From Gammaproteobacteria bacterium LSUCC0096 (GTDB taxonomy: Bacteria; Pseudomonadota; Gammaproteobacteria; Pseudomonadales; Litorivicinaceae): DNA of 64,000 nucleotides. Of this stretch, positions 1 through 64,000 are shown piece after piece. Both the position numbers and the translations under genes were made by a program. The notes under the pieces are model-generated. The model did no database searches, was not told the origin of the DNA, and was given only the letters and a program-made list of their open reading frames with translations. Location: assembly GCA_008087055.1 (NCBI GenBank), contig VIEA01000001.1:1178014-1242013 (forward strand), read 5' to 3'. Numbering within the stretch: position 1 is the stretch's first letter; each line of letters begins with the position of its first letter.

Positions 1-315
1 CCCACCGCCTATAACGATTTTTTCAAACCCAATTTTGATGAGTTCTTCTGCCTCTGTAGCACCGCGAATACCTCCAGCATATGCTACAGGCGACCGACAT
101 TCGCCCACTATTTCGGCCAATAATTCGATATTACGCGACTCGCTTTTTTGCGATGCGCTAATATCTAGAATCAATAGCTCATCCACTAATAAGTCATTGA
201 ACAGACGTACAGCATTTACGGGGTCACCGATGTAATGCTCAGGCTCAAATTGCTTAGTACAAATAAGCTCCCCATCTAACAGTTGTAAGACAGGGATAAC
301 TCTTCGATTTATCAT
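1..315 (-). CDS. HisF-like acetamidino-sugar synthesis cyclase subunit (WbuZ type), 3' end cut by window edge
   Basis: The first 105 codons of a HisF-like (beta/alpha)8 barrel are visible; the rest lies outside the window. The protein starts MINRRVIPVLQLLDGELI and has the HisF-like pattern of a catalytic Asp after the first strand (LLDG) and a later YAGGIR motif. The ATG directly follows the TAA of the HisH-like gene, so the two are translationally linked. In histidine biosynthesis HisF takes ammonia from HisH. Here the partner is a sugar amidotransferase (915-2057), and no other his genes are present, so this is the paralogue (WbuZ/HisF2) that delivers ammonia for acetamidino groups on surface sugars. 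The assignment to the paralogue rests on context; the family itself is clear. Confidence 0.85.
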   Translation of the reverse strand, partial: MINRRVIPVLQLLDGELICTKQFEPEHYIGDPVNAVRLFNDLLVDELLILDISASQKSESRNIELLAEIVGECRSPVAYAGGIRGATEAEELIKIGFEKIVIGGG

Positions 316-918
316 TTATTTTTCCGAAAAAAATTTCAAAAACATTAAACCTGAACCATGACTTTTTTCGGGGTGAAACTGCGAACCCAAAATAGCCCCC
401 CTCTCAAATCCTGTTGTAAACTGATCGCCATAGATTACTACCGACCTGCAATCTGAGGATTCGTCCAAGTCGCAGTAATATGAGTGGAGGAAATAAAATT
501 CACGTGTCCAAACACTTGAGTGATCAGACACCCCAATGTTTGCATTCCATCCGACGTGCGGCACTCTAAATTGACTATTACAACCAGCAAGTTTCCTAAC
601 ATTTCCGGGGATAAGACCGAGCCCTTCGCACTCCCCCTCTTCACTGTAATCCAACAGCATTTGTGCGCCAACGCAAACACCAAGAAGGGGCCATCCATCA
701 TTGACTCTTGAAATCAAGTCCGACAACAGACCGGAAGCTCTCAGCTTGGCCATAGCAACATCAAACCGACCAACACCCGGCAGTATGATATGGCTAACAC
801 CACTGAATTCGGACGGATCTCTAATTAGCCGAGTGTCTAGGCCAATATCTTTGCAACTGTTGATGAAGGCATTCACGTTCCCTAAACCATAATCCAAAAT
901 ACCGATTAATGGCATCAT
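316..918 (-). CDS. HisH-like glutamine amidotransferase of the acetamidino trio (WbuY type)
   Basis: This is a class I glutamine amidotransferase of 200 residues, the usual HisH length. The nucleophile is Cys82 in GVCVGAQ, and the His182/Glu184 dyad lies in QFHPEK, so the catalytic triad is complete. It hydrolyses glutamine and should channel ammonia to the HisF-like barrel encoded immediately downstream. Its start overlaps the stop of the sugar amidotransferase gene by four bases (ATGA); a second ATG follows at once, so the start may be one codon later. The HisH-HisF-WbuX arrangement is known from O-antigen loci (for example Pseudomonas aeruginosa wbpG-hisH2-hisF2) where an N-acetyl group becomes an acetamidino group. 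A role in histidine synthesis is unlikely because the pathway genes are absent. Confidence 0.88.
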   Translation of the reverse strand: MMPLIGILDYGLGNVNAFINSCKDIGLDTRLIRDPSEFSGVSHIILPGVGRFDVAMAKLRASGLLSDLISRVNDGWPLLGVCVGAQMLLDYSEEGECEGLGLIPGNVRKLAGCNSQFRVPHVGWNANIGVSDHSSVWTREFYFLHSYYCDLDESSDCRSVVIYGDQFTTGFERGAILGSQFHPEKSHGSGLMFLKFFSEK

Positions 919-2057
919 TTACCCCCATCCTCTGCACCGACGGCTCTGTAAACACTTGAGCCAACGCCGTAAAAGAACTTTAAAGACTTAAATTTATTAT
1001 TAGAAACTTTAGGCAACTCCATTAATGCATTTAGTTCGTCACGCCCTATCTTCAGTTTGCGGCATACCGTCTCAAAATCTTTCGAAAATCCACTATAAGA
1101 ATAAGGCGACTCTTTCAGAAGCCTTAGTGCCTCTTCACGACTCATTTGGCCAGTAAGAATCAAAGAAGAAAATTGAACTTTTCTAACATCCCATTGATAT
1201 CTAGTCGGCAACCAATAACTCTCATAGAATCTGGTAAATAATGACTCAAAATGCTTTTGCTTGTATGGCTTCCACCCGCAAAATTGATGCAGGGTTAATT
1301 CAGCCTTCTTTTTTTCGAAATCTTTAATATTATCCAAAGGTCTAAATACTCTGACGCCCTTAACCCATGGGAGATACACCTTATGCCATAGCGCATTGGT
1401 GATTGGGTAACTACTTAATGGGATAGAACCGTGGGCTTGGTGAATCGCTTGCAGATTGCGGCCATCAGATTGGAAATACATCCAATTCACTGGGTTTCGA
1501 ATAGCTTCAGTTGAGTAGTTACCACCCGTTAAAATATTTTTTATTTTATAACGATTGGCGAATTGATACATAGTAGCGAAGAAAGCGTGATCTTGAGGTG
1601 CATCTATGTTGGAGACTCCCGCCTTAAAATAAGCTATTTGGAGATCTCTCATTTCTGACCATTTTATTACCTCGGTATGCAGTTCCACATCTAATGCATT
1701 TACCAACACATTAATGTTATGTACCGCAATATCCGAGTTCCACCCCGCATCCACATGAAATACTAAAGGATTGAGCCCAAGAACCTGAACCGCATAATAC
1801 AGAGCGTATGAACTGTCCAGGCCCCCACTCAAACCGATTAAACAATCAAATTCGGAATTAGAGGAATTTCGCTTTTTTAAATTTTGAGCATACGTCTCAG
1901 GAACATAATCGGATTGCAACTTCGACCAACGCGGCAAAGTATGAGTTTCAAAATTCACACAATGACTACAAACACCACTCTGATTAAAAACGATTTTGGG
2001 GTCACTTGTATCCATAACGCACCTGGCACAGATGCTTTGTGGCGATCTTGAGCTCAT
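915..2057 (-). CDS. N-acetyl sugar amidotransferase (WbuX/WbpG/PseA family)
   Basis: This 380-residue protein is an N-type ATP pyrophosphatase. The PP-loop SGGLDSS lies at residues 77-83, and an N-terminal Cys4 zinc-type knuckle is formed by Cys10/Cys13 and Cys30/Cys33 (CARC and CSHC). The family activates an N-acetyl carbonyl of a nucleotide sugar with ATP and replaces the oxygen with nitrogen, giving an acetamidino sugar. PseA does this for pseudaminic acid and WbpG for a 2,3-diamino mannuronic acid. Both kinds of acceptor could exist here, because the locus carries a pseudaminic-like pathway and UDP-ManNAcA genes, so the real substrate is open. It overlaps both neighbours by 4 bp, and the next two genes supply ammonia. 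Confidence 0.9.
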   Translation of the reverse strand: MSSRSPQSICARCVMDTSDPKIVFNQSGVCSHCVNFETHTLPRWSKLQSDYVPETYAQNLKKRNSSNSEFDCLIGLSGGLDSSYALYYAVQVLGLNPLVFHVDAGWNSDIAVHNINVLVNALDVELHTEVIKWSEMRDLQIAYFKAGVSNIDAPQDHAFFATMYQFANRYKIKNILTGGNYSTEAIRNPVNWMYFQSDGRNLQAIHQAHGSIPLSSYPITNALWHKVYLPWVKGVRVFRPLDNIKDFEKKKAELTLHQFCGWKPYKQKHFESLFTRFYESYWLPTRYQWDVRKVQFSSLILTGQMSREEALRLLKESPYSYSGFSKDFETVCRKLKIGRDELNALMELPKVSNNKFKSLKFFYGVGSSVYRAVGAEDGGK

Positions 2058-3100
2058 TGTAGACCTTCAAGTTGGCCAATAACGTTTTGAACTGCAGATC
2101 TTTCTAGACCATACCAAATTGGAAGGCAGATGTGTCCGCTCGTTATGCCGTCTCTGTCCTCATCCATTGAGTATCCATAAACAGGCGACGTTTGATCTAT
2201 ACAACCCCACTTGCTCCTAAGTTCGCCCGACGTATCCAGCAAGATATATTTATAGTAGTTACCCGCCATCACCGAAGTTTGCTGCGGAACGTATCTAAGA
2301 CCTAGACGCTCACAGGCTTTGTCATATAAAGCGCCAATCTCTCTCTTATCGTCCAAGATCGTTTGCAATTCACGAATTACCGAGAAAGACAGGAGAGCTT
2401 GTATCTCAGACACTCTCAAATTAAGCCCCACGTCCATTTTCATCTCGAACCGATCGTATTTGACAAATCGGGCTAATTTTTCACCAAGATCATCATCATT
2501 CGTAACTGAAATACCCCCCTCGCCAGAAGGTATCGCTTTTGTAGCATAAAGAGAATAGACGCCAGCCAAACCAAAGGTGCCTGAATGCCTACCATTCAAA
2601 GTGGCACCCAAACTATGAGCACAATCTTCGACCAAACAAACACCATAGGACGAGCAAATATCAGCAATTTCTTCAACATCTGGGTTAACTATGCCTCCTA
2701 TGTGCGATAACACGAAAACCGTTTGCGCTGGCTTTCTTAAGCCACTCAAGAACACATCGACTTGAGAAGCAGTCGGCATCAAAGTGTCAATACTAGAAGG
2801 TACGGCTCCCTCATAAGACATCCCAACATTATCGCCCAGAAGTTTCATGCCATACATGGTATTCGCCTGAATAATATATTTTGTAAATCCACGTTCCTTA
2901 CGTAAAACCGTCAGAATTGCATTTAAACCAGCACCGTTAGAACAAAAGGATGTTGAGAACGAGGAACCTACAATAGACCTCACCTCTTGCTCGAGAGCGT
3001 CTATCCAAGGGCCCTCAGCGATACATCCACTTTCAAAAACACTGTCGATGTTGTCTTTAAAGAATGTTTGAGCACCCTCTGGTAATTTTATCATTCCCAT
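2054..3100 (-). CDS. DegT/DnrJ/EryC1/StrS-family aminotransferase or relative
   Basis: This PLP-dependent sugar aminotransferase-like protein has 348 residues, slightly shorter than the usual 370-400. The cofactor residues are visible: Asp159 in VEDCAHSLGA, His162, and the Schiff-base Lys188 in YATKAIPSGEGG, so it should be active. Family members transaminate 3- or 4-keto nucleotide sugars with glutamate. It is divergent from the PseC at 24251-25417 and was presumably recruited for another sugar. It abuts the FAD oxidoreductase gene (0 bp gap) and overlaps the amidotransferase gene, so these enzymes may act in sequence: oxidation to a keto group, amination, then amidination of an acylated amine. 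That order is inference from gene order. Confidence 0.8.
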   Translation of the reverse strand: MGMIKLPEGAQTFFKDNIDSVFESGCIAEGPWIDALEQEVRSIVGSSFSTSFCSNGAGLNAILTVLRKERGFTKYIIQANTMYGMKLLGDNVGMSYEGAVPSSIDTLMPTASQVDVFLSGLRKPAQTVFVLSHIGGIVNPDVEEIADICSSYGVCLVEDCAHSLGATLNGRHSGTFGLAGVYSLYATKAIPSGEGGISVTNDDDLGEKLARFVKYDRFEMKMDVGLNLRVSEIQALLSFSVIRELQTILDDKREIGALYDKACERLGLRYVPQQTSVMAGNYYKYILLDTSGELRSKWGCIDQTSPVYGYSMDEDRDGITSGHICLPIWYGLERSAVQNVIGQLEGLQ

Positions 3101-4378
3101 TTATACATCACTCCTTAACATGCTTGTACTTAAGATCTCTGACCATCGGGTACTTGCTATAAGTGGGTTTATGGCTTCTGATTCTAGAGAGATAGAAGCA
3201 TCAGTCTTTGGAGGATTATAGTTATTGGCCCTACGAAAAAATTCGACGGAAAGACTCGAAAATAGTGAAAACTTCCCAAGTACAACGCTCCAAACGTTAG
3301 AGTCGCGCCTGTCGATGTGATAGAGGTAATTTCTAGTTTGACCCGGCTCTACAACCTCTTGCTTCACACCAACATATTCGCCCACTACTCTGGCGTGCGG
3401 CGCTCTCTTTAAATGAGCCCGTTGACAGAATGCCATGTAATCGCCAACCCGCGCCAAATCTTTTAATGAAATACCGCCAGCAAGTCCCACACCATTACCT
3501 TTATTTAAGAGATTGATACAGTTCGCGGGCCTGTAATCCAACTCAACGAAACTTTTCTGATTTTCGGGAAGCTGGTCAAGTACAAACATTGGCGCGTAAC
3601 TAACGTCAATCTTGGACGGAAAAAATTTCGAATTTGCAGAAGCCGCACAAATCACTAAATTCTTCGCAGTGACACTTTCCGAAAGGCCATTCACGAGGAC
3701 TTCTACCTCGACCAAATTACTCTTACAAGGGCGGTAACCACTTACGTTAGAGTCACATTTGATGACCCCACCCCTCCCCTGAATAGCAGTGACCAAATCA
3801 TTGAGCAAAATTCTCGAATTAATCGTAAAATCAGGGCTTTGTACTGAGTTAAATTCAGTACGCCTTAATGGATACGATTTAACTATTGAAGTGAACGAAA
3901 GCTTTCTGGAATCAAACAAAGAACCTCCTCGTCTACGCAACCAATCATTACGTTTAATTTCCTCGATCAAACGAGTAGACCTTGCCGTCATGAGACTCCA
4001 AGGTATGTTAAGGGGGCGATTTTTAAACCGGAACTCAATATGATCGTTGTTATACCACCCAAATTCATCACTAACTACAGAGAGTCCGCAACTGGTAGCA
4101 CGCAAATTCATGTGAGGAAAGTGCGAAAAATACTCCAAACCATCATCGATGGCGCCGAGTAAATAGCGTGTTGTCAATAAAGAATCAGGGAGCAGAGTGT
4201 AAAGCGCGCCCGAATGGAACCATTCATGAAAATACCCTGACGTTTCACTGGCCAGCTTGGAATTTTTTTCTAACACAAGCGTAGATAATCCAGCCCGCGA
4301 GAGAACTTCAGCGATCGCCAGACCTGCTACGCCTCCTCCAACTACAACCCAGTCGAAAGTTTTTTGACCATACTGCAT
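3101..4378 (-). CDS. FAD-dependent oxidoreductase (DAO-like fold)
   Basis: The N-terminus has a Rossmann FAD motif (VVVGGGVAGL, residues 11-20) and an acidic residue at the end of the second strand (LVLEK, Glu37), typical of the D-amino-acid-oxidase/GlpD superfamily. Length is 425 residues. There is no signal peptide or transmembrane segment, so it should act in the cytosol. The rest of the sequence matches no specific enzyme that I recognise. FAD oxidoreductases are uncommon in nucleotide-sugar pathways, which normally use NAD. Being sandwiched between a DegT aminotransferase and an epimerase suggests oxidation of a sugar or of an acyl/amino substituent, but the substrate is unknown. Confidence 0.7.
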   Translation of the reverse strand: MQYGQKTFDWVVVGGGVAGLAIAEVLSRAGLSTLVLEKNSKLASETSGYFHEWFHSGALYTLLPDSLLTTRYLLGAIDDGLEYFSHFPHMNLRATSCGLSVVSDEFGWYNNDHIEFRFKNRPLNIPWSLMTARSTRLIEEIKRNDWLRRRGGSLFDSRKLSFTSIVKSYPLRRTEFNSVQSPDFTINSRILLNDLVTAIQGRGGVIKCDSNVSGYRPCKSNLVEVEVLVNGLSESVTAKNLVICAASANSKFFPSKIDVSYAPMFVLDQLPENQKSFVELDYRPANCINLLNKGNGVGLAGGISLKDLARVGDYMAFCQRAHLKRAPHARVVGEYVGVKQEVVEPGQTRNYLYHIDRRDSNVWSVVLGKFSLFSSLSVEFFRRANNYNPPKTDASISLESEAINPLIASTRWSEILSTSMLRSDV

Positions 4379-4381
4379 GAA

Positions 4382-5344
4382 CTAATCCTTCGTCCTAAAC
4401 CATTCAAGAGTCGCCTCTAGGCCTGCAAGCAACGACGTTTTCGGCTGTAAATCAGGAAACAAAATTTTCATTTTTTCTTGAGATCCTTCTGACCGAACTG
4501 GCTCACCAGGCGGTAATTCGAGATATTCGAATTGATGCTTGGCGCCAACTAAATCACAAACGATCTTGGCCAACGTAGATATAGAGGTAGATTGCCCGGT
4601 TAAAAGATTTATGACTTCCGCACTAGGATTCGTGCCACTTTTTGTAAGATCTCTCATGGCAGCAAGCAGATAATCAATGACGTCATCGACGTAAATAAAA
4701 TCCCGCGTCTGATGCCCTCCAAAAATTTGCAAAGGAAGACCTTTGACGGCTCGATCTAAAAAAATTGATATAACGCCCGAGTATGGATTAGAAGGATCTT
4801 GCCGAGGTCCATAAACGTTAAAAAACCTAAACCCGAATGAGCGCAATCCATTTAGCTCAAGTAATATTTGGCTATACAGTTCAAGCATGTATTTATCGCC
4901 CGCATATGGCGTTAACAAATCCACAGCGCTATTCTCTACACCATAAGACAGGTTCCCATAGACAGCAGATGAGGATGCGTAAACGACAGGAATATTTCGC
5001 TCTTTGCAAAACTCCAAAGCGAACAGACTTGAAAGAAGATTATTGGCAGAACTTAAGCCGAAACGTTCCACAGAAACTGGCACGCTAGCTTGGGCGGCCA
5101 AATGAAAAACACAATCGATATCCAATGATCTTAAACTCCGATAAGCCTCGGAGTCCTGGCATTGCAGGAGAAGAGTTTTTAAACCACATGAGGACAGATC
5201 TAGATTCTCGGTAGATCCAGATGAAAGGTCGTCGATCACAGTGACTTTGCATTTACGGGCGAGCAAGCGTTTTACTAAGTGACTTCCGATAAACCCGCAT
5301 CCGCCAGTTACCAGCACGTGGAAGTCGTAAGCCTCAGTATCCAT
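4382..5344 (-). CDS. NAD-dependent nucleotide-sugar epimerase/dehydratase (extended SDR, GalE/WbpP-like)
   Basis: This is an extended SDR with the NAD motif TGGCGFIG near the N-terminus, a serine-rich active site (ASSSAVYG) and the YxxxK pair in YAGDK, followed by FFNVYGPRQ and RDFIYVDDV, which are typical of the UDP-glucose/UDP-GlcNAc 4-epimerase group. The catalytic residues look intact. I start it at the ATG at 5344, which leaves an 11 bp overlap with the upstream gene; a GTG at 5407 would add 21 unneeded residues and a 74 bp overlap. It could be a 4-epimerase acting on UDP-GlcNAc, UDP-Glc or their uronic acids, and sequence reading alone does not decide this. Confidence 0.8.
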   Translation of the reverse strand: MDTEAYDFHVLVTGGCGFIGSHLVKRLLARKCKVTVIDDLSSGSTENLDLSSCGLKTLLLQCQDSEAYRSLRSLDIDCVFHLAAQASVPVSVERFGLSSANNLLSSLFALEFCKERNIPVVYASSSAVYGNLSYGVENSAVDLLTPYAGDKYMLELYSQILLELNGLRSFGFRFFNVYGPRQDPSNPYSGVISIFLDRAVKGLPLQIFGGHQTRDFIYVDDVIDYLLAAMRDLTKSGTNPSAEVINLLTGQSTSISTLAKIVCDLVGAKHQFEYLELPPGEPVRSEGSQEKMKILFPDLQPKTSLLAGLEATLEWFRTKD

Positions 5345-6467
5345 AAAGCAAGGCACTTCCTGTACGCAAAGACTTTTCTTCATCGAAAATAGCCAAAGCC
5401 TGCTCACATGGGGAAAATAACGGGTCCATATTTTTAGCGATAAGCAACGATTTGTTCAACCAGTCCCCTTCATCAATATTTACCTGGATCACTCTCTCCC
5501 TCATCGACCTTGGTAGCATTTTGATCCAACTATTGTTTACCGTTGCAACTGCGGCGCCACAAAAAATGGCCTCATAGACTGATCTTGGCGAAGAGTCGCT
5601 GTATGGAATGGAAACTACAAGACTGGCAGATGCCATGTATCTATATAACTGATCTCTGCTCAATCTCCCTAAGTCGTGAACACCTGGAAGACTAAGTAAA
5701 CTATTCAACCGGCTCTTATAGCCTTCTTCTACAAAAGGGTATGCGACCAGCATCTCCACGGTTCCTTCGGTTATGCTCTGATAGCTGGCTAAGATTTTGT
5801 CAACTCTATAGTTCTCATCTAGAGCCCGTGGAGAAAGTATGGACATATTCTGAGTCCACTCTTGCTGCACAAATCTATACGTATTTTGAGCTTCCAAAGC
5901 AGCGGCGGTGTTTATTCCATTTTGGATTAAGACTGACGTCTTGCCACTCAATCTAAAAACTGCATCAGCAAGGTGCTCAGAGTCAACAGAGATACGTTGG
6001 GCTTTTTTAAGGCTATAAACCGCCAGTTTAGTATACAGTTGGCTGTATTCTGGGCGCACCAAGACGTCGCTCCCCATTGGTGTTAAAACGTAGGGAACAC
6101 CAGCTAAACGGCAAACCACCCCATAAAAAATGGAGTGAGCGTGGCAAGTGGTCTCTTTCCCTTTTTTATACTCCCGCCTTACATGCCACCAAAGTTTCAA
6201 TGCACTGAAGGGTAAACTTAGAAACTTTAATATGTTACGCCATAAGTTTCCGGCTCGGGATTGGGTATCAAATAATAGCGGCCCCAAGCTTACCAAATCT
6301 AAAATATCGTCAGATTCATCTAAAAGAACGTCGTAACTTTCTCCTGATTTAATATCAGTTGCTATCTTAACTTCATCAAAAATTTTTAGATTTTTCACTC
6401 TGCGATACCAATCTATCGCATGATAATCAACACCACTGCAAACAAAAATTAATGACTTACCTACCAT
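5334..6467 (-). CDS. Glycosyltransferase, GT4-like (GT-B fold)
   Basis: This 377-residue protein has the GT-B layout of family 4 enzymes. The N-terminal domain carries CHAHSIFYG (around residues 108-116) and YVLTPMGSDVL (126-136), the usual acceptor-side loop. The C-terminal nucleotide-sugar site has SDSSPRS followed by an EAIFCGAAV segment, matching the E-x7-E type motif of GT4, with the acidic residue retained. No membrane helix is seen, so it is cytosolic or peripheral. Sugar and linkage cannot be read from sequence. It overlaps the genes on both sides and belongs to the long glycan operon. Confidence 0.75.
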   Translation of the reverse strand: MVGKSLIFVCSGVDYHAIDWYRRVKNLKIFDEVKIATDIKSGESYDVLLDESDDILDLVSLGPLLFDTQSRAGNLWRNILKFLSLPFSALKLWWHVRREYKKGKETTCHAHSIFYGVVCRLAGVPYVLTPMGSDVLVRPEYSQLYTKLAVYSLKKAQRISVDSEHLADAVFRLSGKTSVLIQNGINTAAALEAQNTYRFVQQEWTQNMSILSPRALDENYRVDKILASYQSITEGTVEMLVAYPFVEEGYKSRLNSLLSLPGVHDLGRLSRDQLYRYMASASLVVSIPYSDSSPRSVYEAIFCGAAVATVNNSWIKMLPRSMRERVIQVNIDEGDWLNKSLLIAKNMDPLFSPCEQALAIFDEEKSLRTGSALLYGY

Positions 6468-7360
6468 CTTCGACTCAGCATTTTAGTAATAATCAGGAGT
6501 AGCACTACCAGATTTTTAAAAGTCGATCTATGTAAAGAATAAAGACTAAGCGCACACAATTGTTTTTCTAATGCCATTCTATATTCATGTTTTATGAGAT
6601 GGTACCGCGCGTATCGAGACAAAACGACTGATGCTAGCCGCCTTTTCTGATTATTGGATAACATATGCCGGAATTGGAAAACTGCGTAGTGGTGTGATCT
6701 AGCTCCATTAACCTTGGTCGACGCAGCCCCATCGTGAACTTTGAGATACCCTAAAGATTCTTCGATTTTAAAAAATCTTGAGGTTAACAAAGACAACCGC
6801 AACCAACAGTTTAAATCTTCGGCCCCTGTCATATTTTTCCTCTCAGACATTCCACCAACTCGACGCAGGAGTGATCGTTTTACAACTACAGAAGAACAAA
6901 TGATTGGCGAGTCTTGAAACAGCAGATGGTCAAAGGGATGCATCATTTTTGTTTTAGATACTCTACTATTTCTCAGTAACAATAAATTTGGGGTCTCTTG
7001 TTCTATTTCCATAGGGTGATAATAGAAGTCGCCTGCGTCTATTCGAATTAGCCTACTAATCACCTCCAGTTTGTGCGGCAGCCATCTATCATCAGAATCA
7101 AGAAAAGCTATCCAGTCTCCTGACGCAGCCTCTAAAGCAACATTCCTAGATCTCGCAATCACACCTCCGTTTTCAATGCTAAAAATTTTTACCCGGGCGT
7201 CAGATATTTCCTCTAGCGCTTCAACTGTGCCATCTGTGGATCTGTTATCTACAACGATAATTTCGAAATCGCCGTCATAGGTCTGACTCAAGACAGACAT
7301 AACAGCTTTTAGAACAAAATCTCGACGGTTGTATGTCGGTATTAAAATACTAAATTTCAT
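6461..7360 (-). CDS. Glycosyltransferase, GT2 family
   Basis: This is a GT-A fold enzyme of family 2, 299 residues long. It begins FSILIPTYNRRDF and has the nucleotide-binding Asp in IIVVDNRSTDGT (residues 34-45) and the metal-binding cluster FLDSDDRW (86-93). A hydrophobic stretch near the C-terminus (LVVLLLIITKML) could be a membrane association helix. It probably adds one sugar to the lipid-linked glycan on the cytoplasmic side. A 62 bp gap to the upstream TPP-enzyme gene is one of the larger gaps in the locus, but no clear promoter is visible in it. Donor and acceptor are unknown. Confidence 0.85.
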   Translation of the reverse strand: MKFSILIPTYNRRDFVLKAVMSVLSQTYDGDFEIIVVDNRSTDGTVEALEEISDARVKIFSIENGGVIARSRNVALEAASGDWIAFLDSDDRWLPHKLEVISRLIRIDAGDFYYHPMEIEQETPNLLLLRNSRVSKTKMMHPFDHLLFQDSPIICSSVVVKRSLLRRVGGMSERKNMTGAEDLNCWLRLSLLTSRFFKIEESLGYLKVHDGAASTKVNGARSHHYAVFQFRHMLSNNQKRRLASVVLSRYARYHLIKHEYRMALEKQLCALSLYSLHRSTFKNLVVLLLIITKMLSRRW

Positions 7361-7422
7361 AAATTAAGACTTGCAATAACGCTTTGTTTGCGGCTACCCA
7401 CATTTCTCCTTTCAAGCTACGA

Positions 7423-9117
7423 TTATTGCTTATAAACGAGATTACCGATTGAATCGCCGCCCATTAGCATTGGGCTTATGTCATCATCAGTGTTTATATC
7501 TACTATTAACAACGAAGGCACTGAGTCTAGCAGTAATCTCCGAAACACTTCGTAAAACGACTCGTATGAGCACACTTCGGACTTCAACCCGAATCCCTCA
7601 GCTACGACCCCCAGATTTCCAGAGTCAAAATCGCTCGTGGTGTAGTCAACGCCAAAAGTGTAATTTTGAAATCTTGAAACTATTCCTAGACGGTTATTTC
7701 TTACAACGACAATCAATATATTCAACTGACGCTCACCGATTGACGCCAGCTCAGCGAGGTTATGCATTATAGAACCATCGCCCACAATACACACAACCTT
7801 ATCAAAATCTCCACTTTGGGCAACTCCGATACTCGCAGGAACATCGAAACCCATCGTTCCATGCCCAGCTGAGGTCACCAAAATTCGGTCGGGTAACTTG
7901 AACGCCAAATATCTAGCAGCCCAATGCTGATGATTACCTACCCCCGTGACTACCGCATATCGTTTTAGAGTCTTTAAACAATTATTAATCTGCTCGAAGA
8001 CCAACCTGGCAGAAGTTTTATTTCCCTCAGAATCAACGTCATTGGCGCTTATAGTTTTGAAATGATCAATCTGCGATAACCATTCATCTGTAACCGAAAT
8101 CCTCGCATCGAAGCTATGAATGAATTCACTAATTTCCATGTTCAACGCTAGATCGAGCTTGACTCTACTGTAGTCTATCTCGCTCATATCGCTATTCACA
8201 GAAATCAGAGTTTTTCCGTTTACAAAATCCTCTACCTCAGTACCAGTTTGTCGCACATCCAATCTCGACCCCAGAACTATCAAAAGATCGCAAGTTGCGA
8301 CCGCTAAATTCGCTATGTCGTGCCCCGTGTGGCCTAGATATCCCAAGTAAAAAGAGCTATCTGTATCAATCACACCTATTCCTCGGAAGCTAGACACGAC
8401 GGGGACACCCAATTTTTCTATGAAGACTTGGAGCTCCATGGGATTTTGATTCTGAGTGCCGCCGCCACCCACCAGTACTAACGGTCGCTGACAGTCATCA
8501 AATAATCTCTGCAAGTCTCTAGTCATCATTTGATGGTGTTCATTTTTGGCGGTGTTAGATTGTCTAATTGGTACCCGGAAAGAGTGACTAGCGAGGATTG
8601 AATCCGAGCGCTGTATGTCCATAGGAAAATCGATAACGAGGGGCCCATCCCTACCTGTAAGAAACTCTTCCAAAAAACAATTTAACTGATTCGCCAATGG
8701 TATATCTGCCTGAATCTGAACGCTTAATTTAGAAATAGGCTTAGTGATCGACACCGTATCACACTGCTGAAACCCGACTTGCCTCACCAAGCGCCCTGAA
8801 TTCAGATCAGAAGTACCAACCTGTCCACACACAAAAATTATCGGCAGCGAGTCAAAGAATGCATCGGCGATGCATGACACGACATTCGTTACACCAGGAC
8901 CTGATGTAACAAATACGACCTGAGGCATTTTGGTAGCAATCGCCATACCGATAGCTGCATAGCCCGCACCTTGCTCACCCTTGTATGTTTCGATGCACAA
9001 GCCTCTCTTGGCGCAAGCATTTATAAGAGGCGCAATAGTGCCACCCGGGTAGAGATGAACCGCGCGCAAATCAAACGCTTCAGATAACAGCTTTATAAAC
9101 AATTCCGCGTTATTCAA
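7423..9117 (-). CDS. Thiamine-pyrophosphate enzyme, acetolactate-synthase-like
   Basis: This 564-residue TPP enzyme has the full three-domain architecture: the catalytic Glu48 in YKGEQGAGYAAIG, a central domain with GSRLDVRQTG (the counterpart of the acetolactate synthase RFDDRVTG segment) and the C-terminal TPP-binding GDGSIMHN...N motif. No small regulatory subunit or ilv gene is nearby, so branched-chain amino acid synthesis is unlikely. Known relatives in polysaccharide loci, such as YerE of the yersiniose pathway, add a two-carbon unit from pyruvate to a keto-sugar. That role is a plausible inference here. The start codon is TTG, supported by a strong AGGAAG Shine-Dalgarno 7-8 bases upstream and a 4 bp TTGA overlap with the preceding gene. 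Confidence 0.85.
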   Translation of the reverse strand: MNNAELFIKLLSEAFDLRAVHLYPGGTIAPLINACAKRGLCIETYKGEQGAGYAAIGMAIATKMPQVVFVTSGPGVTNVVSCIADAFFDSLPIIFVCGQVGTSDLNSGRLVRQVGFQQCDTVSITKPISKLSVQIQADIPLANQLNCFLEEFLTGRDGPLVIDFPMDIQRSDSILASHSFRVPIRQSNTAKNEHHQMMTRDLQRLFDDCQRPLVLVGGGGTQNQNPMELQVFIEKLGVPVVSSFRGIGVIDTDSSFYLGYLGHTGHDIANLAVATCDLLIVLGSRLDVRQTGTEVEDFVNGKTLISVNSDMSEIDYSRVKLDLALNMEISEFIHSFDARISVTDEWLSQIDHFKTISANDVDSEGNKTSARLVFEQINNCLKTLKRYAVVTGVGNHQHWAARYLAFKLPDRILVTSAGHGTMGFDVPASIGVAQSGDFDKVVCIVGDGSIMHNLAELASIGERQLNILIVVVRNNRLGIVSRFQNYTFGVDYTTSDFDSGNLGVVAEGFGLKSEVCSYESFYEVFRRLLLDSVPSLLIVDINTDDDISPMLMGGDSIGNLVYKQ

Positions 9118-9962
9118 AACACTTCCTTCCGTGGGCCAAAAAATCCCAGTATTCGCTGCATAAGAAATTTTACAGTTTTTTTAGAATACCAACGTAAAAC
9201 TACCCTGACGGCATTGATGTAATTCAAATAGCGAAAACAGATTGCCAAGTCTTCCGCATACCCCTTGAAACCAGAGGACAAGCCATCGCAACTGAATACA
9301 ACGCAAGCCTCACCAACCGACTTAAACGTTAGACCCGCGAACCAGAATCGTAAAAATATTTCGAAATCTCCAGACACTCGGAGATCAGATCTATAACCGC
9401 CATATTTTCTGTATATTGAGGCAGGTACCAGCCATGAAGGATGATTGAATTCAGGAATATCCGGCGTTAAACCAGGATAAAGACCCCACGTCGTAGACTC
9501 CCGCTCAGATACAGCAATTATCGGACCATGAATAATAGCCTCAGGAAAGTCTTTTGTGAGAGCAATATAGCGCTCAAAGGTGTTAGGCAGAAGTCTATCA
9601 TCAGAGTTAAGCAACATAATGTAAGGGCCTGTACTTAACTGAATACCTTTGTTCATCGCATCAAAGACTCCGAGATCAGGCTCTTGAACTAATAAATCAA
9701 TTACATGAAAGTATTTGCTTAGAATAGATATCGTACCATCTGTAGATCCCCCATCTATTACAATGTACTCGATCGACACACCTTTCTGGCTAATTATCGA
9801 CTCGATAGTTTTCTCTATTGTCGGCGCCGAGTTCAGACAAACAGTTATCACAGACAGATCAACGGGCTCGATGTTTGCACGCTTTTTATGGTGAATCACG
9901 TTAAAACATTCGATTTGAGCTGGCTGGAGTAGGCAAGGATAATTAGCCATCAACAAGGCCAT
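9114..9962 (-). CDS. Glycosyltransferase, GT2 family
   Basis: This family 2 glycosyltransferase has 282 residues. The core begins at DLSVITVCLN (35-44) and contains IDGGSTDGT (69-77), EPDLGVFDAMNKGI (94-107) and the metal site LLNSDDR (117-123). This resembles the WcaE-like branch of GT2, often found in exopolysaccharide loci. About 34 residues precede the core, and an in-frame ATG at 9950 would trim four of them and reduce the overlap with the upstream gene to 8 bp. Neither start has a convincing ribosome binding site. Its place between the GDP-mannose 3,5-epimerase-like gene and the TPP enzyme makes it a candidate to transfer the sugar those enzymes make, but this is inference. Confidence 0.82.
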   Translation of the reverse strand: MALLMANYPCLLQPAQIECFNVIHHKKRANIEPVDLSVITVCLNSAPTIEKTIESIISQKGVSIEYIVIDGGSTDGTISILSKYFHVIDLLVQEPDLGVFDAMNKGIQLSTGPYIMLLNSDDRLLPNTFERYIALTKDFPEAIIHGPIIAVSERESTTWGLYPGLTPDIPEFNHPSWLVPASIYRKYGGYRSDLRVSGDFEIFLRFWFAGLTFKSVGEACVVFSCDGLSSGFKGYAEDLAICFRYLNYINAVRVVLRWYSKKTVKFLMQRILGFFGPRKEVF

Positions 9963-10926
9963 TTTTTAATTGTTTTTGTACCCATGCATAGGTTTCTTCT
10001 AACCCCTGCCGTAGTGGAGCATTAGGCTTCCAAGAGATACACTTTTCGAGAAAATCATTATTTGAGTTACGGCCTTGAACACCCACTGGTCCAGCAATGG
10101 TCTTAATGATTATGTTTTTGCCTGCTATATCAGCTACAACTTCAACCAGTTGAGAAATTGAAATCAATTCCTCTGATCCAATATTGACTGGACCGTCAAA
10201 GCCGGAATCAACAAACAGCCGAGTTGCTTTTATGCATTCATCGATGTGCAAAAATGATCTTGTTTGATTACCGTCACCCCAAATTTCTACTACACCGCCG
10301 TCGTCTGCTTCAGCTACTTTGCGGCAGATTGCAGCGGGTGCTTTTTCCTTGCCGTTATTCCAAGAACCATAAGGCCCAAAAATATTGTGATACCTAGCAA
10401 TGCGAATATTTAATCCGTAATTCCGCTTTGCCGCCAAATATAGTCTCTCAGAAAAAAGTTTTTCCCAACCGTATTCAGAATCAGGTGAGGCCGGGTAAGC
10501 GAAATCTTCTTCCAAACGAAGAGCTTCGCAACTCTCTTGGATGTGTGCAGGATAAATGCACGCTGACGAAGAATAAAAAACCTTAGAAACATTTTTTTCT
10601 AAACAGGCTGCGACGACATTGAGGTTAATTAAGGAAGAGCTCGCCATTATGTCTAAATCATGATTACCACTAAACACATACCCAGCACCGCCCATGTCAG
10701 CCGCGAACTGATAAACAATATCAAAATGATGTAAATCAAAAAGAGAATCTACAAAACGACGATCTCTCAAATCTCCGATTATAAATTCGCTACAGGCACT
10801 ATCTTTGTAAATAGGAAGCTTGAGATCACAGCCAACTAAATTTTCGAGATCTGGCTCAAAGCGACTTAAAGTCTCCGCCATGTGAGAACCAATGAAACCC
10901 CCGGCCCCTAAAACAAGAACATTCAT
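9943..10926 (-). CDS. GDP-mannose 3,5-epimerase-like extended SDR
   Basis: An extended SDR with the Rossmann motif LGAGGFIGSH at the N-terminus. Several segments match the GDP-D-mannose 3,5-epimerase (GME) family closely: QFAADMGGAGYV, SSSACIYP with the acid/base Cys123, YGWEK with Tyr152/Lys156, RYHNIFGPYG, EKAPAAICRK with the second catalytic Lys195, and EIWGDGNQTRSFLHID. The positions equivalent to the plant GME catalytic residues (Tyr174, Lys178, Cys145, Lys217) are all kept. GME turns GDP-mannose into GDP-L-galactose or GDP-L-gulose. I start it at the ATG at 10926, which has GAGAGGA about 8 bases upstream and an ATGA overlap; an ATG at 10935 is the alternative. No GDP-mannose-making genes (manB/manC) are in view. 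Confidence 0.82.
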   Translation of the reverse strand: MNVLVLGAGGFIGSHMAETLSRFEPDLENLVGCDLKLPIYKDSACSEFIIGDLRDRRFVDSLFDLHHFDIVYQFAADMGGAGYVFSGNHDLDIMASSSLINLNVVAACLEKNVSKVFYSSSACIYPAHIQESCEALRLEEDFAYPASPDSEYGWEKLFSERLYLAAKRNYGLNIRIARYHNIFGPYGSWNNGKEKAPAAICRKVAEADDGGVVEIWGDGNQTRSFLHIDECIKATRLFVDSGFDGPVNIGSEELISISQLVEVVADIAGKNIIIKTIAGPVGVQGRNSNNDFLEKCISWKPNAPLRQGLEETYAWVQKQLKNGLVDG

Positions 10927-12167
10927 TTTCCGCATCCTCTCATATGAAGAGTCTCATAAAGATCAATATACATAGCAGCAACATTACTTGCGCTAAACTC
11001 TTTGCTCTTCTCATATCTCCAAGCCTGATCAATCGTACCAGCGGCCTTTAAACACCACTCTATTCCAACTGAAAAGTCCTTTATATTAGATGATTGAGCA
11101 AGATATCCGTTTTTACGATGAACTACTAGATCAGACACACCTGTGTTTCGATAACTTACCACCGGCAATCCCACGAACATTGCCTCGCAAGCGACTAATC
11201 CGAATGTTTCAAACTTTGATGGCATAGCCAACACATCACATATCGAATACAGTTGTACCATGGCTTTGTCGTTATTTATTGGAGGTAACCTAAGCCATGA
11301 ACATGGTACGTTTTTATGTATTGTGGACTCATCTCCAGCCAGTATAATTAAACAAATAGAGCTCAGGTCACGCCCTTTAAAAAGCGACAAGGCATCCAGT
11401 AAATCCCCGAAGCCCTTTCGCTCATCCCGGGTTCCGCCTGGCGCACAAAACAAAATTAATCGCTTAAGCGGATCTCTTGATTTGCGAAGTAAACATACAG
11501 GCAGCAAATCAAAACAACAAGTTCGTTTCCAAGTGCTAGAGCTCACCGGCAACGGGATCAAAGAGAGATTGGAGGGCGAAATCGATCGATGATCGCTCAC
11601 CCAGCGCTTCACCCAAGAAGAAGGAGCAACCCACGAGATTGACTTGGACTCCCTTAACCAAGACTTTTTTCTAAACAGCCATTTATCAATACACTTATAT
11701 ACTAAAACTCTGAACCCCCGAGTATCACCACTAATGACTCTAGGATAATGCGAGCCTCCTAACAGAGGCCATAAATCATGAAGAGTCCAAACTATATTTC
11801 CGGGAAACGATTTGATTTTAGATATCCCGAGCATTTCCAAATTGACCCAGTGTAAATGAATAATATCGTCTGACCGAAACTCAAATTTGCCCAACCCGCT
11901 CCCAGAAGAAAACAGACCGACCGAAAAATCTTCAGCTAAACCGCCCAGCAGCAGTCTTGTGAAACGCCGTACCACGCGCGGGACGATAAAAGCAGTAAAG
12001 TTGCACCAAACGGAGTCAGACCTAAGCACATTTCTTTGACCGCTACTGCGCTCATTAACAATCAAATAGGATTCAACCCCAGCATCCAGTAACGCGGCAT
12101 GGATAGCAAAGCTTGCTCTAGCAGCTCCTCCGGAAAAGTCAGATTGGCAAAAATGAAAGACCCTCAT
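10923..12167 (-). CDS. Glycosyltransferase, GT4-like (WcaC-like)
   Basis: A GT-B enzyme of 414 residues that starts MRVFHFCQSDFSGGAARA, with the glycine-rich donor loop of GT4 proteins. HLHWVN and WTLHDLWPLLGG around residues 103-138 are characteristic of the WcaC-like colanic acid branch. The C-terminal half has FCAPGGTRDERKGF, with a positively charged donor-phosphate loop, and later SKFETFGLVACEAMFVGLPVV, the EX7E region. The catalytic region appears complete. It overlaps the upstream gene by ATGA and the epimerase gene by 4 bp. The transferred sugar is unknown. Confidence 0.8.
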   Translation of the reverse strand: MRVFHFCQSDFSGGAARASFAIHAALLDAGVESYLIVNERSSGQRNVLRSDSVWCNFTAFIVPRVVRRFTRLLLGGLAEDFSVGLFSSGSGLGKFEFRSDDIIHLHWVNLEMLGISKIKSFPGNIVWTLHDLWPLLGGSHYPRVISGDTRGFRVLVYKCIDKWLFRKKSWLRESKSISWVAPSSWVKRWVSDHRSISPSNLSLIPLPVSSSTWKRTCCFDLLPVCLLRKSRDPLKRLILFCAPGGTRDERKGFGDLLDALSLFKGRDLSSICLIILAGDESTIHKNVPCSWLRLPPINNDKAMVQLYSICDVLAMPSKFETFGLVACEAMFVGLPVVSYRNTGVSDLVVHRKNGYLAQSSNIKDFSVGIEWCLKAAGTIDQAWRYEKSKEFSASNVAAMYIDLYETLHMRGCGK

Positions 12168-13432
12168 TCCCGCAGCAGCTCCTCTAGTCTAGGAAGGTCA
12201 TCATACCAATCAAAGAGCGGCTGCTGCTTACGATCCAACTCTTGAGCAATGGTTCTCGTATTGAACCCACACTCAATGCAAAAACGAGTCAACTCATCTG
12301 ACCCAACCAAACAGCCGCACTTTTCCAACAAATCCCACATTACGCCATCGCCAACCAACTGAGCATCGGTCGAGCGATCAATCAGTATTAAAAAAGGCTT
12401 ACGAAACGCCAATCTCTGATACAGTAGGCTGGGTGAGGGATCACAAAATATGACAACGCTTGCATAAAAACACTCTGTTCTCCTTACGCCTTTCCCTATT
12501 TTTCGTTGCGGCCAAAATCCAGAAACTATGGCTGCTGTTCGCTCGGGGTGAAATCCAAAGTAACCGTTATCAAAATGAGACAATAAGTAACCAATATTTT
12601 GACTTCTGAAACCTTCGCTCGGCCATGAAATGGAGTCACAAAAAATAATGTCGTATCGCGCAAACGGCCCAAATATTTTCGGATAGCGCCTGTAACGAGT
12701 TTGCCTAACACTAGTCTGACCAAAACCCCAATAGATAAATTTTTTACAACCAGACTCCTCGATTTTGTGTATCAAAGATTGATTGCCTAATCCATATTCA
12801 CCACCGTGCTGTATGTAAAAAACATCACAGTTTTTTATTTTCGTCGCCAAAGACAGCAAAGGATCTTCTAAAAAACCGAATACAGTCGCTGCAACCACTC
12901 TGGGAATTTTTATATCCATTGCCTTTGCGTATATTATAGAAAAATTCTCTAAATGCGATGTAGGGTAAATCTGAGCGATTTCCATTGCCCGCACCTTCGT
13001 AACTTCGTTTTCAATCAAAAACTGCTCGAATCGTTTTCGCAAATGAAAATCCAAGACACGAGATTCGCGTTTCAACCTAATCGAGAACCTCGAACAGAAA
13101 TGGCAAAAATTGCGAAAAGAAGCTGAATAATGTATTAGATAATCTTTATTTAAAAAATAAAAATTATCTAAAAACGAATTAAAAAGAAAAAATCTTAAAA
13201 ACCACTTTTCTAAAACGCCACTTTTGCCAACTAAAATAGAGTAAAATGAAGGAAAAACCTTTTCACGATCACTGCACACAATATTTTTATACAAATACAT
13301 ATATGCAAATACTTTTATCTCGGAATTCTTATCGAAATCAATATCGATACCCAAAACTTTTTGATTGGCTAAATTAATTTGGCTAGCTAAAGTAGCAACA
13401 TCTCTTTCAGAAACTTGATTGCTGGACAACAT
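12164..13432 (-). CDS. LIC12162-like putative transferase (short form)
   Basis: A protein of about 422 residues that I place in the LIC12162-type putative transferase group, on the basis of a YIQHGGEYG segment (208-216) followed by a predicted YWGFG, the same pair seen in the longer relative at 42072-43835 (VGQHGANYG and LTWGWED). The fold is probably GT-B-like, with the histidine near the active site. The N-terminal third is AT-rich, Phe-rich and not recognisable. The annotated ATG at 13432 is preferred over a TTG two codons earlier. These proteins occur near nonulosonic-acid genes, and a role as the glycosyltransferase for such a sugar is plausible but unproven. Confidence 0.55.
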   Translation of the reverse strand: MLSSNQVSERDVATLASQINLANQKVLGIDIDFDKNSEIKVFAYMYLYKNIVCSDREKVFPSFYSILVGKSGVLEKWFLRFFLFNSFLDNFYFLNKDYLIHYSASFRNFCHFCSRFSIRLKRESRVLDFHLRKRFEQFLIENEVTKVRAMEIAQIYPTSHLENFSIIYAKAMDIKIPRVVAATVFGFLEDPLLSLATKIKNCDVFYIQHGGEYGLGNQSLIHKIEESGCKKFIYWGFGQTSVRQTRYRRYPKIFGPFARYDIIFCDSISWPSEGFRSQNIGYLLSHFDNGYFGFHPERTAAIVSGFWPQRKIGKGVRRTECFYASVVIFCDPSPSLLYQRLAFRKPFLILIDRSTDAQLVGDGVMWDLLEKCGCLVGSDELTRFCIECGFNTRTIAQELDRKQQPLFDWYDDLPRLEELLRE

Positions 13433-13443
13433 ACCCAACTGGA

Positions 13444-15399
13444 TTACTCTAACTCGTACCTGATAGACGATCGGAATCTCGTCGGAGCCTCACCCTTTGC
13501 AGTGTCATCGAGTTCTGAAGCGGACAAACAGAATCGTTGAGGACCTATCAAACGATTCGAATCTGGAACCGCAAAGCTCGTCACTAGACCGGCCGCCAAA
13601 GACTGCGCATGATCGATATCGATCTTCAATCGAAAATCATCTCCGTAAAATGAGATCGTTTCATCAGTCAGAGGCAAAGCGGTCGAAACTGAAACCTTTT
13701 CCGATATTGGCTGACTGTGGTCAAAAGAAGTTCCCAGTAAGCTATAAGAAATTGGTGTATATCCGCACGCACATTTGTACGAGCTGGCTCGACTGCTCGG
13801 AAAAAATGTCACATATCCATACCTCAACGATTGCGGTTGTGCCTGGTGAAAATCGAAAAAATAATCGATGAGTAGCGAATTGCCTTTGATGGAATAGGTT
13901 TTTTTGTAATTGCCAAATTCAAACCTCTCAATAATTTCTACGCTCGTTCGGCCCTCTGACGTGTTAATTTTCGCTCCACGCGCCCGAAGATCTGAAAACT
14001 TGTTTCTACACTGTGTAATTAATTGCATATGACCAGAAAAATAATCGACATTATGGCTTTGGCCAGTGAAGGTACCCTGAGGAACTAACCCAAAAATTGG
14101 ATTCCACGTTCCATCGTCACCCCGTTTAGCAACTGTTGCCAAGGTCCAACCTCGTCGCTTATTGATCAATACCCTTAACCGGTCGGTATCAATTTGCAAA
14201 TAAAATTCGTCATCTCTAGAGATTGTTGACTTTGACGATGAGTCTGTTGCATGAAAATTTTTATCGTTAACAAAATACGGTTCTTTGTCCGCACTAGAAC
14301 AAACTTTTTTTTCTAACTGAGAAACAATTGTCTTCCAGCGACTTTCAGAAATATGTGTCCTAAAATCACTCGCCCAAATTCTCAAAAACTCTCTCTCATC
14401 AATATTAGTTAGAGCAAGATGTTGATGCTTCTTAAAATATCTCCAACACAACGTATTCAAGTAACGATCGTTCCATCCGGATAATAACCAGCGAGATACA
14501 TTATATTTAGGTTGCTTTTTTTCCACGATGGGTCGATGAGCGGAGAAAAAAAGATCAGCGCTTACTACAGGTGCCTTCATACTGAACACATCATCGATAT
14601 CTTGAGCATAGATCCCAAAATCCCCAATATTTCTCAGCAAGGTCTCCATCCGCACCCAATCTAACCGTGGATCAGCACCAGATTCTTCTTTAAATCTCCC
14701 GGGACGGAACCCAAAAATCTCGACATCGCTCCCATAAAGAGGAATAGGTATCGCATTTCCAGCTTTGGGGTCACGATTTAAACTGGTGATATTCTCAATC
14801 TGCTCAAGATAATCAGTTAGATTCAATTCTCCATATACCGCACGCTGAAAACTCTGAAATAAAGCTGAATCATTCAGCCCAATAGTTAAATCAAACTCCT
14901 CCAAGCTGCATGAGCTATAGGGGAATTCGGACCATTCCCTTATCTTTGTATCCAAACCGGGGCTTTTTCTATCCAAGATAACCTTATTAATTCCTAAGTC
15001 CGAATACATCATTAAAAGATCGCGACTCGCCACTTGCTCATTCAATAAAAAAATATCTGGTTGTAACTCGAATAATCTGCGGTAGATCTTATTTCCTAAC
15101 GCGATATTTGATTTCGTTACACTCGGCGGCGATGCAACCGAAATTATCTGAGCATAACCACTTCCAATCAAAGTGATGAGCCGCCGGTTAATCAGGGTTC
15201 GCATGTAGTCAATAACTGGAGCATTCAACACGGCAATTTGCTCTAAGGTATACCCAGTTATCTCAATACCGCATTTGATTTCTAATTTTTCAATCAAATT
15301 AAAAAGTGGAATATATGAATGCTCAATAACATCCTTTCTATCGGACTCGTTAATAGCCGAAAATTCGATATTCATATGAAAAAACAAAAAATAAGTCAT
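13444..15399 (-). CDS. Glycoside hydrolase family 57-like / polysaccharide deacetylase-fold protein
   Basis: This 651-residue protein has no signal peptide and should be cytosolic. The N-terminal domain resembles the GH57/GH38 seven-stranded barrel: ITGYTLEQI (48-56), LITLIGSGYAQII, LNEQVASRDLL with a Glu in the position of the GH57 nucleophile motif, and later YGSDVEIFGFRPGR with an Asp. The C-terminal 250 residues look beta-rich. GH57-like proteins without secretion signals occur in surface-glycan loci with nonulosonic-acid genes, where they may act as transferases or as editors of intermediates rather than starch hydrolases. The domain call is moderately sure; the biological role is unknown. 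Its ATG overlaps the upstream PseG-like gene by 4 bp. Confidence 0.55.
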   Translation of the reverse strand: MTYFLFFHMNIEFSAINESDRKDVIEHSYIPLFNLIEKLEIKCGIEITGYTLEQIAVLNAPVIDYMRTLINRRLITLIGSGYAQIISVASPPSVTKSNIALGNKIYRRLFELQPDIFLLNEQVASRDLLMMYSDLGINKVILDRKSPGLDTKIREWSEFPYSSCSLEEFDLTIGLNDSALFQSFQRAVYGELNLTDYLEQIENITSLNRDPKAGNAIPIPLYGSDVEIFGFRPGRFKEESGADPRLDWVRMETLLRNIGDFGIYAQDIDDVFSMKAPVVSADLFFSAHRPIVEKKQPKYNVSRWLLSGWNDRYLNTLCWRYFKKHQHLALTNIDEREFLRIWASDFRTHISESRWKTIVSQLEKKVCSSADKEPYFVNDKNFHATDSSSKSTISRDDEFYLQIDTDRLRVLINKRRGWTLATVAKRGDDGTWNPIFGLVPQGTFTGQSHNVDYFSGHMQLITQCRNKFSDLRARGAKINTSEGRTSVEIIERFEFGNYKKTYSIKGNSLLIDYFFDFHQAQPQSLRYGYVTFFPSSRASSYKCACGYTPISYSLLGTSFDHSQPISEKVSVSTALPLTDETISFYGDDFRLKIDIDHAQSLAAGLVTSFAVPDSNRLIGPQRFCLSASELDDTAKGEAPTRFRSSIRYELE

Positions 15400-16382
15400 G
15401 CTATCAACCTTGAAATCAGACGCTTCAGAGTCTGCGAATTAGGCCTTATCTGTTTTAGAAATTTTTTTCGCGCAACATTAAATTTCAATCGAAATTTGGA
15501 GCAATTGATATTACTGGAAAGTTTTATCAACTCCCTTTCTATATTCTCATCTCCAATAACGATAGTGATAAGCCCGGCATCAGCTAAAAACTGTTGCGCG
15601 CAGTCGACCTGACTAGCAGATTGATTTATCACCAAAGAATGTATTCCAAGTGCGATCAACTCATAAACTGAAACACCGAAGGTCGTTACAGCAACCTCAA
15701 CCTTATTTTTGAAAGAAACTAAATTTGGCAACTTATAACAATATTGAACACGGCTAAGGGATTCGAGTCGGCTCCGGTTTTTGACAAAAGGACCAACGGC
15801 CACATAAAACTTTTCAAGCTGCTGCAACCCATTGCTAGTAGATAGTAATCGAGGCAACCAGCTCAAATAATCGAACACATCAGCACCACCAGTTACTATT
15901 AGGCAGTGTCTTACCTCGGCGTTATCGCGACTACTGGTATCAATGCATATTTCGTCTAGAAGCAAACAATCTAGTCCGTAAACCAATGGAGTCTCGCCGA
16001 AAGCTTTTACATCATCGACTGCGGGGGATGGGATATAAACCATATCAACTAAATGTGCTGTCTCAGCAAATCCGTCAATACTTATTATTTTTTTAGACGC
16101 GACACTTAGTATTTCAAACAATTTGAAAAATTCAACTTCGCATTTCTTTAAAGGTATATCTAAAACTACTGTGTCTTCTTTTAATCCGCCAGCACACTTC
16201 TCAGATAACCAATCATAAATCCATGAACCTCCCCTTTGGGATAAATCTTTCTCATCTATTGTCCAATGTTCGATAACCGCAGGAAAAGATTTTTCCAATT
16301 CATTCGCAATTCTTTCGCACCGCTTAAAGTGTCCCAAACCAAAAGTTACGCCTTGAGCGCTTACTATTATAATTCGCGGCAT
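15396..16382 (-). CDS. PseG/SpsG-like nucleotide-sugar hydrolase
   Basis: A GT28/MurG-like protein of 328 residues. The N-terminus reads IIIVSAQGVTFGLGHFKRCERIA, matching the GxGHxxR loop of PseG and SpsG. VTTFGVSVYELIALGIHSLVI near residue 240 corresponds to the conserved nucleotide-sugar site where PseG has a glycine-rich GGST-like element; here it is TFGVS, so one loop is altered. PseG removes UDP from UDP-2,4-diacetamido-2,4,6-trideoxy-hexose before NeuB-type condensation. Being next to the NeuB-like gene supports that role. The changed loop leaves open a different leaving nucleotide. Confidence 0.75.
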   Translation of the reverse strand: MPRIIIVSAQGVTFGLGHFKRCERIANELEKSFPAVIEHWTIDEKDLSQRGGSWIYDWLSEKCAGGLKEDTVVLDIPLKKCEVEFFKLFEILSVASKKIISIDGFAETAHLVDMVYIPSPAVDDVKAFGETPLVYGLDCLLLDEICIDTSSRDNAEVRHCLIVTGGADVFDYLSWLPRLLSTSNGLQQLEKFYVAVGPFVKNRSRLESLSRVQYCYKLPNLVSFKNKVEVAVTTFGVSVYELIALGIHSLVINQSASQVDCAQQFLADAGLITIVIGDENIERELIKLSSNINCSKFRLKFNVARKKFLKQIRPNSQTLKRLISRLIA

Positions 16383-16391
16383 CGATGTCTT

Positions 16392-17246
16392 TCACTCAAT
16401 ATCAGAGCGAATTTGCCTGAGAGGACGCTTTCCATCCGAAGGGCAGGCTCTCCATAGCCTTTCAATGGCTTCAGATTCACTTGGTTCTTTAATTCCAGAG
16501 CCATCAATAATAGATCTATATTTCAGCGCGTTGATAACATTACCAGCCTCACTCGCCAGGTAACAATGGCCAGCCGAATACTCGCTGCCGTTACCATCGA
16601 TATCGATATGCATCTCCACATGGCTAGCTTTCCAACGATCTACTGCTCGGTAGATTACAAACGGATTCCTAGTGTGGTCAGACCAACCAATGTCACACCC
16701 GAACCTATTTCTCAATTCGCCTATGGCAGACAGATTCAAGCTCTCAGGTTCAGCGGGGTAAACCGATACACAATGAAGTAAGGTCAAATTGCCGTTACCT
16801 GAGCCTTTGAACGCTTCGACAGCTGCATCCACTTCGTCTAATGAAGCCATCCCAGTGGAAAGTATTAAAGGAAGATTCGTTTCAGCACACCTAGTTATAA
16901 GTTCCAACCAAAGGAGTTCGTATGACGCGACTTTTATAAAATCCACATACGGAGATATCAGATCTACTGCCTCAAGGTAAAAAGGGGTACATCCAAACTC
17001 TAAATTTAGGGATCTCGCGTGAGCCGCCAGATCGGGTATAAACTCAGGATTAAGTTCCCACTTCTTTCGCGCCAAGTGGTCGGGAGAAGATCGTAGAACC
17101 TCGTCACAAAAAAGCTCCTCCACCTTAAACAGCTGAAACTTCACCGCATCAAAGCCCGCTTTCGAAGCCTCATCAATCGATTGGATGCATCTCGCAAAAC
17201 TTGCATTATGGTTACTGGAAACTTCTGCTATGAACTTACATGTCAT
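16392..17246 (-). CDS. NeuB/PseI-family sialic-acid-like synthase lacking the SAF domain
   Basis: This enzyme should condense phosphoenolpyruvate with a six-carbon amino sugar to a nine-carbon nonulosonic acid. The TIM-barrel residues are all there: Glu8 in AEVSSNHN, Lys36 in AVKFQ, STGMAS (130-135), His191 in WSDHT and His213 in VEMH, the last two being the metal ligands. At 284 residues it stops where other members (about 340-350 residues) continue into the antifreeze-like SAF domain, whose arginine reaches into the partner subunit. The reading frame ends at a normal stop and the gene overlaps its upstream neighbour by 11 bp, so this looks like a natural short form, not a frameshift. Substrate specificity may therefore differ from PseI, NeuB or LegI. 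Confidence 0.87.
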   Translation of the reverse strand: MTCKFIAEVSSNHNASFARCIQSIDEASKAGFDAVKFQLFKVEELFCDEVLRSSPDHLARKKWELNPEFIPDLAAHARSLNLEFGCTPFYLEAVDLISPYVDFIKVASYELLWLELITRCAETNLPLILSTGMASLDEVDAAVEAFKGSGNGNLTLLHCVSVYPAEPESLNLSAIGELRNRFGCDIGWSDHTRNPFVIYRAVDRWKASHVEMHIDIDGNGSEYSAGHCYLASEAGNVINALKYRSIIDGSGIKEPSESEAIERLWRACPSDGKRPLRQIRSDIE

Positions 17247-18507
17247 CTATTTCTATCTCGACCACGTTTAAAGCTAGTTGCGCCATCATCTCACTCCGTT
17301 CTCGACTGTCAGATGACACAATAACGTATCCGAACCGATCTGAATGCTTTTGAATAACTGGCTGATTTTCCCCAGGCTTCCTAAACAAGTCATACTGCAA
17401 TAACCCGGGCACAGCTAACAATTTATCCTCTCCTTCGATACCTTTCACCGTCCCACTGGGTGGGAACCAATACCGGATACACGTACTTTTATTTTTAGTG
17501 GCCACCAACATTTCTTTCGGCACTGGGCGACCAAGCGCCATAAGTATCTGAATTGTAATTAAGTCTATGCCTCGAGCCTCTGGAATCTGATGCGATGAAA
17601 ACCAACCGCCAGACAATCTCGGGGCGAGCTCGATGATCATCGGCCGACCATCATCGGACATCACTAGGTCGCCTTTCAAAATCCCATCATTGAAGTTTAA
17701 GGCCAAAGCAGCATCTTTTAATACTTTATCAATAGCGCATTCTAATGAATGAGGATACTGGTCCCAGATAGTCCCGCCGTCCTCGATAATATGAGGGCGG
17801 AACTCGTCAAGTCTTGAGTAATTCCTCTCTGCTATCCCACAGGTGGTAAGCCGCCCTTCTATAATCACTGACTCTGTGGAATACTGAACTCCACCAATGA
17901 ACTCTTCGCATAATATCCCAGGAATTTTTGAGGCATTAGACGATTTCTGCCAAGCTAGTTCCAGATCAGAATTATGATCGACCAACACAACACCTAACGA
18001 TCCTCTACCGTCCCTAGGCTTAAGCACGAACCTGCTATCTACTCCAGTCGTTAGGAACCAACCTTCAAACTCTTTATAATTTTTGAAATACCAATACTTG
18101 GGACTTAAAATCCCTCCGTGTTGCATGATTCGCTTGAACTCTAGCTTATCACTAAATTTTTCGACTACTTCTGGGCTATGTCCGGGCAAATTAAAAAATT
18201 CTGCAACGCGAGCGACCGAGTAAGGTACATCATTAGCGGCTGTAGTAACCCCGGCGAAATTCAAACCGGAAAGATGCAGAGTTTTGAGCTTACCCAACAA
18301 TAACTCGATATCTCTTACGGACGCAATTACCTTATAGTCACTAAGCTGGAGCCCTGGAGCACAAGCATCTCTATCTACTCCGATAATGGCGCATCCCATA
18401 GCTTTTGCTTTCTCATAGCAAGGCACTTGCTCTATCCCAGCCCCAAGGATGATCAAAACCGGCTTATCAATTGATGAAGCACCGGATGTCGAAGTCAGTA
18501 TATTCAT
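17236..18507 (-). CDS. ATP-grasp carboxylate-amine ligase
   Basis: A 423-residue protein with a Rossmann-like preATP-grasp domain (ILGAGIEQVPCYEKAKAMG) followed by an ATP-grasp fold: FVLKPRDGRGSLGVVLV (Lys and the glycine-rich loop, about 170), a lid region CEEFIGGVQYSTE, and a metal-binding end MIIELAPRLSGG. The family joins a carboxylate, as acyl phosphate, to an amine. No biotin-carboxylase or carbamoyl-phosphate context is present. Its partner genes here include an SDR, a radical SAM protein and a second ATP-grasp gene, so it probably attaches a carboxylic acid or amino acid to an amino sugar. The substrate is not known. Confidence 0.75.
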   Translation of the reverse strand: MNILTSTSGASSIDKPVLIILGAGIEQVPCYEKAKAMGCAIIGVDRDACAPGLQLSDYKVIASVRDIELLLGKLKTLHLSGLNFAGVTTAANDVPYSVARVAEFFNLPGHSPEVVEKFSDKLEFKRIMQHGGILSPKYWYFKNYKEFEGWFLTTGVDSRFVLKPRDGRGSLGVVLVDHNSDLELAWQKSSNASKIPGILCEEFIGGVQYSTESVIIEGRLTTCGIAERNYSRLDEFRPHIIEDGGTIWDQYPHSLECAIDKVLKDAALALNFNDGILKGDLVMSDDGRPMIIELAPRLSGGWFSSHQIPEARGIDLITIQILMALGRPVPKEMLVATKNKSTCIRYWFPPSGTVKGIEGEDKLLAVPGLLQYDLFRKPGENQPVIQKHSDRFGYVIVSSDSRERSEMMAQLALNVVEIEIDDM

Positions 18508-19247
18508 TGCTGACCACCACTTACCTCGATCACTTGGCCTGAAATATAAGAAGACTTATCCGAAATCAAAAACTCAATTACGTGACCAATTTCTGACGGG
18601 GTAGCCATCCGTTTCATTGGCAAACTATCAAGCAATGAAGCACCGAGCTCAGCTGACAAAGCAATCTCCTCATCGATCATGTTAGTATCGACTAAACCAG
18701 GCGCGATAGCATTTACTCGAACGTTTTGGCCGATATAGATTTTAGATAATGATTTCGACAAACAGATTAAAGCTGCCTTTGCACAAGCATAATGAACTTG
18801 GAAGACCCCTCCTTTGATTCCGGACACCGATGCAACATTAACGATCGAACCACCCCCGTGCTTTATAAACGAAGGAATAAGATTTTGACTCAAAAACATC
18901 GCTGCCTTTAAGTTTATGTCAAAAACGCGATCCCACCGATCCTCTGTTATTTGCGAGTAAGCGACCCGATCAGCTAACCCCGCGTTGTTTACGAGCGAAT
19001 CAAACCGTAATTCATCGAGCTCAGCATCTGTGAAAACACACTGACTCCAATCAGCGTCTAGGAAATCTATGTAACGAGTTCCGAGATAACAATTGCGCCC
19101 GATTAAATAAAGTCTCAAGTCTTCCAAAAATTGACTTTGTTGGCGCGCAACTAAATATATCTGATGGCCTGCCTCAGCCAAGGTCTTTGCGGTGGCCCTA
19201 CCAATACCCCCACCCGCACCTGTTAGGAGCACTCGTTTTTTAGACAT
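18504..19247 (-). CDS. Short-chain dehydrogenase/reductase (classical SDR)
   Basis: A classical SDR with the cofactor motif LLTGAGGGIGRA, NNAG (about residue 87), the catalytic Ser in VNVASVSG, the YACAK Tyr-Lys pair and the PG-motif IAPGLVDT, ending in GQVIEVSGG. Length and motifs are full. The preference for NADPH or NADH cannot be judged reliably. I start it at the ATG at 19247; a TTG at 19271 would add eight residues and a 20 bp overlap. It lies between the ATP-grasp and radical SAM genes and probably reduces or oxidises the intermediate they make. It resembles FabG-like enzymes, but its context argues against fatty-acid synthesis. Confidence 0.82.
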   Translation of the reverse strand: MSKKRVLLTGAGGGIGRATAKTLAEAGHQIYLVARQQSQFLEDLRLYLIGRNCYLGTRYIDFLDADWSQCVFTDAELDELRFDSLVNNAGLADRVAYSQITEDRWDRVFDINLKAAMFLSQNLIPSFIKHGGGSIVNVASVSGIKGGVFQVHYACAKAALICLSKSLSKIYIGQNVRVNAIAPGLVDTNMIDEEIALSAELGASLLDSLPMKRMATPSEIGHVIEFLISDKSSYISGQVIEVSGGQQ

Positions 19248-19251
19248 TCTT

Positions 19252-20244
19252 CTACAGAACTCGTTCAGCAACTGCCACTTCAGTATTGCACGACTCGCAC
19301 ATTTTCATCTTCCTTCCATTCATAACAGACTGTCGGAACGATTGATAATCAGGTTTGTCCCAGATTTCTTGCAAGCTTTCACGAACAACATTACCAAATG
19401 AATTCTTCGCATGAACATCAAAACAACAACTTGCCGTATCGCCATCAGATGTAATTACGGCATTCTGAATTTCAGGACACGTGGCCACGTTTCCAGATTG
19501 CCCTCTAAGCACCAACTGACCATCAATCAGATCATACCTTCGCACTTCATCGTCTGAATAAAACGTCGATACGTTATCAACAAACTCCTCGTTGGCAGTG
19601 TCTTTGAAAACCATTAAAGATTTTAAATAGCCACAATCTACTCCCAAACTCTTGCAAAGTTCTGTGAATTCTTCCTTTTCATTTTCGTTTTGGCTCGTCA
19701 CGATCATCTGCATTTCAACGTACGGTTTATTATCGTTCATCTCATTCCTGATTCGTATAAAATTTCTAACGTTCTCGATGACGCGGTCAAACTTTCCACC
19801 AACTCTAATGAGCTCGTAAGATTCTTTTCGTGCACCATCAAGCGAAATTATTAAACGATCTAGCCCTGCCTTTATAAGCTGTTGGGATTTTTTGTCTGTA
19901 AGAGCCATACCATTAGAGTGAATAACAGACGGGATGCCACAGTGCTTCAGATAGCTGATCATCTGGGAAATATTTTTATTCAACAACGGTTCTCCGCTGT
20001 AAGTGAAGCAAATTTGAAAATTGAATTTCCCGTTTATTTTATCGATAAAAGATTTAAAAGAATCGAAATCCATCTCTTTTTTTTCTCTATCGTCTAGAAC
20101 TGATTCACCGGGTATATAACATGGGCACATAACGCACCGCATATTACAGTCCGCGTGAACTTCTATATAGATGGATCGAGGATACTCTTTATTCTCCCGC
20201 AAAAAATCGGACAGATACTGTTTATATTCATCATAACTTTTCAT
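19252..20244 (-). CDS. Radical SAM protein with SPASM-type C-terminus
   Basis: The N-terminal part carries the radical SAM cluster motif CNMRCVMC (Cys33, Cys37, Cys40), then a FTYSGEPLLNK element and HSNGMALT, all typical. The C-terminus has further cysteines (CPEIQN, CCFDVH, MCESC) in a SPASM/Twitch-like arrangement, suggesting auxiliary iron-sulfur clusters. The family does radical epimerisation, dehydrogenation, C-C bond formation or similar on peptides and sugars. The protein has no leader-peptide-binding RRE domain and no precursor peptide is nearby, so a sugar or small-molecule substrate is more likely than a RiPP. Four-base overlap with the upstream ATP-grasp gene implies co-translation. 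Confidence 0.85.
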   Translation of the reverse strand: MKSYDEYKQYLSDFLRENKEYPRSIYIEVHADCNMRCVMCPCYIPGESVLDDREKKEMDFDSFKSFIDKINGKFNFQICFTYSGEPLLNKNISQMISYLKHCGIPSVIHSNGMALTDKKSQQLIKAGLDRLIISLDGARKESYELIRVGGKFDRVIENVRNFIRIRNEMNDNKPYVEMQMIVTSQNENEKEEFTELCKSLGVDCGYLKSLMVFKDTANEEFVDNVSTFYSDDEVRRYDLIDGQLVLRGQSGNVATCPEIQNAVITSDGDTASCCFDVHAKNSFGNVVRESLQEIWDKPDYQSFRQSVMNGRKMKMCESCNTEVAVAERVL

Positions 20245-21305
20245 TTGATCACAATTTCCTCTTGGAAAACCTCATCGACAAATAAATGATACACGTTTAC
20301 GTCATAGTTACTTTTCTCAGTCCCATACAAAGAAGCCCTTAGCTCAACAAATCTTGGCGCATGCGTGGCAACTAACTTTGACTCATCGACCTCTTGCTCG
20401 CCAATCGAACTTAAATAAAATTCCCAAGGATCTATCCCTAAGGATAATGGAATTATGCGAGTTAGACCTATTTCACCGTGAAATCTAGGCCCCACTTCCA
20501 AAAGATAAATTTGATCATCTATCATTGAATAAATAACGTCTGCTTTTACTGGAGAGTTTCTGACATCCAATTTGCGACAGACTTGCTCAAACATTTCGAA
20601 AGCCCGCTCAACAATACCATCTTCTATGTTCGGAGGTGAAATGACCGAGCTTTGAACGAAAGAGTTATTAGCCGTAGCAAAGGCCCGCTGCACAGCCCCC
20701 ATGCGATAAAATGAGCTTCCGACCATCATCCCATTCAGGTCTAAACAAATCCCGTCTACAACTTGCTCAATAACTAAGCCAGACTCATATGCCGCAGCTT
20801 CATCATAAAATTTCCTCAAGTCCGCAGGTGTTTTAGCAGAATAAATACCTCGACTGCTCGACAAATTAGGCACTTTCACGACAACACCATTTGGAGCACC
20901 ATCAAAAAAATCTACGGCATCAGAAAAATCTCGGGGCACAATCCCTGGCGTTAAGGGTAGATCATATTTCGAAGCAAGATCGCGTAATTTAATCTTGTCT
21001 TCTGAAGCTACGGCAAACTCCATTGATGCATGCGGCAAGCCCAACATTTCCTGTATCTTTGCCACTGCGATATTTCTATCGGTCGAGGAATACACCGCCT
21101 TTGGCTTATACTTCTGAGCAATATTCAGTAACGCGGGGTAATCATCTGCTGACACATTAAAAAAATGCTCCACATGCTCAGCCCCTAACGCTTCAGGGTC
21201 AATATCTGTTCCAATCAGAGCATAGCCTCTCTCAGCCGTCTTCCGCATTAACGGTATCGACGCTCTCGAGACCCCTATGAACATAAAAAATGATTTTTCA
21301 ATCAA
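20241..21305 (-). CDS. ATP-grasp ligase (second copy)
   Basis: A second ATP-grasp enzyme of 354 residues. After a Rossmann-like start (FIGVSRASIPLMRKTAERGY) come GVVVKVPNLSSSRGIYS (ATP-binding Lys and loop, about 150), LVIEQVVDGICLDLNG and a metal site IYLLEVGPRFHGEIG. It is clearly distinct in sequence from the one at 17236-18507. The start is a TTG, supported by AGGTG about 7 bases upstream. It overlaps the radical SAM gene and follows the class III aminotransferase gene by 6 bp, so the four enzymes probably form one short pathway. It may ligate the amine or acid made by the aminotransferase. Confidence 0.75.
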   Translation of the reverse strand: MIEKSFFMFIGVSRASIPLMRKTAERGYALIGTDIDPEALGAEHVEHFFNVSADDYPALLNIAQKYKPKAVYSSTDRNIAVAKIQEMLGLPHASMEFAVASEDKIKLRDLASKYDLPLTPGIVPRDFSDAVDFFDGAPNGVVVKVPNLSSSRGIYSAKTPADLRKFYDEAAAYESGLVIEQVVDGICLDLNGMMVGSSFYRMGAVQRAFATANNSFVQSSVISPPNIEDGIVERAFEMFEQVCRKLDVRNSPVKADVIYSMIDDQIYLLEVGPRFHGEIGLTRIIPLSLGIDPWEFYLSSIGEQEVDESKLVATHAPRFVELRASLYGTEKSNYDVNVYHLFVDEVFQEEIVIK

Positions 21306-21311
21306 CTGCTT

Positions 21312-22637
21312 TCACCTAGTTAGACGCCCGAACGAGGCGATCCTATTCTCTTGTCTTGACAGATCAGCGCCATCTGACAGCTCCGAAAAAACTTGATCCA
21401 CCGCTTGCGCGTAATCTAATAAGTCTCCTTCAGCATGCGCCACACTAGGCCTAAACTGCGATCCTGCCAAAAACCCAAGCTGAAGCATAGATATAGTGAA
21501 AAAGGTTTCACGCTCATAGCTTTCGTCTCCAACGAATCCAAACGACGGGAGCGGATCTATCCCTGACACATTTATGGGAATCGAGTACTTCAAACTAGCA
21601 TTACGCCAGCACTCTTTAATAACCCGTCCTGTTCTACATAACTTTTCACCAGCATTTTCTTTTTGAAACTTCTCAGTGGTTGCTATAGCCGCAGCAAGAC
21701 CAGTTCGCTCTGTCCAATTAGTACTTGAAACAAATGTCTTTTTCACGAATCCAGCGGTGTGACGATCTACCAAAACTGCCGCTATAGGATAACCGTTACC
21801 GAGTGCTTTAGCCAAAACAGAGATATCTGGCTCGACATTTAAAATTCTGTGCATACCACCAACACAACACCTGTATCCAGACGTAATCTCGTCGAAAATA
21901 ACCTTAGCTCCGATATCATGAGCAAATTTTATTAAGTCGGTGAGATACCCGCTTTCAGCTGCTACTCCGCGTGCAGGCTCTATTATAACGGCTGCCACCT
22001 CTTTTTCTCGCCCACTGCAAGCCTTCTTCAAGTGATCAATATCATTTGCCTTGAATGGAATAGCCGTCAGAGCTAAAGCTTTCGGTACGCCGAGAGGCTC
22101 GAGACCTGGCATTAAATGACCGTTCAAGCTGTCTTGCCCAGCGTGATTAGCTGACAGATACCAATCGTGCCAACCGTGATACCCACTAAAAAGCACTAAT
22201 TCTCTATCCGTAGAAGCTCGCGCAAATCTGACGGCCATTGCCATAGCCTCCCCACCGGACTTCGCAAAACGAACACCGGATGCATGACTGTGAAGCCCCA
22301 CCAATAGTTCGGCCAATTCCAATTCATCGATGCTGTTCAGCGTGCTCGAAACCCCGTTTAAGACTCCGTCAATAACCGCCTTGTCAACATAATCATCTGC
22401 GTAACCAAAAATACAAGCGCCGACAGACATATTGGAAAAATCTTGGAATTCCCTTCCATCTAAATCCCATATGGAAATTCCTTTCGCCTTGCTATAATAG
22501 GCTGGCCACACGTTCGGAGCATAAAGCTCCGACCTCTTTGAAAAAAGCTGCGTTTTACCAGGCACTAGGCCTTCGTTGTTAAAATACCGATTAACACCTG
22601 TTGAGTTACATAACGACTCAAGCGAATATTTAATCAT
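21312..22637 (-). CDS. Class III aminotransferase (glutamate-1-semialdehyde-aminomutase-like)
   Basis: A PLP enzyme of 441 residues with fold-type I class III features: the phosphate loop SGGEAMAMAVRFAR (127-140), GYHGWHDW (152-159), FDEITSGYR (Asp249 for the pyridine nitrogen) and the Schiff-base Lys277 in LAKALGNGYPIAAV. The similarity is to the HemL-like branch, which moves amino groups between adjacent carbons or transaminates. It is not expected to make heme here, since no hem context exists. It may make an unusual amino acid or diamine that one of the ATP-grasp enzymes then attaches to a sugar. This functional step is inference. Confidence 0.85.
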   Translation of the reverse strand: MIKYSLESLCNSTGVNRYFNNEGLVPGKTQLFSKRSELYAPNVWPAYYSKAKGISIWDLDGREFQDFSNMSVGACIFGYADDYVDKAVIDGVLNGVSSTLNSIDELELAELLVGLHSHASGVRFAKSGGEAMAMAVRFARASTDRELVLFSGYHGWHDWYLSANHAGQDSLNGHLMPGLEPLGVPKALALTAIPFKANDIDHLKKACSGREKEVAAVIIEPARGVAAESGYLTDLIKFAHDIGAKVIFDEITSGYRCCVGGMHRILNVEPDISVLAKALGNGYPIAAVLVDRHTAGFVKKTFVSSTNWTERTGLAAAIATTEKFQKENAGEKLCRTGRVIKECWRNASLKYSIPINVSGIDPLPSFGFVGDESYERETFFTISMLQLGFLAGSQFRPSVAHAEGDLLDYAQAVDQVFSELSDGADLSRQENRIASFGRLTR

Positions 22638-23391
22638 TATCCAACTCCAAAGATCTCAAATATCCTTCATTCCTGATGATACCGGCATTCAAGTTCATTA
22701 CGTCTGGCATTATCTTTATCACACCGTTGATTGTAGGCCAATCAGCATAGATGATTGATCCAAAATCTCGCTCGATGCGGCTAACCAGCTGTCTCACCAC
22801 CACAAGATCCACTGGTTCATCAACCGTCAACCTCAGGTTCGATAGTCCAATAAACTTTTGAACGCCAAGCACTTTAAAATCCGATTCGTTTTTAAGCATA
22901 AAAGGGCACACATGCTCTCGTTCTGAACGCAAAACCGCTGATTCATGGGCTCTTTTTAGCGCATCATAACTGAACACAGTGCAGTCCAACCCATCTGGAA
23001 ATTCACCGTCCAAACCGACTAAATCATGGGAGCCACTCAAAAAAATTTCACATAATTCATCAATTAACGATGGGTCTACCAGAGGACAGTCACCCGTTAT
23101 TCGAACAATAGCATCAGCACCATAGGATGACGCACACTCATAATATCTACTCAACACATCAGACAACGATCCGCGAAAACATAGATAACCTCGACTGGCG
23201 CACCACGCAGATAAAACATCATCCGAAGGGTCACTGGAAGTCGCCACAATGACTTCACCAACAAGACTTGCCCGCGAAACACGCTGTACCACACAATCCA
23301 AAACCGTCAACCCCTCCACTAACGATTTTAATACTTTCCCGGGCAACCTACTCGAAGACATCCTTGCCTGAATAATCGCTGAAAACTTCAT
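22630..23391 (-). CDS. SpsF/NeuA-like cytidylyltransferase for a nonulosonic acid
   Basis: A nucleotidyltransferase of the SpsF group. It has the N-terminal substrate loop AIIQARMSSSRLPGKVLK, the RGSLSDVLSRYYECA region and RITGDCPLVD with the metal-binding Asp. The SpsF group gives CMP-nonulosonic acids, as the pseudaminic-type synthases do. I start it at the ATG at 23391, giving an ATGA overlap with the aldo/keto reductase gene; the ATG at 23406 would add five residues. It sits within the same run as PseB and PseC, so it is the likely CMP-activating step of the pathway, although its sequence cannot show which acid it uses. Confidence 0.82.
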   Translation of the reverse strand: MKFSAIIQARMSSSRLPGKVLKSLVEGLTVLDCVVQRVSRASLVGEVIVATSSDPSDDVLSAWCASRGYLCFRGSLSDVLSRYYECASSYGADAIVRITGDCPLVDPSLIDELCEIFLSGSHDLVGLDGEFPDGLDCTVFSYDALKRAHESAVLRSEREHVCPFMLKNESDFKVLGVQKFIGLSNLRLTVDEPVDLVVVRQLVSRIERDFGSIIYADWPTINGVIKIMPDVMNLNAGIIRNEGYLRSLELDND

Positions 23392-24254
23392 ACACTCAAA
23401 CACCATCTGCGAGGATCAACGAGGGAGCAAGGACCTTCGCCAAAATAAGGCACAGAAAGAGGTTGAAGACTCTCGTAGGAAAAGATATGAGCGAGCTGAG
23501 CAGGAGAGTTAGCCCCGATTACGATATCCTGCAAAATATCTTGAGACCGAGCCCATGACAAACAGGCAAATACTGGATCCACATCATTCTCACGAACCCA
23601 GTTGTACCAAGATTGAAGTTCACTAAATTTTTTGAAATATCTTGGTAGATCAGCAAAAGAGTCTACCAATAAAATGCCCTGCAAAAAAACCGATCGCGCA
23701 TCGACTTTAATATTCAATTCTTTATAAGTATTTTTATTCAAGTGCGAAACAAATCTATTGTCGAATATATTCAGTGGAACTTGTAATATATTGGCAATTT
23801 CAAAACTCCCCTGCCATCTTAGGATTTCATCACTATACAGCGAAAAACCAACCTCTTCAGCAAAGCCAAGATCAAGTATTGCTGTAAATATTGAGTTAAC
23901 GGCTGGAATATCACTAGGGCGAAGTTGATACGCATCATGAATCATCAACTTTTGGAAATTTGAAACTCTCAACGTAGTTAAATCGAATTCAAGTTCGCGC
24001 AGAACCGATATGCATTTCCTAACCCTCCCACCTTCAAAAATTGAAAACTTTGAAGATACCAAAAAATCATTCATTCCGTACTCACCAAGTATTTTATGGC
24101 AATCTCCGTATGAATGAGCCGTATCCAGATAGTTAATTTTCCATTTTTTTGCCATTTCTAATATAGAAAAACATTGATCATAAGATAATGACTTAACTTC
24201 ATTAGTCACACCGTAAGACTGTCCAAACTGGGCACAACCGAGACTTAAGCTCAT
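23388..24254 (-). CDS. Aldo/keto reductase
   Basis: A TIM-barrel NAD(P)H aldo/keto reductase, 288 residues long. The catalytic tetrad is visible: Asp44 and Tyr49 in YLDTAHSYGD, Lys69 in VSSKFS and a His in LMIHDAY. Nothing suggests membrane association. It lies directly after PseC, and overlaps both neighbours. Aldo/keto reductases are found in several nonulosonic-acid loci, where they may reduce a keto intermediate or a side-chain precursor. Its substrate here is unknown. Confidence 0.85.
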   Translation of the reverse strand: MSLSLGCAQFGQSYGVTNEVKSLSYDQCFSILEMAKKWKINYLDTAHSYGDCHKILGEYGMNDFLVSSKFSIFEGGRVRKCISVLRELEFDLTTLRVSNFQKLMIHDAYQLRPSDIPAVNSIFTAILDLGFAEEVGFSLYSDEILRWQGSFEIANILQVPLNIFDNRFVSHLNKNTYKELNIKVDARSVFLQGILLVDSFADLPRYFKKFSELQSWYNWVRENDVDPVFACLSWARSQDILQDIVIGANSPAQLAHIFSYESLQPLSVPYFGEGPCSLVDPRRWCLSV

Positions 24255-25417
24255 TTAAAAAAACTTTTTATTTGATCTATGGAGTACTCTAAGTGCAAAT
24301 CAGAGAGACTTGGGAATATAGGGAGAGAAACAGTCTTATTAAAATGTATCTCAGAGTTAGTGCAATACCCCTTAACAAAACCTAAAGACTTGTAGTAGGG
24401 ATGCCTGTAAATTGGAATATAGTGAATGTTTACGCCTAATCCTTGCCCTTTCAAATATTTGTATAAATTATTTCTGTTATTCGTTCGAATACAAAAGAGA
24501 TGATGAGCTGAGTTTTTCTCATTATCAAAAAACTCTATTGGTAAACTAGACAATTCTTCCCTATACACGGCTTGAATTTGAGTACGCCTCTTGATGAAAG
24601 ACTCAATTTTTCTCAACTGCGTCAACCCGAGTGAAGCGCTAATATCATTCATCCTATAATTAAAGCCTAGATCGACTTGAGCATAATTCCATATTTCTTC
24701 TGTAGGTGATGAACGACCGGTTTCATAATCTCGGACGATGCCGTGTGATCTAAAACGTCCGAGTTTAGCGGCCATATCTGAACAATTGGTTGTGACACAA
24801 CCACCCTCGCCCGTTGTGATGGGCTTTACAGGATGGAAGCTAAAGACAACGGCTTCGGAATAGTTATTCGAGCCAATCGGTTTGCTGGCGAACGAGCCAC
24901 CCAGTGCATGAGAAGCATCTTCAATAATTTTAAATCCGTACTCTTGCTTAAGCTCATGGATTCGGTCCATTTGAGCTGAAAATCCTGCGAAGTGCACAAC
25001 TATTATGACTTTAGGTAATTTTCCGCCGACCCTTGCTTCCAGAAGTTTTGCTGCTAGGAGATCAACACAAATGTTACCCGACTTTAAATCGATGTCACAA
25101 AAATCTACATCGCCCCCCAAATATCTTACACAATTTGCTGAGGCGACGAAGGAGTTTGCAGACGTCCAAACGCTGTCTCCCGCGCCAACACCTAGAGCCC
25201 AACAAGCAGCATGAAGAGCACTTGTTGCGCTATTGAACGCAACGCAATAAGAGGCATGCACGTATTCACTCAAAGCTTTTTCAAATTGTGGTACGCGTTC
25301 ACCTTGAGTAAGGTTTGGCGACCTTAAGCAATCCACGACCCCAGCAATATCATCTTCGCCGATCGTCTGACATCCATAGGGAATATACAGCTTAGACGAA
25401 TTTTCAAGCGTACCCAT
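24251..25417 (-). CDS. pseC: PseC-like UDP-4-keto-6-deoxy-HexNAc aminotransferase
   Basis: A DegT-family PLP aminotransferase of 388 residues with closest resemblance to PseC: SFHPVKPITTGEGG carries the Schiff-base Lys198, and EDASHALGG carries Asp167. PseC aminates UDP-2-acetamido-2,6-dideoxy-beta-L-arabino-hexos-4-ulose, made by PseB, to the 4-amino altrosamine. The gene overlaps the PseB gene by 14 bp, the usual neighbour pair. The normal next step is N-acetylation by PseH, but no GNAT-type PseH gene is in the locus. Confidence in the family is high; that the product is exactly pseudaminic is less sure. Confidence 0.88.
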   Translation of the reverse strand: MGTLENSSKLYIPYGCQTIGEDDIAGVVDCLRSPNLTQGERVPQFEKALSEYVHASYCVAFNSATSALHAACWALGVGAGDSVWTSANSFVASANCVRYLGGDVDFCDIDLKSGNICVDLLAAKLLEARVGGKLPKVIIVVHFAGFSAQMDRIHELKQEYGFKIIEDASHALGGSFASKPIGSNNYSEAVVFSFHPVKPITTGEGGCVTTNCSDMAAKLGRFRSHGIVRDYETGRSSPTEEIWNYAQVDLGFNYRMNDISASLGLTQLRKIESFIKRRTQIQAVYREELSSLPIEFFDNEKNSAHHLFCIRTNNRNNLYKYLKGQGLGVNIHYIPIYRHPYYKSLGFVKGYCTNSEIHFNKTVSLPIFPSLSDLHLEYSIDQIKSFFK

Positions 25418-26396
25418 TATCTCGAGCCCACATTAGCAGTTGACTAGTTGTCATAACTTCTTCACACGATGAACTATCAAAGCATGAAGCCTTTGTAGGT
25501 TTACCGAGTTGAAGCCGTGAATGATTCTTATCCCACGGGACAGATTGCGGATAAACAATAAAATAATTTTCGTATTCGTGTGCACATTGGGCTTCCTCTG
25601 GCATCAATAAAGCTTCATGCAGTTTCTCACCCGGCCTAATGCCGATTAAATCATGCCTACAGCCAGGCGCTATAGCCTTGGCCACATCAACAACGCGCAT
25701 ACTAGGGACTTTCCGAATGAATATATCACCGCCTATGGAGTTTGCCATTGCAAATAAAACAGATTCGGCAGCTTCGTCCAAAGTAATCATAAACCGGGTC
25801 ATACGCTCATCCGTTATTGTGACTACTCCTGTATTTTTCTGGTCAAAAAATAATGGAATGACCGATCCTCTGGAACCCATAACATTGCCGTAGCGAACAA
25901 CAGAAAATTTTGTCCTTCCGCTTGCCGAGTAGCTATTAGCGGCTACAAAAATTTTGTCTGACGCCAACTTCGTAGCCCCGTATAAATTAGCAGGGTTACA
26001 GGCTTTATCTGTAGATAATGCTATAACTCGATGAACGCCACGATCTATAGCAGCATCAACTACATTCATCGCGCCTACAATATTCGTTTTAATACACTCA
26101 AAGGGGTTGTATTCAGCCAGCGGAACTATCTTTGAGGCTGCGGCATGGATCACTATATCGATGCCGTCGAAAGCTCTAAGCAGTCGTTCTTTGTCACGCA
26201 CATCTCCCAGGAAAAACCGCAGTCTCGATTCAGTTTCATAATTCCTGGCCATTTCCCATTGTTTCATCTCATCCCGAGAGTAGACTACCACCCTTGAAAC
26301 TTCAGATTTCCCCAACAACTGCTCAACGAAATGTTTTCCAAACGACCCTGTCCCACCAGTTATCAGAACCGATTTCCCGCGGCAAAAATCAAACAT
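25404..26396 (-). CDS. pseB: PseB-like UDP-GlcNAc 4,6-dehydratase (inverting)
   Basis: An SDR of 330 residues. It has the NAD(P) motif ITGGTGSFGK, the active-site string LSTDKACNPANLYGATK with Asp/Lys and the YxxxK pair, VRYGNVMGSRGSVIP, and the C-terminal IRPGEKLHE found in PseB and its relatives. PseB converts UDP-GlcNAc to UDP-2-acetamido-2,6-dideoxy-beta-L-arabino-hexos-4-ulose, the first step to pseudaminic acid. A 74 bp gap separates it from the WbpM-like gene upstream, one of the larger gaps in the operon. It keeps a Tyr at the catalytic position, unlike the WbpM-like protein with a Met. Confidence 0.9.
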   Translation of the reverse strand: MFDFCRGKSVLITGGTGSFGKHFVEQLLGKSEVSRVVVYSRDEMKQWEMARNYETESRLRFFLGDVRDKERLLRAFDGIDIVIHAAASKIVPLAEYNPFECIKTNIVGAMNVVDAAIDRGVHRVIALSTDKACNPANLYGATKLASDKIFVAANSYSASGRTKFSVVRYGNVMGSRGSVIPLFFDQKNTGVVTITDERMTRFMITLDEAAESVLFAMANSIGGDIFIRKVPSMRVVDVAKAIAPGCRHDLIGIRPGEKLHEALLMPEEAQCAHEYENYFIVYPQSVPWDKNHSRLQLGKPTKASCFDSSSCEEVMTTSQLLMWARDNGYA

Positions 26397-26470
26397 TTAT
26401 CAATACCCCAAATATCACAAACTCACCCATCTAAATCCTATGCACAACCAGAACTCCTAAACCGATCGCC

Positions 26471-28447
26471 TCAACTATTACCTGAATTCTCTCTTAACCG
26501 TCTTTCTTCCAAGAATGCCCAATCCAACAACCCCGATTTATTTTCAAATCCATCCACTAAGTTTTCGAAAACATGCATCACCCCCTTTGCATTCCTGCGG
26601 GTTAGATGTGTTTGTAATTGATTTAGTTGGTCCGATAATAAATCCCAACAAATTGAGGGGTCTCTTGCCTTAAGTATTTTAGGATTTTGCGTGGGGACAG
26701 GAGAGTCCCCCAACAATAATTCTTCATAAAGCTTCTCTCCAGGTCTAAGACCGATCACTTTTATTTCTATATCGCCCTGGGGATTATCATCATCTTTTAT
26801 CGACATGCCAGATAGATAAATCATTCGACGAGCAAGATCCATTATTTTAATCGGCTTCCCCATGTCCAACACGAACACTTCCCCACCATGCGATAACGAA
26901 GCCGCTTGTATCACAAGATGAGCGGCCTCATTAATAGTCATAAAAAACCTGTTAACCTCGGGATGGGTAACTGTCAAAGGCCCTCCCGCGAGAATCTGCT
27001 GTCGAAACCGCGGTATCACAGAGCCAGAAGAAGCTAACACGTTTCCGAACCTAACCATACAAAACTTAGTTTTAGGCGCATTTACTCCTCCATCGGTTTC
27101 TAGCTGATGTTTCGCCTGTAAATAAAGCTCGGCAATTCTTTTACTGGCTCCCATCGCATTGGTTGGACGCACAGCTTTATCTGTCGAAACCAAAACAAAA
27201 TTATCTACGTCATATTTTAGAGCTGCTTCTGCCATGACCGATGTCCCAAAGATATTGTTCTGGACACCATCTATTAAATTTCGCTCGACCAATGGCACAT
27301 GCTTATAAGCCGCAGCGTGAAAAACTATACTAGGCTTCCATAATCGCATTATTTCGTCGACATGAAGCGCATCGGTTACCGACCCGAGAATAGGGATCAA
27401 TTCAGATGCAAGTAGTTGAGAATCAACCTTCCTGATTTTTTCCAGTTCGTCATTCACGGAGTACAAAGAATACTCACTTATATCAAGCATCAGTATTTTA
27501 TGTGGCTTTTGTAAAAGAGTCTGTCTACACAACTCTGTCCCGATCGAGCCGCCGGCTCCGGTTATTAATACCACGGCGCCTTCTAAAAGATCACTCTCTG
27601 TGGCTACCGAAAACTCGCAAGAATCTCGCCCTAAAAGCTCAGACGCATTCAACTCAAGCAGCTCAGTTACCATCGAATCACCGCAAATCAGATCAGCAAC
27701 GCTAGGAATATCCCGAATTACTATTTTATTATCTGCCATGAGACTCGAAAGCTTCGCTCGTTCTTGATTGGAAAGACCGGATGAAGACAGCAACAAATGA
27801 GTGATTCCTAGCAGATCCCGCGATCTTATGAGCTGGTCCAAAGTAAACACCGGAATACCACCAACAGTTCTGCCCGAGAACTCGGCGCTATTATCGACAA
27901 AACATACAAGTTTAGCCTCATCTGTCCGCCTGAGCAGCTCGGCAATTTGGCGGCTCGATTCATTGACCCCATAGACCCCCAGCATCGCTCTAGTCCTCTG
28001 AGCTAGACGTCCAGGCCTCAGCAATAAACTAACCCCAATTCGCGCAGCTGCTAACAATGTGAACAGTATAAAGGGTTGCATATTGGCTACAGACAAAAAA
28101 ACAGTTCCATTATGGCTAATAAAAATTACAATATTGAATACGGCACCATATACAACTATTATCAAAGCCAAGGAATATAAAAAACTGGCGTCTGAATATC
28201 TATATACCAGCTTGTACATACCAGTTGTAAAAAAAATTATAAACAGCAATGAAGATGAATATAAAAAAAGCGTCGTTGTTTCCCAATTTAAGTTTGGAAA
28301 ATGACCCAATTTAAAAAAATAAGATAGCCAAATAGATAAGAAGCAAATTAAAAAATCCGCAACGATAACTATGAAGTTTTTAACTCCACTTGGAAAATTT
28401 AAAATATTATTTAGCATTAACCTCCATAGCTTCTCAAAACCAAGCAT
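26471..28447 (-). CDS. WbpM/CapD-like membrane nucleotide-sugar 4,6-dehydratase
   Basis: A 658-residue protein. The first 150 residues hold about four membrane segments (for example FIVIVADFLICFLSIWLSYF), followed by a first Rossmann domain (GVYGVNESSRQIAELL) and a catalytic SDR domain starting VVLITGAGGSIGTE. The active site VSTDKAVRPTNAMGASKR has a Met where other SDRs have Tyr, the SMK type of WbpM. It should make UDP-2-acetamido-2,6-dideoxy-D-xylo-hexos-4-ulose at the inner membrane. Together with the reductase at 29085-30017 it would give UDP-QuiNAc or UDP-FucNAc, used as the first sugar by the PglC-like transferase in between. Confidence 0.9.
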   Translation of the reverse strand: MLGFEKLWRLMLNNILNFPSGVKNFIVIVADFLICFLSIWLSYFFKLGHFPNLNWETTTLFLYSSSLLFIIFFTTGMYKLVYRYSDASFLYSLALIIVVYGAVFNIVIFISHNGTVFLSVANMQPFILFTLLAAARIGVSLLLRPGRLAQRTRAMLGVYGVNESSRQIAELLRRTDEAKLVCFVDNSAEFSGRTVGGIPVFTLDQLIRSRDLLGITHLLLSSSGLSNQERAKLSSLMADNKIVIRDIPSVADLICGDSMVTELLELNASELLGRDSCEFSVATESDLLEGAVVLITGAGGSIGTELCRQTLLQKPHKILMLDISEYSLYSVNDELEKIRKVDSQLLASELIPILGSVTDALHVDEIMRLWKPSIVFHAAAYKHVPLVERNLIDGVQNNIFGTSVMAEAALKYDVDNFVLVSTDKAVRPTNAMGASKRIAELYLQAKHQLETDGGVNAPKTKFCMVRFGNVLASSGSVIPRFRQQILAGGPLTVTHPEVNRFFMTINEAAHLVIQAASLSHGGEVFVLDMGKPIKIMDLARRMIYLSGMSIKDDDNPQGDIEIKVIGLRPGEKLYEELLLGDSPVPTQNPKILKARDPSICWDLLSDQLNQLQTHLTRRNAKGVMHVFENLVDGFENKSGLLDWAFLEERRLRENSGNS

Positions 28448-28495
28448 TTTTACACAAACTCCATGAACATGTTTTGATGATAATTATTATATTTT

Positions 28496-29074
28496 TCAAA
28501 AATTAATCTTATTCAACAGATAATTTCGAAATCTTCGGATTCTAAAAACCGTGGCCAGAGTGACCGCAATGTAACCAAAATATGACAATACGTTTAATTT
28601 CGTTATCATTTTAGCGTCAAATCCAGCGAGCCTTGCTGGATCTGACATATCCACACCCAAAAGTTGCGATAGCCCTGTAATTCCAGGCCGAACTCTGAAA
28701 ACGTTTAGCTTTTCCCGAGCTGAAATGAGGTCGCAATGTGAGGGTAATCCGGGGCGAGGACCAACTAAACTCATGTCACCGACAAGAACATTCCAAATCT
28801 GAGGTAACTCATCCAACTTGGTATATCGTAACCACTTACCAACTTGCGTAATTTGAGTTTCTGGAACAAGATGCGTCGGCTGGTCTGGAGTTTCAATAAG
28901 CATGCTGCGAAATTTATAAATTCGAAACAGCTCTCTGTTTCTCCCAAGTCTTAGTTGACCAAATATAGGCGATCGAGAATCTAACGAAACTATTGTCAAT
29001 AAAACTAAGAAGAGCGGAAGGAGAATAATCAAACCCAACAGCGCCAACGTGATATCAAAGAAACGTATTAACAT
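28496..29074 (-). CDS. Undecaprenyl-phosphate phosphosugar transferase (PglC-like bacterial sugar transferase)
   Basis: A 192-residue monotopic phosphoglycosyl transferase. It has one N-terminal membrane-inserted helix (ITLALLGLIILLPLFLVLL), the YKFRSM basic motif (53-58), a TKLDELPQIWNVLVGDMSLVGPRPG stretch (key residues Asp-Glu of DELPQ and the GPRPG loop) and a short C-terminus. Its length is that of PglC and WreU, not the long WbaP type. It transfers a sugar-1-phosphate to undecaprenyl phosphate and so starts the lipid-linked glycan. Neighbouring WbpM-like and WbpV-like genes suggest that this first sugar is a 6-deoxy-HexNAc such as QuiNAc. Confidence 0.93.
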   Translation of the reverse strand: MLIRFFDITLALLGLIILLPLFLVLLTIVSLDSRSPIFGQLRLGRNRELFRIYKFRSMLIETPDQPTHLVPETQITQVGKWLRYTKLDELPQIWNVLVGDMSLVGPRPGLPSHCDLISAREKLNVFRVRPGITGLSQLLGVDMSDPARLAGFDAKMITKLNVLSYFGYIAVTLATVFRIRRFRNYLLNKINF

Positions 29075-29084
29075 AGGTCTTGGT

Positions 29085-30017
29085 CTATCTCCCTCCGATG
29101 CGAGCAGCTTTTAAGCGCTTCGATTCGCTTCCGAGCAAAGTCTCTAACTTCGATGAATTTATCACCAAAGAGTCCATGAGCCGCTCAATTTCTTCTGTTT
29201 TACCAAACATGAAGGCAACAACTCGGAGCACCCAAGCTGGCACGGCAAACAAGATAAGAGGTCTAGCAGCATCATTAGCTAGCTGACGCAATAAATGTGG
29301 CGTAGTTATTGGCACACGATCCGCTATCAATAATGTCTCGCCGGCAACAGACTTCGAGTTTATACATCGTAAAATAATATCCATTGCGTTATCGAGACTT
29401 AATATAGATCTTTCATTAACTATACTCTTGAAAGGCAAAGGAATCCCCAAGCGGATTAATTTAGTAAGCTTATTCAAATTTCCTTTCGCTCCCTCGCCAT
29501 ACACCAATGGAGGTCTCAATATAACAACTTCAATACCACCAGAACATTCAACCTCCCGAATCGCACACTCTGCAGCCCATTTAGATAGGCCATACGAGTC
29601 AACTGGGGCGGGCGGATCATTTTCTGTAAAACCAGAATTGCGAGAAGTACCTGATCCGTTGACTTTAATTGAGCTAATGAAGATAAATCGCCTAACGGCT
29701 TTTTTAGCAGCTTCTTCGACAAGTCGTTTCGTCCCTAAAACGTTTAGTTCGTGCATTTGACGAGCTTGTCTTGGTGTCGCCCGTGACGATGCTGAGCTAA
29801 TTGCCGCGCAATGAATCACGCAATCAACTCCAACTAGCGCTTCTGTCCAATCGGTTGTGGAATTAATGTCTGGGATTATTACTGACTCTATGTTGTCGGA
29901 AAAACCTAGAGTTTCTGACCTAATGACAGCCCTCACTTTGAATCCGCTACTGCTGAGCCAGGAACAAAGTTCTCGACCAAGAAAGCCTGTCGCTCCCGTG
30001 ACTAAAATTAACTGCAT
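29085..30017 (-). CDS. NAD-dependent reductase/epimerase (WbpV/WreQ-like)
   Basis: An extended SDR starting MQLILVTGATGFLGRE. It keeps SSIKVNG, the YGLSKWAAE motif and ILRPPLVYGEGAKGNL, all close to WbpV/WreQ-type enzymes that reduce the 4-keto group from WbpM to make UDP-QuiNAc. The region after residue 200 (IPLPFKSIVNERSILSLDN) is also typical of this group. I prefer the ATG at 30017; a TTG at 30050 is possible but neither has a strong ribosome binding site. It stands next to the PglC-like and WbpM-like genes, which makes it the likely second step of the start-sugar pathway. FucNAc as product is the main alternative. Confidence 0.8.
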   Translation of the reverse strand: MQLILVTGATGFLGRELCSWLSSSGFKVRAVIRSETLGFSDNIESVIIPDINSTTDWTEALVGVDCVIHCAAISSASSRATPRQARQMHELNVLGTKRLVEEAAKKAVRRFIFISSIKVNGSGTSRNSGFTENDPPAPVDSYGLSKWAAECAIREVECSGGIEVVILRPPLVYGEGAKGNLNKLTKLIRLGIPLPFKSIVNERSILSLDNAMDIILRCINSKSVAGETLLIADRVPITTPHLLRQLANDAARPLILFAVPAWVLRVVAFMFGKTEEIERLMDSLVINSSKLETLLGSESKRLKAARIGGR

Positions 30018-30058
30018 ATAAAATTTTAAAGCCTTTTTAACCGCGAACAAATTCTTCG

Positions 30059-31240
30059 CTATGAAGTGGGCTGATCCATCAACTTCTGATTCAATGACGC
30101 TTCTTTAGTCATTTTATCCATAATCTGGGAACGTTCATACATACACAAAGATTCAGACCTATCAAAGTGAGAAGGCAACCTTAAAAGTTCATCCAATGCA
30201 TTGCTCATAGCGACAGCATTTCCTGGCTGAAAAACTACGACTCCCTCAAAAGATTTAGCAAATTCAGCAGGATATCCCGATACACCGGCTAATATCGGTT
30301 TCCCGGTCGCCAAATACTCAAACAGTTTAGAAGGAATTACCTTTTTGAAGGCTTCACAATCGCTTAAATGCAAAAAAAGAATATCAGCGTCTTTGAAAAC
30401 TTTGAGCAGCCTTGCACGTGGAACTGGAGGTTTTAAAAAAATACAGGAGATATTTCGGTCAATGAGGCGTTGCCGAAGAACCGTCAGATCTGACCCTCCG
30501 CCAAAGATAAAAAACTCGGCGACACTCGGACCATTTTCGCAGAATTCAACTAATATCTGACTCAAATTCTGGCCCTTTCCAATATTTCCTGCGTATACCA
30601 CTCTTAAACTGTTGATATCACGCCTCTTTGCGAAGTTAGCCTGCAAAAAAATGTCATCTATACCGTGAGTATAGAAAGTAGGCGTCGTTTTAAGCGGGAA
30701 TTTGGAAGCATAAGACTCGAACCCACCAGAAATAAAATTCAGATGGTCCGCGGAACAATACACTATTTTCTCAAACCAATTCAAAGGTGCAAGTAACCAC
30801 TTGGATCCGAATTCCGGAAAAACAGAACTCAGAGAATCAACAAAGAGATCGCGGATATCTAATAACAGCTTAGCTCTCGACGCTCTCGCCACGATCAGTG
30901 CTAAAAAAGCGGTCATCAATCTAGAAGATGTCCCTACCACTAAATCATAGCGCTGACACTTCTCGCCCCAGCAAACTTTTATTGCAAAGGTAATAAATGC
31001 AAATACCTGCAGGACTATATTATTTTCATGTTTAGGAACTGAAAACCGAACAACAGATAATCTATCCACCGCTTGATTATCAAAGGTGTCCATTCGTCTA
31101 CTCTCATATCGATGCGGATGAGCAGTGACCACCCTGACGTTGGATCCTCTGCGGACAAATGCTTCAGCGAGAGACTCAGCTCTTAACGCACCGGGACCAG
31201 TGTCCGGAGGGTAATAAAAACTAACGATGAGTACCCGCAA
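30059..31240 (-). CDS. Glycosyltransferase, GT4-like (WbuB type)
   Basis: A GT-B enzyme of about 393 residues. It begins with a typical VLIVSFYYPPDTGPGALRAESLAEAF loop (key residues the two Pro and Gly of the donor region) and contains DLVVGTSSRLMTAFLAL, VVYAGNIGKGQNL and a C-terminal SKLFEYLATGKPI, matching the E-x-LATGKPI element of GT4. The best start is probably the TTG at 31240, because the upstream extension to 31291 runs into the WecC-like gene. It follows the WecB/WecC genes and so may transfer ManNAcA or the next sugar to the lipid-linked start sugar. This is inferred from position only. Confidence 0.8.
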   Translation of the reverse strand: MRVLIVSFYYPPDTGPGALRAESLAEAFVRRGSNVRVVTAHPHRYESRRMDTFDNQAVDRLSVVRFSVPKHENNIVLQVFAFITFAIKVCWGEKCQRYDLVVGTSSRLMTAFLALIVARASRAKLLLDIRDLFVDSLSSVFPEFGSKWLLAPLNWFEKIVYCSADHLNFISGGFESYASKFPLKTTPTFYTHGIDDIFLQANFAKRRDINSLRVVYAGNIGKGQNLSQILVEFCENGPSVAEFFIFGGGSDLTVLRQRLIDRNISCIFLKPPVPRARLLKVFKDADILFLHLSDCEAFKKVIPSKLFEYLATGKPILAGVSGYPAEFAKSFEGVVVFQPGNAVAMSNALDELLRLPSHFDRSESLCMYERSQIMDKMTKEASLNQKLMDQPTS

Positions 31241-31244
31241 AACT

Positions 31245-32468
31245 TTACAACGAAAGAGCGCCACAAAAATCCAAGGTATCAGCCTTGGCAAGAAGCTGCC
31301 GAGACTCGGATGTCTTAAACTCTCGGTGATTTACCAAAATCGCAACAACTGATTCCTCTATCACTTCACGCGGTATATTCTTGACGCACTCGACGCCATC
31401 AAAATACTCTACGTTAGGTTCAACTACGCAAACGTCAAAACCCTGATTAATTAATTGTGTTACAACAACTACTGCTGGGGATTCTCTAACGTCGTCGATA
31501 TCAGGCTTGTAGGTGAGTCCCAAGCAAAAAATCCTGAATCCTCTCATATTTTTACTACCTACAATAGAATGGACTTTCTCTATAATTTTATCGACAACCC
31601 AAAAAGTTTTCTTAATGTTTACTTCTCTTGCAGCTTTTATGATCTGAGATTTTTGAAAATTTCGTGATACGATAAACCAAGGATCTACGGCAATACAGTG
31701 ACCCCCAACCCCGGGGCCAGCCCTTAGAATATTCACTCTTGGATGTCTATTTGCTAAGTCTGTTAAAACTCTAACATCTATACCCTCATCATCACAAATC
31801 ATGGATAACTCGTTTGCAAACGCGATATTGACATCGCGAAAACTATTTTCAGTAAGCTTGCACATCTCAGCAGTTTTGGAGTCTGTTATAAAAATGCTAC
31901 CTGAGGTTATGTTTTCATAAAATTTAGCAGCCAACTTAGCCGCTGCTTCTGTATAACCTCCAACAACCCTATCGTTTTTAGTAAGTTCTTCGAAGATATT
32001 TCCTGGAAGCACTCGCTCAGGGCAGTAAGCCAAGTGAATGGCGTTTAGATCTAATCCAGCTTTAGACAGTTTTTGACCGATAGCTTCTGTGGTGCCAACT
32101 GGACAGGTCGACTCAATGACAATCAAATTACCTGGCTCCAAAACCGGGATGATGTTATCAATCGCCTCCGAAACATAGTCTAATACAGGCACAGGAATAT
32201 CTTTTTCGAAAAAAAAAGGTGTAGGCACACACACGATAAAAATATCACTTATTCGCGGTTGAATATCCGCTTGCAAATTACCCGACGAGACTGCCTGCTT
32301 AACTGCCTTGTCGAGGTGAGGCTCTACTATATGGACACCGCCCGAATTAATTGTGTCAACAACTTGCTTGGCAACATCCACCCCCCGCACCTGGAAGCCC
32401 CTTCTGGCGAGTAAAGCGGCCAACGGAAGTCCGATATAACCCATCCCCAATACAGAGACCACTTTCAT
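31245..32468 (-). CDS. wecC: UDP-ManNAc dehydrogenase (WecC-like)
   Basis: A UDP-sugar 6-dehydrogenase of 407 residues. It has the NAD motif VLGMGYIGLPLA, VIVIESTCPVGTT-type binding loop, LAYCPERVLPGN, KLTENSFRDVNIAFANELS and the catalytic cysteine in GPGVGGHCIAVDP. It oxidises UDP-ManNAc, made by the adjacent WecB, to UDP-ManNAcA. This is a four-electron oxidation at C6 in the cytosol. The overlap with the WecB gene is 4 bp. WbpA-like GlcNAc dehydrogenases are the alternative, but the WecB partner favours ManNAcA. Confidence 0.9.
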   Translation of the reverse strand: MKVVSVLGMGYIGLPLAALLARRGFQVRGVDVAKQVVDTINSGGVHIVEPHLDKAVKQAVSSGNLQADIQPRISDIFIVCVPTPFFFEKDIPVPVLDYVSEAIDNIIPVLEPGNLIVIESTCPVGTTEAIGQKLSKAGLDLNAIHLAYCPERVLPGNIFEELTKNDRVVGGYTEAAAKLAAKFYENITSGSIFITDSKTAEMCKLTENSFRDVNIAFANELSMICDDEGIDVRVLTDLANRHPRVNILRAGPGVGGHCIAVDPWFIVSRNFQKSQIIKAAREVNIKKTFWVVDKIIEKVHSIVGSKNMRGFRIFCLGLTYKPDIDDVRESPAVVVVTQLINQGFDVCVVEPNVEYFDGVECVKNIPREVIEESVVAILVNHREFKTSESRQLLAKADTLDFCGALSL

Positions 32469-33649
32469 AACTCAACCTCTCTTTTAAACAAGAAAAAACT
32501 TTTCAACGCAGCTATAATTTTGTCACACGCACGACCATCTCCATAAGGATTTGTAGCAACACTCATGGCTTCGTAGTAGACGTCATCTTCAATTAGTTTT
32601 TTCGCATTAGATACGATTGATTCTCTGTCAGATCCAACAAGCTTGACGGTACCGGCTGACAATGCTTCAGGACGCTCACTAGTGTCCCTGCATAGTAAAA
32701 CTGGTTTGCCTAAACTTGGGGCTTCTTCCTGAATACCGCCGCTATCGCTAATGACAAAAAATGATTTAGACATAAGATATACGAACTGATGATATTCCAG
32801 AGGCTCAATCAAATGAACATTATCCAAATGACCCAGAGTATCAGTCGCGGGCTCACGAATAGCAGGATTAAGATGAACCGGAAAAATAAAATGAATTTTT
32901 TTATAACTCTTCGCCAGGGCACTGATGGCTTCAAAGATTTCGGAGGCGCGCTCACCTATATTTTCTCGCCTGTGCACGGTAATTAACACGTAAACACCGT
33001 GTCGAAAGTCATACCCTCCCAGTATGTTTAATAGTCCCTGCTCAACTTGATGAAGTCCTTGATCATTTGACTGAATATTTTTCAACGTCAAATGCAAAGC
33101 ATCAATGACTGTGTTTCCGGTAACAAAGATACTACTCTTACTTATGCCTTCTGATCGCAAATTTTCTGCGCACTCCTCGGTCGGTGCAAAATGCAAGCAT
33201 GAGAGCTTGCTAACAACCTGCCTATTGAGTTCCTCAGGGAATGGATCCTGGATGTTCCGGGTGCGCAAACCAGCCTCAATATGCGCCACTGCTAACCCGT
33301 GATAAAAACAAGAAAGAGCTGTCGACAGCGTTGTAGACGTATCACCATGAACTAACACGAGATCCGGAGTGTATTTGTTAAAAACATCGTCTAGGCCCAA
33401 CAAAACCGATGCGGTAATTTTAGATAATGTTTGTCTTGAACTCATGATTTTCAGATTGAAATCAGGCACAACATCAAAAACCTCAAGTACTTGATTCAGC
33501 ATTTCAAGATGCTGCCCTGTTACACATAATCTAACTTCAAAAAATATATTCTCTTTTAATTTATCAATAAGAGGGCACATCTTTATGGCCTCAGGCCTGG
33601 TCCCAAAAACAATAAGTATTTTTTTCCTTTTAATCTTTAACTCCCCCAC
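32465..33649 (-). CDS. wecB: UDP-GlcNAc 2-epimerase (non-hydrolysing, WecB-like)
   Basis: A 394-residue GT-B-like epimerase. Its markers are VFGTRPEAIKMCPLI at the start, VLVHGDTSTTLS, HIEAGLRTRNIQDPFPEELNRQ and the C-terminal SDSGGIQEEAPSLGKPVLLCRDTSERPEA. It interconverts UDP-GlcNAc and UDP-ManNAc through a UDP and 2-acetamidoglucal intermediate. The product goes to the WecC-like dehydrogenase encoded next. The start is a GTG that overlaps the heparinase-like gene by 13 bp and lacks a clear ribosome binding site; a few residues of shift would not affect the core. Confidence 0.93.
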   Translation of the reverse strand: MGELKIKRKKILIVFGTRPEAIKMCPLIDKLKENIFFEVRLCVTGQHLEMLNQVLEVFDVVPDFNLKIMSSRQTLSKITASVLLGLDDVFNKYTPDLVLVHGDTSTTLSTALSCFYHGLAVAHIEAGLRTRNIQDPFPEELNRQVVSKLSCLHFAPTEECAENLRSEGISKSSIFVTGNTVIDALHLTLKNIQSNDQGLHQVEQGLLNILGGYDFRHGVYVLITVHRRENIGERASEIFEAISALAKSYKKIHFIFPVHLNPAIREPATDTLGHLDNVHLIEPLEYHQFVYLMSKSFFVISDSGGIQEEAPSLGKPVLLCRDTSERPEALSAGTVKLVGSDRESIVSNAKKLIEDDVYYEAMSVATNPYGDGRACDKIIAALKSFFLFKREVEL

Positions 33650-35325
33650 TCAAACAAAACTTGTGAGCAACCATTTAGTAAACTAATACATAAACGACAG
33701 TTGGGCTGCACTACACCAAAACCAGGTGAATACTGACCCGCTAACAATTTCGGGAGCCCCATAAGAACTCTCACATCCATGATTTTACGAGAGCCTAACG
33801 ATAACGAAAAATCGAATGGTCCAAGCTGCGCGATGGTAACATGGGGATGAAAATGATAGTAAGCTACCGCTAGTTCGGAATAAGAACTATCCGTTAATTC
33901 ATCTACCACGAGCAATTGATCGTCCTTGAATTCCCATTGACGAGAAACAAAAAGATTTTTGTCTAATCGCCGGTACCCATCATGGGTGCAACTTATTTTT
34001 ACGATGCCATTGGAACCGCTGCTATGTATTTGCAACCTAGATGGTTTCGCTCGCCTAGCAACACGAAATGAAGCCCACATCTCAGACGAATCAATTACAC
34101 CGATGCCCACAGTATTATGGTTACGCGTACTTCGTTCGACCGATCTGATATGTCCCACCTCATATTCTGACGTGCCACCATTAACAAGAATGCGTTGGCT
34201 ACCAACACTTAATTCGAAGGACAGAGTATCAGCATGGGCATGCCCCGGAAGATAGTCAGGACCGATATGAGCGACATCTATGATCGCCCTAACTGCTCCC
34301 CTCTTTATAGAAATATACCCACTTGACTTAAGGTGAATCAGTTTGCTGGTGCTATCGATATTTACGGTCATCCCCAGGCGCGCTGAATAGGAAACCAGTT
34401 CACCAAGCGTAGGCGCTACCCCCAATGTCGCATCGTTAAAAAACGATAATTGTCCATCAGGATGGGTCATATTAGATAGCCAAGAGAGCAGCCTAGGGAT
34501 GAGTGAATTAATTTTTGAAATAAAGCTTCTAGGCAAACGATCCCTGAAAGTTAGATCAAGGTTGATCAAGTCAAGTAGATCCTCCAGAAATAGCGAGTGA
34601 TACATTGGGCTGAGTTCAAAGTGCCCACCGTCACTAAGAATCTGTACTTCCAGCTCTCTCTCTGCCAATCGGAGTCCGGTTCTTAACCAACGGTCCGAGG
34701 GAATTCCTCTGAAGACAGCTCCTAAAAAGATAAGTGCTTTAGCATTCGAAAATAGGTGGTTGCCAAGGATATGCGTCTCAAGACGCCTCTCCAACCAATT
34801 CCCTTGAAGCGCCAAGCTCCGAGAAAATTCGTTAGAGACACAACCACTCCTGGCATAGAACTTGATCCAGTTAACAATCCGCAAAGACGTTGGATACGCA
34901 TCCCAACCAACTCCAAAAAACGGAGGGTTATCATTTATCCAACAAGAGATTAGATTTTTTTTTTGATCTCTATTTAAAGAATTACGGTTGCAATTAAGGA
35001 AATCAAAGTAATGTTGATTATAACGCCAGAGCTTGGATCTTTGCGGACCATTCCAACCAATCTCACGAATCGACCCTTCATGATTGAGGAAAATAAATCT
35101 ATCTCCATCGATCAGTGACTCAGGCTTATCTATTGGCTCACGAAAAATAGAAGGATTTTGTCTAAGAGTAACGCGTGGAGAAGAAACAAAAATAGGTCTA
35201 TAAACTAAAAACTTGATTCGGCTAAATATTTGTATTGGTTTTAAATAAATAATTGAATAAAAGTATAAAGACCAATTACGCATTTTAAAAAATAAATAAA
35301 TCGTTTTTAAATTAAAAATCAACAT
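33637..35325 (-). CDS. Heparinase II/III-like polysaccharide lyase-family protein
   Basis: A 562-residue protein with the alginate lyase/heparinase II-III architecture: an alpha-helical N-terminal toroid (YNQHYFDFLNCN, WLERRLETHILGNHLFSNAKALI, SDGGHFELSPMYHSLFLEDL) and a C-terminal beta-sandwich (DYLPGHAHADTLSFELS, with His and Asp near the active site). There is no convincing signal peptide; the N-terminus is hydrophobic and aromatic. An in-frame ATG at residue 15 is an alternative start. Such proteins are often found beside UDP-ManNAcA genes in O-antigen and capsule loci. They could cleave uronic-acid linkages or trim the product, but the exact role is unknown. Confidence 0.75.
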   Translation of the reverse strand: MLIFNLKTIYLFFKMRNWSLYFYSIIYLKPIQIFSRIKFLVYRPIFVSSPRVTLRQNPSIFREPIDKPESLIDGDRFIFLNHEGSIREIGWNGPQRSKLWRYNQHYFDFLNCNRNSLNRDQKKNLISCWINDNPPFFGVGWDAYPTSLRIVNWIKFYARSGCVSNEFSRSLALQGNWLERRLETHILGNHLFSNAKALIFLGAVFRGIPSDRWLRTGLRLAERELEVQILSDGGHFELSPMYHSLFLEDLLDLINLDLTFRDRLPRSFISKINSLIPRLLSWLSNMTHPDGQLSFFNDATLGVAPTLGELVSYSARLGMTVNIDSTSKLIHLKSSGYISIKRGAVRAIIDVAHIGPDYLPGHAHADTLSFELSVGSQRILVNGGTSEYEVGHIRSVERSTRNHNTVGIGVIDSSEMWASFRVARRAKPSRLQIHSSGSNGIVKISCTHDGYRRLDKNLFVSRQWEFKDDQLLVVDELTDSSYSELAVAYYHFHPHVTIAQLGPFDFSLSLGSRKIMDVRVLMGLPKLLAGQYSPGFGVVQPNCRLCISLLNGCSQVLFEWGS

Positions 35326-36239
35326 AGCCTTAACAAGCTGTCAATCTCGGAGTCTAAGGCGGGATCGATCTTGATACCTAGTCTTTCTAGCCGATTTATG
35401 CAATAAACTAATTTTTGGTGCTGGCGGCCTTCTTTTAATTTTATTATGGTCGCCTCGGAATTAAACACTCTTTTATATCGCTCAGCTACTACCGCAGCGA
35501 TATTTTCAATGCTTAAAGAATGCCCAGACCCTACATTAAGTATAAAATCTTGCTCATTGAAAGCGTCACGTATTAAGAGAAACTCTACGACCCTACAAAC
35601 CTCGGATATAGCTATAAAATCACGCTCCGATTTTGGATTACCAATTACTGTCATTAAACCAGATTTAACCACTTGTGAAGCTAGATCATTTACCAATAGG
35701 TGCCAGCATTTTGCCTTCTTTGACGTGGGATAGCCGACAGCATTTGACAATCGGATAATGCATCCCGAAATCATATCCGACGACAAAGCCCTTAATAAAT
35801 GTTCTTCACCCGCAAGATGCGAAGTGGCGTAAGGGTGGGGGTTAACCAAAGCATGTGCTTCAGAAATAAATCCTTCCAAAGGCGATTTGTACACATGCGC
35901 TGTTGAAAAATATATAAAGCGTTGAACTCCCATCTTTAATGCAGCATTCAAAAGCTTTTCAACAATGGACCCATTAGTCCTCTGCGCACCAACCGGATCG
36001 TGAAGACAATCTATAGAATTCATGCCTGCTGCATGAACTATTGCATCTACAGCTCTGCAGGCATTCGCTAAGGACGAATTACTTTCCCAATCTATTGTTA
36101 TGATTTTACAGTTGTTTCCGGTATTGTTTACGGAGGGATTTTTTCTACTTCCAACAATAATGTCGAATCCTTGCATAGCTAAATATTGGGCAATCCTACC
36201 GCCTAAGTATCCAGATCCGCCAGTTACCAAAATTCTCAA
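35319..36239 (-). CDS. NAD-dependent epimerase/reductase of the CDP-sugar cassette
   Basis: An extended SDR with the motif ILVTGGSGYLGG at its start. It has FSTAHVYKSP with a Thr/Ala in place of the more common double Ser, a YATSHLAGE string in which the usual YxxxK lysine is replaced by His (Y-A-T-S-H), and CIIRLSNAVGYP. Loss of the Lys would be unusual for an active epimerase. I start it at the TTG at 36239, with AAAGG about 8 bases upstream, just after the RfbF stop. The gene order with RfbF and RfbG suggests a 4-keto reductase or epimerase for the CDP-6-deoxy sugar, but the altered motif may mean another chemistry or a non-catalytic role. Confidence 0.68.
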   Translation of the reverse strand: MRILVTGGSGYLGGRIAQYLAMQGFDIIVGSRKNPSVNNTGNNCKIITIDWESNSSLANACRAVDAIVHAAGMNSIDCLHDPVGAQRTNGSIVEKLLNAALKMGVQRFIYFSTAHVYKSPLEGFISEAHALVNPHPYATSHLAGEEHLLRALSSDMISGCIIRLSNAVGYPTSKKAKCWHLLVNDLASQVVKSGLMTVIGNPKSERDFIAISEVCRVVEFLLIRDAFNEQDFILNVGSGHSLSIENIAAVVAERYKRVFNSEATIIKLKEGRQHQKLVYCINRLERLGIKIDPALDSEIDSLLRLC

Positions 36240-36240
36240 A

Positions 36241-37020
36241 TTAAGAACCTTTCGACTTCGGCCGAATCCAGGGAGCTCCCTCAAGCCACAATTTTTCTAA
36301 GAGATCTTTATCACGCTTGGTATCCATACACTGCCAAAACCCATCGTGCTTATAAGCCATTAATTCACCGATATTTAAAGCCTTTGTCAACGGCTCTCTT
36401 TCGAGGAAAGTTTCATCACCTTCAATTAAATGAAGGAACTCGGGCTCCACGACAAAGAAACCGCCATTGATCCAGCCATCGTGCAATTGTGGTTTTTCCA
36501 CAAAGCTTTGGACTCTATCTCCATCCATCTTTAATTCACCAAAACGCGCCGCGGGGCGAACAGCTGTCATTGTGATCATCTTCCCATGCGACTTATGAAA
36601 TTCGAGTAATTCATTTAAGTCCACATCACAGACGCCATCGCCATATGTTAAAAAAAAAGTACCATCCTGAACCAAATGACTGAGCCGTTTGATCCTCCCA
36701 CCTGTCATTGTCTCGTTACCCGTATCGACTAGATTTACTAACCAATCACAATCAGCTTTATGGAGGACTTCAGTTTTTCCAGACGCCATGTCAATTTTTA
36801 CATCCGATCCTAATCTTCTATAGTCTAAAAAATATTTCTTTATCACATGGCCCTTGTATCCCAAGGCCAAACAAAAATCTTTGAACCCAGCGGATCCATA
36901 CAACTGCATGATGTGCCAGATAAGCGGTTGACCGCCTACTTCGACCATAGGCTTAGGTATAACATCAGTGTATTCCGCGAGCCTAGTTCCGAGACCTCCC
37001 GCCAAAATAACTACTTTCAA
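36241..37020 (-). CDS. rfbF: Glucose-1-phosphate cytidylyltransferase (RfbF/DdhA-like)
   Basis: A nucleotidyltransferase of about 259 residues. The pyrophosphorylase loop VILAGGLGTRLAEYTDVIPKPMVEVGG starts the protein (key residues the Gly-rich loop, Arg and the KPM lysine), followed by TYGDGVCDVD, RPAARFGEL, FVEKPQ and DGFWQCMDTKRD, all typical of RfbF. It makes CDP-glucose from CTP and glucose-1-phosphate. I chose the TTG at 37020 with GGAG 7 bases upstream; a TTG at 37047 would add nine residues with no clear site. The gene is in one operon with RfbG, its next-step enzyme. Confidence 0.94.
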   Translation of the reverse strand: MKVVILAGGLGTRLAEYTDVIPKPMVEVGGQPLIWHIMQLYGSAGFKDFCLALGYKGHVIKKYFLDYRRLGSDVKIDMASGKTEVLHKADCDWLVNLVDTGNETMTGGRIKRLSHLVQDGTFFLTYGDGVCDVDLNELLEFHKSHGKMITMTAVRPAARFGELKMDGDRVQSFVEKPQLHDGWINGGFFVVEPEFLHLIEGDETFLEREPLTKALNIGELMAYKHDGFWQCMDTKRDKDLLEKLWLEGAPWIRPKSKGS

Positions 37021-37033
37021 AACAATACTCCAT

Positions 37034-37489
37034 TCATCTATGAACAATATCCCAGCTATACGGGATCCTCGGATCGCTTATTGGTCGCCTTTCAATTTCT
37101 TCAGATTTATGAGGCATAGTTGCACAATTAGCAACGATCGATGAAGTCAACCCCAAACCTTTAAACCCATTCCAAACCAACGGAGGTACCGTGACTAGCA
37201 TATAATTCTCAGGAGAAATAAATAGTTCTTGAACTATTCCATTAGTTCGGCTTCCTGCTCGGTCGTCGTATAACACAAACTTTATTTCTCCGAACACCAC
37301 TGCGTAATTTAGTGTCATTTCTTTATGCAAATGCCAAGCCTTCACCACACCAGGGTGTGTACACGAGAAATATATTTCACCAAACCGCTCAAAAGATGGA
37401 GAATCTTCTCTAAGCATGTGCATCACCTTGCCACGCTCATCAAAAATTTGCTTTAGCGGAGTAACCTTTACACCGTCAATCACTATCAA
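37034..37489 (-). CDS. RmlC/WxcM-like sugar 3- or 3,5-epimerase (cupin)
   Basis: A 151-residue double-stranded beta-helix protein. It has the segment PLKQIFDERGKVMHMLRED (with the conserved Arg-Gly and Glu), IYFSCTHPGVVKAWHLHKEMTLNYAVVFGEIK with the catalytic His of the RmlC family (HLHKEM), and VPPLVWNGF. It is shorter than RmlC (about 180 residues). In this operon it probably epimerises C3 and/or C5 of a CDP-4-keto-6-deoxyhexose. The start may be the TTG at 37489 or a GTG at 37483; the choice changes two residues. Confidence 0.82.
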   Translation of the reverse strand: MIVIDGVKVTPLKQIFDERGKVMHMLREDSPSFERFGEIYFSCTHPGVVKAWHLHKEMTLNYAVVFGEIKFVLYDDRAGSRTNGIVQELFISPENYMLVTVPPLVWNGFKGLGLTSSIVANCATMPHKSEEIERRPISDPRIPYSWDIVHR

Positions 37490-38564
37490 ACTCGAAATAT
37501 TGTTTCAACTGCTCACGACTAATCTGGATCATATCTTTTTTTTCCAGATATGCACCATACCAAGACCCTGTGGCTTTAATTGTGTCACTTACCGTCCATT
37601 TCGGCTTCCATCCCAATAACTGATTCGCTTTATCGCAGTTAAGTTGCAATAGTGATGCCTCCTTCATGCCGGTGAACTCCGGCTTCGGCTCAAGCACCAC
37701 ACTTCCCATCCCAATACTTGAGACCAAGCCTTCTGCGATGTTTTTAACCGTGGTCGCATCCGTAACCAAAGGACCAAAATTCCAAGCACCTCCATAAGTT
37801 TTAGGATCATCGATTAGAGCAGCACCTAGCATCAAATATCCGCGTAACGGCTCGAAAACATGTTGCCAGGGACGATTAGACTCTGGGTTTCTCAACTTAA
37901 TACTTTGCCGCCTCGAAATTGCTCGAATGCAATCTGGAACCAATCTATCTACCGACCAATCTCCTCCACCAATTACATTCCCAGCCCTCGCGCTAGCGCA
38001 TCCAATCCCAGAATTATTTTCAAAAAACGAGCGATAATAGGACGAAAATGCTATTTCAGCAGCAGCTTTTGACGCACTGTAAGGATCATGTCCACCCAAT
38101 TTATCTGATTCCCGATATCCCCAAATCCACTCAAGGTTTTCGTAACACTTATCAGAAGTCACGAATACGAGCGATCTAACCGAGCGGCACGCCTTCACCG
38201 CTTCCAGTAAATTAATCCCGCCAAGTACGTTTACCTCAAAAGTTGTTCTAGGGTCTTGATACGACGGCCTAACAAGCGCCTGCGCAGCTAAATGGAATAC
38301 GAAATCCGGAGATAATTCTTGGAATGCGCTATTAAGTTTACTAAAATCCCTAATATCCTCATACACGGTTGGTATTATCGTATTCAGCCCAAGCAGTGAA
38401 AATAAATTTTGATCAGAGGTCGGCGGCAAGGAATATCCATAGATCTCGGCCCCCAACTCTTTTAACAAAAAACTTAGCCAAGCGCCTTTGAACCCTGTGT
38501 TCCCCGTTATCAAGACTTTCCTTCCAGCATAAGATTTAGCGAGGTTTTCAAAATCGCCTAACAT
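37476..38564 (-). CDS. rfbG: CDP-glucose 4,6-dehydratase (RfbG/DdhB-like)
   Basis: An extended SDR of 362 residues, the usual RfbG length. It has VLITGNTGFKGAWL, HLAAQALVRPSYQDP, VFVTSDKCYEN with the catalytic Thr/Asp/Lys set, and HDPYSASKAAAE with the YxxxK pair. It dehydrates CDP-glucose to CDP-4-dehydro-6-deoxy-D-glucose. The product should feed the cupin epimerase and the C-methyltransferase of the same cassette. It follows the Gfo/Idh gene by one base. Confidence 0.94.
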   Translation of the reverse strand: MLGDFENLAKSYAGRKVLITGNTGFKGAWLSFLLKELGAEIYGYSLPPTSDQNLFSLLGLNTIIPTVYEDIRDFSKLNSAFQELSPDFVFHLAAQALVRPSYQDPRTTFEVNVLGGINLLEAVKACRSVRSLVFVTSDKCYENLEWIWGYRESDKLGGHDPYSASKAAAEIAFSSYYRSFFENNSGIGCASARAGNVIGGGDWSVDRLVPDCIRAISRRQSIKLRNPESNRPWQHVFEPLRGYLMLGAALIDDPKTYGGAWNFGPLVTDATTVKNIAEGLVSSIGMGSVVLEPKPEFTGMKEASLLQLNCDKANQLLGWKPKWTVSDTIKATGSWYGAYLEKKDMIQISREQLKQYFEFDSD

Positions 38565-38565
38565 T

Positions 38566-39726
38566 TTATTGATCCCCTCTCGACTTCGTTAACTTTTTGT
38601 ATATATTCCAAATCATACTATCCAATCCAGATTTTTCTGAATTCAATTTGCCGCCTAATAATTCACACAATATCGAGTTAAATGTTTCGGCCCAATCATC
38701 TCTCAAAACTCTCCAATCACAATTAACTTTTGAAAGAACGATCTCGCGAATTGCATAAGACACATCATTACCATAACCAGGATCATAGTCTTTTATCATT
38801 AAAGCCAACCACTCAATCTGAAGTTTCCGATATTCGGGCATGATCTCTGAAGTCAACACAGCGCTGGTGTAGGAATCTTCCCAGTTCAGCCTATGGTCAT
38901 AACTGCAATCTTCGATACTCTTGACAAATGCTTCGAGCATCCTTTGCAAAGACCCATCTGGCATAACCGAGTTATCAAAGTCACAGCACGAGGTTCCTCG
39001 CTCGCTAAAAAAAGTCAATGACCGCTTTCTGGATATCGCTTCTCGCGCAAGCACAACACGAAGTTTGAATTGATCAGCATGCAACAAAAATTGAACTTCA
39101 GCACCTCCTCGCAGAACTTTCATATCACCCAACCTTAAACTCACATCAAAGCCCATAAAGATCAGGATAGAAACTACATGAGGAATAACATCTTCAATAA
39201 TGGAAATAGCTGGATCATAAGTTTTTATCTCACCATACCGTCGGGCATTGGAAGCATCAGCCCAATGCACAGTAAGCTCACTATCTCCATAGCTCCGACA
39301 TACTTCACCTCTAAATTTATGGAGGATCATCGAAAAACGAAAAACCTGTGAGACACAGAAAAACTTGTCTCGAACTCGAGACATGTCTGCCAGCAGCTTG
39401 ATACTTCCAGGGTCTATACAGACCGGTTTTTCAACCAATATATTAGATGAATCAATCACTTGAATCGCTGCATGGAAGTGACGCAATGCGTTATTAACAA
39501 TAAAGCAAAGGTCGAAGTGAAGCCTATCAAAACGGACAATATTATCTGCGACGTTTATCTTTCTAGAAAAACCGGCTTCCTCAACCCATTGGGACATTCC
39601 CGCTTCGTTATTTTCAGAAACAACATAAATATTGACAGGATTGTCTAGGATTTTATCTAGCTCAAGTATGTACGCCCTAGCCCATCGACCTCCCCCAAAA
39701 ACAACAACATCAGAAATTTTCGTCAT
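38566..39726 (-). CDS. Gfo/Idh/MocA-family oxidoreductase
   Basis: A protein of about 386 residues with a Rossmann start DVVVFGGGRWARAY and the family's NILVEKPVCID, the EKP lysine motif. The middle carries an HWADAS segment and an EDVIPHVVSI segment with a His in the family's catalytic region. The last 80 residues are an extra helical tail rich in Trp and Leu. The start is probably the ATG at 39726; a GTG at 39777 would add 17 residues. It may reduce or oxidise a keto group of the CDP sugar, or its branched side chain. Substrate unknown. Confidence 0.8.
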   Translation of the reverse strand: MTKISDVVVFGGGRWARAYILELDKILDNPVNIYVVSENNEAGMSQWVEEAGFSRKINVADNIVRFDRLHFDLCFIVNNALRHFHAAIQVIDSSNILVEKPVCIDPGSIKLLADMSRVRDKFFCVSQVFRFSMILHKFRGEVCRSYGDSELTVHWADASNARRYGEIKTYDPAISIIEDVIPHVVSILIFMGFDVSLRLGDMKVLRGGAEVQFLLHADQFKLRVVLAREAISRKRSLTFFSERGTSCCDFDNSVMPDGSLQRMLEAFVKSIEDCSYDHRLNWEDSYTSAVLTSEIMPEYRKLQIEWLALMIKDYDPGYGNDVSYAIREIVLSKVNCDWRVLRDDWAETFNSILCELLGGKLNSEKSGLDSMIWNIYKKLTKSRGDQ

Positions 39727-39760
39727 CTTCCTATGCGCATTCGGCACCAACTGTTGCTCT

Positions 39761-41017
39761 CTAGTTAAAATCTGCACTCTCTACAACATCAATAACATCC
39801 CCTCGATAACCATGCGCATACAAGTAGCCTCTAATTTCCTCCGGGATATGCCAAGCGAGATTGAGAAGTACTTCAGGCTGCCCATCACCATCGAAAAGCA
39901 AATCGTCGCTAACTATTGGAATTCTTGTTCCGGGTACAAAGTGCCCAATTTTCATAGAATGCGGCTGTTCAAAAACCGCACTAATTACACTTTCATCCAA
40001 CCCTAGCAGTTGTATGAGTATAGCCGCCCTTCCAGGAAACGCTTTCGCAGCTACGCGACCATGTTTCTTAACAATTAAATCGAGTTTTTGCCTTTTTCGC
40101 AAAACCCAACAACCAACATTTTTCTGTAAAACTTCAAGTTTTGAAAAGAACTGAACCTCGCTTAGCATCAGCTTTTCTATGTTTTCAAACCTTGTAGAGC
40201 ATTCTTGTGGTGATACCTCAATAAACACCCTGATATTTCCACCGTAACGCGCGGGAAATTGAACATCCACCAGAGACCAGTTCATTTTTCGACAAACAAA
40301 ATAAAATGATGTCACGCTGTATGTTCTAGGATGCTCATGATAAAAAGTATCAAACTGATTACTTTCAATAATGGACCCTAAATAATGGTTTTCTATAATC
40401 AGAACTGTGGTATTTTTACTTAGTACAGAAATTGCTTCGGTCACTTCGAATAAATTTTCGATATGCGCAAATACATTTGTGAAACAAATAACATCTGGGT
40501 GACCGTTCTTCTCTACAAATTTTTTCGCAACTTCTTTATCAAAAAACTCTTGATAAATCGGATGTCCATTTTTTTCAGCTTGCAACGCTGCCTCAGTTGG
40601 CTCGATACCAAAAGTCAACGCCCCTTTAGACCGAAATATATCGAGAAGACTCCCGTCATTACAGCCAATATCCAATACACGCTTGCCACTTAAATCCCCA
40701 TACCGCCGGATGCAAGAATCCACAAAGTCAACCATGCCAGTCAAAACATCATTTGTTAACTTCGATCGGTAATGATATGAGCGAGGAAATAAACGCTCTT
40801 TTGGCACTTGATATCTCTGATGTGCGGTTATGCATTGATCGCAAAAAACTATTTCCAAAGGATAGGTAATACAGCGCTTTTCCAGCTGGACTGAAATAAG
40901 GTCATCACATAGCGGATTATTACCCAGATCGAGCACTGTGGTTAATTGATGATTACCACAAATCTCACACTTATCAATGCTAAAGAAACTAGCCGAATTA
41001 TCTCTCAAAAAAAACAC
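39761..41017 (-). CDS. SAM-dependent nucleotide-sugar C-methyltransferase (TylC3/NovU-like)
   Basis: A three-domain enzyme of 418 residues. The N-terminal zinc-binding part has Cys17, Cys20, Cys59 and Cys62 (CEIC and CDQC); the middle is a class I SAM domain with VLDIGCNDGSLL (114-125) and FYHEHPRTYS, a His-Glu-His element near the active site; the C-terminal 140 residues match the C-methyltransferase C-terminal domain. Such enzymes put a methyl group on carbon 3 or 5 of 4-keto sugars, giving branched deoxy sugars. With RfbF, RfbG and the cupin epimerase it forms a complete cassette for a C-methylated CDP sugar. A TTG at 41008, 7 bases after AGAGG, may be the true start. Confidence 0.88.
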   Translation of the reverse strand: MFFLRDNSASFFSIDKCEICGNHQLTTVLDLGNNPLCDDLISVQLEKRCITYPLEIVFCDQCITAHQRYQVPKERLFPRSYHYRSKLTNDVLTGMVDFVDSCIRRYGDLSGKRVLDIGCNDGSLLDIFRSKGALTFGIEPTEAALQAEKNGHPIYQEFFDKEVAKKFVEKNGHPDVICFTNVFAHIENLFEVTEAISVLSKNTTVLIIENHYLGSIIESNQFDTFYHEHPRTYSVTSFYFVCRKMNWSLVDVQFPARYGGNIRVFIEVSPQECSTRFENIEKLMLSEVQFFSKLEVLQKNVGCWVLRKRQKLDLIVKKHGRVAAKAFPGRAAILIQLLGLDESVISAVFEQPHSMKIGHFVPGTRIPIVSDDLLFDGDGQPEVLLNLAWHIPEEIRGYLYAHGYRGDVIDVVESADFN

Positions 41018-42068
41018 CTCTTAGAAAAATTTTTATCTTCCTGCAAAAAAAATAAATAACTGACAAATATGCATTTGGATACAATATATTTCCGATTAAA
41101 TTTCTGCATTTGATATATCTGATACCTGACGTCCTAGGTCGAAGAATCATATTTATATAATCAGGAACGAAATTATGCAAAGCAAAATTTTTACACAGCA
41201 AATATTGAATCAAGGGCAAGCCTGCCTTCCTATAGCAATCAATAGCCTCGACAATTCTCACACTGTGAATAAACGGATACATTGGAGACCATTCCCTCAC
41301 GCCACTCAAACTGATTATTGGTGGGTTTGCGTTATAATACGCCCTTGATCTACTGAAAGCTTTTGCGAATATTTTTATATGCGGAAAAGTGTTATCAAAG
41401 TGAGAAAACGTGCGTAAATCGCATAAGGCTTCTTCACTGATTTCATCGGTACATGAGTCCCAATTTGATTTTTTAAAAACTGAGAGAAACATCCCTCCGA
41501 GGAAGTCGAAAGAAATGTTCTTATCTAACAAGTCAAAGAAATTTAAAGGACCTTCAATGTCATAACTTGAAAACCTATCCATCGATTTGGGTAAGAATTC
41601 AGTATCAAAAGGATAGGTGAACTTCTGCAGATACTTAATATCTAGCAAGTATGCATTTACATAAAAAAAATTTACTTCCGGATTGGATTGCATCAAACAC
41701 GCAAGTCGGACAAGTCCGTCAGGCGCCAATAGATCATCATCGCCGACTAACCAACAATAGTCTCCCCTCGCGCTTTCTACTACTTTCAAAAAATTAAAGG
41801 CATGTCCCCGGTTACGTGTATTTTTTCTATACCGTATGGGCAGAACAGAAGACATCTCTCGTATAACGACCTCGGTGTTATCTTCGGAGCCGTTATCGGA
41901 GACACATACTTCAAAAGTAAAACCCGGAGGTTTTTCGCAGGAAATAATTGAATTCAGACAATTGCGAAGATGGTATCCCCGATTGTATGTAGGTATACAA
42001 ATCGATAGGTTTACGAAAGCACCAGCCTCTTCTTTGGCTCCATCATCAAAAATCTTAGACACAAGCAC
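40998..42068 (-). CDS. Glycosyltransferase, GT2 family
   Basis: A GT2 enzyme of 356 residues. The catalytic core begins at NLSICIPTYNRGYHL (20-34) and holds VSDNGSEDNTE and the metal-binding WLVGDDDLLA. The remaining C-terminal 200 residues are divergent and rich in Phe and Tyr, perhaps for acceptor or membrane contact (YLSVIYFFCRKIKIF). It follows the LIC12162-like gene and precedes the C-methyltransferase gene, which it overlaps by 20 bp. It might transfer the C-methyl sugar, but this is only positional. Confidence 0.82.
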   Translation of the reverse strand: MLVSKIFDDGAKEEAGAFVNLSICIPTYNRGYHLRNCLNSIISCEKPPGFTFEVCVSDNGSEDNTEVVIREMSSVLPIRYRKNTRNRGHAFNFLKVVESARGDYCWLVGDDDLLAPDGLVRLACLMQSNPEVNFFYVNAYLLDIKYLQKFTYPFDTEFLPKSMDRFSSYDIEGPLNFFDLLDKNISFDFLGGMFLSVFKKSNWDSCTDEISEEALCDLRTFSHFDNTFPHIKIFAKAFSRSRAYYNANPPIISLSGVREWSPMYPFIHSVRIVEAIDCYRKAGLPLIQYLLCKNFALHNFVPDYINMILRPRTSGIRYIKCRNLIGNILYPNAYLSVIYFFCRKIKIFLRGVFFER

Positions 42069-42071
42069 TCA

Positions 42072-43835
42072 CTAATCACTTAAGAGTTGAAACAATGTAC
42101 GACATAACTCACCTCTCCTATTGCGCGCAAAGCGGTCACAAAACAACAAGCGGGCTTCCTGTACCTCAGGTCGAGACCACCACTCATGCATAAAACACCA
42201 ATTACTACTAATCTCCGACGCACAAATCGCGGGTGCATCTGTGAATAAAATGCCTGCATTTATAAGTCTCTGATAGTATTTCCGAACGCTTGGCCTTACA
42301 TACGAGAGCCCGAAAGGCCAGAATGCCATTGTTGGAAAGTTAGAAGCGAGGGCCTCAAGAAATCCGGTCGAATCATAGGCATATACGACCAGTCTATTTT
42401 GTGTTAGCAATTTATGGAAAGGAGATGCATCATCAATCAATAACGTGGAGTCAAACGCCTTCAGCTTGCACATCTCTTGAAATCCCGCCCTAGAGTGATC
42501 AGGGTGCAGCCTAACAGTCAACATAGGCTTAACGTTACGTGACAAATTCCTGATGAATTCTTGGACCTCCATTAAAAAGTAAGAGTAAAGAGAATAATCA
42601 TCCCATGTATTATTCTGCGGGTTAGCAGTTGGCAACACTAATAGAAGCCCCCCGCGCTTACGAGGTCTTAGTCTCTCAGCCCCATTAAAAACCATATCTC
42701 CGCGAACATATTTAGAAGAACTATCCTCCCAACCCCATGTTAGGAATTTGTCTGCAGTTATCTCTTCAATGGTTGGATTGGCATATCGCGAGGTACCGTA
42801 ATTTGCACCATGTTGTCCAACATAGTATGGGACTCCTAAAGCTGTATGATTGGCTAACCAAAATTTAAAAACATCATTTGTATCAAAGGCATTCGAGGTG
42901 AATATAGCCCTTGGACTATTCGGCCATCTCTGGCAGGCAGCACATCTTTTTAATTCTTCAAACCCCTCTATAAAGGCTCTAGGCATGATACGAAAAAAGA
43001 TATGCCTGAATGCCTGTTCGACGCGACAATTTTTGGGACCTTCAAATTCAGAGGCTAAATAGCCCCTGGTAGTCTTATTGACTTTTGCCGTCAAATTATA
43101 TTCAACGGAATACCAGAGTTGTGGAACCTGCTTGAGTTTGAAATGTAGACATATTTTATCCCAAGGCCGTATGTAAGATTTATAAATAAATACATCTTTG
43201 GATTTTGAAAATAAACCAAGAGAAAAGCTTACGCCACTTAGAATCCAATCCAAAATTTTATCTTTCAAAAAAAAATTTTTAATTTTAGATTCAATTGGCT
43301 GATGTTTAACTAAGATAACTTGACAGGAATCTCTAAACAAAAGTTTTGTAATATACCCATAAATCATGCTATTCCACGCGCGGTCACCAGGCTGATTTCT
43401 CGCTTCATGAGAACCAATTGCGGTCAAATATTCTAGACACGGTTGATATGCGATATAACGGTTCGCACCCATAAGTTCGATTGCCTTCTCTACTGTCCGC
43501 ACTCGATTAATAGTGAGCAGTAAAGTTCTGCGAAACCAATGCCCGATCAATATTTTCCAATACCGTTCGCTGCGATCAATGCCATGGTAATCATTTAAAA
43601 TTTTTACAGCCTCAGGAAAAAGCTTACCCTCCAGCACCACCCTCAATTCATGATCGCGCGCTCTCTCAGCCTCATCGAGACCATAGTGTGGCATCAACGT
43701 TATATTTTTTTCGTCTATGAAATCGATATCGCCTGGCGGAAAGCATGCTTCATTAATAGCAACAATTTCACTACGGGCCGCAGGCCAAATGCGAAAGTCA
43801 TCCGCAGTTACTAAGTAGCGCGCTCGCGAGCTCAT
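42072..43835 (-). CDS. LIC12162-family putative transferase (long form)
   Basis: A 587-residue protein typical in length for the LIC12162 group. It has NDYHGIDRSERYWKILIGHW in the N-terminal third (key residues His and Trp), VGQHGANYG around residue 340, LTWGWED, and a C-terminal TVRLHPDH and DSTGFLEALA that recall GT-B donor sites. No membrane helices or signal peptide are present. Such proteins lie near sialic-acid-like genes and are thought to be transferases, with no firm biochemistry that I know of. The gene overlaps the ABC flippase gene by 4 bp. The second, shorter relative is at 12164-13432. Confidence 0.78.
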   Translation of the reverse strand: MSSRARYLVTADDFRIWPAARSEIVAINEACFPPGDIDFIDEKNITLMPHYGLDEAERARDHELRVVLEGKLFPEAVKILNDYHGIDRSERYWKILIGHWFRRTLLLTINRVRTVEKAIELMGANRYIAYQPCLEYLTAIGSHEARNQPGDRAWNSMIYGYITKLLFRDSCQVILVKHQPIESKIKNFFLKDKILDWILSGVSFSLGLFSKSKDVFIYKSYIRPWDKICLHFKLKQVPQLWYSVEYNLTAKVNKTTRGYLASEFEGPKNCRVEQAFRHIFFRIMPRAFIEGFEELKRCAACQRWPNSPRAIFTSNAFDTNDVFKFWLANHTALGVPYYVGQHGANYGTSRYANPTIEEITADKFLTWGWEDSSSKYVRGDMVFNGAERLRPRKRGGLLLVLPTANPQNNTWDDYSLYSYFLMEVQEFIRNLSRNVKPMLTVRLHPDHSRAGFQEMCKLKAFDSTLLIDDASPFHKLLTQNRLVVYAYDSTGFLEALASNFPTMAFWPFGLSYVRPSVRKYYQRLINAGILFTDAPAICASEISSNWCFMHEWWSRPEVQEARLLFCDRFARNRRGELCRTLFQLLSD

Positions 43836-45658
43836 TGAGTATAAATGTTGTCAATCTGGCTACAGGTGTGCATGGTTCTAAACATAGGGTTGGCATCCAA
43901 CAACTCTTCATATCTACCCTGGCCGGTCAAACAGCCGTCCTCCAAGACATAGATAGCGTCGCAATTTTTCAGCGTGGACAGTCTGTGAGCGATCAGAATC
44001 ACCGTCACAGACGGCCTTAGGCCATAAATAGAATCCATAACCAAATTTTCAGTCACGGTATCAAGTGCGTTTGTAGCCTCGTCCATGATAAGTACGAGAG
44101 GCTGTCTATACAGAGCACGAGCGATCCCGAGTCGTTGCCTTTGCCCACCAGAAAGCTTTACACCTCTCTCTCCAACCGATGTTTCATAACCCAGGGGCAG
44201 CTCGTTCACAATAAAATCATGTATGCATGCTTGTTTAGCAGCTTCGACTACCAAACCCATGTCTATTTCGGTCTGATCATAACCAAAAGCTATATTTGAA
44301 GCTAGACTCCCGTCGGAAAGATAAATAGATTGCGAAACATATCCCACACAACTACCCCAGCCTAACTTGGTTTCAGGACTTAAAATATTACCCCCAATCC
44401 TTATGCACCCCTTATCAGGCGTATGCAAGCCGAGTATCAAATCAATCAAGCTAGACTTCCCACTCCCTGTGGGACCAACAAAACCAACTATTGTGCCCGG
44501 AGGAATTACTAAATTGATATTCTTTAAAATTGGGCGTTTAGGGTCGTAATTAAAAAACAGATCCACGATTTCTATCGACCCTGCGAGAGTCTCCTCGCGC
44601 TCCGCGCTACCATTAAACGCACAAAAAGTTTTTTCCCTGAGATCACCTACAACCACGTCTAAAGACGGCCCGATAAATCTAAGTTGCATTACAGATGCAT
44701 AAATTTGCTGCAAAGCAGGCATAAGGCGATAAGCGGTAAAAGCAAATAATGCAACGACAGGAATCGCTCCACTCATTGACCCATCCCTTCCTACCAAATA
44801 GAGCAAAACTAACTGCATCCCGCCAAAAGCGATTATCTCCAGCCCAAATCTAGGTAATTGAGCAAGACTTTGTGCGTTAGCTTGAAATTTGGAGTTCAAT
44901 GCCGCGGGCCGAGAAAACTTCTCCACATATTTATATTCAAGTCCAGCGGCCTTTATTTCCTTTATTGCCCCGAATGACTCGCTAACCGAGTGGAACCTAT
45001 CAGCATTAGCCTTCAACCTCAAACGTCCTTGGCTATCTATCGCATTATTAACTAAGCGAAATATTAAACCATACATGATTATCAAGCCCGCAGCTCCGAA
45101 TAGAGATATAGCCGGCTCTATTGCCACAACCATAATCAATAAAGCTAACGCTACTGCACCTTGCGCTACAATGGTGACGAAGGGAACTAATGCATTACTC
45201 ACAACAAGGCTCACCTCAGAAAGAATTGTTTTACCCATTTCTGCGCTGTTTTTTTCTAAGTGCCATTTATAGTCCCTGTATATATAGGACTGCATCACCT
45301 CACAACTGATTTTATATTCTAAATAATGAGTAAATTTAAGAACGCGATAAGTAACAAAAGCTTTAAATAAAATACTTACGACGAGAGCTATAAAAACCAA
45401 AACACCAAGAAAAAACAAAAATGGTTTATAGCCATCTACTCCAAAATTACTTGAAATTAAAAAGATTGCCTCTAACCATCCATTTTCTCTTATTATATCG
45501 GGATTCATTAATACTGTAATAAATGGCAATATTGATACAACGCCTATAGTATCAATAAATGCCATTAATAGGATGAGAAGCAATAATCCATAAAAACTCC
45601 TTTTTTCCATAAAAGAAAAAAGATACCAACATTTAAAACAGTTATTTTTAAATGACAC
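43832..45658 (-). CDS. ABC transporter, PglK/MsbA-like lipid-linked glycan flippase
   Basis: A half-transporter of 608 residues with an N-terminal membrane domain of about six helices and a C-terminal ATPase. Walker A is GPTGSGKSS (395-403), the Q-loop region is VGYVSQSIYLSDG, the signature is KLSGGQRQRLGIARAL (501-516) and Walker B is LIMDEATNALD (523-533), with a His switch in AHRLST. The N-terminus aligns well with PglK, so the GTG at 45658 was kept rather than the later ATG at 45610. PglK flips undecaprenyl-PP-linked oligosaccharides. No Wzx or Wzm/Wzt gene is seen in the locus, so this is the best candidate for export. Confidence 0.85.
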   Translation of the reverse strand: MSFKNNCFKCWYLFSFMEKRSFYGLLLLILLMAFIDTIGVVSILPFITVLMNPDIIRENGWLEAIFLISSNFGVDGYKPFLFFLGVLVFIALVVSILFKAFVTYRVLKFTHYLEYKISCEVMQSYIYRDYKWHLEKNSAEMGKTILSEVSLVVSNALVPFVTIVAQGAVALALLIMVVAIEPAISLFGAAGLIIMYGLIFRLVNNAIDSQGRLRLKANADRFHSVSESFGAIKEIKAAGLEYKYVEKFSRPAALNSKFQANAQSLAQLPRFGLEIIAFGGMQLVLLYLVGRDGSMSGAIPVVALFAFTAYRLMPALQQIYASVMQLRFIGPSLDVVVGDLREKTFCAFNGSAEREETLAGSIEIVDLFFNYDPKRPILKNINLVIPPGTIVGFVGPTGSGKSSLIDLILGLHTPDKGCIRIGGNILSPETKLGWGSCVGYVSQSIYLSDGSLASNIAFGYDQTEIDMGLVVEAAKQACIHDFIVNELPLGYETSVGERGVKLSGGQRQRLGIARALYRQPLVLIMDEATNALDTVTENLVMDSIYGLRPSVTVILIAHRLSTLKNCDAIYVLEDGCLTGQGRYEELLDANPMFRTMHTCSQIDNIYTQ

Positions 45659-45703
45659 AAGATGTACCTAAACGAAGAATTTGATGAACGAAACTTATGA
45701 TAA

Positions 45704-46936
45704 TCAATTTTTAGGTTTTACTTTGGAGTATTTTTTATCTGCCAATAACTTTGCTGCTAAAAGCGACAGCATAATCATAAGAGAATGTTTCTCTCCATAG
45801 TCTTTAACTGTAGAATTAAAGAGTGCTGCCACAAATACCATCAACGACACTCCAACCAAAAAGTCTCCCGCTGCTCGATCTACTGTGCGATGCCGGATGC
45901 CTTCTTTCACGATACACAAGAGAAATATTGCAAACAGCGATAATGCGGGCACTCCCCCAGCGACCAGCATATTCAAAAACTCGCTGTGAACATTGTCGGT
46001 TAAAACCTTAATTTCGCCATCATCGAATGCGTTTTGAAGCTCAGCCACAACATCACCCACACCCACACCTAAAACTGGGTTCTGTAATCCGATTTGCGTG
46101 GCTCCGCGATAAAACTCTAATCTGCTACCTACAGATGTAAGAAAGTCGTCATGGACTAGCGCTCGTTCAAAATCAGCAAAGGTTTCGGTAATCCGCATTG
46201 TGAATCGCCCATCAGACAGATAAATACTACCGATAGCAAGCACAATGGCTAGATTTATAGCGGTAAGTTTTAGTCGATCAAAAGTTAAAAGCAAAAATAT
46301 GAATGTCACTGAAATTATTTGCATATACCCCGTACGCCCAATTTCGATACTCAACACGTTATAAGCGGTCAACAGCCCTATCAAAATCGCTAGAACGCGA
46401 AAAATTCCGGCTTTTTCTCGAGCAATCAACAAAGCAGCCAGCAGTAGAGCTGACATGATGAACCCATGAAATATCCTGTTCCCCAGACTTAAGGAAGCAC
46501 CTTCGATGTGCCACCAACCAAATCCGAGTCCATATGAAACGAATAACGCTATGGAGGATCCCAATAAAGCTGCATAGAAGGCCAGATTTTGAGTATATTG
46601 CATACCCACCAGGGCTCCAGCAAATACGGGTATCATAAAATATAAACGATATTCAAATAGATGAATTAGGGTATCAAAAATACCATTCTCGGACCACAAT
46701 ATTGACAGCGAAAGCCAAGAAAATAGGGCTAAGCCAATCTTTTCGAAGGAACTAATATGCTTCCAATTAAATTGTTGAACGAAGAGAGGTAGCGCAAACA
46801 AAAAGGCGAGGGTAGAAAAAGTTGCTGAAAATCCCGTTGGGAACCAACAGGAGAACATCACGAACGAAAACGCAATAAAGCTAATCGAAAACGCTATTTC
46901 CGACACAAACAGCAACTTGCCCTTAAAGTTTAGCAT
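45704..46936 (-). CDS. O-antigen ligase/polymerase-like membrane protein (WaaL family)
   Basis: A protein of about 410 residues with roughly ten to twelve hydrophobic segments. It has the Wzy_C-type periplasmic loop: an arginine-containing GSRLEFYRGATQIGLQNPVLGVGVGD and the downstream HSEFLNMLVAGGVPALSLF, in which the conserved His of WaaL appears. I start it at the ATG at 46936, where it overlaps the GT4 stop by 7 bp; the ATG at 47008 would extend deep into that gene. It could be the ligase that transfers the glycan to lipid A-core or to protein, or the polymerase; the family cannot separate these. Confidence 0.83.
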   Translation of the reverse strand: MLNFKGKLLFVSEIAFSISFIAFSFVMFSCWFPTGFSATFSTLAFLFALPLFVQQFNWKHISSFEKIGLALFSWLSLSILWSENGIFDTLIHLFEYRLYFMIPVFAGALVGMQYTQNLAFYAALLGSSIALFVSYGLGFGWWHIEGASLSLGNRIFHGFIMSALLLAALLIAREKAGIFRVLAILIGLLTAYNVLSIEIGRTGYMQIISVTFIFLLLTFDRLKLTAINLAIVLAIGSIYLSDGRFTMRITETFADFERALVHDDFLTSVGSRLEFYRGATQIGLQNPVLGVGVGDVVAELQNAFDDGEIKVLTDNVHSEFLNMLVAGGVPALSLFAIFLLCIVKEGIRHRTVDRAAGDFLVGVSLMVFVAALFNSTVKDYGEKHSLMIMLSLLAAKLLADKKYSKVKPKN

Positions 46937-48000
46937 TTTGCAATGTTCGCCCACACTTGAGGGTAAATAGTCTGGCAATGTAAATCCACTAGATCTTCCC
47001 AAGTCCATCTCACCTCAGCTGATCGATAAGGCTGCTTAAGTAGCTCGTCTAACTTAGATACCCACTCACTTAAAGGTGCTTTTAAAGGAACGATACAGGT
47101 GCCTTCAAACTCTAAATCTGCGGCGCCAACTCGATCCGACATAAGAACGGCAACGCCAAAAGCTCGCGCTTCGGCGACAACCATACCGAAAGGTTCAAAC
47201 TCTGCCGGGTGAATCAAAATATCATAGTTCTTCCAATAAATTTCTGCATGCCAACCCATAATTCTCACGCTATCTTTTTCACTCATCCATTTCGGGATGA
47301 CTGATGGCTCGACACCATATACATCGAGAGTCGCATTCGGGACGGTCGACCGAAATTCGTCGATGATACTGATAGCGCGATACAAACCCTTTCTCTTCCA
47401 TTCTTTACCCACAAAAACGCAACGCGGGGCGCCCAAGTCAAATTTATCCTTTATTCCACAATCAACCGAATTATCTACGCCTGGCCAACCCAAGTGAAAA
47501 TGCTTGATCACCGAATCGGGATACTCCTCAATAAGCTCTTTTTGTATCTGGCTAGAAACTGGAATTATCCAATGAACTCCTCGCGACAAGATCTCATCAC
47601 GCTCCATCTGTCTCCAACCGCGAACCCTAGAACTCAGCTTTTTGATCCAACTCAACTTACCGCCGGCATTAATCGGAGGGCCATGAAAAGTAGTTATATG
47701 GTGCGATGTTGACCGCTCATGGCTGTGAATAATGACCCTCTGTCCCCGGAATCGATCCGTTATAAGCTTGTCTACCCTCTCCCTGAAAATAAGCATCGAC
47801 TTCCAGCGAGGCTTATCTCGAGACCTTTCGACCTGAATTACTTCAATGTTGGGCGATGCGTCTCCTATGACGCATTCACAAATGACAGAGATACTCCAAC
47901 CTTTCTCTGACAATCCGTGAACGAGTCGCCAGACATACGTCTCCATCCCCCCAACCGGACCGAAACGCTTCACAATCTGGATGATACGCGGCTTAGTCAA
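46930..48000 (-). CDS. Glycosyltransferase, GT4-like (GT-B)
   Basis: A 356-residue GT-B enzyme. It starts with RIIQIVKRFGPVGGMETYVWRLVHGLSE (GG donor loop) and contains SHERSTSHHITTFHGPP, with His in the acceptor region, RCVFVGKEWKRKGL with the basic donor-phosphate site, and HPAEFEPFGMVVAEARAFGVAVLMSD, the EX7E region of GT4. The start codon is TTG, giving a TTGA overlap with the previous gene. It resembles LPS-core or O-antigen mannosyl/glucosyl transferases but the sugar is unknown. Confidence 0.85.
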   Translation of the reverse strand: MTKPRIIQIVKRFGPVGGMETYVWRLVHGLSEKGWSISVICECVIGDASPNIEVIQVERSRDKPRWKSMLIFRERVDKLITDRFRGQRVIIHSHERSTSHHITTFHGPPINAGGKLSWIKKLSSRVRGWRQMERDEILSRGVHWIIPVSSQIQKELIEEYPDSVIKHFHLGWPGVDNSVDCGIKDKFDLGAPRCVFVGKEWKRKGLYRAISIIDEFRSTVPNATLDVYGVEPSVIPKWMSEKDSVRIMGWHAEIYWKNYDILIHPAEFEPFGMVVAEARAFGVAVLMSDRVGAADLEFEGTCIVPLKAPLSEWVSKLDELLKQPYRSAEVRWTWEDLVDLHCQTIYPQVWANIAKC

Positions 48001-48857
48001 TCGAGTGACCGATAATGTTTTTTACTAATCTCAACGCCTAGAAAATCTTCGATCCAAAAGCGAACTCGATTACGACGGTCCCGATAAGTCACGCAGTATC
48101 TAGGATCTTGAACAAAGTCAACTTCAGCCTCACTCTCAAGCCAGCTTTTCATCACGTCGGGATGGGAACCTTTAAATGGTCGCAATTCGAGAATATCAAC
48201 CGAGCCATAACCTTTGAAATTCTCATGCTTACTTCCCCAGTAACGCCCCACTTGTTTTAGCTTCTCAGCCATTTTTGAAACATGGCGGCAATGTCCATAA
48301 TGATAGATATTCCCACCGGCATACTTCGCCCTGGGGTAGCGCCCTCTCTTATTTTTATCCATTACCGTCCAGAACAATCCATCTGGTGCAATCGAGCGGA
48401 TCGTATTACGGATAATGCGTGGCGCACGTCGATAACCAGCTATACCAATCTGATTCGGAGTACCGTAAAAATGAAAAAAGTCAAAATAAAACGCCTCGAC
48501 CTGAGGATTATCTAGATTATCAAGCATGGTTTTACGGATGTTCGACAATTCTGATTCATGAAGCACCTCATCTCCTTCGAGATAAAACGCCCAGTCACCG
48601 CTACAATTGTATTGCCCGATCATCTTCTGCTGCCCATATACAAATCCACGATCTTGCATACTCTCATTCCACAGAGAATCGACGACCCGAATCTTGGAAT
48701 CAGCAATCGCCAAAACCCTATCACGAGTATCATCTTCACCTTTACCTACCACGCAAATGAATTCGTCCACGATAGGTAACATGGATTTAATACTCTCTTC
48801 GAACGGATAACCATTCATCACAGCATTTCGTAAAAAAGTAAATCCAGAGACTTTCAT
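47997..48857 (-). CDS. Glycosyltransferase, GT2-like
   Basis: A 286-residue GT-A-like protein. It begins KVSGFTFLRNAVMNGYPFEES, has VDEFICVVGKGEDDTRD with acidic residues at the nucleotide site, and WAFYLEGDEVLHE, in which EGDE takes the metal-binding position. This form is seen in some WaaE-related and other LPS-type GT2 enzymes. The C-terminal part is rich in Arg, Lys and Trp. It overlaps both neighbouring genes by 4 bp. The donor is unknown. Confidence 0.78.
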   Translation of the reverse strand: MKVSGFTFLRNAVMNGYPFEESIKSMLPIVDEFICVVGKGEDDTRDRVLAIADSKIRVVDSLWNESMQDRGFVYGQQKMIGQYNCSGDWAFYLEGDEVLHESELSNIRKTMLDNLDNPQVEAFYFDFFHFYGTPNQIGIAGYRRAPRIIRNTIRSIAPDGLFWTVMDKNKRGRYPRAKYAGGNIYHYGHCRHVSKMAEKLKQVGRYWGSKHENFKGYGSVDILELRPFKGSHPDVMKSWLESEAEVDFVQDPRYCVTYRDRRNRVRFWIEDFLGVEISKKHYRSLD

Positions 48858-49621
48858 ACACGCAGAACACTTGAAGGGGCTATCAAATGATTTGGATCAT
48901 CCAACGTTTTCTGAAACTTTTGATCATTTATCTGTAAATTTTCTCGGGAATTCTTTGGGTGATGCAGATGCGCCACACATGTCGCCAATCGACCCGAGCG
49001 ACTCTTGATCCCTAAGCGCATCAACCGAACTACAAAATCACTATCTTCGCGACCCCACCCCAAGTAGCTTTCGTCGAATCCAGCGATCTGAAGCACATCC
49101 TCTCGATATACGCTCAAATTACAGGTTCTAACACTCTCCCAACTTCTATGACCAATATCGCGAAAAGGACCTAGGGGAACAGTCAAGAACTTCCAGTTAT
49201 TGAATACCCTGGAAAACGCTAAACGTTGCTCTAACACCAATGAAGTCTTTTGCGCACTCAACAAGTAACGTCCACCCGCAATTAAATAACCCGACTGAGA
49301 AATCTCAAGATGATTTTCAACAAAGGCGGGTGGCATGAGGCAATCACCATCCACAAAAATCAAAATATCCGATCGCGATCTTAAAACTCCTAAATTCCTT
49401 ACCAAGGCTGCCCGAAAAGCCGAATCTGAACACCATACATGACAAATTGGCAGCCTATAAACCCACTGATCTATGACCATGCATGTTTCTGACGACGAAC
49501 CATCATCGCAGATGATTATCTCATCAGGTACACGAGTTTGTTGCGCAACACTTTTTAACACTGCATTGAGCGCGTCGGGTCGATTATAGGTAGTAATTAG
49601 AAGAGCGACTCGCACGGGCAT
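48854..49621 (-). CDS. Glycosyltransferase, GT2 family
   Basis: A GT2 enzyme of about 255 residues: VALLITTYNRPDALNAVLKS at the start, DEIIICDDGSS at the nucleotide site, ILIFVDGDCLMPP at the metal site, and WGREDSDFVVRLMRLG, a C-terminal ED motif of the chondroitin-synthase-like GT2 branch that carries the catalytic base. I start it at the ATG at 49621, with GAGAAAG close upstream; a GTG at 49633 is the alternative. A 187 bp spacer separates it from the GT9 gene and holds only a doubtful small ORF. Confidence 0.87.
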   Translation of the reverse strand: MPVRVALLITTYNRPDALNAVLKSVAQQTRVPDEIIICDDGSSSETCMVIDQWVYRLPICHVWCSDSAFRAALVRNLGVLRSRSDILIFVDGDCLMPPAFVENHLEISQSGYLIAGGRYLLSAQKTSLVLEQRLAFSRVFNNWKFLTVPLGPFRDIGHRSWESVRTCNLSVYREDVLQIAGFDESYLGWGREDSDFVVRLMRLGIKSRSGRLATCVAHLHHPKNSRENLQINDQKFQKTLDDPNHLIAPSSVLRV

Positions 49622-49626
49622 CTTTC

Positions 49627-49827
49627 TCAACACATCTTTAGTTTAATTATATAGCTTCTTAGGAATAAAAGCAGACCATCAAGGTGCAAAAAAGCGGTTA
49701 CAAACACATGCTCGAGGAGCCAGCCAGGCTTTGCTGGAACTAAGTCCGCATCAGTCCCGGTTCTATGTGGCGTGTGACGTGATAACTTGGAGCGCCATTG
49801 GGAGGGGTAACAAAACTGTTTTAGCAC
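49627..49827 (-). other. Doubtful 66-codon ORF filling the spacer between GT9 and GT2 genes
   Basis: An ORF of 66 codons starts with ATGCTAA overlapping the stop of the GT9 gene by 7 bp and ends near the start of the GT2 gene. That spacing is the normal packing of this operon. The protein is basic at the start and ends with a hydrophobic stretch (FLHLDGLLLFLRSYIIKL). I recognise no family, and the composition is not persuasive. It could be a real small protein, the remnant of a lost gene, or chance. Confidence 0.2.
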
Positions 49828-50876
49828 CGTTTTACCAACCTAAAAAAAGCTTCAACCACGTCGCCGGGCTCGATATTTGACACTTCAGCATGGTCGTATA
49901 GAGTCTCACACACCATATCTGTAGTGTCTCTGAGGACACGATTACCATCAGCGTCAAATATTTCGCAATCAGCAAATAATGCGACTGTCGGTCGATCTAA
50001 GGCACAAGCTATGTGCCACAACCCTCCATCAGCACCCATGAAAAATGGCGTATTGGCAATTTCAGATGACACCTCAACCAAACGATTACCAACGCTCGAG
50101 GTAACATTGGGGAACAACCTCACTAATCGCTCATGATCGGATCTTCCATTTGGTCCCCCAATCAAATGTACTCGCACGTTATGGTCCACAAGCTGTTCAA
50201 TAACCAAATCCCAATAGCGATAAGTTCTGAAAGACCACTCGCCACCGACAGCAATGCACAAGTCAGCATTGGTCTGTAAATCAGAACAAACCGTCAAATA
50301 CGGTTTGACTTTACAGCCAACAGGATTTTTTCGCAAAAGGTCTAGCATCCGAGCAAAAGCAAAATACGTCCGATTCAAATCAAACCCGTTCAAAAACCCG
50401 TACATCGAGACCATAGGAGTTAATGGAGCTACTTTTAATTTTTTAACTAAAACTCGAGGCGCAAACGAATCACAAATCACCAAATCGTATTTTTTTGTCA
50501 TCTTTTTGGAACTATCAAACACTTCAGTAAACCATCGATCGTTTTGATAGAGTTTCGAGTTTTTTTTGCTGGTAAATAAGTCCAGTTTTCTATCCGCCAG
50601 CAAAACGCGCGCACTCAAATCCATTAACGAATCTCCTAATGAAGGAGCTGAGAAATTGATCCAAAGTATATTTTGCTCGCCCGCAATTGCCTCGCGCTCT
50701 GAAACCAAGCCAAAAACGCGTCCGATTACCCAGTAAACAAAATATCGTTTCGCGAACTTAATCAGCCAGTAAAAACGATACACCTCACCCGACTCAATGA
50801 ATTTTTTGGCTCCAGATGGAACGAAAAGAGTCTCAGGCAAACTAGTCGTAAATTCTTTATACTTTTCTAACAACAT
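49821..50876 (-). CDS. GT9-family glycosyltransferase (heptosyltransferase-like)
   Basis: A GT-B protein of 351 residues. The N-terminal half has ILWINFSAPSLGDSLMDLSARVLLADRKLDL, with the GD pair of the GT9 acceptor loop. The C-terminal half has CIAVGGEWSFRTYRYWDLVIEQL, LIGGPNGRSDHERLV and FFMGADGGLWHIACALDRPTVALF, which is the diagnostic GT9 element with the GxDGGxxHxA pattern. It would transfer a heptose or another sugar onto a core or O-chain acceptor. It is the first gene of the minus-strand operon; only 22 bp separate it from the divergent FkbM-like gene, so any promoter must lie partly inside that gene. Confidence 0.82.
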   Translation of the reverse strand: MLLEKYKEFTTSLPETLFVPSGAKKFIESGEVYRFYWLIKFAKRYFVYWVIGRVFGLVSEREAIAGEQNILWINFSAPSLGDSLMDLSARVLLADRKLDLFTSKKNSKLYQNDRWFTEVFDSSKKMTKKYDLVICDSFAPRVLVKKLKVAPLTPMVSMYGFLNGFDLNRTYFAFARMLDLLRKNPVGCKVKPYLTVCSDLQTNADLCIAVGGEWSFRTYRYWDLVIEQLVDHNVRVHLIGGPNGRSDHERLVRLFPNVTSSVGNRLVEVSSEIANTPFFMGADGGLWHIACALDRPTVALFADCEIFDADGNRVLRDTTDMVCETLYDHAEVSNIEPGDVVEAFFRLVKRC

Positions 50877-50898
50877 TTTTCTCTGGTTCTAGATAGAA

Positions 50899-51660
50899 AT
50901 GAAAACTCTTAAACTTCCAAATATTTTGGAACCCAAACAAGACTACCCTTTAGTAAGGCTAGGTTCTTCCCGTGATGGTGGGTACCTTATCGATAAACGT
51001 TTACTCAATAACGATTTACTGTCATTCGGTATTTCTGGTGATTGGAAATTCGAGAAAGACTGGAAACGTTTATCAGAACCTAGCTGTCGGATAGTAACAT
51101 TCGACGGATCGATCGGAGCGGCAAAGTTCCTAGTGGACGCCGTTGCTAGCAGCTTCAGGTTACACAAACCAGATCTAATCATGCGAAATTGGCGCGTTTT
51201 GGTTGACTATTTCAGATTCCTTAAAACTCAGACTTCATTCCACCAAAAATTTCTAACGCGAAACACCGTGGGTGGTGCACATGAGACTTTTCCAAACGCA
51301 TTATATAATTATAGCCTGACACAACCTGTATTCTTAAAGATGGATATCGAAGGCAATGAATATGAATTACTCGATGTCATTATCGACCACAAAGCTTCTC
51401 TGGTTGGAATCGCTATTGAATTCCACAATCCGCTAGCCAATATCGAAGCGATCAAAGACTTTGTTTCGGGTATAGATATGAACATTACCAACGTACACGC
51501 TAATAATTGCTTATCAAAATACGACAGTAATCGAGGTGAACCAAGTATCGAAATTAGCCTCTCAACTCAAACTGGAACAGAGCCCTTCTCAGGCCACCCC
51601 CACCCTCTCGAAAGAGAAAATGACCCAACCTGCGAGCCAATAGCTATCAAATTTGCTTAG
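50899..51660 (+). CDS. FkbM-like SAM-dependent methyltransferase
   Basis: This 253-residue protein belongs to the FkbM-like methyltransferase group. LVRLGSSRDGGYLID near the start and LLSFGISGDWKFEKDW form the cofactor pocket, VTFDGSIG supplies an acidic residue, and FLKMDIEGNEYELLDVI is the diagnostic DIEG motif. The C-terminal part is short. Such enzymes O-methylate sugars at the non-reducing end or on repeat units. It is divergently oriented to the main operon but is probably part of the glycan locus. The C-terminus ends 9 bp before the convergent DUF6165 gene. Confidence 0.82.
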   Translation: MKTLKLPNILEPKQDYPLVRLGSSRDGGYLIDKRLLNNDLLSFGISGDWKFEKDWKRLSEPSCRIVTFDGSIGAAKFLVDAVASSFRLHKPDLIMRNWRVLVDYFRFLKTQTSFHQKFLTRNTVGGAHETFPNALYNYSLTQPVFLKMDIEGNEYELLDVIIDHKASLVGIAIEFHNPLANIEAIKDFVSGIDMNITNVHANNCLSKYDSNRGEPSIEISLSTQTGTEPFSGHPHPLERENDPTCEPIAIKFA

Positions 51661-51669
51661 GGAAGTACG

Positions 51670-52056
51670 TCAATATGCTTTGTAAGACTTTTCTTCCATT
51701 AATTGGGAACCAAATGCCAAATTAATCTCGCGTTTGATTGCAGCTCGGCGGTCATTTAATTTATAAACAGATCGAGCAAGTTTTATGAATTCGGCATCAA
51801 AAATTCTTTTCGACTCAAACTCTCTCAATTCATCCTCTATCTGCCACAACTGGAGGTTCACTTCAACCAACTGTTGGAACAAAGGTTGACTAAGTGCCTC
51901 CTCCATACCGGAGTCCTTCAAAGCGCGTTTGAGGAAATCAAGTTCCAATGAAACGTTTTCAAGCGCCTCAGGATTGGTCAACTTTTCCACTTTAATATTC
52001 AGGATTGATACTTTGTCTACCACCTCGCCAACCGAGGCTTGTATTGAAATTGTCAT
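51670..52056 (-). CDS. DUF6165-type small protein
   Basis: A protein of about 128 residues with an ISIQASVGEVVDKVSILNIKVEKL start and a heptad-like charged helix (NLQLWQIEDELREFESKRIF). I associate this pattern with DUF6165, a family of small proteins seen near LPS genes, with moderate confidence. I start it at the ATG at 52056, where the family-like sequence begins; ATGs at 52089 and 52110 extend it by up to 18 residues. Function unknown, probably cytosolic. It is convergent with the FkbM-like gene. Confidence 0.6.
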   Translation of the reverse strand: MTISIQASVGEVVDKVSILNIKVEKLTNPEALENVSLELDFLKRALKDSGMEEALSQPLFQQLVEVNLQLWQIEDELREFESKRIFDAEFIKLARSVYKLNDRRAAIKREINLAFGSQLMEEKSYKAY

Positions 52057-52262
52057 ACTACTTCTGGTTTGAAATACGATATTGTCCATGCGTAATAGTA
52101 TCGCATACAAAACAATTCGCGATAGATAGCTTTATCCACTACTCCACACAAGATATAACAAGCACTACAATTTAGCCGGGTACAACAACCGTTGTCTAAG
52201 GTTATTTAGCAGAGATTTCAGACTTTGGACACTGTAGATGTTAACCTAAACTGAAAGCTTCT
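52057..52262. promoter_or_regulatory. Divergent intergenic region
   Basis: About 206 bases between the minus-strand DUF6165-type gene and the plus-strand methyltransferase gene must hold promoters for both. A weak plus-strand candidate is TTGGAC, 16 bases, TAAACT just before 52260. No ribosome-binding element beyond AGAAG before 52056 stands out. No repeat or other element was seen. Confidence 0.3.
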
Positions 52263-53018
52263 ATGGAAAACACTGGAACTATGCCACCTAAATACTCGCA
52301 CGTCCCCTACCCTTCCGACTACATGCAAATCGCCATTAATCTTGTGGTAGATCACTTTGAGAACAATGAACCGCACGGAATAAAAATACTCGACTTGCCT
52401 GCCGGCAACGGTTGGCTTGGAGAGCAACTTGCAAATCAAGGGTACACAGTAGTTTCGGCTGACATTAACCAAGAGCGAACTGACTTTGCACAAGTTGATA
52501 TGGAAAAACCACTTCCGTTCGATAACGAGGTATTCGATGCGGTGATTTGCTGTGAAGGAATTGAACATGTGTTTTCACCTTTCCATTTATTCAGTGAATT
52601 CCACAGAGTGTGCAAACAGGGGGGCATATTAATTATCACGACTCCAAACATACAGAACTTGTATAGTCGTATACAGTTTCTGTGTACCGGATATCTATTT
52701 CAATTTGATCCTTTCGATAAACGACCATTAAAACAAGGAGAATTAAGTGACAAGGGGCACATCTCTCCGGTAGGACTGACTCAACTTATTTATTGGAGCG
52801 AGCATTTCAACCTAACGGTATTACCGCCCCAGGGTAGTCGCTATAAAAAAAGATGGCTTCTCTTACCACTAATTCCGGTGATTATTCTTGGACAAATTTG
52901 GAGTTATCTTGACTGGCGTAAAACATCTGGCGATGGAGCTCGAAAATTTATCCAACAATACTTATTCCGGCTACCCGCACTGCTCTCAAGAAGCTTAATT
53001 TTTTGTTGTAAAAAATAA
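52263..53018 (+). CDS. Class I SAM-dependent methyltransferase
   Basis: A 251-residue methyltransferase of the Methyltransf_11 type. The SAM motif is ILDLPAGNGWLG (about 42-53), with VVSADINQ and an acidic residue after, VDMEKPLPFDNEVFDAVIC as motif II and GGILIITTPN as motif III. The C-terminal 70 residues are hydrophobic and basic (WLLLPLIPVIILGQIW, then FIQQYLFRLPALLSRSLIF), which suggests membrane association. It may methylate a lipid-linked sugar or a polyprenoid. No typical partner is adjacent, so its substrate is unknown. Confidence 0.78.
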   Translation: MENTGTMPPKYSHVPYPSDYMQIAINLVVDHFENNEPHGIKILDLPAGNGWLGEQLANQGYTVVSADINQERTDFAQVDMEKPLPFDNEVFDAVICCEGIEHVFSPFHLFSEFHRVCKQGGILIITTPNIQNLYSRIQFLCTGYLFQFDPFDKRPLKQGELSDKGHISPVGLTQLIYWSEHFNLTVLPPQGSRYKKRWLLLPLIPVIILGQIWSYLDWRKTSGDGARKFIQQYLFRLPALLSRSLIFCCKK

Positions 53019-53626
53019 TGGCCTCGTCATCCCTCACCACCACCGAAAGATGGGGAGTCACTCAGCTTAACGAGACAAGTCATAATTCAATCTAATTATT
53101 GATTCATGTAACATCATATTTAATTTCATGGCGCTAGCAGCACCAGCTTTATCTGAAAAGAATCATCCTATGAATATTAGTGGGAAAAATACTGGACACA
53201 TAATCAACCAAATCGCCGCAGGAATATACATGGAAGCCAATACACGAAAGAACAAAGCACCATTGGGAGCATTACTATTTCTCATCAGCTCAGTCACATT
53301 TGGCGAAGATAGAAATTGCACGGAGACAAACCCAAATATATTTAGCGGTATAACCAAATTATTCGCAAGGTCAGAGCCAAACCCCAAATGCATGGCCCAC
53401 ATAATAACAACCGAATATAACAAAGCGGATAAGTCATACGAAAACGAAAATTGGACCGACGATCTGTACCGAACGAGCTATCAATCCAATCGCGATACTA
53501 GGCTCAGCTCCCTACAACAAAGCCTTAACGGCAATATTTCCAGCTTCACAATAGGGTCTGATAATCCAACATCTATAGTCGAAGATGACCTACAAACATT
53601 GAAGGGCTACAACACAATTAAATAAA
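53019..53626. other. Region without a confident gene
   Basis: About 600 bases between the methyltransferase and the terminator hold no gene I can defend. A plus-strand ORF of 165 codons exists (53128-53625) but it has no ribosome binding site, reads as antisense of hydrophobic minus-strand peptide, and resembles no family. The likely content is the decayed minus-strand remnant listed separately. Confidence 0.5.
53140..53480 (-). pseudogene. Possible decayed flippase (Wzx/MATE-like) remnant
   Basis: Read on the minus strand, this stretch encodes hydrophobic peptide with an in-frame TGA at 53163-53165. Segments such as NLVIPLNIFGFVSVQFLS, a NVTELMRN stretch, VLASMYIPAAIWLIM and PVFFPLIFIG, then (after the stop) FFSDKAGAASAM, follow the order of a Wzx-type transporter: a cytoplasmic loop, a helix, a conserved FG-like end and a second helix. 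Upstream the frame is broken by stops, and another frame continues with hydrophobic residues. This suggests a fragment of a decayed gene. The evidence is a pattern read by eye, so confidence is low. The plus-strand ORF over the same bases is not a convincing gene. Confidence 0.3.
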
Positions 53627-53651
53627 AAAACCCGGGACAAACCCGGGTTTT
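53627..53651 (-). terminator. Rho-independent terminator of the porin gene (bidirectional)
   Basis: A perfect inverted repeat AAAACCCGGG (53627-53636) and CCCGGGTTTT (53642-53651) with a five-base loop ACAAA. On the minus strand the stem is followed by a run of T (seven T from 53630 down to 53624), so it ends the porin transcript 38 bases after its stop. On the plus strand only four T follow, so it may also stop plus-strand transcripts less efficiently. Confidence 0.9.
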
Positions 53652-53688
53652 CGTAATTACCACTTCAATTGTTAGTTAACAATTTTCA

Positions 53689-54561
53689 TTAGAAGCTATA
53701 AGAAAGACCTAATGCAGTAGTAGAAGGCTTTGTTGAAGCTGTGTCATCGTTAGATGATTCAACAAATGCAGTGACGCCGCCACCAAGGCTCTGGTGAATA
53801 CCGATGACAGTTTGATCTACAGTTTTAGCTGAACCATCAGCTTTCGTAGATTTCTTACCTGCCGCGAACGTTGTGTCACCCATCGAGTAAGTGAGTGTAG
53901 CAGCAGTATAGTCTGTCTTGGTACCGGCTACGTCAGCTTCGTTCATTTCATACATAGCTCCAAGCCCACCTACAGAATAGGTGATTTGTGCAAACGTGTT
54001 ATCGGTAGTGCCTACAGACTCAATCGCGTATGCAATTGAAGCTGGGCCAAACGAATAGCGCGCACCAAAGCCTGACAAATCGCCTGACACTTGGTTAGCA
54101 GAATCTTCAGAAACAGTACCTTCCTTAGGCGAATGAGCGACGACGACGGTCAAACCTTCTGCTAAAGATGGCAACGTCCAGTTGATTGATGCGTCATTTG
54201 CGCCCGCACCAACTTTGTTGTTACCGATGAAGAAAATATCGCCTTTATCGAACGAATCGATCGCACCACTTTCATCACCAATGGCTAGCTTGCCGAAATC
54301 TCCAGCAAGAGTAATAGAGTTTCCGCCGTCGTTACCGCCGGCACCTTGGATATTTAGGTCTGTAGTTACAGTCACACCACCTGCAATTTCAGTAGTAGCT
54401 GTAATTTTAACAGCACTTTCTTCAACAACTGACTCGGTTGTTGTTGTAGATGTTTCGGCATCTGAGTATGCGAGCTCTGTAAAACCAGAAACGGTCACTT
54501 CAGCAGCAAAGGCTGGAGCTACGAATGCAGTTGCAACTGCAGCAGCAATAATTTTTTTCAT
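53689..54561 (-). CDS. Gram-negative porin
   Basis: An outer-membrane beta-barrel of about 290 residues. The signal peptide is MKKIIAAAVATAFVAPAFA with a cleavage site before AEVTV, and the chain ends with LGLSYSF, the terminal Phe recognised by the BAM machinery. The mature part has alternating hydrophobic and polar residues and many Gly, Thr and Asp, typical of porins. I start it at the ATG at 54561, with AGGGA about 8 bases upstream; the ATG or alternative start at 54576 is less likely. It probably allows diffusion of small solutes. It is a monocistronic gene, ended by the terminator at 53627-53651. Confidence 0.9.
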   Translation of the reverse strand: MKKIIAAAVATAFVAPAFAAEVTVSGFTELAYSDAETSTTTTESVVEESAVKITATTEIAGGVTVTTDLNIQGAGGNDGGNSITLAGDFGKLAIGDESGAIDSFDKGDIFFIGNNKVGAGANDASINWTLPSLAEGLTVVVAHSPKEGTVSEDSANQVSGDLSGFGARYSFGPASIAYAIESVGTTDNTFAQITYSVGGLGAMYEMNEADVAGTKTDYTAATLTYSMGDTTFAAGKKSTKADGSAKTVDQTVIGIHQSLGGGVTAFVESSNDDTASTKPSTTALGLSYSF

Positions 54562-54613
54562 TTGAGATTCCCTCATTAAACAGTTTTAAAGGTTACTTAA
54601 GTATCCTCTTTTG

Positions 54614-54650
54614 TCTGGGTTGCCCCAGAGGTAGGTAAGCTAGCCCTACC
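54614..54650 (-). promoter_or_regulatory. Two small hairpins in the porin 5' leader
   Basis: About 50-90 bases upstream of the porin start lie two short perfect inverted repeats. The first is TCTGGG (54614-54619) and CCCAGA (54624-54629) with a four-base loop; the second is GGTAGG (54630-54635) and CCTACC (54645-54650) with a nine-base loop. They would form in the leader RNA if the promoter lies further upstream. Leader structures of porin mRNAs are often targets of small RNAs, but no evidence of this is available here. No convincing -35/-10 pair was identified. Confidence 0.4.
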
Positions 54651-55199
54651 GAGGCGTGTCATCCAATTGGATTTCCACGGGACATACGGTAACCAAACCG
54701 TCACGATTGAACAACCGTGGGCCAACAAGCTCTGAATATGAGACAAGGCTCCTTATGTCACGTGAAAATAAATTTTTTTCCAAATTCACGGAACTTTTTG
54801 AGCGAAATTTCGTCGTGTGTTTTTCGACTGTTTTCCGAGGAGATTTTCTCACCTGGAAATTTGGATAAATAAAACGTTATAAATCAATAGGTTATAGGGT
54901 TCATTTTGCGGGTCGATTTTGACTTTCTCTTCAATGTTATTGAGCAAAGTTTGAACGATGATTTTCCGACCCCGATTCGCCGTCTCAATTTCTGCCTGAA
55001 TTTTGTCCAAATTTTCTGAGCGAGTATTAGACTAATGTCTAATAAAAAAGATAGGAACTTTTACGAAAACGGCCAATTTTTGCCGCTCTTCAAAACGGTA
55101 TCGAGAGGGCTTCGTGAGTTCAGCGCCCTAAATGATGCATAAAAATTCTCCTACGATCGGTGAATCGCCCTCTAATTCCCAGCCTCGTCACGTTATCGA
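54651..55199. other. About 550-base AT-rich noncoding region
   Basis: No gene is evident between the porin leader and hipA. The region contains the ten-base palindrome CGAAATTTCG (54803-54812) and a longer inverted repeat at 55025-55044 described separately. It presumably carries the porin promoter. Short ORFs on both strands overlap here and lack ribosome binding sites. Confidence 0.5.
55025..55044. repeat. 20-bp inverted repeat resembling the hipB operator
   Basis: Arms TATTAGAC (55025-55032) and GTCTAATA (55037-55044) are perfectly inverted around a four-base spacer TAAT. The half-site ATTAGAC also occurs in the hipB promoter palindrome (56738-56759), although there the spacing between half-sites is larger. 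It sits about 155 bases past the hipA stop and about 465 bases upstream of the porin start. A site for a dimeric regulator, possibly HipB, is the simplest guess. Confidence 0.5.
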
Positions 55200-56465
55200 T
55201 CAGATTTGAGAGGCATAATGCGCACACTGAGCATCGAGTCTCTTTGCAATTTCCTTACGTATTGGTTTGGAGACACCGAGATCCTTTGCAACTTGCTCAA
55301 AGGTCGAGACAACTTCGATGATATCCCGTATCACAGCACGGCTTTTCTCTGGTGATGCATACGATGCACGCTCACCAAGTCTTTCGAGCACTTCCACTGG
55401 CGGCCGGTCGCCATGACCATGAAAAGCCGTAGAGTGTTCGTTGTATGGATGCGGGCTAAATGTCAGATCGTAGGCTGGTGACAAATCCCATCGGCCTCCA
55501 TCATTTTGTAAAAATGAATGATTTTTAGCGTGATCATCTTGGTTGCAGACCAATAGATTAAATACAGCACGTCTGTACATCAGTTGGCCACGTGCTGGAG
55601 ACTGACAAAGTTCACGAGCGCACTGGATTAGGTCTGCATAGTCAAGGCTTGGCATCCGAAAATCTGCATCCAGCAATCCACTGGCTGTTGCCACATGCAG
55701 GCGCCCGGTACTCGTGAGGTCAAAACGTTTGACCGCAAGCCATTGGGATGCGCCGCTCGTTGATGGTGCGCCAACGAGCGTCCACTCAACTGGCTTCAGC
55801 ATCGCTTTTGCAGCAAGCGAGAGGATCGCCGCTTCACACAAACCTTCTTCATGTCGAAGAGCCCCTCTGTCTGTTGTAAATTTGACGATCCATCCTGCAT
55901 CGCCCTGACGAGGCACCAATCGAACCGACCGAAGGTCATTGTTGTCGGCATACACATGCGCTTTGGGACGCGCACCACCAGAAGATCCCACTTCCACCAG
56001 CTGATCCAATCGAATACTGTCTCGACCCGAATCGATCTCCTGAGCAGCAATACCAAGATCGCCTAATTGGACGACCCCTTCTGTTCGATCAGAATTCAAT
56101 GGCTCGGCATATTGCAGCGCTCCGATGCCGGTCATTCCCACGAGAGCCAAGCGATCCATTTGAGTGACGTGGTCTAATGAAACGCCCTGTCGACGAAACC
56201 ACCGATCCTGCAATAACAAGCCCCAACCATCAGGCAAGCTATCCGAAAATACACCATGCAGGCCATGATGCGGCTCTCGCGGTCCTTTTTGTAAACGAGT
56301 ATCCGCTTTTAAGCGAAATGGAGAGAGATTACCGAAACGCGACACATAATCGACGTCATACTGAAAGAATACACCCTGCGAATTCTGCGCCAGACGCCCG
56401 ACAGACACTATGTCGCCACTACCAAGAACACGATTGACAGACAAATCAACGACGGACTTTCGCAT
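55200..56465 (-). CDS. hipA: HipA-like serine/threonine kinase toxin
   Basis: A HipA-family protein of about 421 residues from the ATG at 56465, close to the E. coli length. The N-terminal part has the couple/HipA_N region (SVGRLAQNSQGVFFQYD); GSSGGARPKA (160-169) is the nucleotide-binding P-loop-like segment with the autophosphorylation Ser; NQDDHAKN (308-315) carries the catalytic Asp and metal-binding Asn; AYDLT (331-335) is the DFG-like magnesium site. HipA phosphorylates glutamyl-tRNA synthetase in E. coli and halts growth. The kinase residues look intact. The gene overlaps the upstream antitoxin by 20 bp, and the pair should be co-translated. Confidence 0.92.
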   Translation of the reverse strand: MRKSVVDLSVNRVLGSGDIVSVGRLAQNSQGVFFQYDVDYVSRFGNLSPFRLKADTRLQKGPREPHHGLHGVFSDSLPDGWGLLLQDRWFRRQGVSLDHVTQMDRLALVGMTGIGALQYAEPLNSDRTEGVVQLGDLGIAAQEIDSGRDSIRLDQLVEVGSSGGARPKAHVYADNNDLRSVRLVPRQGDAGWIVKFTTDRGALRHEEGLCEAAILSLAAKAMLKPVEWTLVGAPSTSGASQWLAVKRFDLTSTGRLHVATASGLLDADFRMPSLDYADLIQCARELCQSPARGQLMYRRAVFNLLVCNQDDHAKNHSFLQNDGGRWDLSPAYDLTFSPHPYNEHSTAFHGHGDRPPVEVLERLGERASYASPEKSRAVIRDIIEVVSTFEQVAKDLGVSKPIRKEIAKRLDAQCAHYASQI

Positions 56466-56727
56466 TGGCAAGCACCTCCTCAATCGACTTTGGCATGGAT
56501 TCAGCATCACACAATGCTCTCAGGCGGTTCAGGTCATCCAGGGTCTCCCACAACAAACACAACTGACGGAAAGAGATCTCGCCGGTTAACTCAAATCGCT
56601 TAATTGTTGGTGCGGGAACGGCACTACGCTCCGCCAACGCTTCGCGAGACAACTTCTGCGCTCGACGCAGCGAGCGAATATGCCCAGCGATTTCCCGTTG
56701 AATTTGTGCGCTTGTAAGAAAATTCAT
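56446..56727 (-). CDS. hipB: HipB-like XRE-family antitoxin
   Basis: A small helix-turn-helix protein of about 93 residues. The XRE DNA-binding part reads IRSLRRAQKLSREALAERSAV followed by PAPTIKRFELTGEISF (key residues the glutamine-like recognition helix around PAPTIKRFE). The C-terminal region (LLWETLDDLNRLRALCD) is helical. It should bind HipA and repress the operon. I start it at the ATG at 56727; a TTG at 56736 would add three residues. The putative operator is only about 10-30 bases upstream. Confidence 0.88.
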   Translation of the reverse strand: MNFLTSAQIQREIAGHIRSLRRAQKLSREALAERSAVPAPTIKRFELTGEISFRQLCLLWETLDDLNRLRALCDAESMPKSIEEVLANAKVRR

Positions 56728-56737
56728 AGACACCAAT

Positions 56738-56763
56738 ATTAGACAACATATTATCTAATTATA
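56738..56763 (-). promoter_or_regulatory. hipBA promoter -10 box and palindromic operator
   Basis: On the minus strand a perfect TATAAT box (56763-56758) lies 31-36 bases upstream of the hipB start. It overlaps the right arm of an inverted repeat ATTAGA (56738-56743), ten bases, TCTAAT (56754-56759). No good -35 box is visible at 16-18 bases. A repressor on the palindrome would block the -10 box, the usual HipB autoregulation design. E. coli HipB sites differ in sequence and spacing, so the match is to the design, not the motif. Confidence 0.65.
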
Positions 56764-56983
56764 ATTTAAATAACAGTTTTTGGATATGATAATGTCTTTC
56801 TGATGAATAATAGATCGATCCACCCGATACGTTTGGTTCAGACCGGAAGTTCTTGTCTAACTCAATGGACACATGATGCTTTGTCCATTCCACTGGACAA
56901 AAAAAGGCTAACCGTTGAGCGGGAAGCAAGAAATAAGTAATAGACACGCGGGGCACCTGCCAAATTTGCTGACGCCTCGGGAC

Positions 56984-57901
56984 CTAAGGACGATCGTCGA
57001 TCTCTTGCTCTTTCTCAGGAACCAACAGGTCATCCCGAGAAATATTCATGAGAAGAAGTGTCGCTGTGACGACATAAATCGATGAGTACGTACCCACTGC
57101 CACACCTATCGTTAAAGCGAGCGCGAAGTTATGAATCAACTCACCACCCAAGAACAGTAACGCCAATAACACCAATAAAGTCGTCATCGATGTCGCCAGT
57201 GTCCGACTGAGCGTTTGGTTGATTGAGTCATTCATGACCTTGAGTGGATCATTCGTACGCATGATCCGGAAATTCTCACGAACCCGGTCGGAAACAACAA
57301 TCGAGTCGTTCAACGAATAACCAATCACAGCGAGAACCGCTGCCAAGACAGTCAGATCGAAATCAAGACCAAAGAGCGCGAAGATACCTAGAACGATCAA
57401 TACATCGTGAATCAGTGCAATGACCGCCCCTACAGAGAATTTGAACTGGAAGCGGAACGCGACGTAGAGCATCACAATACCGAGCGCAAGCAATAGACCG
57501 AGACCACCTTGCTCTCTCAGTTCTTCACCAACAGCGGAACCCACAAACTCAGAGCGGAGTAAATCCACTTCAAAGCCCGCAGCTTGTAGCGCTGCAATGA
57601 CGTCATCACCTGCCTTCGGCGCATTGTCTTGAGCCAACCGTATGACAACGTCAGTCGGCGCCCCAAAGGCTTGGACGACCGCATCTGGGAATCCGGAATT
57701 AACCAAAATCTCACGCACTGACTCAAGCGCAGGTGCCTCAGCAAATTCAAGTTCTACTAATGAACCACCAGTGAAGTCGAGACCAAAACTCAAACCGTTC
57801 ATCGCCAGTAGGGCAATCGACGCCACAACTGCAACGATCGAGATGAGGCCTGCGATTTGCCGGCCCGCCATAAAATTAATTGAAGGAGTCGCCATACGCA
57901 T
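56984..57901 (-). CDS. secF: Protein translocase subunit SecF
   Basis: An inner-membrane protein of about 305 residues with six helices. It has the Sec signature FGLDFTGGSLVELEF, the periplasmic P4-type domain that follows, and the C-terminal helices (LIHDVLIVLGIFALFGLDFDLTVLAAVLAVIGYSLNDSIVVSDRVREN, key residues Gly-Tyr-Ser-Asn-Asp). With SecD and YajC it uses proton motive force to complete protein export. I start at the ATG at 57901, 2 bp after the secD stop; an ATG at 57895 or GTG at 57916 cannot be excluded. Confidence 0.97.
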   Translation of the reverse strand: MRMATPSINFMAGRQIAGLISIVAVVASIALLAMNGLSFGLDFTGGSLVELEFAEAPALESVREILVNSGFPDAVVQAFGAPTDVVIRLAQDNAPKAGDDVIAALQAAGFEVDLLRSEFVGSAVGEELREQGGLGLLLALGIVMLYVAFRFQFKFSVGAVIALIHDVLIVLGIFALFGLDFDLTVLAAVLAVIGYSLNDSIVVSDRVRENFRIMRTNDPLKVMNDSINQTLSRTLATSMTTLLVLLALLFLGGELIHNFALALTIGVAVGTYSSIYVVTATLLLMNISRDDLLVPEKEQEIDDRP

Positions 57902-57903
57902 AA

Positions 57904-59751
57904 TTACAGAGCCCACTTAGGAAGATGACGATGCCCAAAGAGGCCTTCAACCAATAACCGTGTCACGAGTGTTGCCGTAAAGAGTGAGGTACAGATACCA
58001 ATCGCCAAGGTAATCGCAAACCCTTTGACAGGTCCTGAACCAATTCCGGCTAAAATAATCGCTACCAGCAACGTTGTGATGTTCGAATCTAGAATCGTCA
58101 CAAACGCTCGCTCGAAACCGACGCGGATTGCTTGAGGATCGGCAAGTCCACGCGTCCGCTCTTCTCGGATTCGCGAGAAAATCAATACATTCGCATCAAC
58201 AGCCATACCGACCGTTAAAACGATACCTGCGATACCAGGCAATGTCAGAACGGCTTGGAATAAACTCATTATCGCGATCAAAAGCACCAAGTTCACAGCC
58301 AATGCAACGTTCGCGATCACACCGAAGACACGATAAAACACGATCATAAATCCCATGACCAATACAAATCCGATGATCACTGAATTCAAACCACGCTCAA
58401 TGTTTTCAGCACCGAGGCTTGGCCCAATGGTGCGTTCTTCAACAAAGTAGATGGGCGCAGCAAGCGCACCTGCACGAAGCAGCAAAGCCAGTTCCGACGC
58501 TTCACGCGAGTTATCTAATCCAGTGATACGGAACTGATTGCCTAACACGGCCTGAATCGTTGCCAGAGAAATAATGCCCTGCTCTTTGTAACGGATCTGC
58601 GTCACTTCACCAGTCTGGCGATCCACCTCATTACGGGTCCGTGACTCAATAAAGATCACAGCCATGCGGCGACCCACTGATGTTTTAGTGACATCAGCCA
58701 TGCGGCGACCACCAGATGCATCGAGGTTGATATTGACCTGAGGCATACCATTTTCATCAAAACTCGATCGTGCATCACTCACAGAATTACCGGTCGTGAT
58801 GATATCGCGCTCGAGTTGCGCGACTCGTTCATTCGCGCGGAATTTAAATTGCTGTGTCTCACGGACTGGCGTGTCCGGTAAGGCTTCTAATCTAAACTCA
58901 AGATTCGCTGTTGCTCCAAGAACGCGTTTAGCGGTCGCAGTGTCTTGGACACCCGGCAGCTCGACAACGATCCGATTACGGCCTTGGCGCTGCACCAATG
59001 GCTCAGATACACCAAGTTCGTTCACACGATTACGCAACGTCGTTAGGTTTTGACTGACCGCATAATCCTCAATATTCGTCTGCTCACCTTCAGCGAGTAG
59101 TAAATTTATAAACGCAGCCCCATCACGGTCTTCTTCACGATACGCAAAGACTCCTGAATACTCAGAGCGAATACGCTCCACACCTTGAGCTCGCGTCTCT
59201 TCATTTAAGAATCGGATTTCGATTTCACCGCCAGGTTTGACGTCGACAGAACGAAAACGGATCCGCTCTTGGCGAAGCATCTGCTTGATCTCAGAGCCAT
59301 AGGCATCGAGACGTTGCGATACAGCAGCCTCAAGATCGACTTCCATTAAGAAATGCACACCACCACGTAGGTCGAGACCTAATTTCATGGGGCTCGCTCC
59401 AATGGACTGAAGCCATTCAGGAGTGGTTGGCGCAAGATTCAACGCAACAATAAAGTCTGACCCGAGCGCCGCCTGAATCACGCTCTTGGCTTTGATTTGA
59501 GTTTCAACAGAGTCAAAACGAATGAGTGCTTGGGCACCCTCGAAATCTCGAGCAATGGGTGTGATCCCCGCATCTTTCAGTGCATCCTCGGCCCGAATGA
59601 CGTCCAATTCACCCAAGACCTCCGTCGAGCGATTTGACGTAATTTGCACAGCCGGATCATCCGGAAAACCATTAGGCAAGCCATACAGCGTACCGAGGAT
59701 GAGGGAGACGACCACGACGATCGTCTTCCAAAGTGAAAAGCGTTGAATCAC
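57904..59751 (-). CDS. secD: Protein translocase subunit SecD
   Basis: A 615-residue inner-membrane protein. It has one N-terminal helix (LWKTIVVVVSLILGTLYGLPN), the motif LGLDLRGGVHFLMEVD that begins the large periplasmic domain, the ELPGVQD region, and five C-terminal helices with GMAVDANVLIFSRIREE, in which the Asp/Arg are conserved. It starts at a GTG. The gene order queA-tgt-yajC-secD-secF is the standard one in gammaproteobacteria. The periplasmic P1 domain includes an insert with acidic and Arg residues that is within the usual range of size. Confidence 0.97.
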   Translation of the reverse strand: MIQRFSLWKTIVVVVSLILGTLYGLPNGFPDDPAVQITSNRSTEVLGELDVIRAEDALKDAGITPIARDFEGAQALIRFDSVETQIKAKSVIQAALGSDFIVALNLAPTTPEWLQSIGASPMKLGLDLRGGVHFLMEVDLEAAVSQRLDAYGSEIKQMLRQERIRFRSVDVKPGGEIEIRFLNEETRAQGVERIRSEYSGVFAYREEDRDGAAFINLLLAEGEQTNIEDYAVSQNLTTLRNRVNELGVSEPLVQRQGRNRIVVELPGVQDTATAKRVLGATANLEFRLEALPDTPVRETQQFKFRANERVAQLERDIITTGNSVSDARSSFDENGMPQVNINLDASGGRRMADVTKTSVGRRMAVIFIESRTRNEVDRQTGEVTQIRYKEQGIISLATIQAVLGNQFRITGLDNSREASELALLLRAGALAAPIYFVEERTIGPSLGAENIERGLNSVIIGFVLVMGFMIVFYRVFGVIANVALAVNLVLLIAIMSLFQAVLTLPGIAGIVLTVGMAVDANVLIFSRIREERTRGLADPQAIRVGFERAFVTILDSNITTLLVAIILAGIGSGPVKGFAITLAIGICTSLFTATLVTRLLVEGLFGHRHLPKWAL

Positions 59752-59762
59752 AGTTTATCCAA

Positions 59763-60086
59763 TTAAGCGTTTGAGTCTTTCAAAGTACCCTTTGGGAGCA
59801 ATACGGCAACCGCTGGCTTTTGCACCAATACGTCAACGCCGTCTGCGATTTCAACAGTGATCACATCGTCTGTCACTTTCGTGATTCGGCCCATCAAACC
59901 GCCACCTGTCGCAATCTCATCACCCTTCGCGAGGTTATCGATCAGGTTTTTGTGCTCTTTCGCACGCTTTTGCTGTGGACGCCACAACAAGAAATAGAAG
60001 ATGGCGATAAAGCCAACCAACATTAAGATTTGGAACATTGGATCCGGGCCAGCTGGCGCCGTATTCGCGTATGCGCTAGAAATCAT
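59763..60086 (-). CDS. yajC: Preprotein translocase subunit YajC
   Basis: A 107-residue single-span inner-membrane protein. The helix is FQILMLVGFIAIFYFLLWRPQQ, followed by the conserved cytosolic KRAKEHKNLIDNLAKGDEIATGGGLMGRI. The N-terminal alanine-rich stretch lies in the periplasm. It associates with SecD and SecF. The gap to secD is 11 bp and to tgt is 76 bp, with no obvious terminator in either. Confidence 0.95.
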   Translation of the reverse strand: MISSAYANTAPAGPDPMFQILMLVGFIAIFYFLLWRPQQKRAKEHKNLIDNLAKGDEIATGGGLMGRITKVTDDVITVEIADGVDVLVQKPAVAVLLPKGTLKDSNA

Positions 60087-60162
60087 ATCAACATCATCCA
60101 GTGAAGTTTTGAAAGTCGCGTAAAATTACAGGTTGAAGGGCATTTGAGCAACTGCGATTCGT

Positions 60163-62338
<2,176 letters not shown>

Positions 62339-62431
62339 AGGTGACCTCGCGTTGTCGAGGGCGAGAGTCTAATTTCTTTGAAAAAATAAGAAAGTGATCT
62401 CGAACAAATACTTCACTTCACCACCGTAACG

Positions 62432-62602
62432 TTAGGCATCGGATGAGTCGTTATCTAACAGCAGCTTTTCGTCTGAAATATTTTTCTGCTGTTGTGAAGG
62501 CGAAAGACCGAGGTCTAACAGGATGTCCTGAGCCAACTCTTGCGCCTTTGCAACGATCGACGGATCTTCAGTTTCTAATATTTCTTCTCGAGTTCTTGGC
62601 AT
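62432..62602 (-). CDS. Small 56-residue hypothetical protein
   Basis: An ORF of 56 codons. It starts with ATG at 62602 with AGGTG about 7 bases upstream, and ends with TAA at 62432. The protein begins MPRTREEILETEDPS and contains an amphipathic helix (IVAKAQELAQDILLDLGL), followed by a Gln/Asp-rich tail. The charge balance is acidic. It lies about 93 bases upstream of queA on the same strand, so it may share the transcript. No family is recognised. The ribosome binding site and normal composition support it as a real gene. Confidence 0.55.
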   Translation of the reverse strand: MPRTREEILETEDPSIVAKAQELAQDILLDLGLSPSQQQKNISDEKLLLDNDSSDA

Positions 62603-62702
62603 CAACGATCACCTGATACGGCAAGCTTAGATTGCGATGATACCCATTCCTATGCGTAAACGAAAATCTCTATCCTGCGAACAGAGAAAAATTACAACTA
62701 CA

Positions 62703-62726
62703 TGATAATTAAAATAAAAATTATCA
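62703..62726. repeat. AT-rich inverted repeat
   Basis: Arms TGATAATT (62703-62710) and AATTATCA (62719-62726) with an eight-base AT loop. It lies between the small ORF and the tRNA-Leu promoter on the other strand. It may be a regulator site or a weak RNA hairpin. There is no GC stem, so it is a poor terminator. Confidence 0.4.
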
Positions 62727-62811
62727 CATATAAGTAATCATCCGAATGCTCATCTCGGTTAATAAAATCAATATCGGCCACCGATAGAGCACGTATACAG
62801 CTGAAAGCAGA

Positions 62812-62839
62812 TGACAACGAAGTCCACTTTGTTTAGTAT
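62812..62839 (+). promoter_or_regulatory. Promoter of tRNA-Leu
   Basis: A -35 box TGACAA (62812-62817), a 16-base spacer and a -10 box TAGTAT (62834-62839). The segment after it (62841-62849) is CGCGTCCCG, a GC-rich discriminator as in stringently controlled stable-RNA promoters. The mature tRNA starts at 62852, which fits a short leader. Confidence 0.7.
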
Positions 62840-62851
62840 TCGCGTCCCGTT

Positions 62852-62938
62852 GCCGAAGTGGTGGAACTGGTAGACACGACGGATTCAAAATCCGTTGCCT
62901 TTGCGGGCTTGGGGGTTCGAGTCCCCCCTTCGGTACCA
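62852..62938 (+). tRNA. tRNA-Leu (anticodon CAA)
   Basis: An 87-base tRNA with encoded CCA. The acceptor arms are GCCGAAG and CTTCGGT; the anticodon stem ACGGA/TCCGT holds the loop TTCAAAA, giving anticodon CAA that reads UUG. The T-arm is GGGGG TTCGAGT CCCCC, and a long variable arm is present as in leucine tRNAs. The terminal acceptor pair is G-U rather than the usual G-C. Confidence 0.96.
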
Positions 62939-62960
62939 ATTCTCAATCAGTCAAAAGATG

Positions 62961-63767
62961 ATGCCTGTGTCAAAAGTCAGCTGCTACATCATCGCGTTCA
63001 ACGAAGCCAACAAGATTCGTCCTGCGATCGAAAGCGTTATCGAATGGGCTGATGAAGTCATCCTTTGCGATTCTCACTCGACTGATGACACCGCCAAAAT
63101 TGCAGAAGAGCTCGGCGCACGCGTTGTGCAGATTGATTTCTCAGGCTTTGGCAAATTAAGGAATGAAGCGATCGCTTCCTGCCAGTTTGAATGGATCTTC
63201 TCTCTTGATTCTGACGAACGTTGCACTCCTGAAGCGCGAGACGAAATCCTGTCCATCGTGAGACGTAATGATCCAGCCGGTCCAGTGGCTTATTTCATGC
63301 CACGCAAGAACTATCTTCTTGGTCGCTGGGTTAAACATTCAGGCTGGAACCCAGACTATCGCCAGCCACAACTGTTTCGCCAAGGGCGTCTGAGTTATAC
63401 GCTCGAAGAAGTCCATGAAGGCTTTATCTGTGATGGTCCAATCGGTCATTTAACACAGCCAATTTGGCAATTCCCTTTTGAGAATCTTGAACAGATGCTT
63501 CATAAAGCGCAGCGCTATTCGACGCTTGGCGCACAAAAATTGCTACGCAAAAACAAACGTGGCGGCATGGGTCCTGCCCTAATGCATGGTCTCTCCATGT
63601 TCCTGAAAATCTATGTATTAAAAAGTGGCTGGCGCGATGGCCGTGCCGGATTTGCCATTGCGATCGGCGGATTTATCGGTGCGTTCTATAAATATGCGAA
63701 ACTAGCGGAATTACAAAACGACTGGACTGAACCAACCATGCCAAAAGTGGGCAAGCCAGACTCATGA
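62961..63767 (+). CDS. WaaE/KdtX-like GT2 glycosyltransferase
   Basis: A GT2 glycosyltransferase of about 268 residues. It has VSCYIIAFNEANKIRPAIES, WADEVILCDSHSTDDT, WIFSLDSDERCTPE (metal site) and the C-terminal PALMHGLSMFLKIYVLKSGWRDG. This is close to the LPS-core WaaE/KdtX group, whose members add a glucose or similar sugar to the inner core. The start is the ATG at 62961 (or the one at 62958); an upstream in-frame start would lie inside the tRNA. It overlaps the next gene by ATGA, so the two are translationally coupled. Confidence 0.86.
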   Translation: MPVSKVSCYIIAFNEANKIRPAIESVIEWADEVILCDSHSTDDTAKIAEELGARVVQIDFSGFGKLRNEAIASCQFEWIFSLDSDERCTPEARDEILSIVRRNDPAGPVAYFMPRKNYLLGRWVKHSGWNPDYRQPQLFRQGRLSYTLEEVHEGFICDGPIGHLTQPIWQFPFENLEQMLHKAQRYSTLGAQKLLRKNKRGGMGPALMHGLSMFLKIYVLKSGWRDGRAGFAIAIGGFIGAFYKYAKLAELQNDWTEPTMPKVGKPDS

Positions 63768-64000
63768 TCAAACACGCGACACTTGTCACAGTCGTCGCGA
63801 CCGCCGGGTTATTGTATACAGCGTTAACCCGAGAAACTGATTTAGCTGAATTCGACAGAAAAGAACTTGAAGCTCTGATCGAATCCCATCGTCCAGCACT
63901 TGAAATCAATCCAGATATCAGTGACCGCCGACAGCAATTTGCCCGGCTCATGATGGATTATGCCGAGCACGAAAATGAAAGGCTCTGGGCAGCACGCGCA
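63764..64000 (+). CDS. N-terminally anchored unknown protein (3' end cut by window edge)
   Basis: The first 79 codons of a gene that runs off the window. The N-terminus has a basic start (MIKHA) and a hydrophobic stretch (TLVTVVATAGLLYTAL), a signal anchor or signal peptide, followed by an acidic helical part (ELEALIESHRPALEI, then FARLMMDYAEHENERLW). I recognise no family. It overlaps the WaaE-like gene by 4 bp, so it may share its role in LPS. Confidence 0.65.
   Translation, partial: MIKHATLVTVVATAGLLYTALTRETDLAEFDRKELEALIESHRPALEINPDISDRRQQFARLMMDYAEHENERLWAARA

Follow-up and report, generated by a model that had tools for sequence, protein, structure and literature searches.

A SAF-less NeuB-family gene and its neighbours

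The gene considered here lies at 16392-17246 of the window, by which we mean the whole analysed stretch of 64,000 nucleotides. The plus strand of this interval is not open; the gene is on the minus strand and runs from an ATG to a stop codon without a frameshift, encoding 284 amino acids. The Pfam scan finds the NeuB barrel (PF03102) at residues 24-226 (1.9e-51; 175 bits against a cut-off of 22.1) and detects no SAF domain with the threshold relaxed to E<=10, in agreement with the original prediction that the protein ends before this domain. The NCBIfam equivalog cut-offs are reached neither for NeuB (160.8 against 399.65 bits) nor for PseI (146.8 against 340.25 bits), and the KDO8P and DAHP synthase profiles score much weaker. 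The upstream ATP-grasp ORF overlaps the gene by 11 bp (its stop is at 17236, the start of the NeuB-family gene at 17246), and the downstream ORF starts at 16382, only 9 bp past the stop, so that there is no room for a SAF domain of about 63 residues after the gene. The relevant features of the window are as follows.

7423..9117, minus strand: SfmB-like thiamine-pyrophosphate (TPP) enzyme, acetolactate-synthase-like (reciprocal best match of S. marisflavi SfmB, 37%)
13444..15399, minus strand: GH57-like retaining glycosidase/transferase, a conserved SfmA neighbour (PF03065; neighbourhood; GH57/GH38 fold)
15396..16382, minus strand: PseG-like UDP-sugar hydrolase, a weak match below the equivalog cut-off (TIGR03590, 2.8e-10); corresponds to the C-terminal half of the Shewanella cytidylyltransferase-PseG fusion
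16392..17246, minus strand: SfmA-type NeuB-family synthase without SAF, 284 aa (PF03102, no SAF, clade, AlphaFold2 mean pLDDT 95)
16407..16472, minus strand: family-specific tail, residues 259-280, E..R.WRA.P.DG.RP....R, where SAF would be (conservation, profile comparison, model)
17236..18507, minus strand: SfmE-like ATP-grasp ligase with LAL_C2 (reciprocal best match of S. marisflavi SfmE, 35%)
18504..19271, minus strand: SfmC-like short-chain dehydrogenase, SDR (domain; reciprocal best match of S. marisflavi SfmC, 36%)
19252..24254, minus strand: accessory block outside the conserved core (radical SAM/SPASM protein, second ATP-grasp protein, class-III (GSA-like) aminotransferase, aldo-keto reductase at 23388-24254); the cytidylyltransferase of the next line also lies in this stretch
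22630..23406, minus strand: cytidylyltransferase, PseF/SpsF-like (PF02348, 3.8e-24); corresponds to the N-terminal half of the Shewanella fusion
24251..25417, minus strand: PseC, UDP-amino sugar 4-aminotransferase (TIGR03588, 446.7 bits, above the cut-off of 423.5)
25404..26396, minus strand: PseB, inverting UDP-GlcNAc 4,6-dehydratase (TIGR03589, 460.7 bits, above the cut-off of 407.75)

The names of the type Sfm refer to the sfmABCDE operon of flagellin modification in S. oneidensis MR-1, where SfmA (SO_3261) is a protein of 290 aa with a NeuB domain (PMC3765264). Deletion of sfmA leaves the flagellins unmodified, and the filament is absent from almost all cells; the modification consists of a nonulosonic acid of 274 Da with a further 236, 250 or 264 Da, and the authors suggest that the glycan may need completion before transfer (PMC3765264, 2013). 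For PseI, PseG and PseF the same study could identify no clear ortholog. The S. marisflavi locus contains, in this order, MAF, ORFs of 290, 579, 253, 395 and 412 aa, the GH57-like gene and the cytidylyltransferase-PseG fusion; the ORFs match the published sfmABCDE in order and domains (published sizes are 290, 581, 255, 395 and 412). Reciprocal best matches between this locus and the window include SfmA, SfmB, SfmC and SfmE, as well as the GH57-like protein and each of the two halves of the fusion, while SfmD and MAF have no match in the window. By sequence, the window gene is of the SfmA type; S. oneidensis SfmA is placed in the clade described below through its Shewanella congeners and not through the sequence of SO_3261. 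In the literature searched we found no enzymatic activity reported for any SfmA.

The neighbourhood is characteristic. The 46 SfmA loci were compared with 13 loci of SAF-containing NeuBs: an ATP-grasp protein is found in 31 against 1, a GH57-like protein in 27 against 0, an SDR in 26 against 0, and PseG in 18 against 0; the controls are few and were scored by homology to window proteins, and the p values are indicative, as they ignore relatedness. The GH57-like protein accompanies SfmA in many phyla; it has invariant N120-E121, D225 and E227, and its E121 aligns with E123 of T. litoralis 4-alpha-glucanotransferase. No role is known to us for a retaining glycosidase among nonulosonic-acid genes.

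The Sfm-like genes of the window form part of a polysaccharide locus, in which the SfmB-like one is separated from the others by about 8 kb. Other genes of the window can be mentioned here: an ORF of 424 aa (12164-13438, minus strand) flanked by the GH57-like gene and a glycosyltransferase, with no Pfam (E<=1e-4) or NCBIfam (E<=1e-10) match; a LIC12162-family transferase (TIGR04331, above the cut-off) at 42072-43835, minus strand, whose family is named after a Leptospira O-antigen gene; and a WbuX-type N-acetyl sugar amidotransferase (316-2057, minus strand), which adjoins a glutamine amidotransferase subunit.

The family, its tail and its active site

Relatives of 51-54% identity and about 284-289 aa occur in 6 of 369 genomes sampled from the same class; the remaining NeuBs of this sample have at most 41% identity and are mostly found in frames of at least 330 aa. 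Since the relatives have the same length, the shortness is a family trait. The scan of a genome collection with the single sequence as a query gave no match, and the scan with the family alignment gave 80 loci with more than 50 further members from more than 10 bacterial phyla and one archaeon (the phylum labels are those of the record titles, and many records are MAGs). In one GC-rich locus (L042) the ORF caller mis-called several frames. Altogether there are 64 complete members (the window gene and 63 relatives) with a median length of 288 aa and the same tail at the end of all.

In a tree of 107 sequences, 63 SAF-less members form one side of one branch (100/100 and 200/200 bootstrap trees), and six Shewanella proteins are within this clade. 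The 57 members scanned are all without SAF, which is present in 14 of 14 longer NeuBs. The absence of SAF is thus natural and not mutational, because the whole clade shares it; together with the intact frame and the tightly packed neighbours, this bears out the original prediction that the gene was not truncated by mutation. The window protein adds one more member to a widespread family that has been partly characterised; in the literature searched (mostly outside subscription journals) we found no paper that treats this clade without SAF, or its tail, as a subject of its own. No SfmA-type gene is seen in 57 other genomes of the same genus, family and order (their NeuB matches are in longer frames or much weaker), and the locus therefore looks acquired or lineage-specific.

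The tail (residues 259-280) has 8 of 22 positions invariant across 57 members and is as conserved as the barrel; its motif is R-x-WRADPxDGLRP...R. The window protein differs from the other members in a few places, for example, in having C268 where they have D. The motif filter by which the members were collected extends into the tail; among the sequences of at least 43% identity only three fail it (one is cut by a contig end, and in two the match breaks off at residue 186 or 238, before the tail), so that the invariance is not a product of the filter. The original prediction had named a diverged SAF domain in the last 50 residues as a result that would speak against it. The profile alignment of the SfmA clade with SAF-type NeuBs covers the protein from its start as far as about residue 261, and the AlphaFold2 model (mean pLDDT 95 for the whole protein; the best solved matches are NeuBs) presents the tail as ordered helices and coil at pLDDT 88-94, with no strands and no beta-clip, that is, not SAF-like. 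We also considered the tail as a shrunken SAF remnant, since MAFFT places it on RPGxGxxP, and rejected this: the profile comparison ends before the tail, and the arginines are out of register. These comparisons suggest that SAF has been replaced by a conserved tail of 20 residues, to which we can ascribe only a presumed role; its arginines are hypothetical candidates for handling the active site without the SAF arginine.

The catalytic residues named in the original prediction, Glu8, Lys36, His191 and His213, are all present and invariant in the 64 family members. Their codons, identified by alignment and invariance, are as follows.

17223..17225, minus strand: Glu8, corresponding to E25 of N. 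meningitidis NeuB; invariant in SfmA and SAF-type NeuBs
17139..17141, minus strand: Lys36, corresponding to NeuB K53
16674..16676, minus strand: His191, metal-ligand position, corresponding to NeuB H215
16608..16610, minus strand: His213, metal-ligand position, corresponding to NeuB H236

More broadly, E8, K36, K105, S108, Y163, S189, H191, E211 and H213 are invariant and common to the compared SAF-type NeuBs, and the PEP/metal set of N. meningitidis NeuB (E25, K53, K129, H215, E234, H236) corresponds to E8, K36, K105, H191, E211 and H213. Judging from the alignment, the PEP- and metal-binding site of the barrel is the canonical NeuB one. The sugar side is different: where SAF-type NeuBs have E-K-H-x-T, the SfmA clade has E-F/M-H-x-D, and E-Y-x-x-G-H-C-W/Y-L stands in place of the GPD motif, whose canonical sugar-side Asp is absent. 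These replacements support a changed substrate pocket relative to SAF-type NeuBs and, since it is the sugar-side residues that differ, suggest a sugar with an unusual substituent. The original prediction of another substrate fits these clade-specific changes beside the catalytic residues, as well as the unusual gene neighbourhood. Mutation of the SAF arginine abolishes the function of C. crescentus NeuB (PMC7591256); considering that the sugar-side Asp is missing as well, the ordinary nonulosonic-acid reaction is not assured.

Proposed function and alternatives

The own genome (99.4% complete) contains one NeuB, the SfmA-type gene, which is thus the sole candidate for the PEP step there. The simplest reading is PEP condensation in a pseudaminic-acid-like pathway, because this gene is the only full NeuB and lies beside PseB and PseC that score above their cut-offs. 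With a probability of about 0.7, we presume that it encodes an intact SfmA-type synthase which most likely condenses PEP with a sugar derived by PseB, PseC and the PseG-like protein to a nonulosonic acid, without SAF.

What we say of the reaction catalysed by the window SfmA, of its substrate, of the part played by the tail and of the destination of the product is inferred. PseB and PseC would make a 2,4-diamino-2,4,6-trideoxyhexose derivative, the PseG-like protein would release it in the free form, the SfmA-type enzyme would condense it with PEP to a nonulosonic acid, and the cytidylyltransferase would activate the latter with CMP. The SfmE-like ATP-grasp ligase possibly installs an amide on the sugar, standing in for the missing PseH acetyltransferase. 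PseH has no match in the own genome, and this says little, since GNAT matches are frequent and only 1 of 25 genomes passes the cut-off; a differently acylated sugar would fit, since an SfmE-like amide ligase is present. The product probably enters a cell-surface polysaccharide and not flagellin, because the own genome has no MAF (PF01973) and the flagellins are about 1 Mb from the locus. It is tempting to propose further that SfmA-type proteins are SAF-independent nonulosonic acid synthases in which the tail, lying over the mouth of the barrel, supplies the contact made elsewhere by the arginine of the partner SAF and admits a bulky N-acylated sugar; this extension is tentative, and we rather doubt it.

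Alternatively, SfmA could be a PEP-dependent synthase of a different product, contributing to the extra acyl or 236-Da group together with the TPP enzyme, the SDR and the ATP-grasp protein, while the nonulosonic core is made by another enzyme. The sugar-side residues are unlike those of all SAF-type NeuBs, and it is the SfmC- and SfmE-like genes, not PseB and PseC, that distinguish SfmA loci from the control ones. In one locus (L037, 9504-11428) a SAF-type NeuB of 353 aa lies directly beside an SfmA-type protein in a cluster near flagellar genes, and, being adjacent, the two may do different steps. A further full-domain NeuB is also found in 6 of 29 SfmA genomes; however, SfmA is the only full NeuB in the other 23, as in the window genome, which leaves these with no second one for the core (the weaker partial matches in SfmA genomes are probably DAHP-synthase-like). 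Moreover, the sfmA deletion removes the entire mass shift of flagellin and not a part of it (PMC3765264). We consider this alternative unlikely.

A NeuB that has degenerated or lost its catalytic activity, such as a truncated gene retained as a scaffold, would agree with the lack of SAF and with the long branch of the window sequence (1.12). This reading is very improbable, considering that every catalytic residue of the barrel is retained, that the same length and tail recur in the 64 complete members from many phyla, that start and stop are packed tightly between the neighbours in a frame with no frameshift, and that sfmA is genetically required in Shewanella (PMC3765264).

The original prediction had also named a separate SAF gene as a finding that would count against it; no separately encoded SAF of the NeuB type was found in the own genome or in the genomes of 19 relatives. 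The own-genome SAF matches above the cut-off are a FlgA-type ORF with two SAF matches, about 1 Mb from the SfmA-type gene, and a homoserine-dehydrogenase-like ORF of 432 aa, about 0.2 Mb from it, both named from their sequences. That some other SAF protein of the cell gives the function in trans is hardly credible in view of these distances and resemblances: SAF proteins do occur in 18 of 19 SfmA genomes tested, and one lies about 5-6 kb from sfmA in Shewanella, but the latter appears to resemble FlgA, which is an exported periplasmic protein, and one of the 19 genomes is without any SAF match.

Comparison with known systems

The preferred reading of a SAF-less synthase has a general side: NeuB-type synthases are regarded as requiring SAF, and a clade found in more than 10 phyla does without it. 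With a homologue genetically required in Shewanella, this suggests some other way of capping the barrel. Nor is the window protein a singular oddity: it is an SfmA-type protein, and SAF is also lacking in a second NeuB clade and in a solved Leptospira chain of 290 residues.

NeuB and PseI (PF03102 with SAF; 1xuu, 8h2c) share with the window protein the barrel fold, the PEP/metal residues and 25-32% identity; in contrast to them, it has no SAF, has D...E..GHCWLP in place of the TxD...GPD region, has its own tail and is below the equivalog cut-offs. The closest solved structures are the N. meningitidis NeuB and the SAF-less chain 6ncs, the 'N-acetylneuraminic acid synthetase' of Leptospira borgpetersenii, which is the best structural match (TM 0.80). 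Unlike the SfmA type, 6ncs is without the SfmA tail in the aligned part, the comparison being with the solved chain, which may not be the full natural protein. In L. interrogans NeuB is fused to a phosphatase-like domain (PMC3438082).

The second SAF-less clade (L116, L117, L118, L121 and L122, from Lentisphaerota, Pelagibacteraceae and Riflebacteria) is similar in that SAF would not fit in its proteins of 276-306 aa. It differs in being separate, among the SAF-type NeuBs, in having its own motifs (KFQKR, SPWGxTQ, GYSGHE, MYGSDQ) and in lacking the SfmA tail. L116 and L122 also have a gene for a TPP enzyme close by. KDO8P and DAHP synthases are likewise SAF-free PEP-condensing barrels, although they are more distant fold matches with about 11-16% identity; since they have no SAF, the domain is not needed for PEP-condensing chemistry in general.

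Finally, the window protein is like S. oneidensis SfmA in having about 290 aa and a NeuB domain only, and in its company of a TPP enzyme, a 3-oxoacyl-ACP-reductase-like SDR and an ATP-grasp protein (compared via S. marisflavi). Unlike the sfm operon, the window genes belong to a polysaccharide locus, with the SfmB-like gene and the flagellins at the distances given above. The SfmA-type, PseG-like and cytidylyltransferase genes of the window are candidates for the PseI, PseG and PseF steps, which the 2013 study of S. oneidensis left without clear orthologs.
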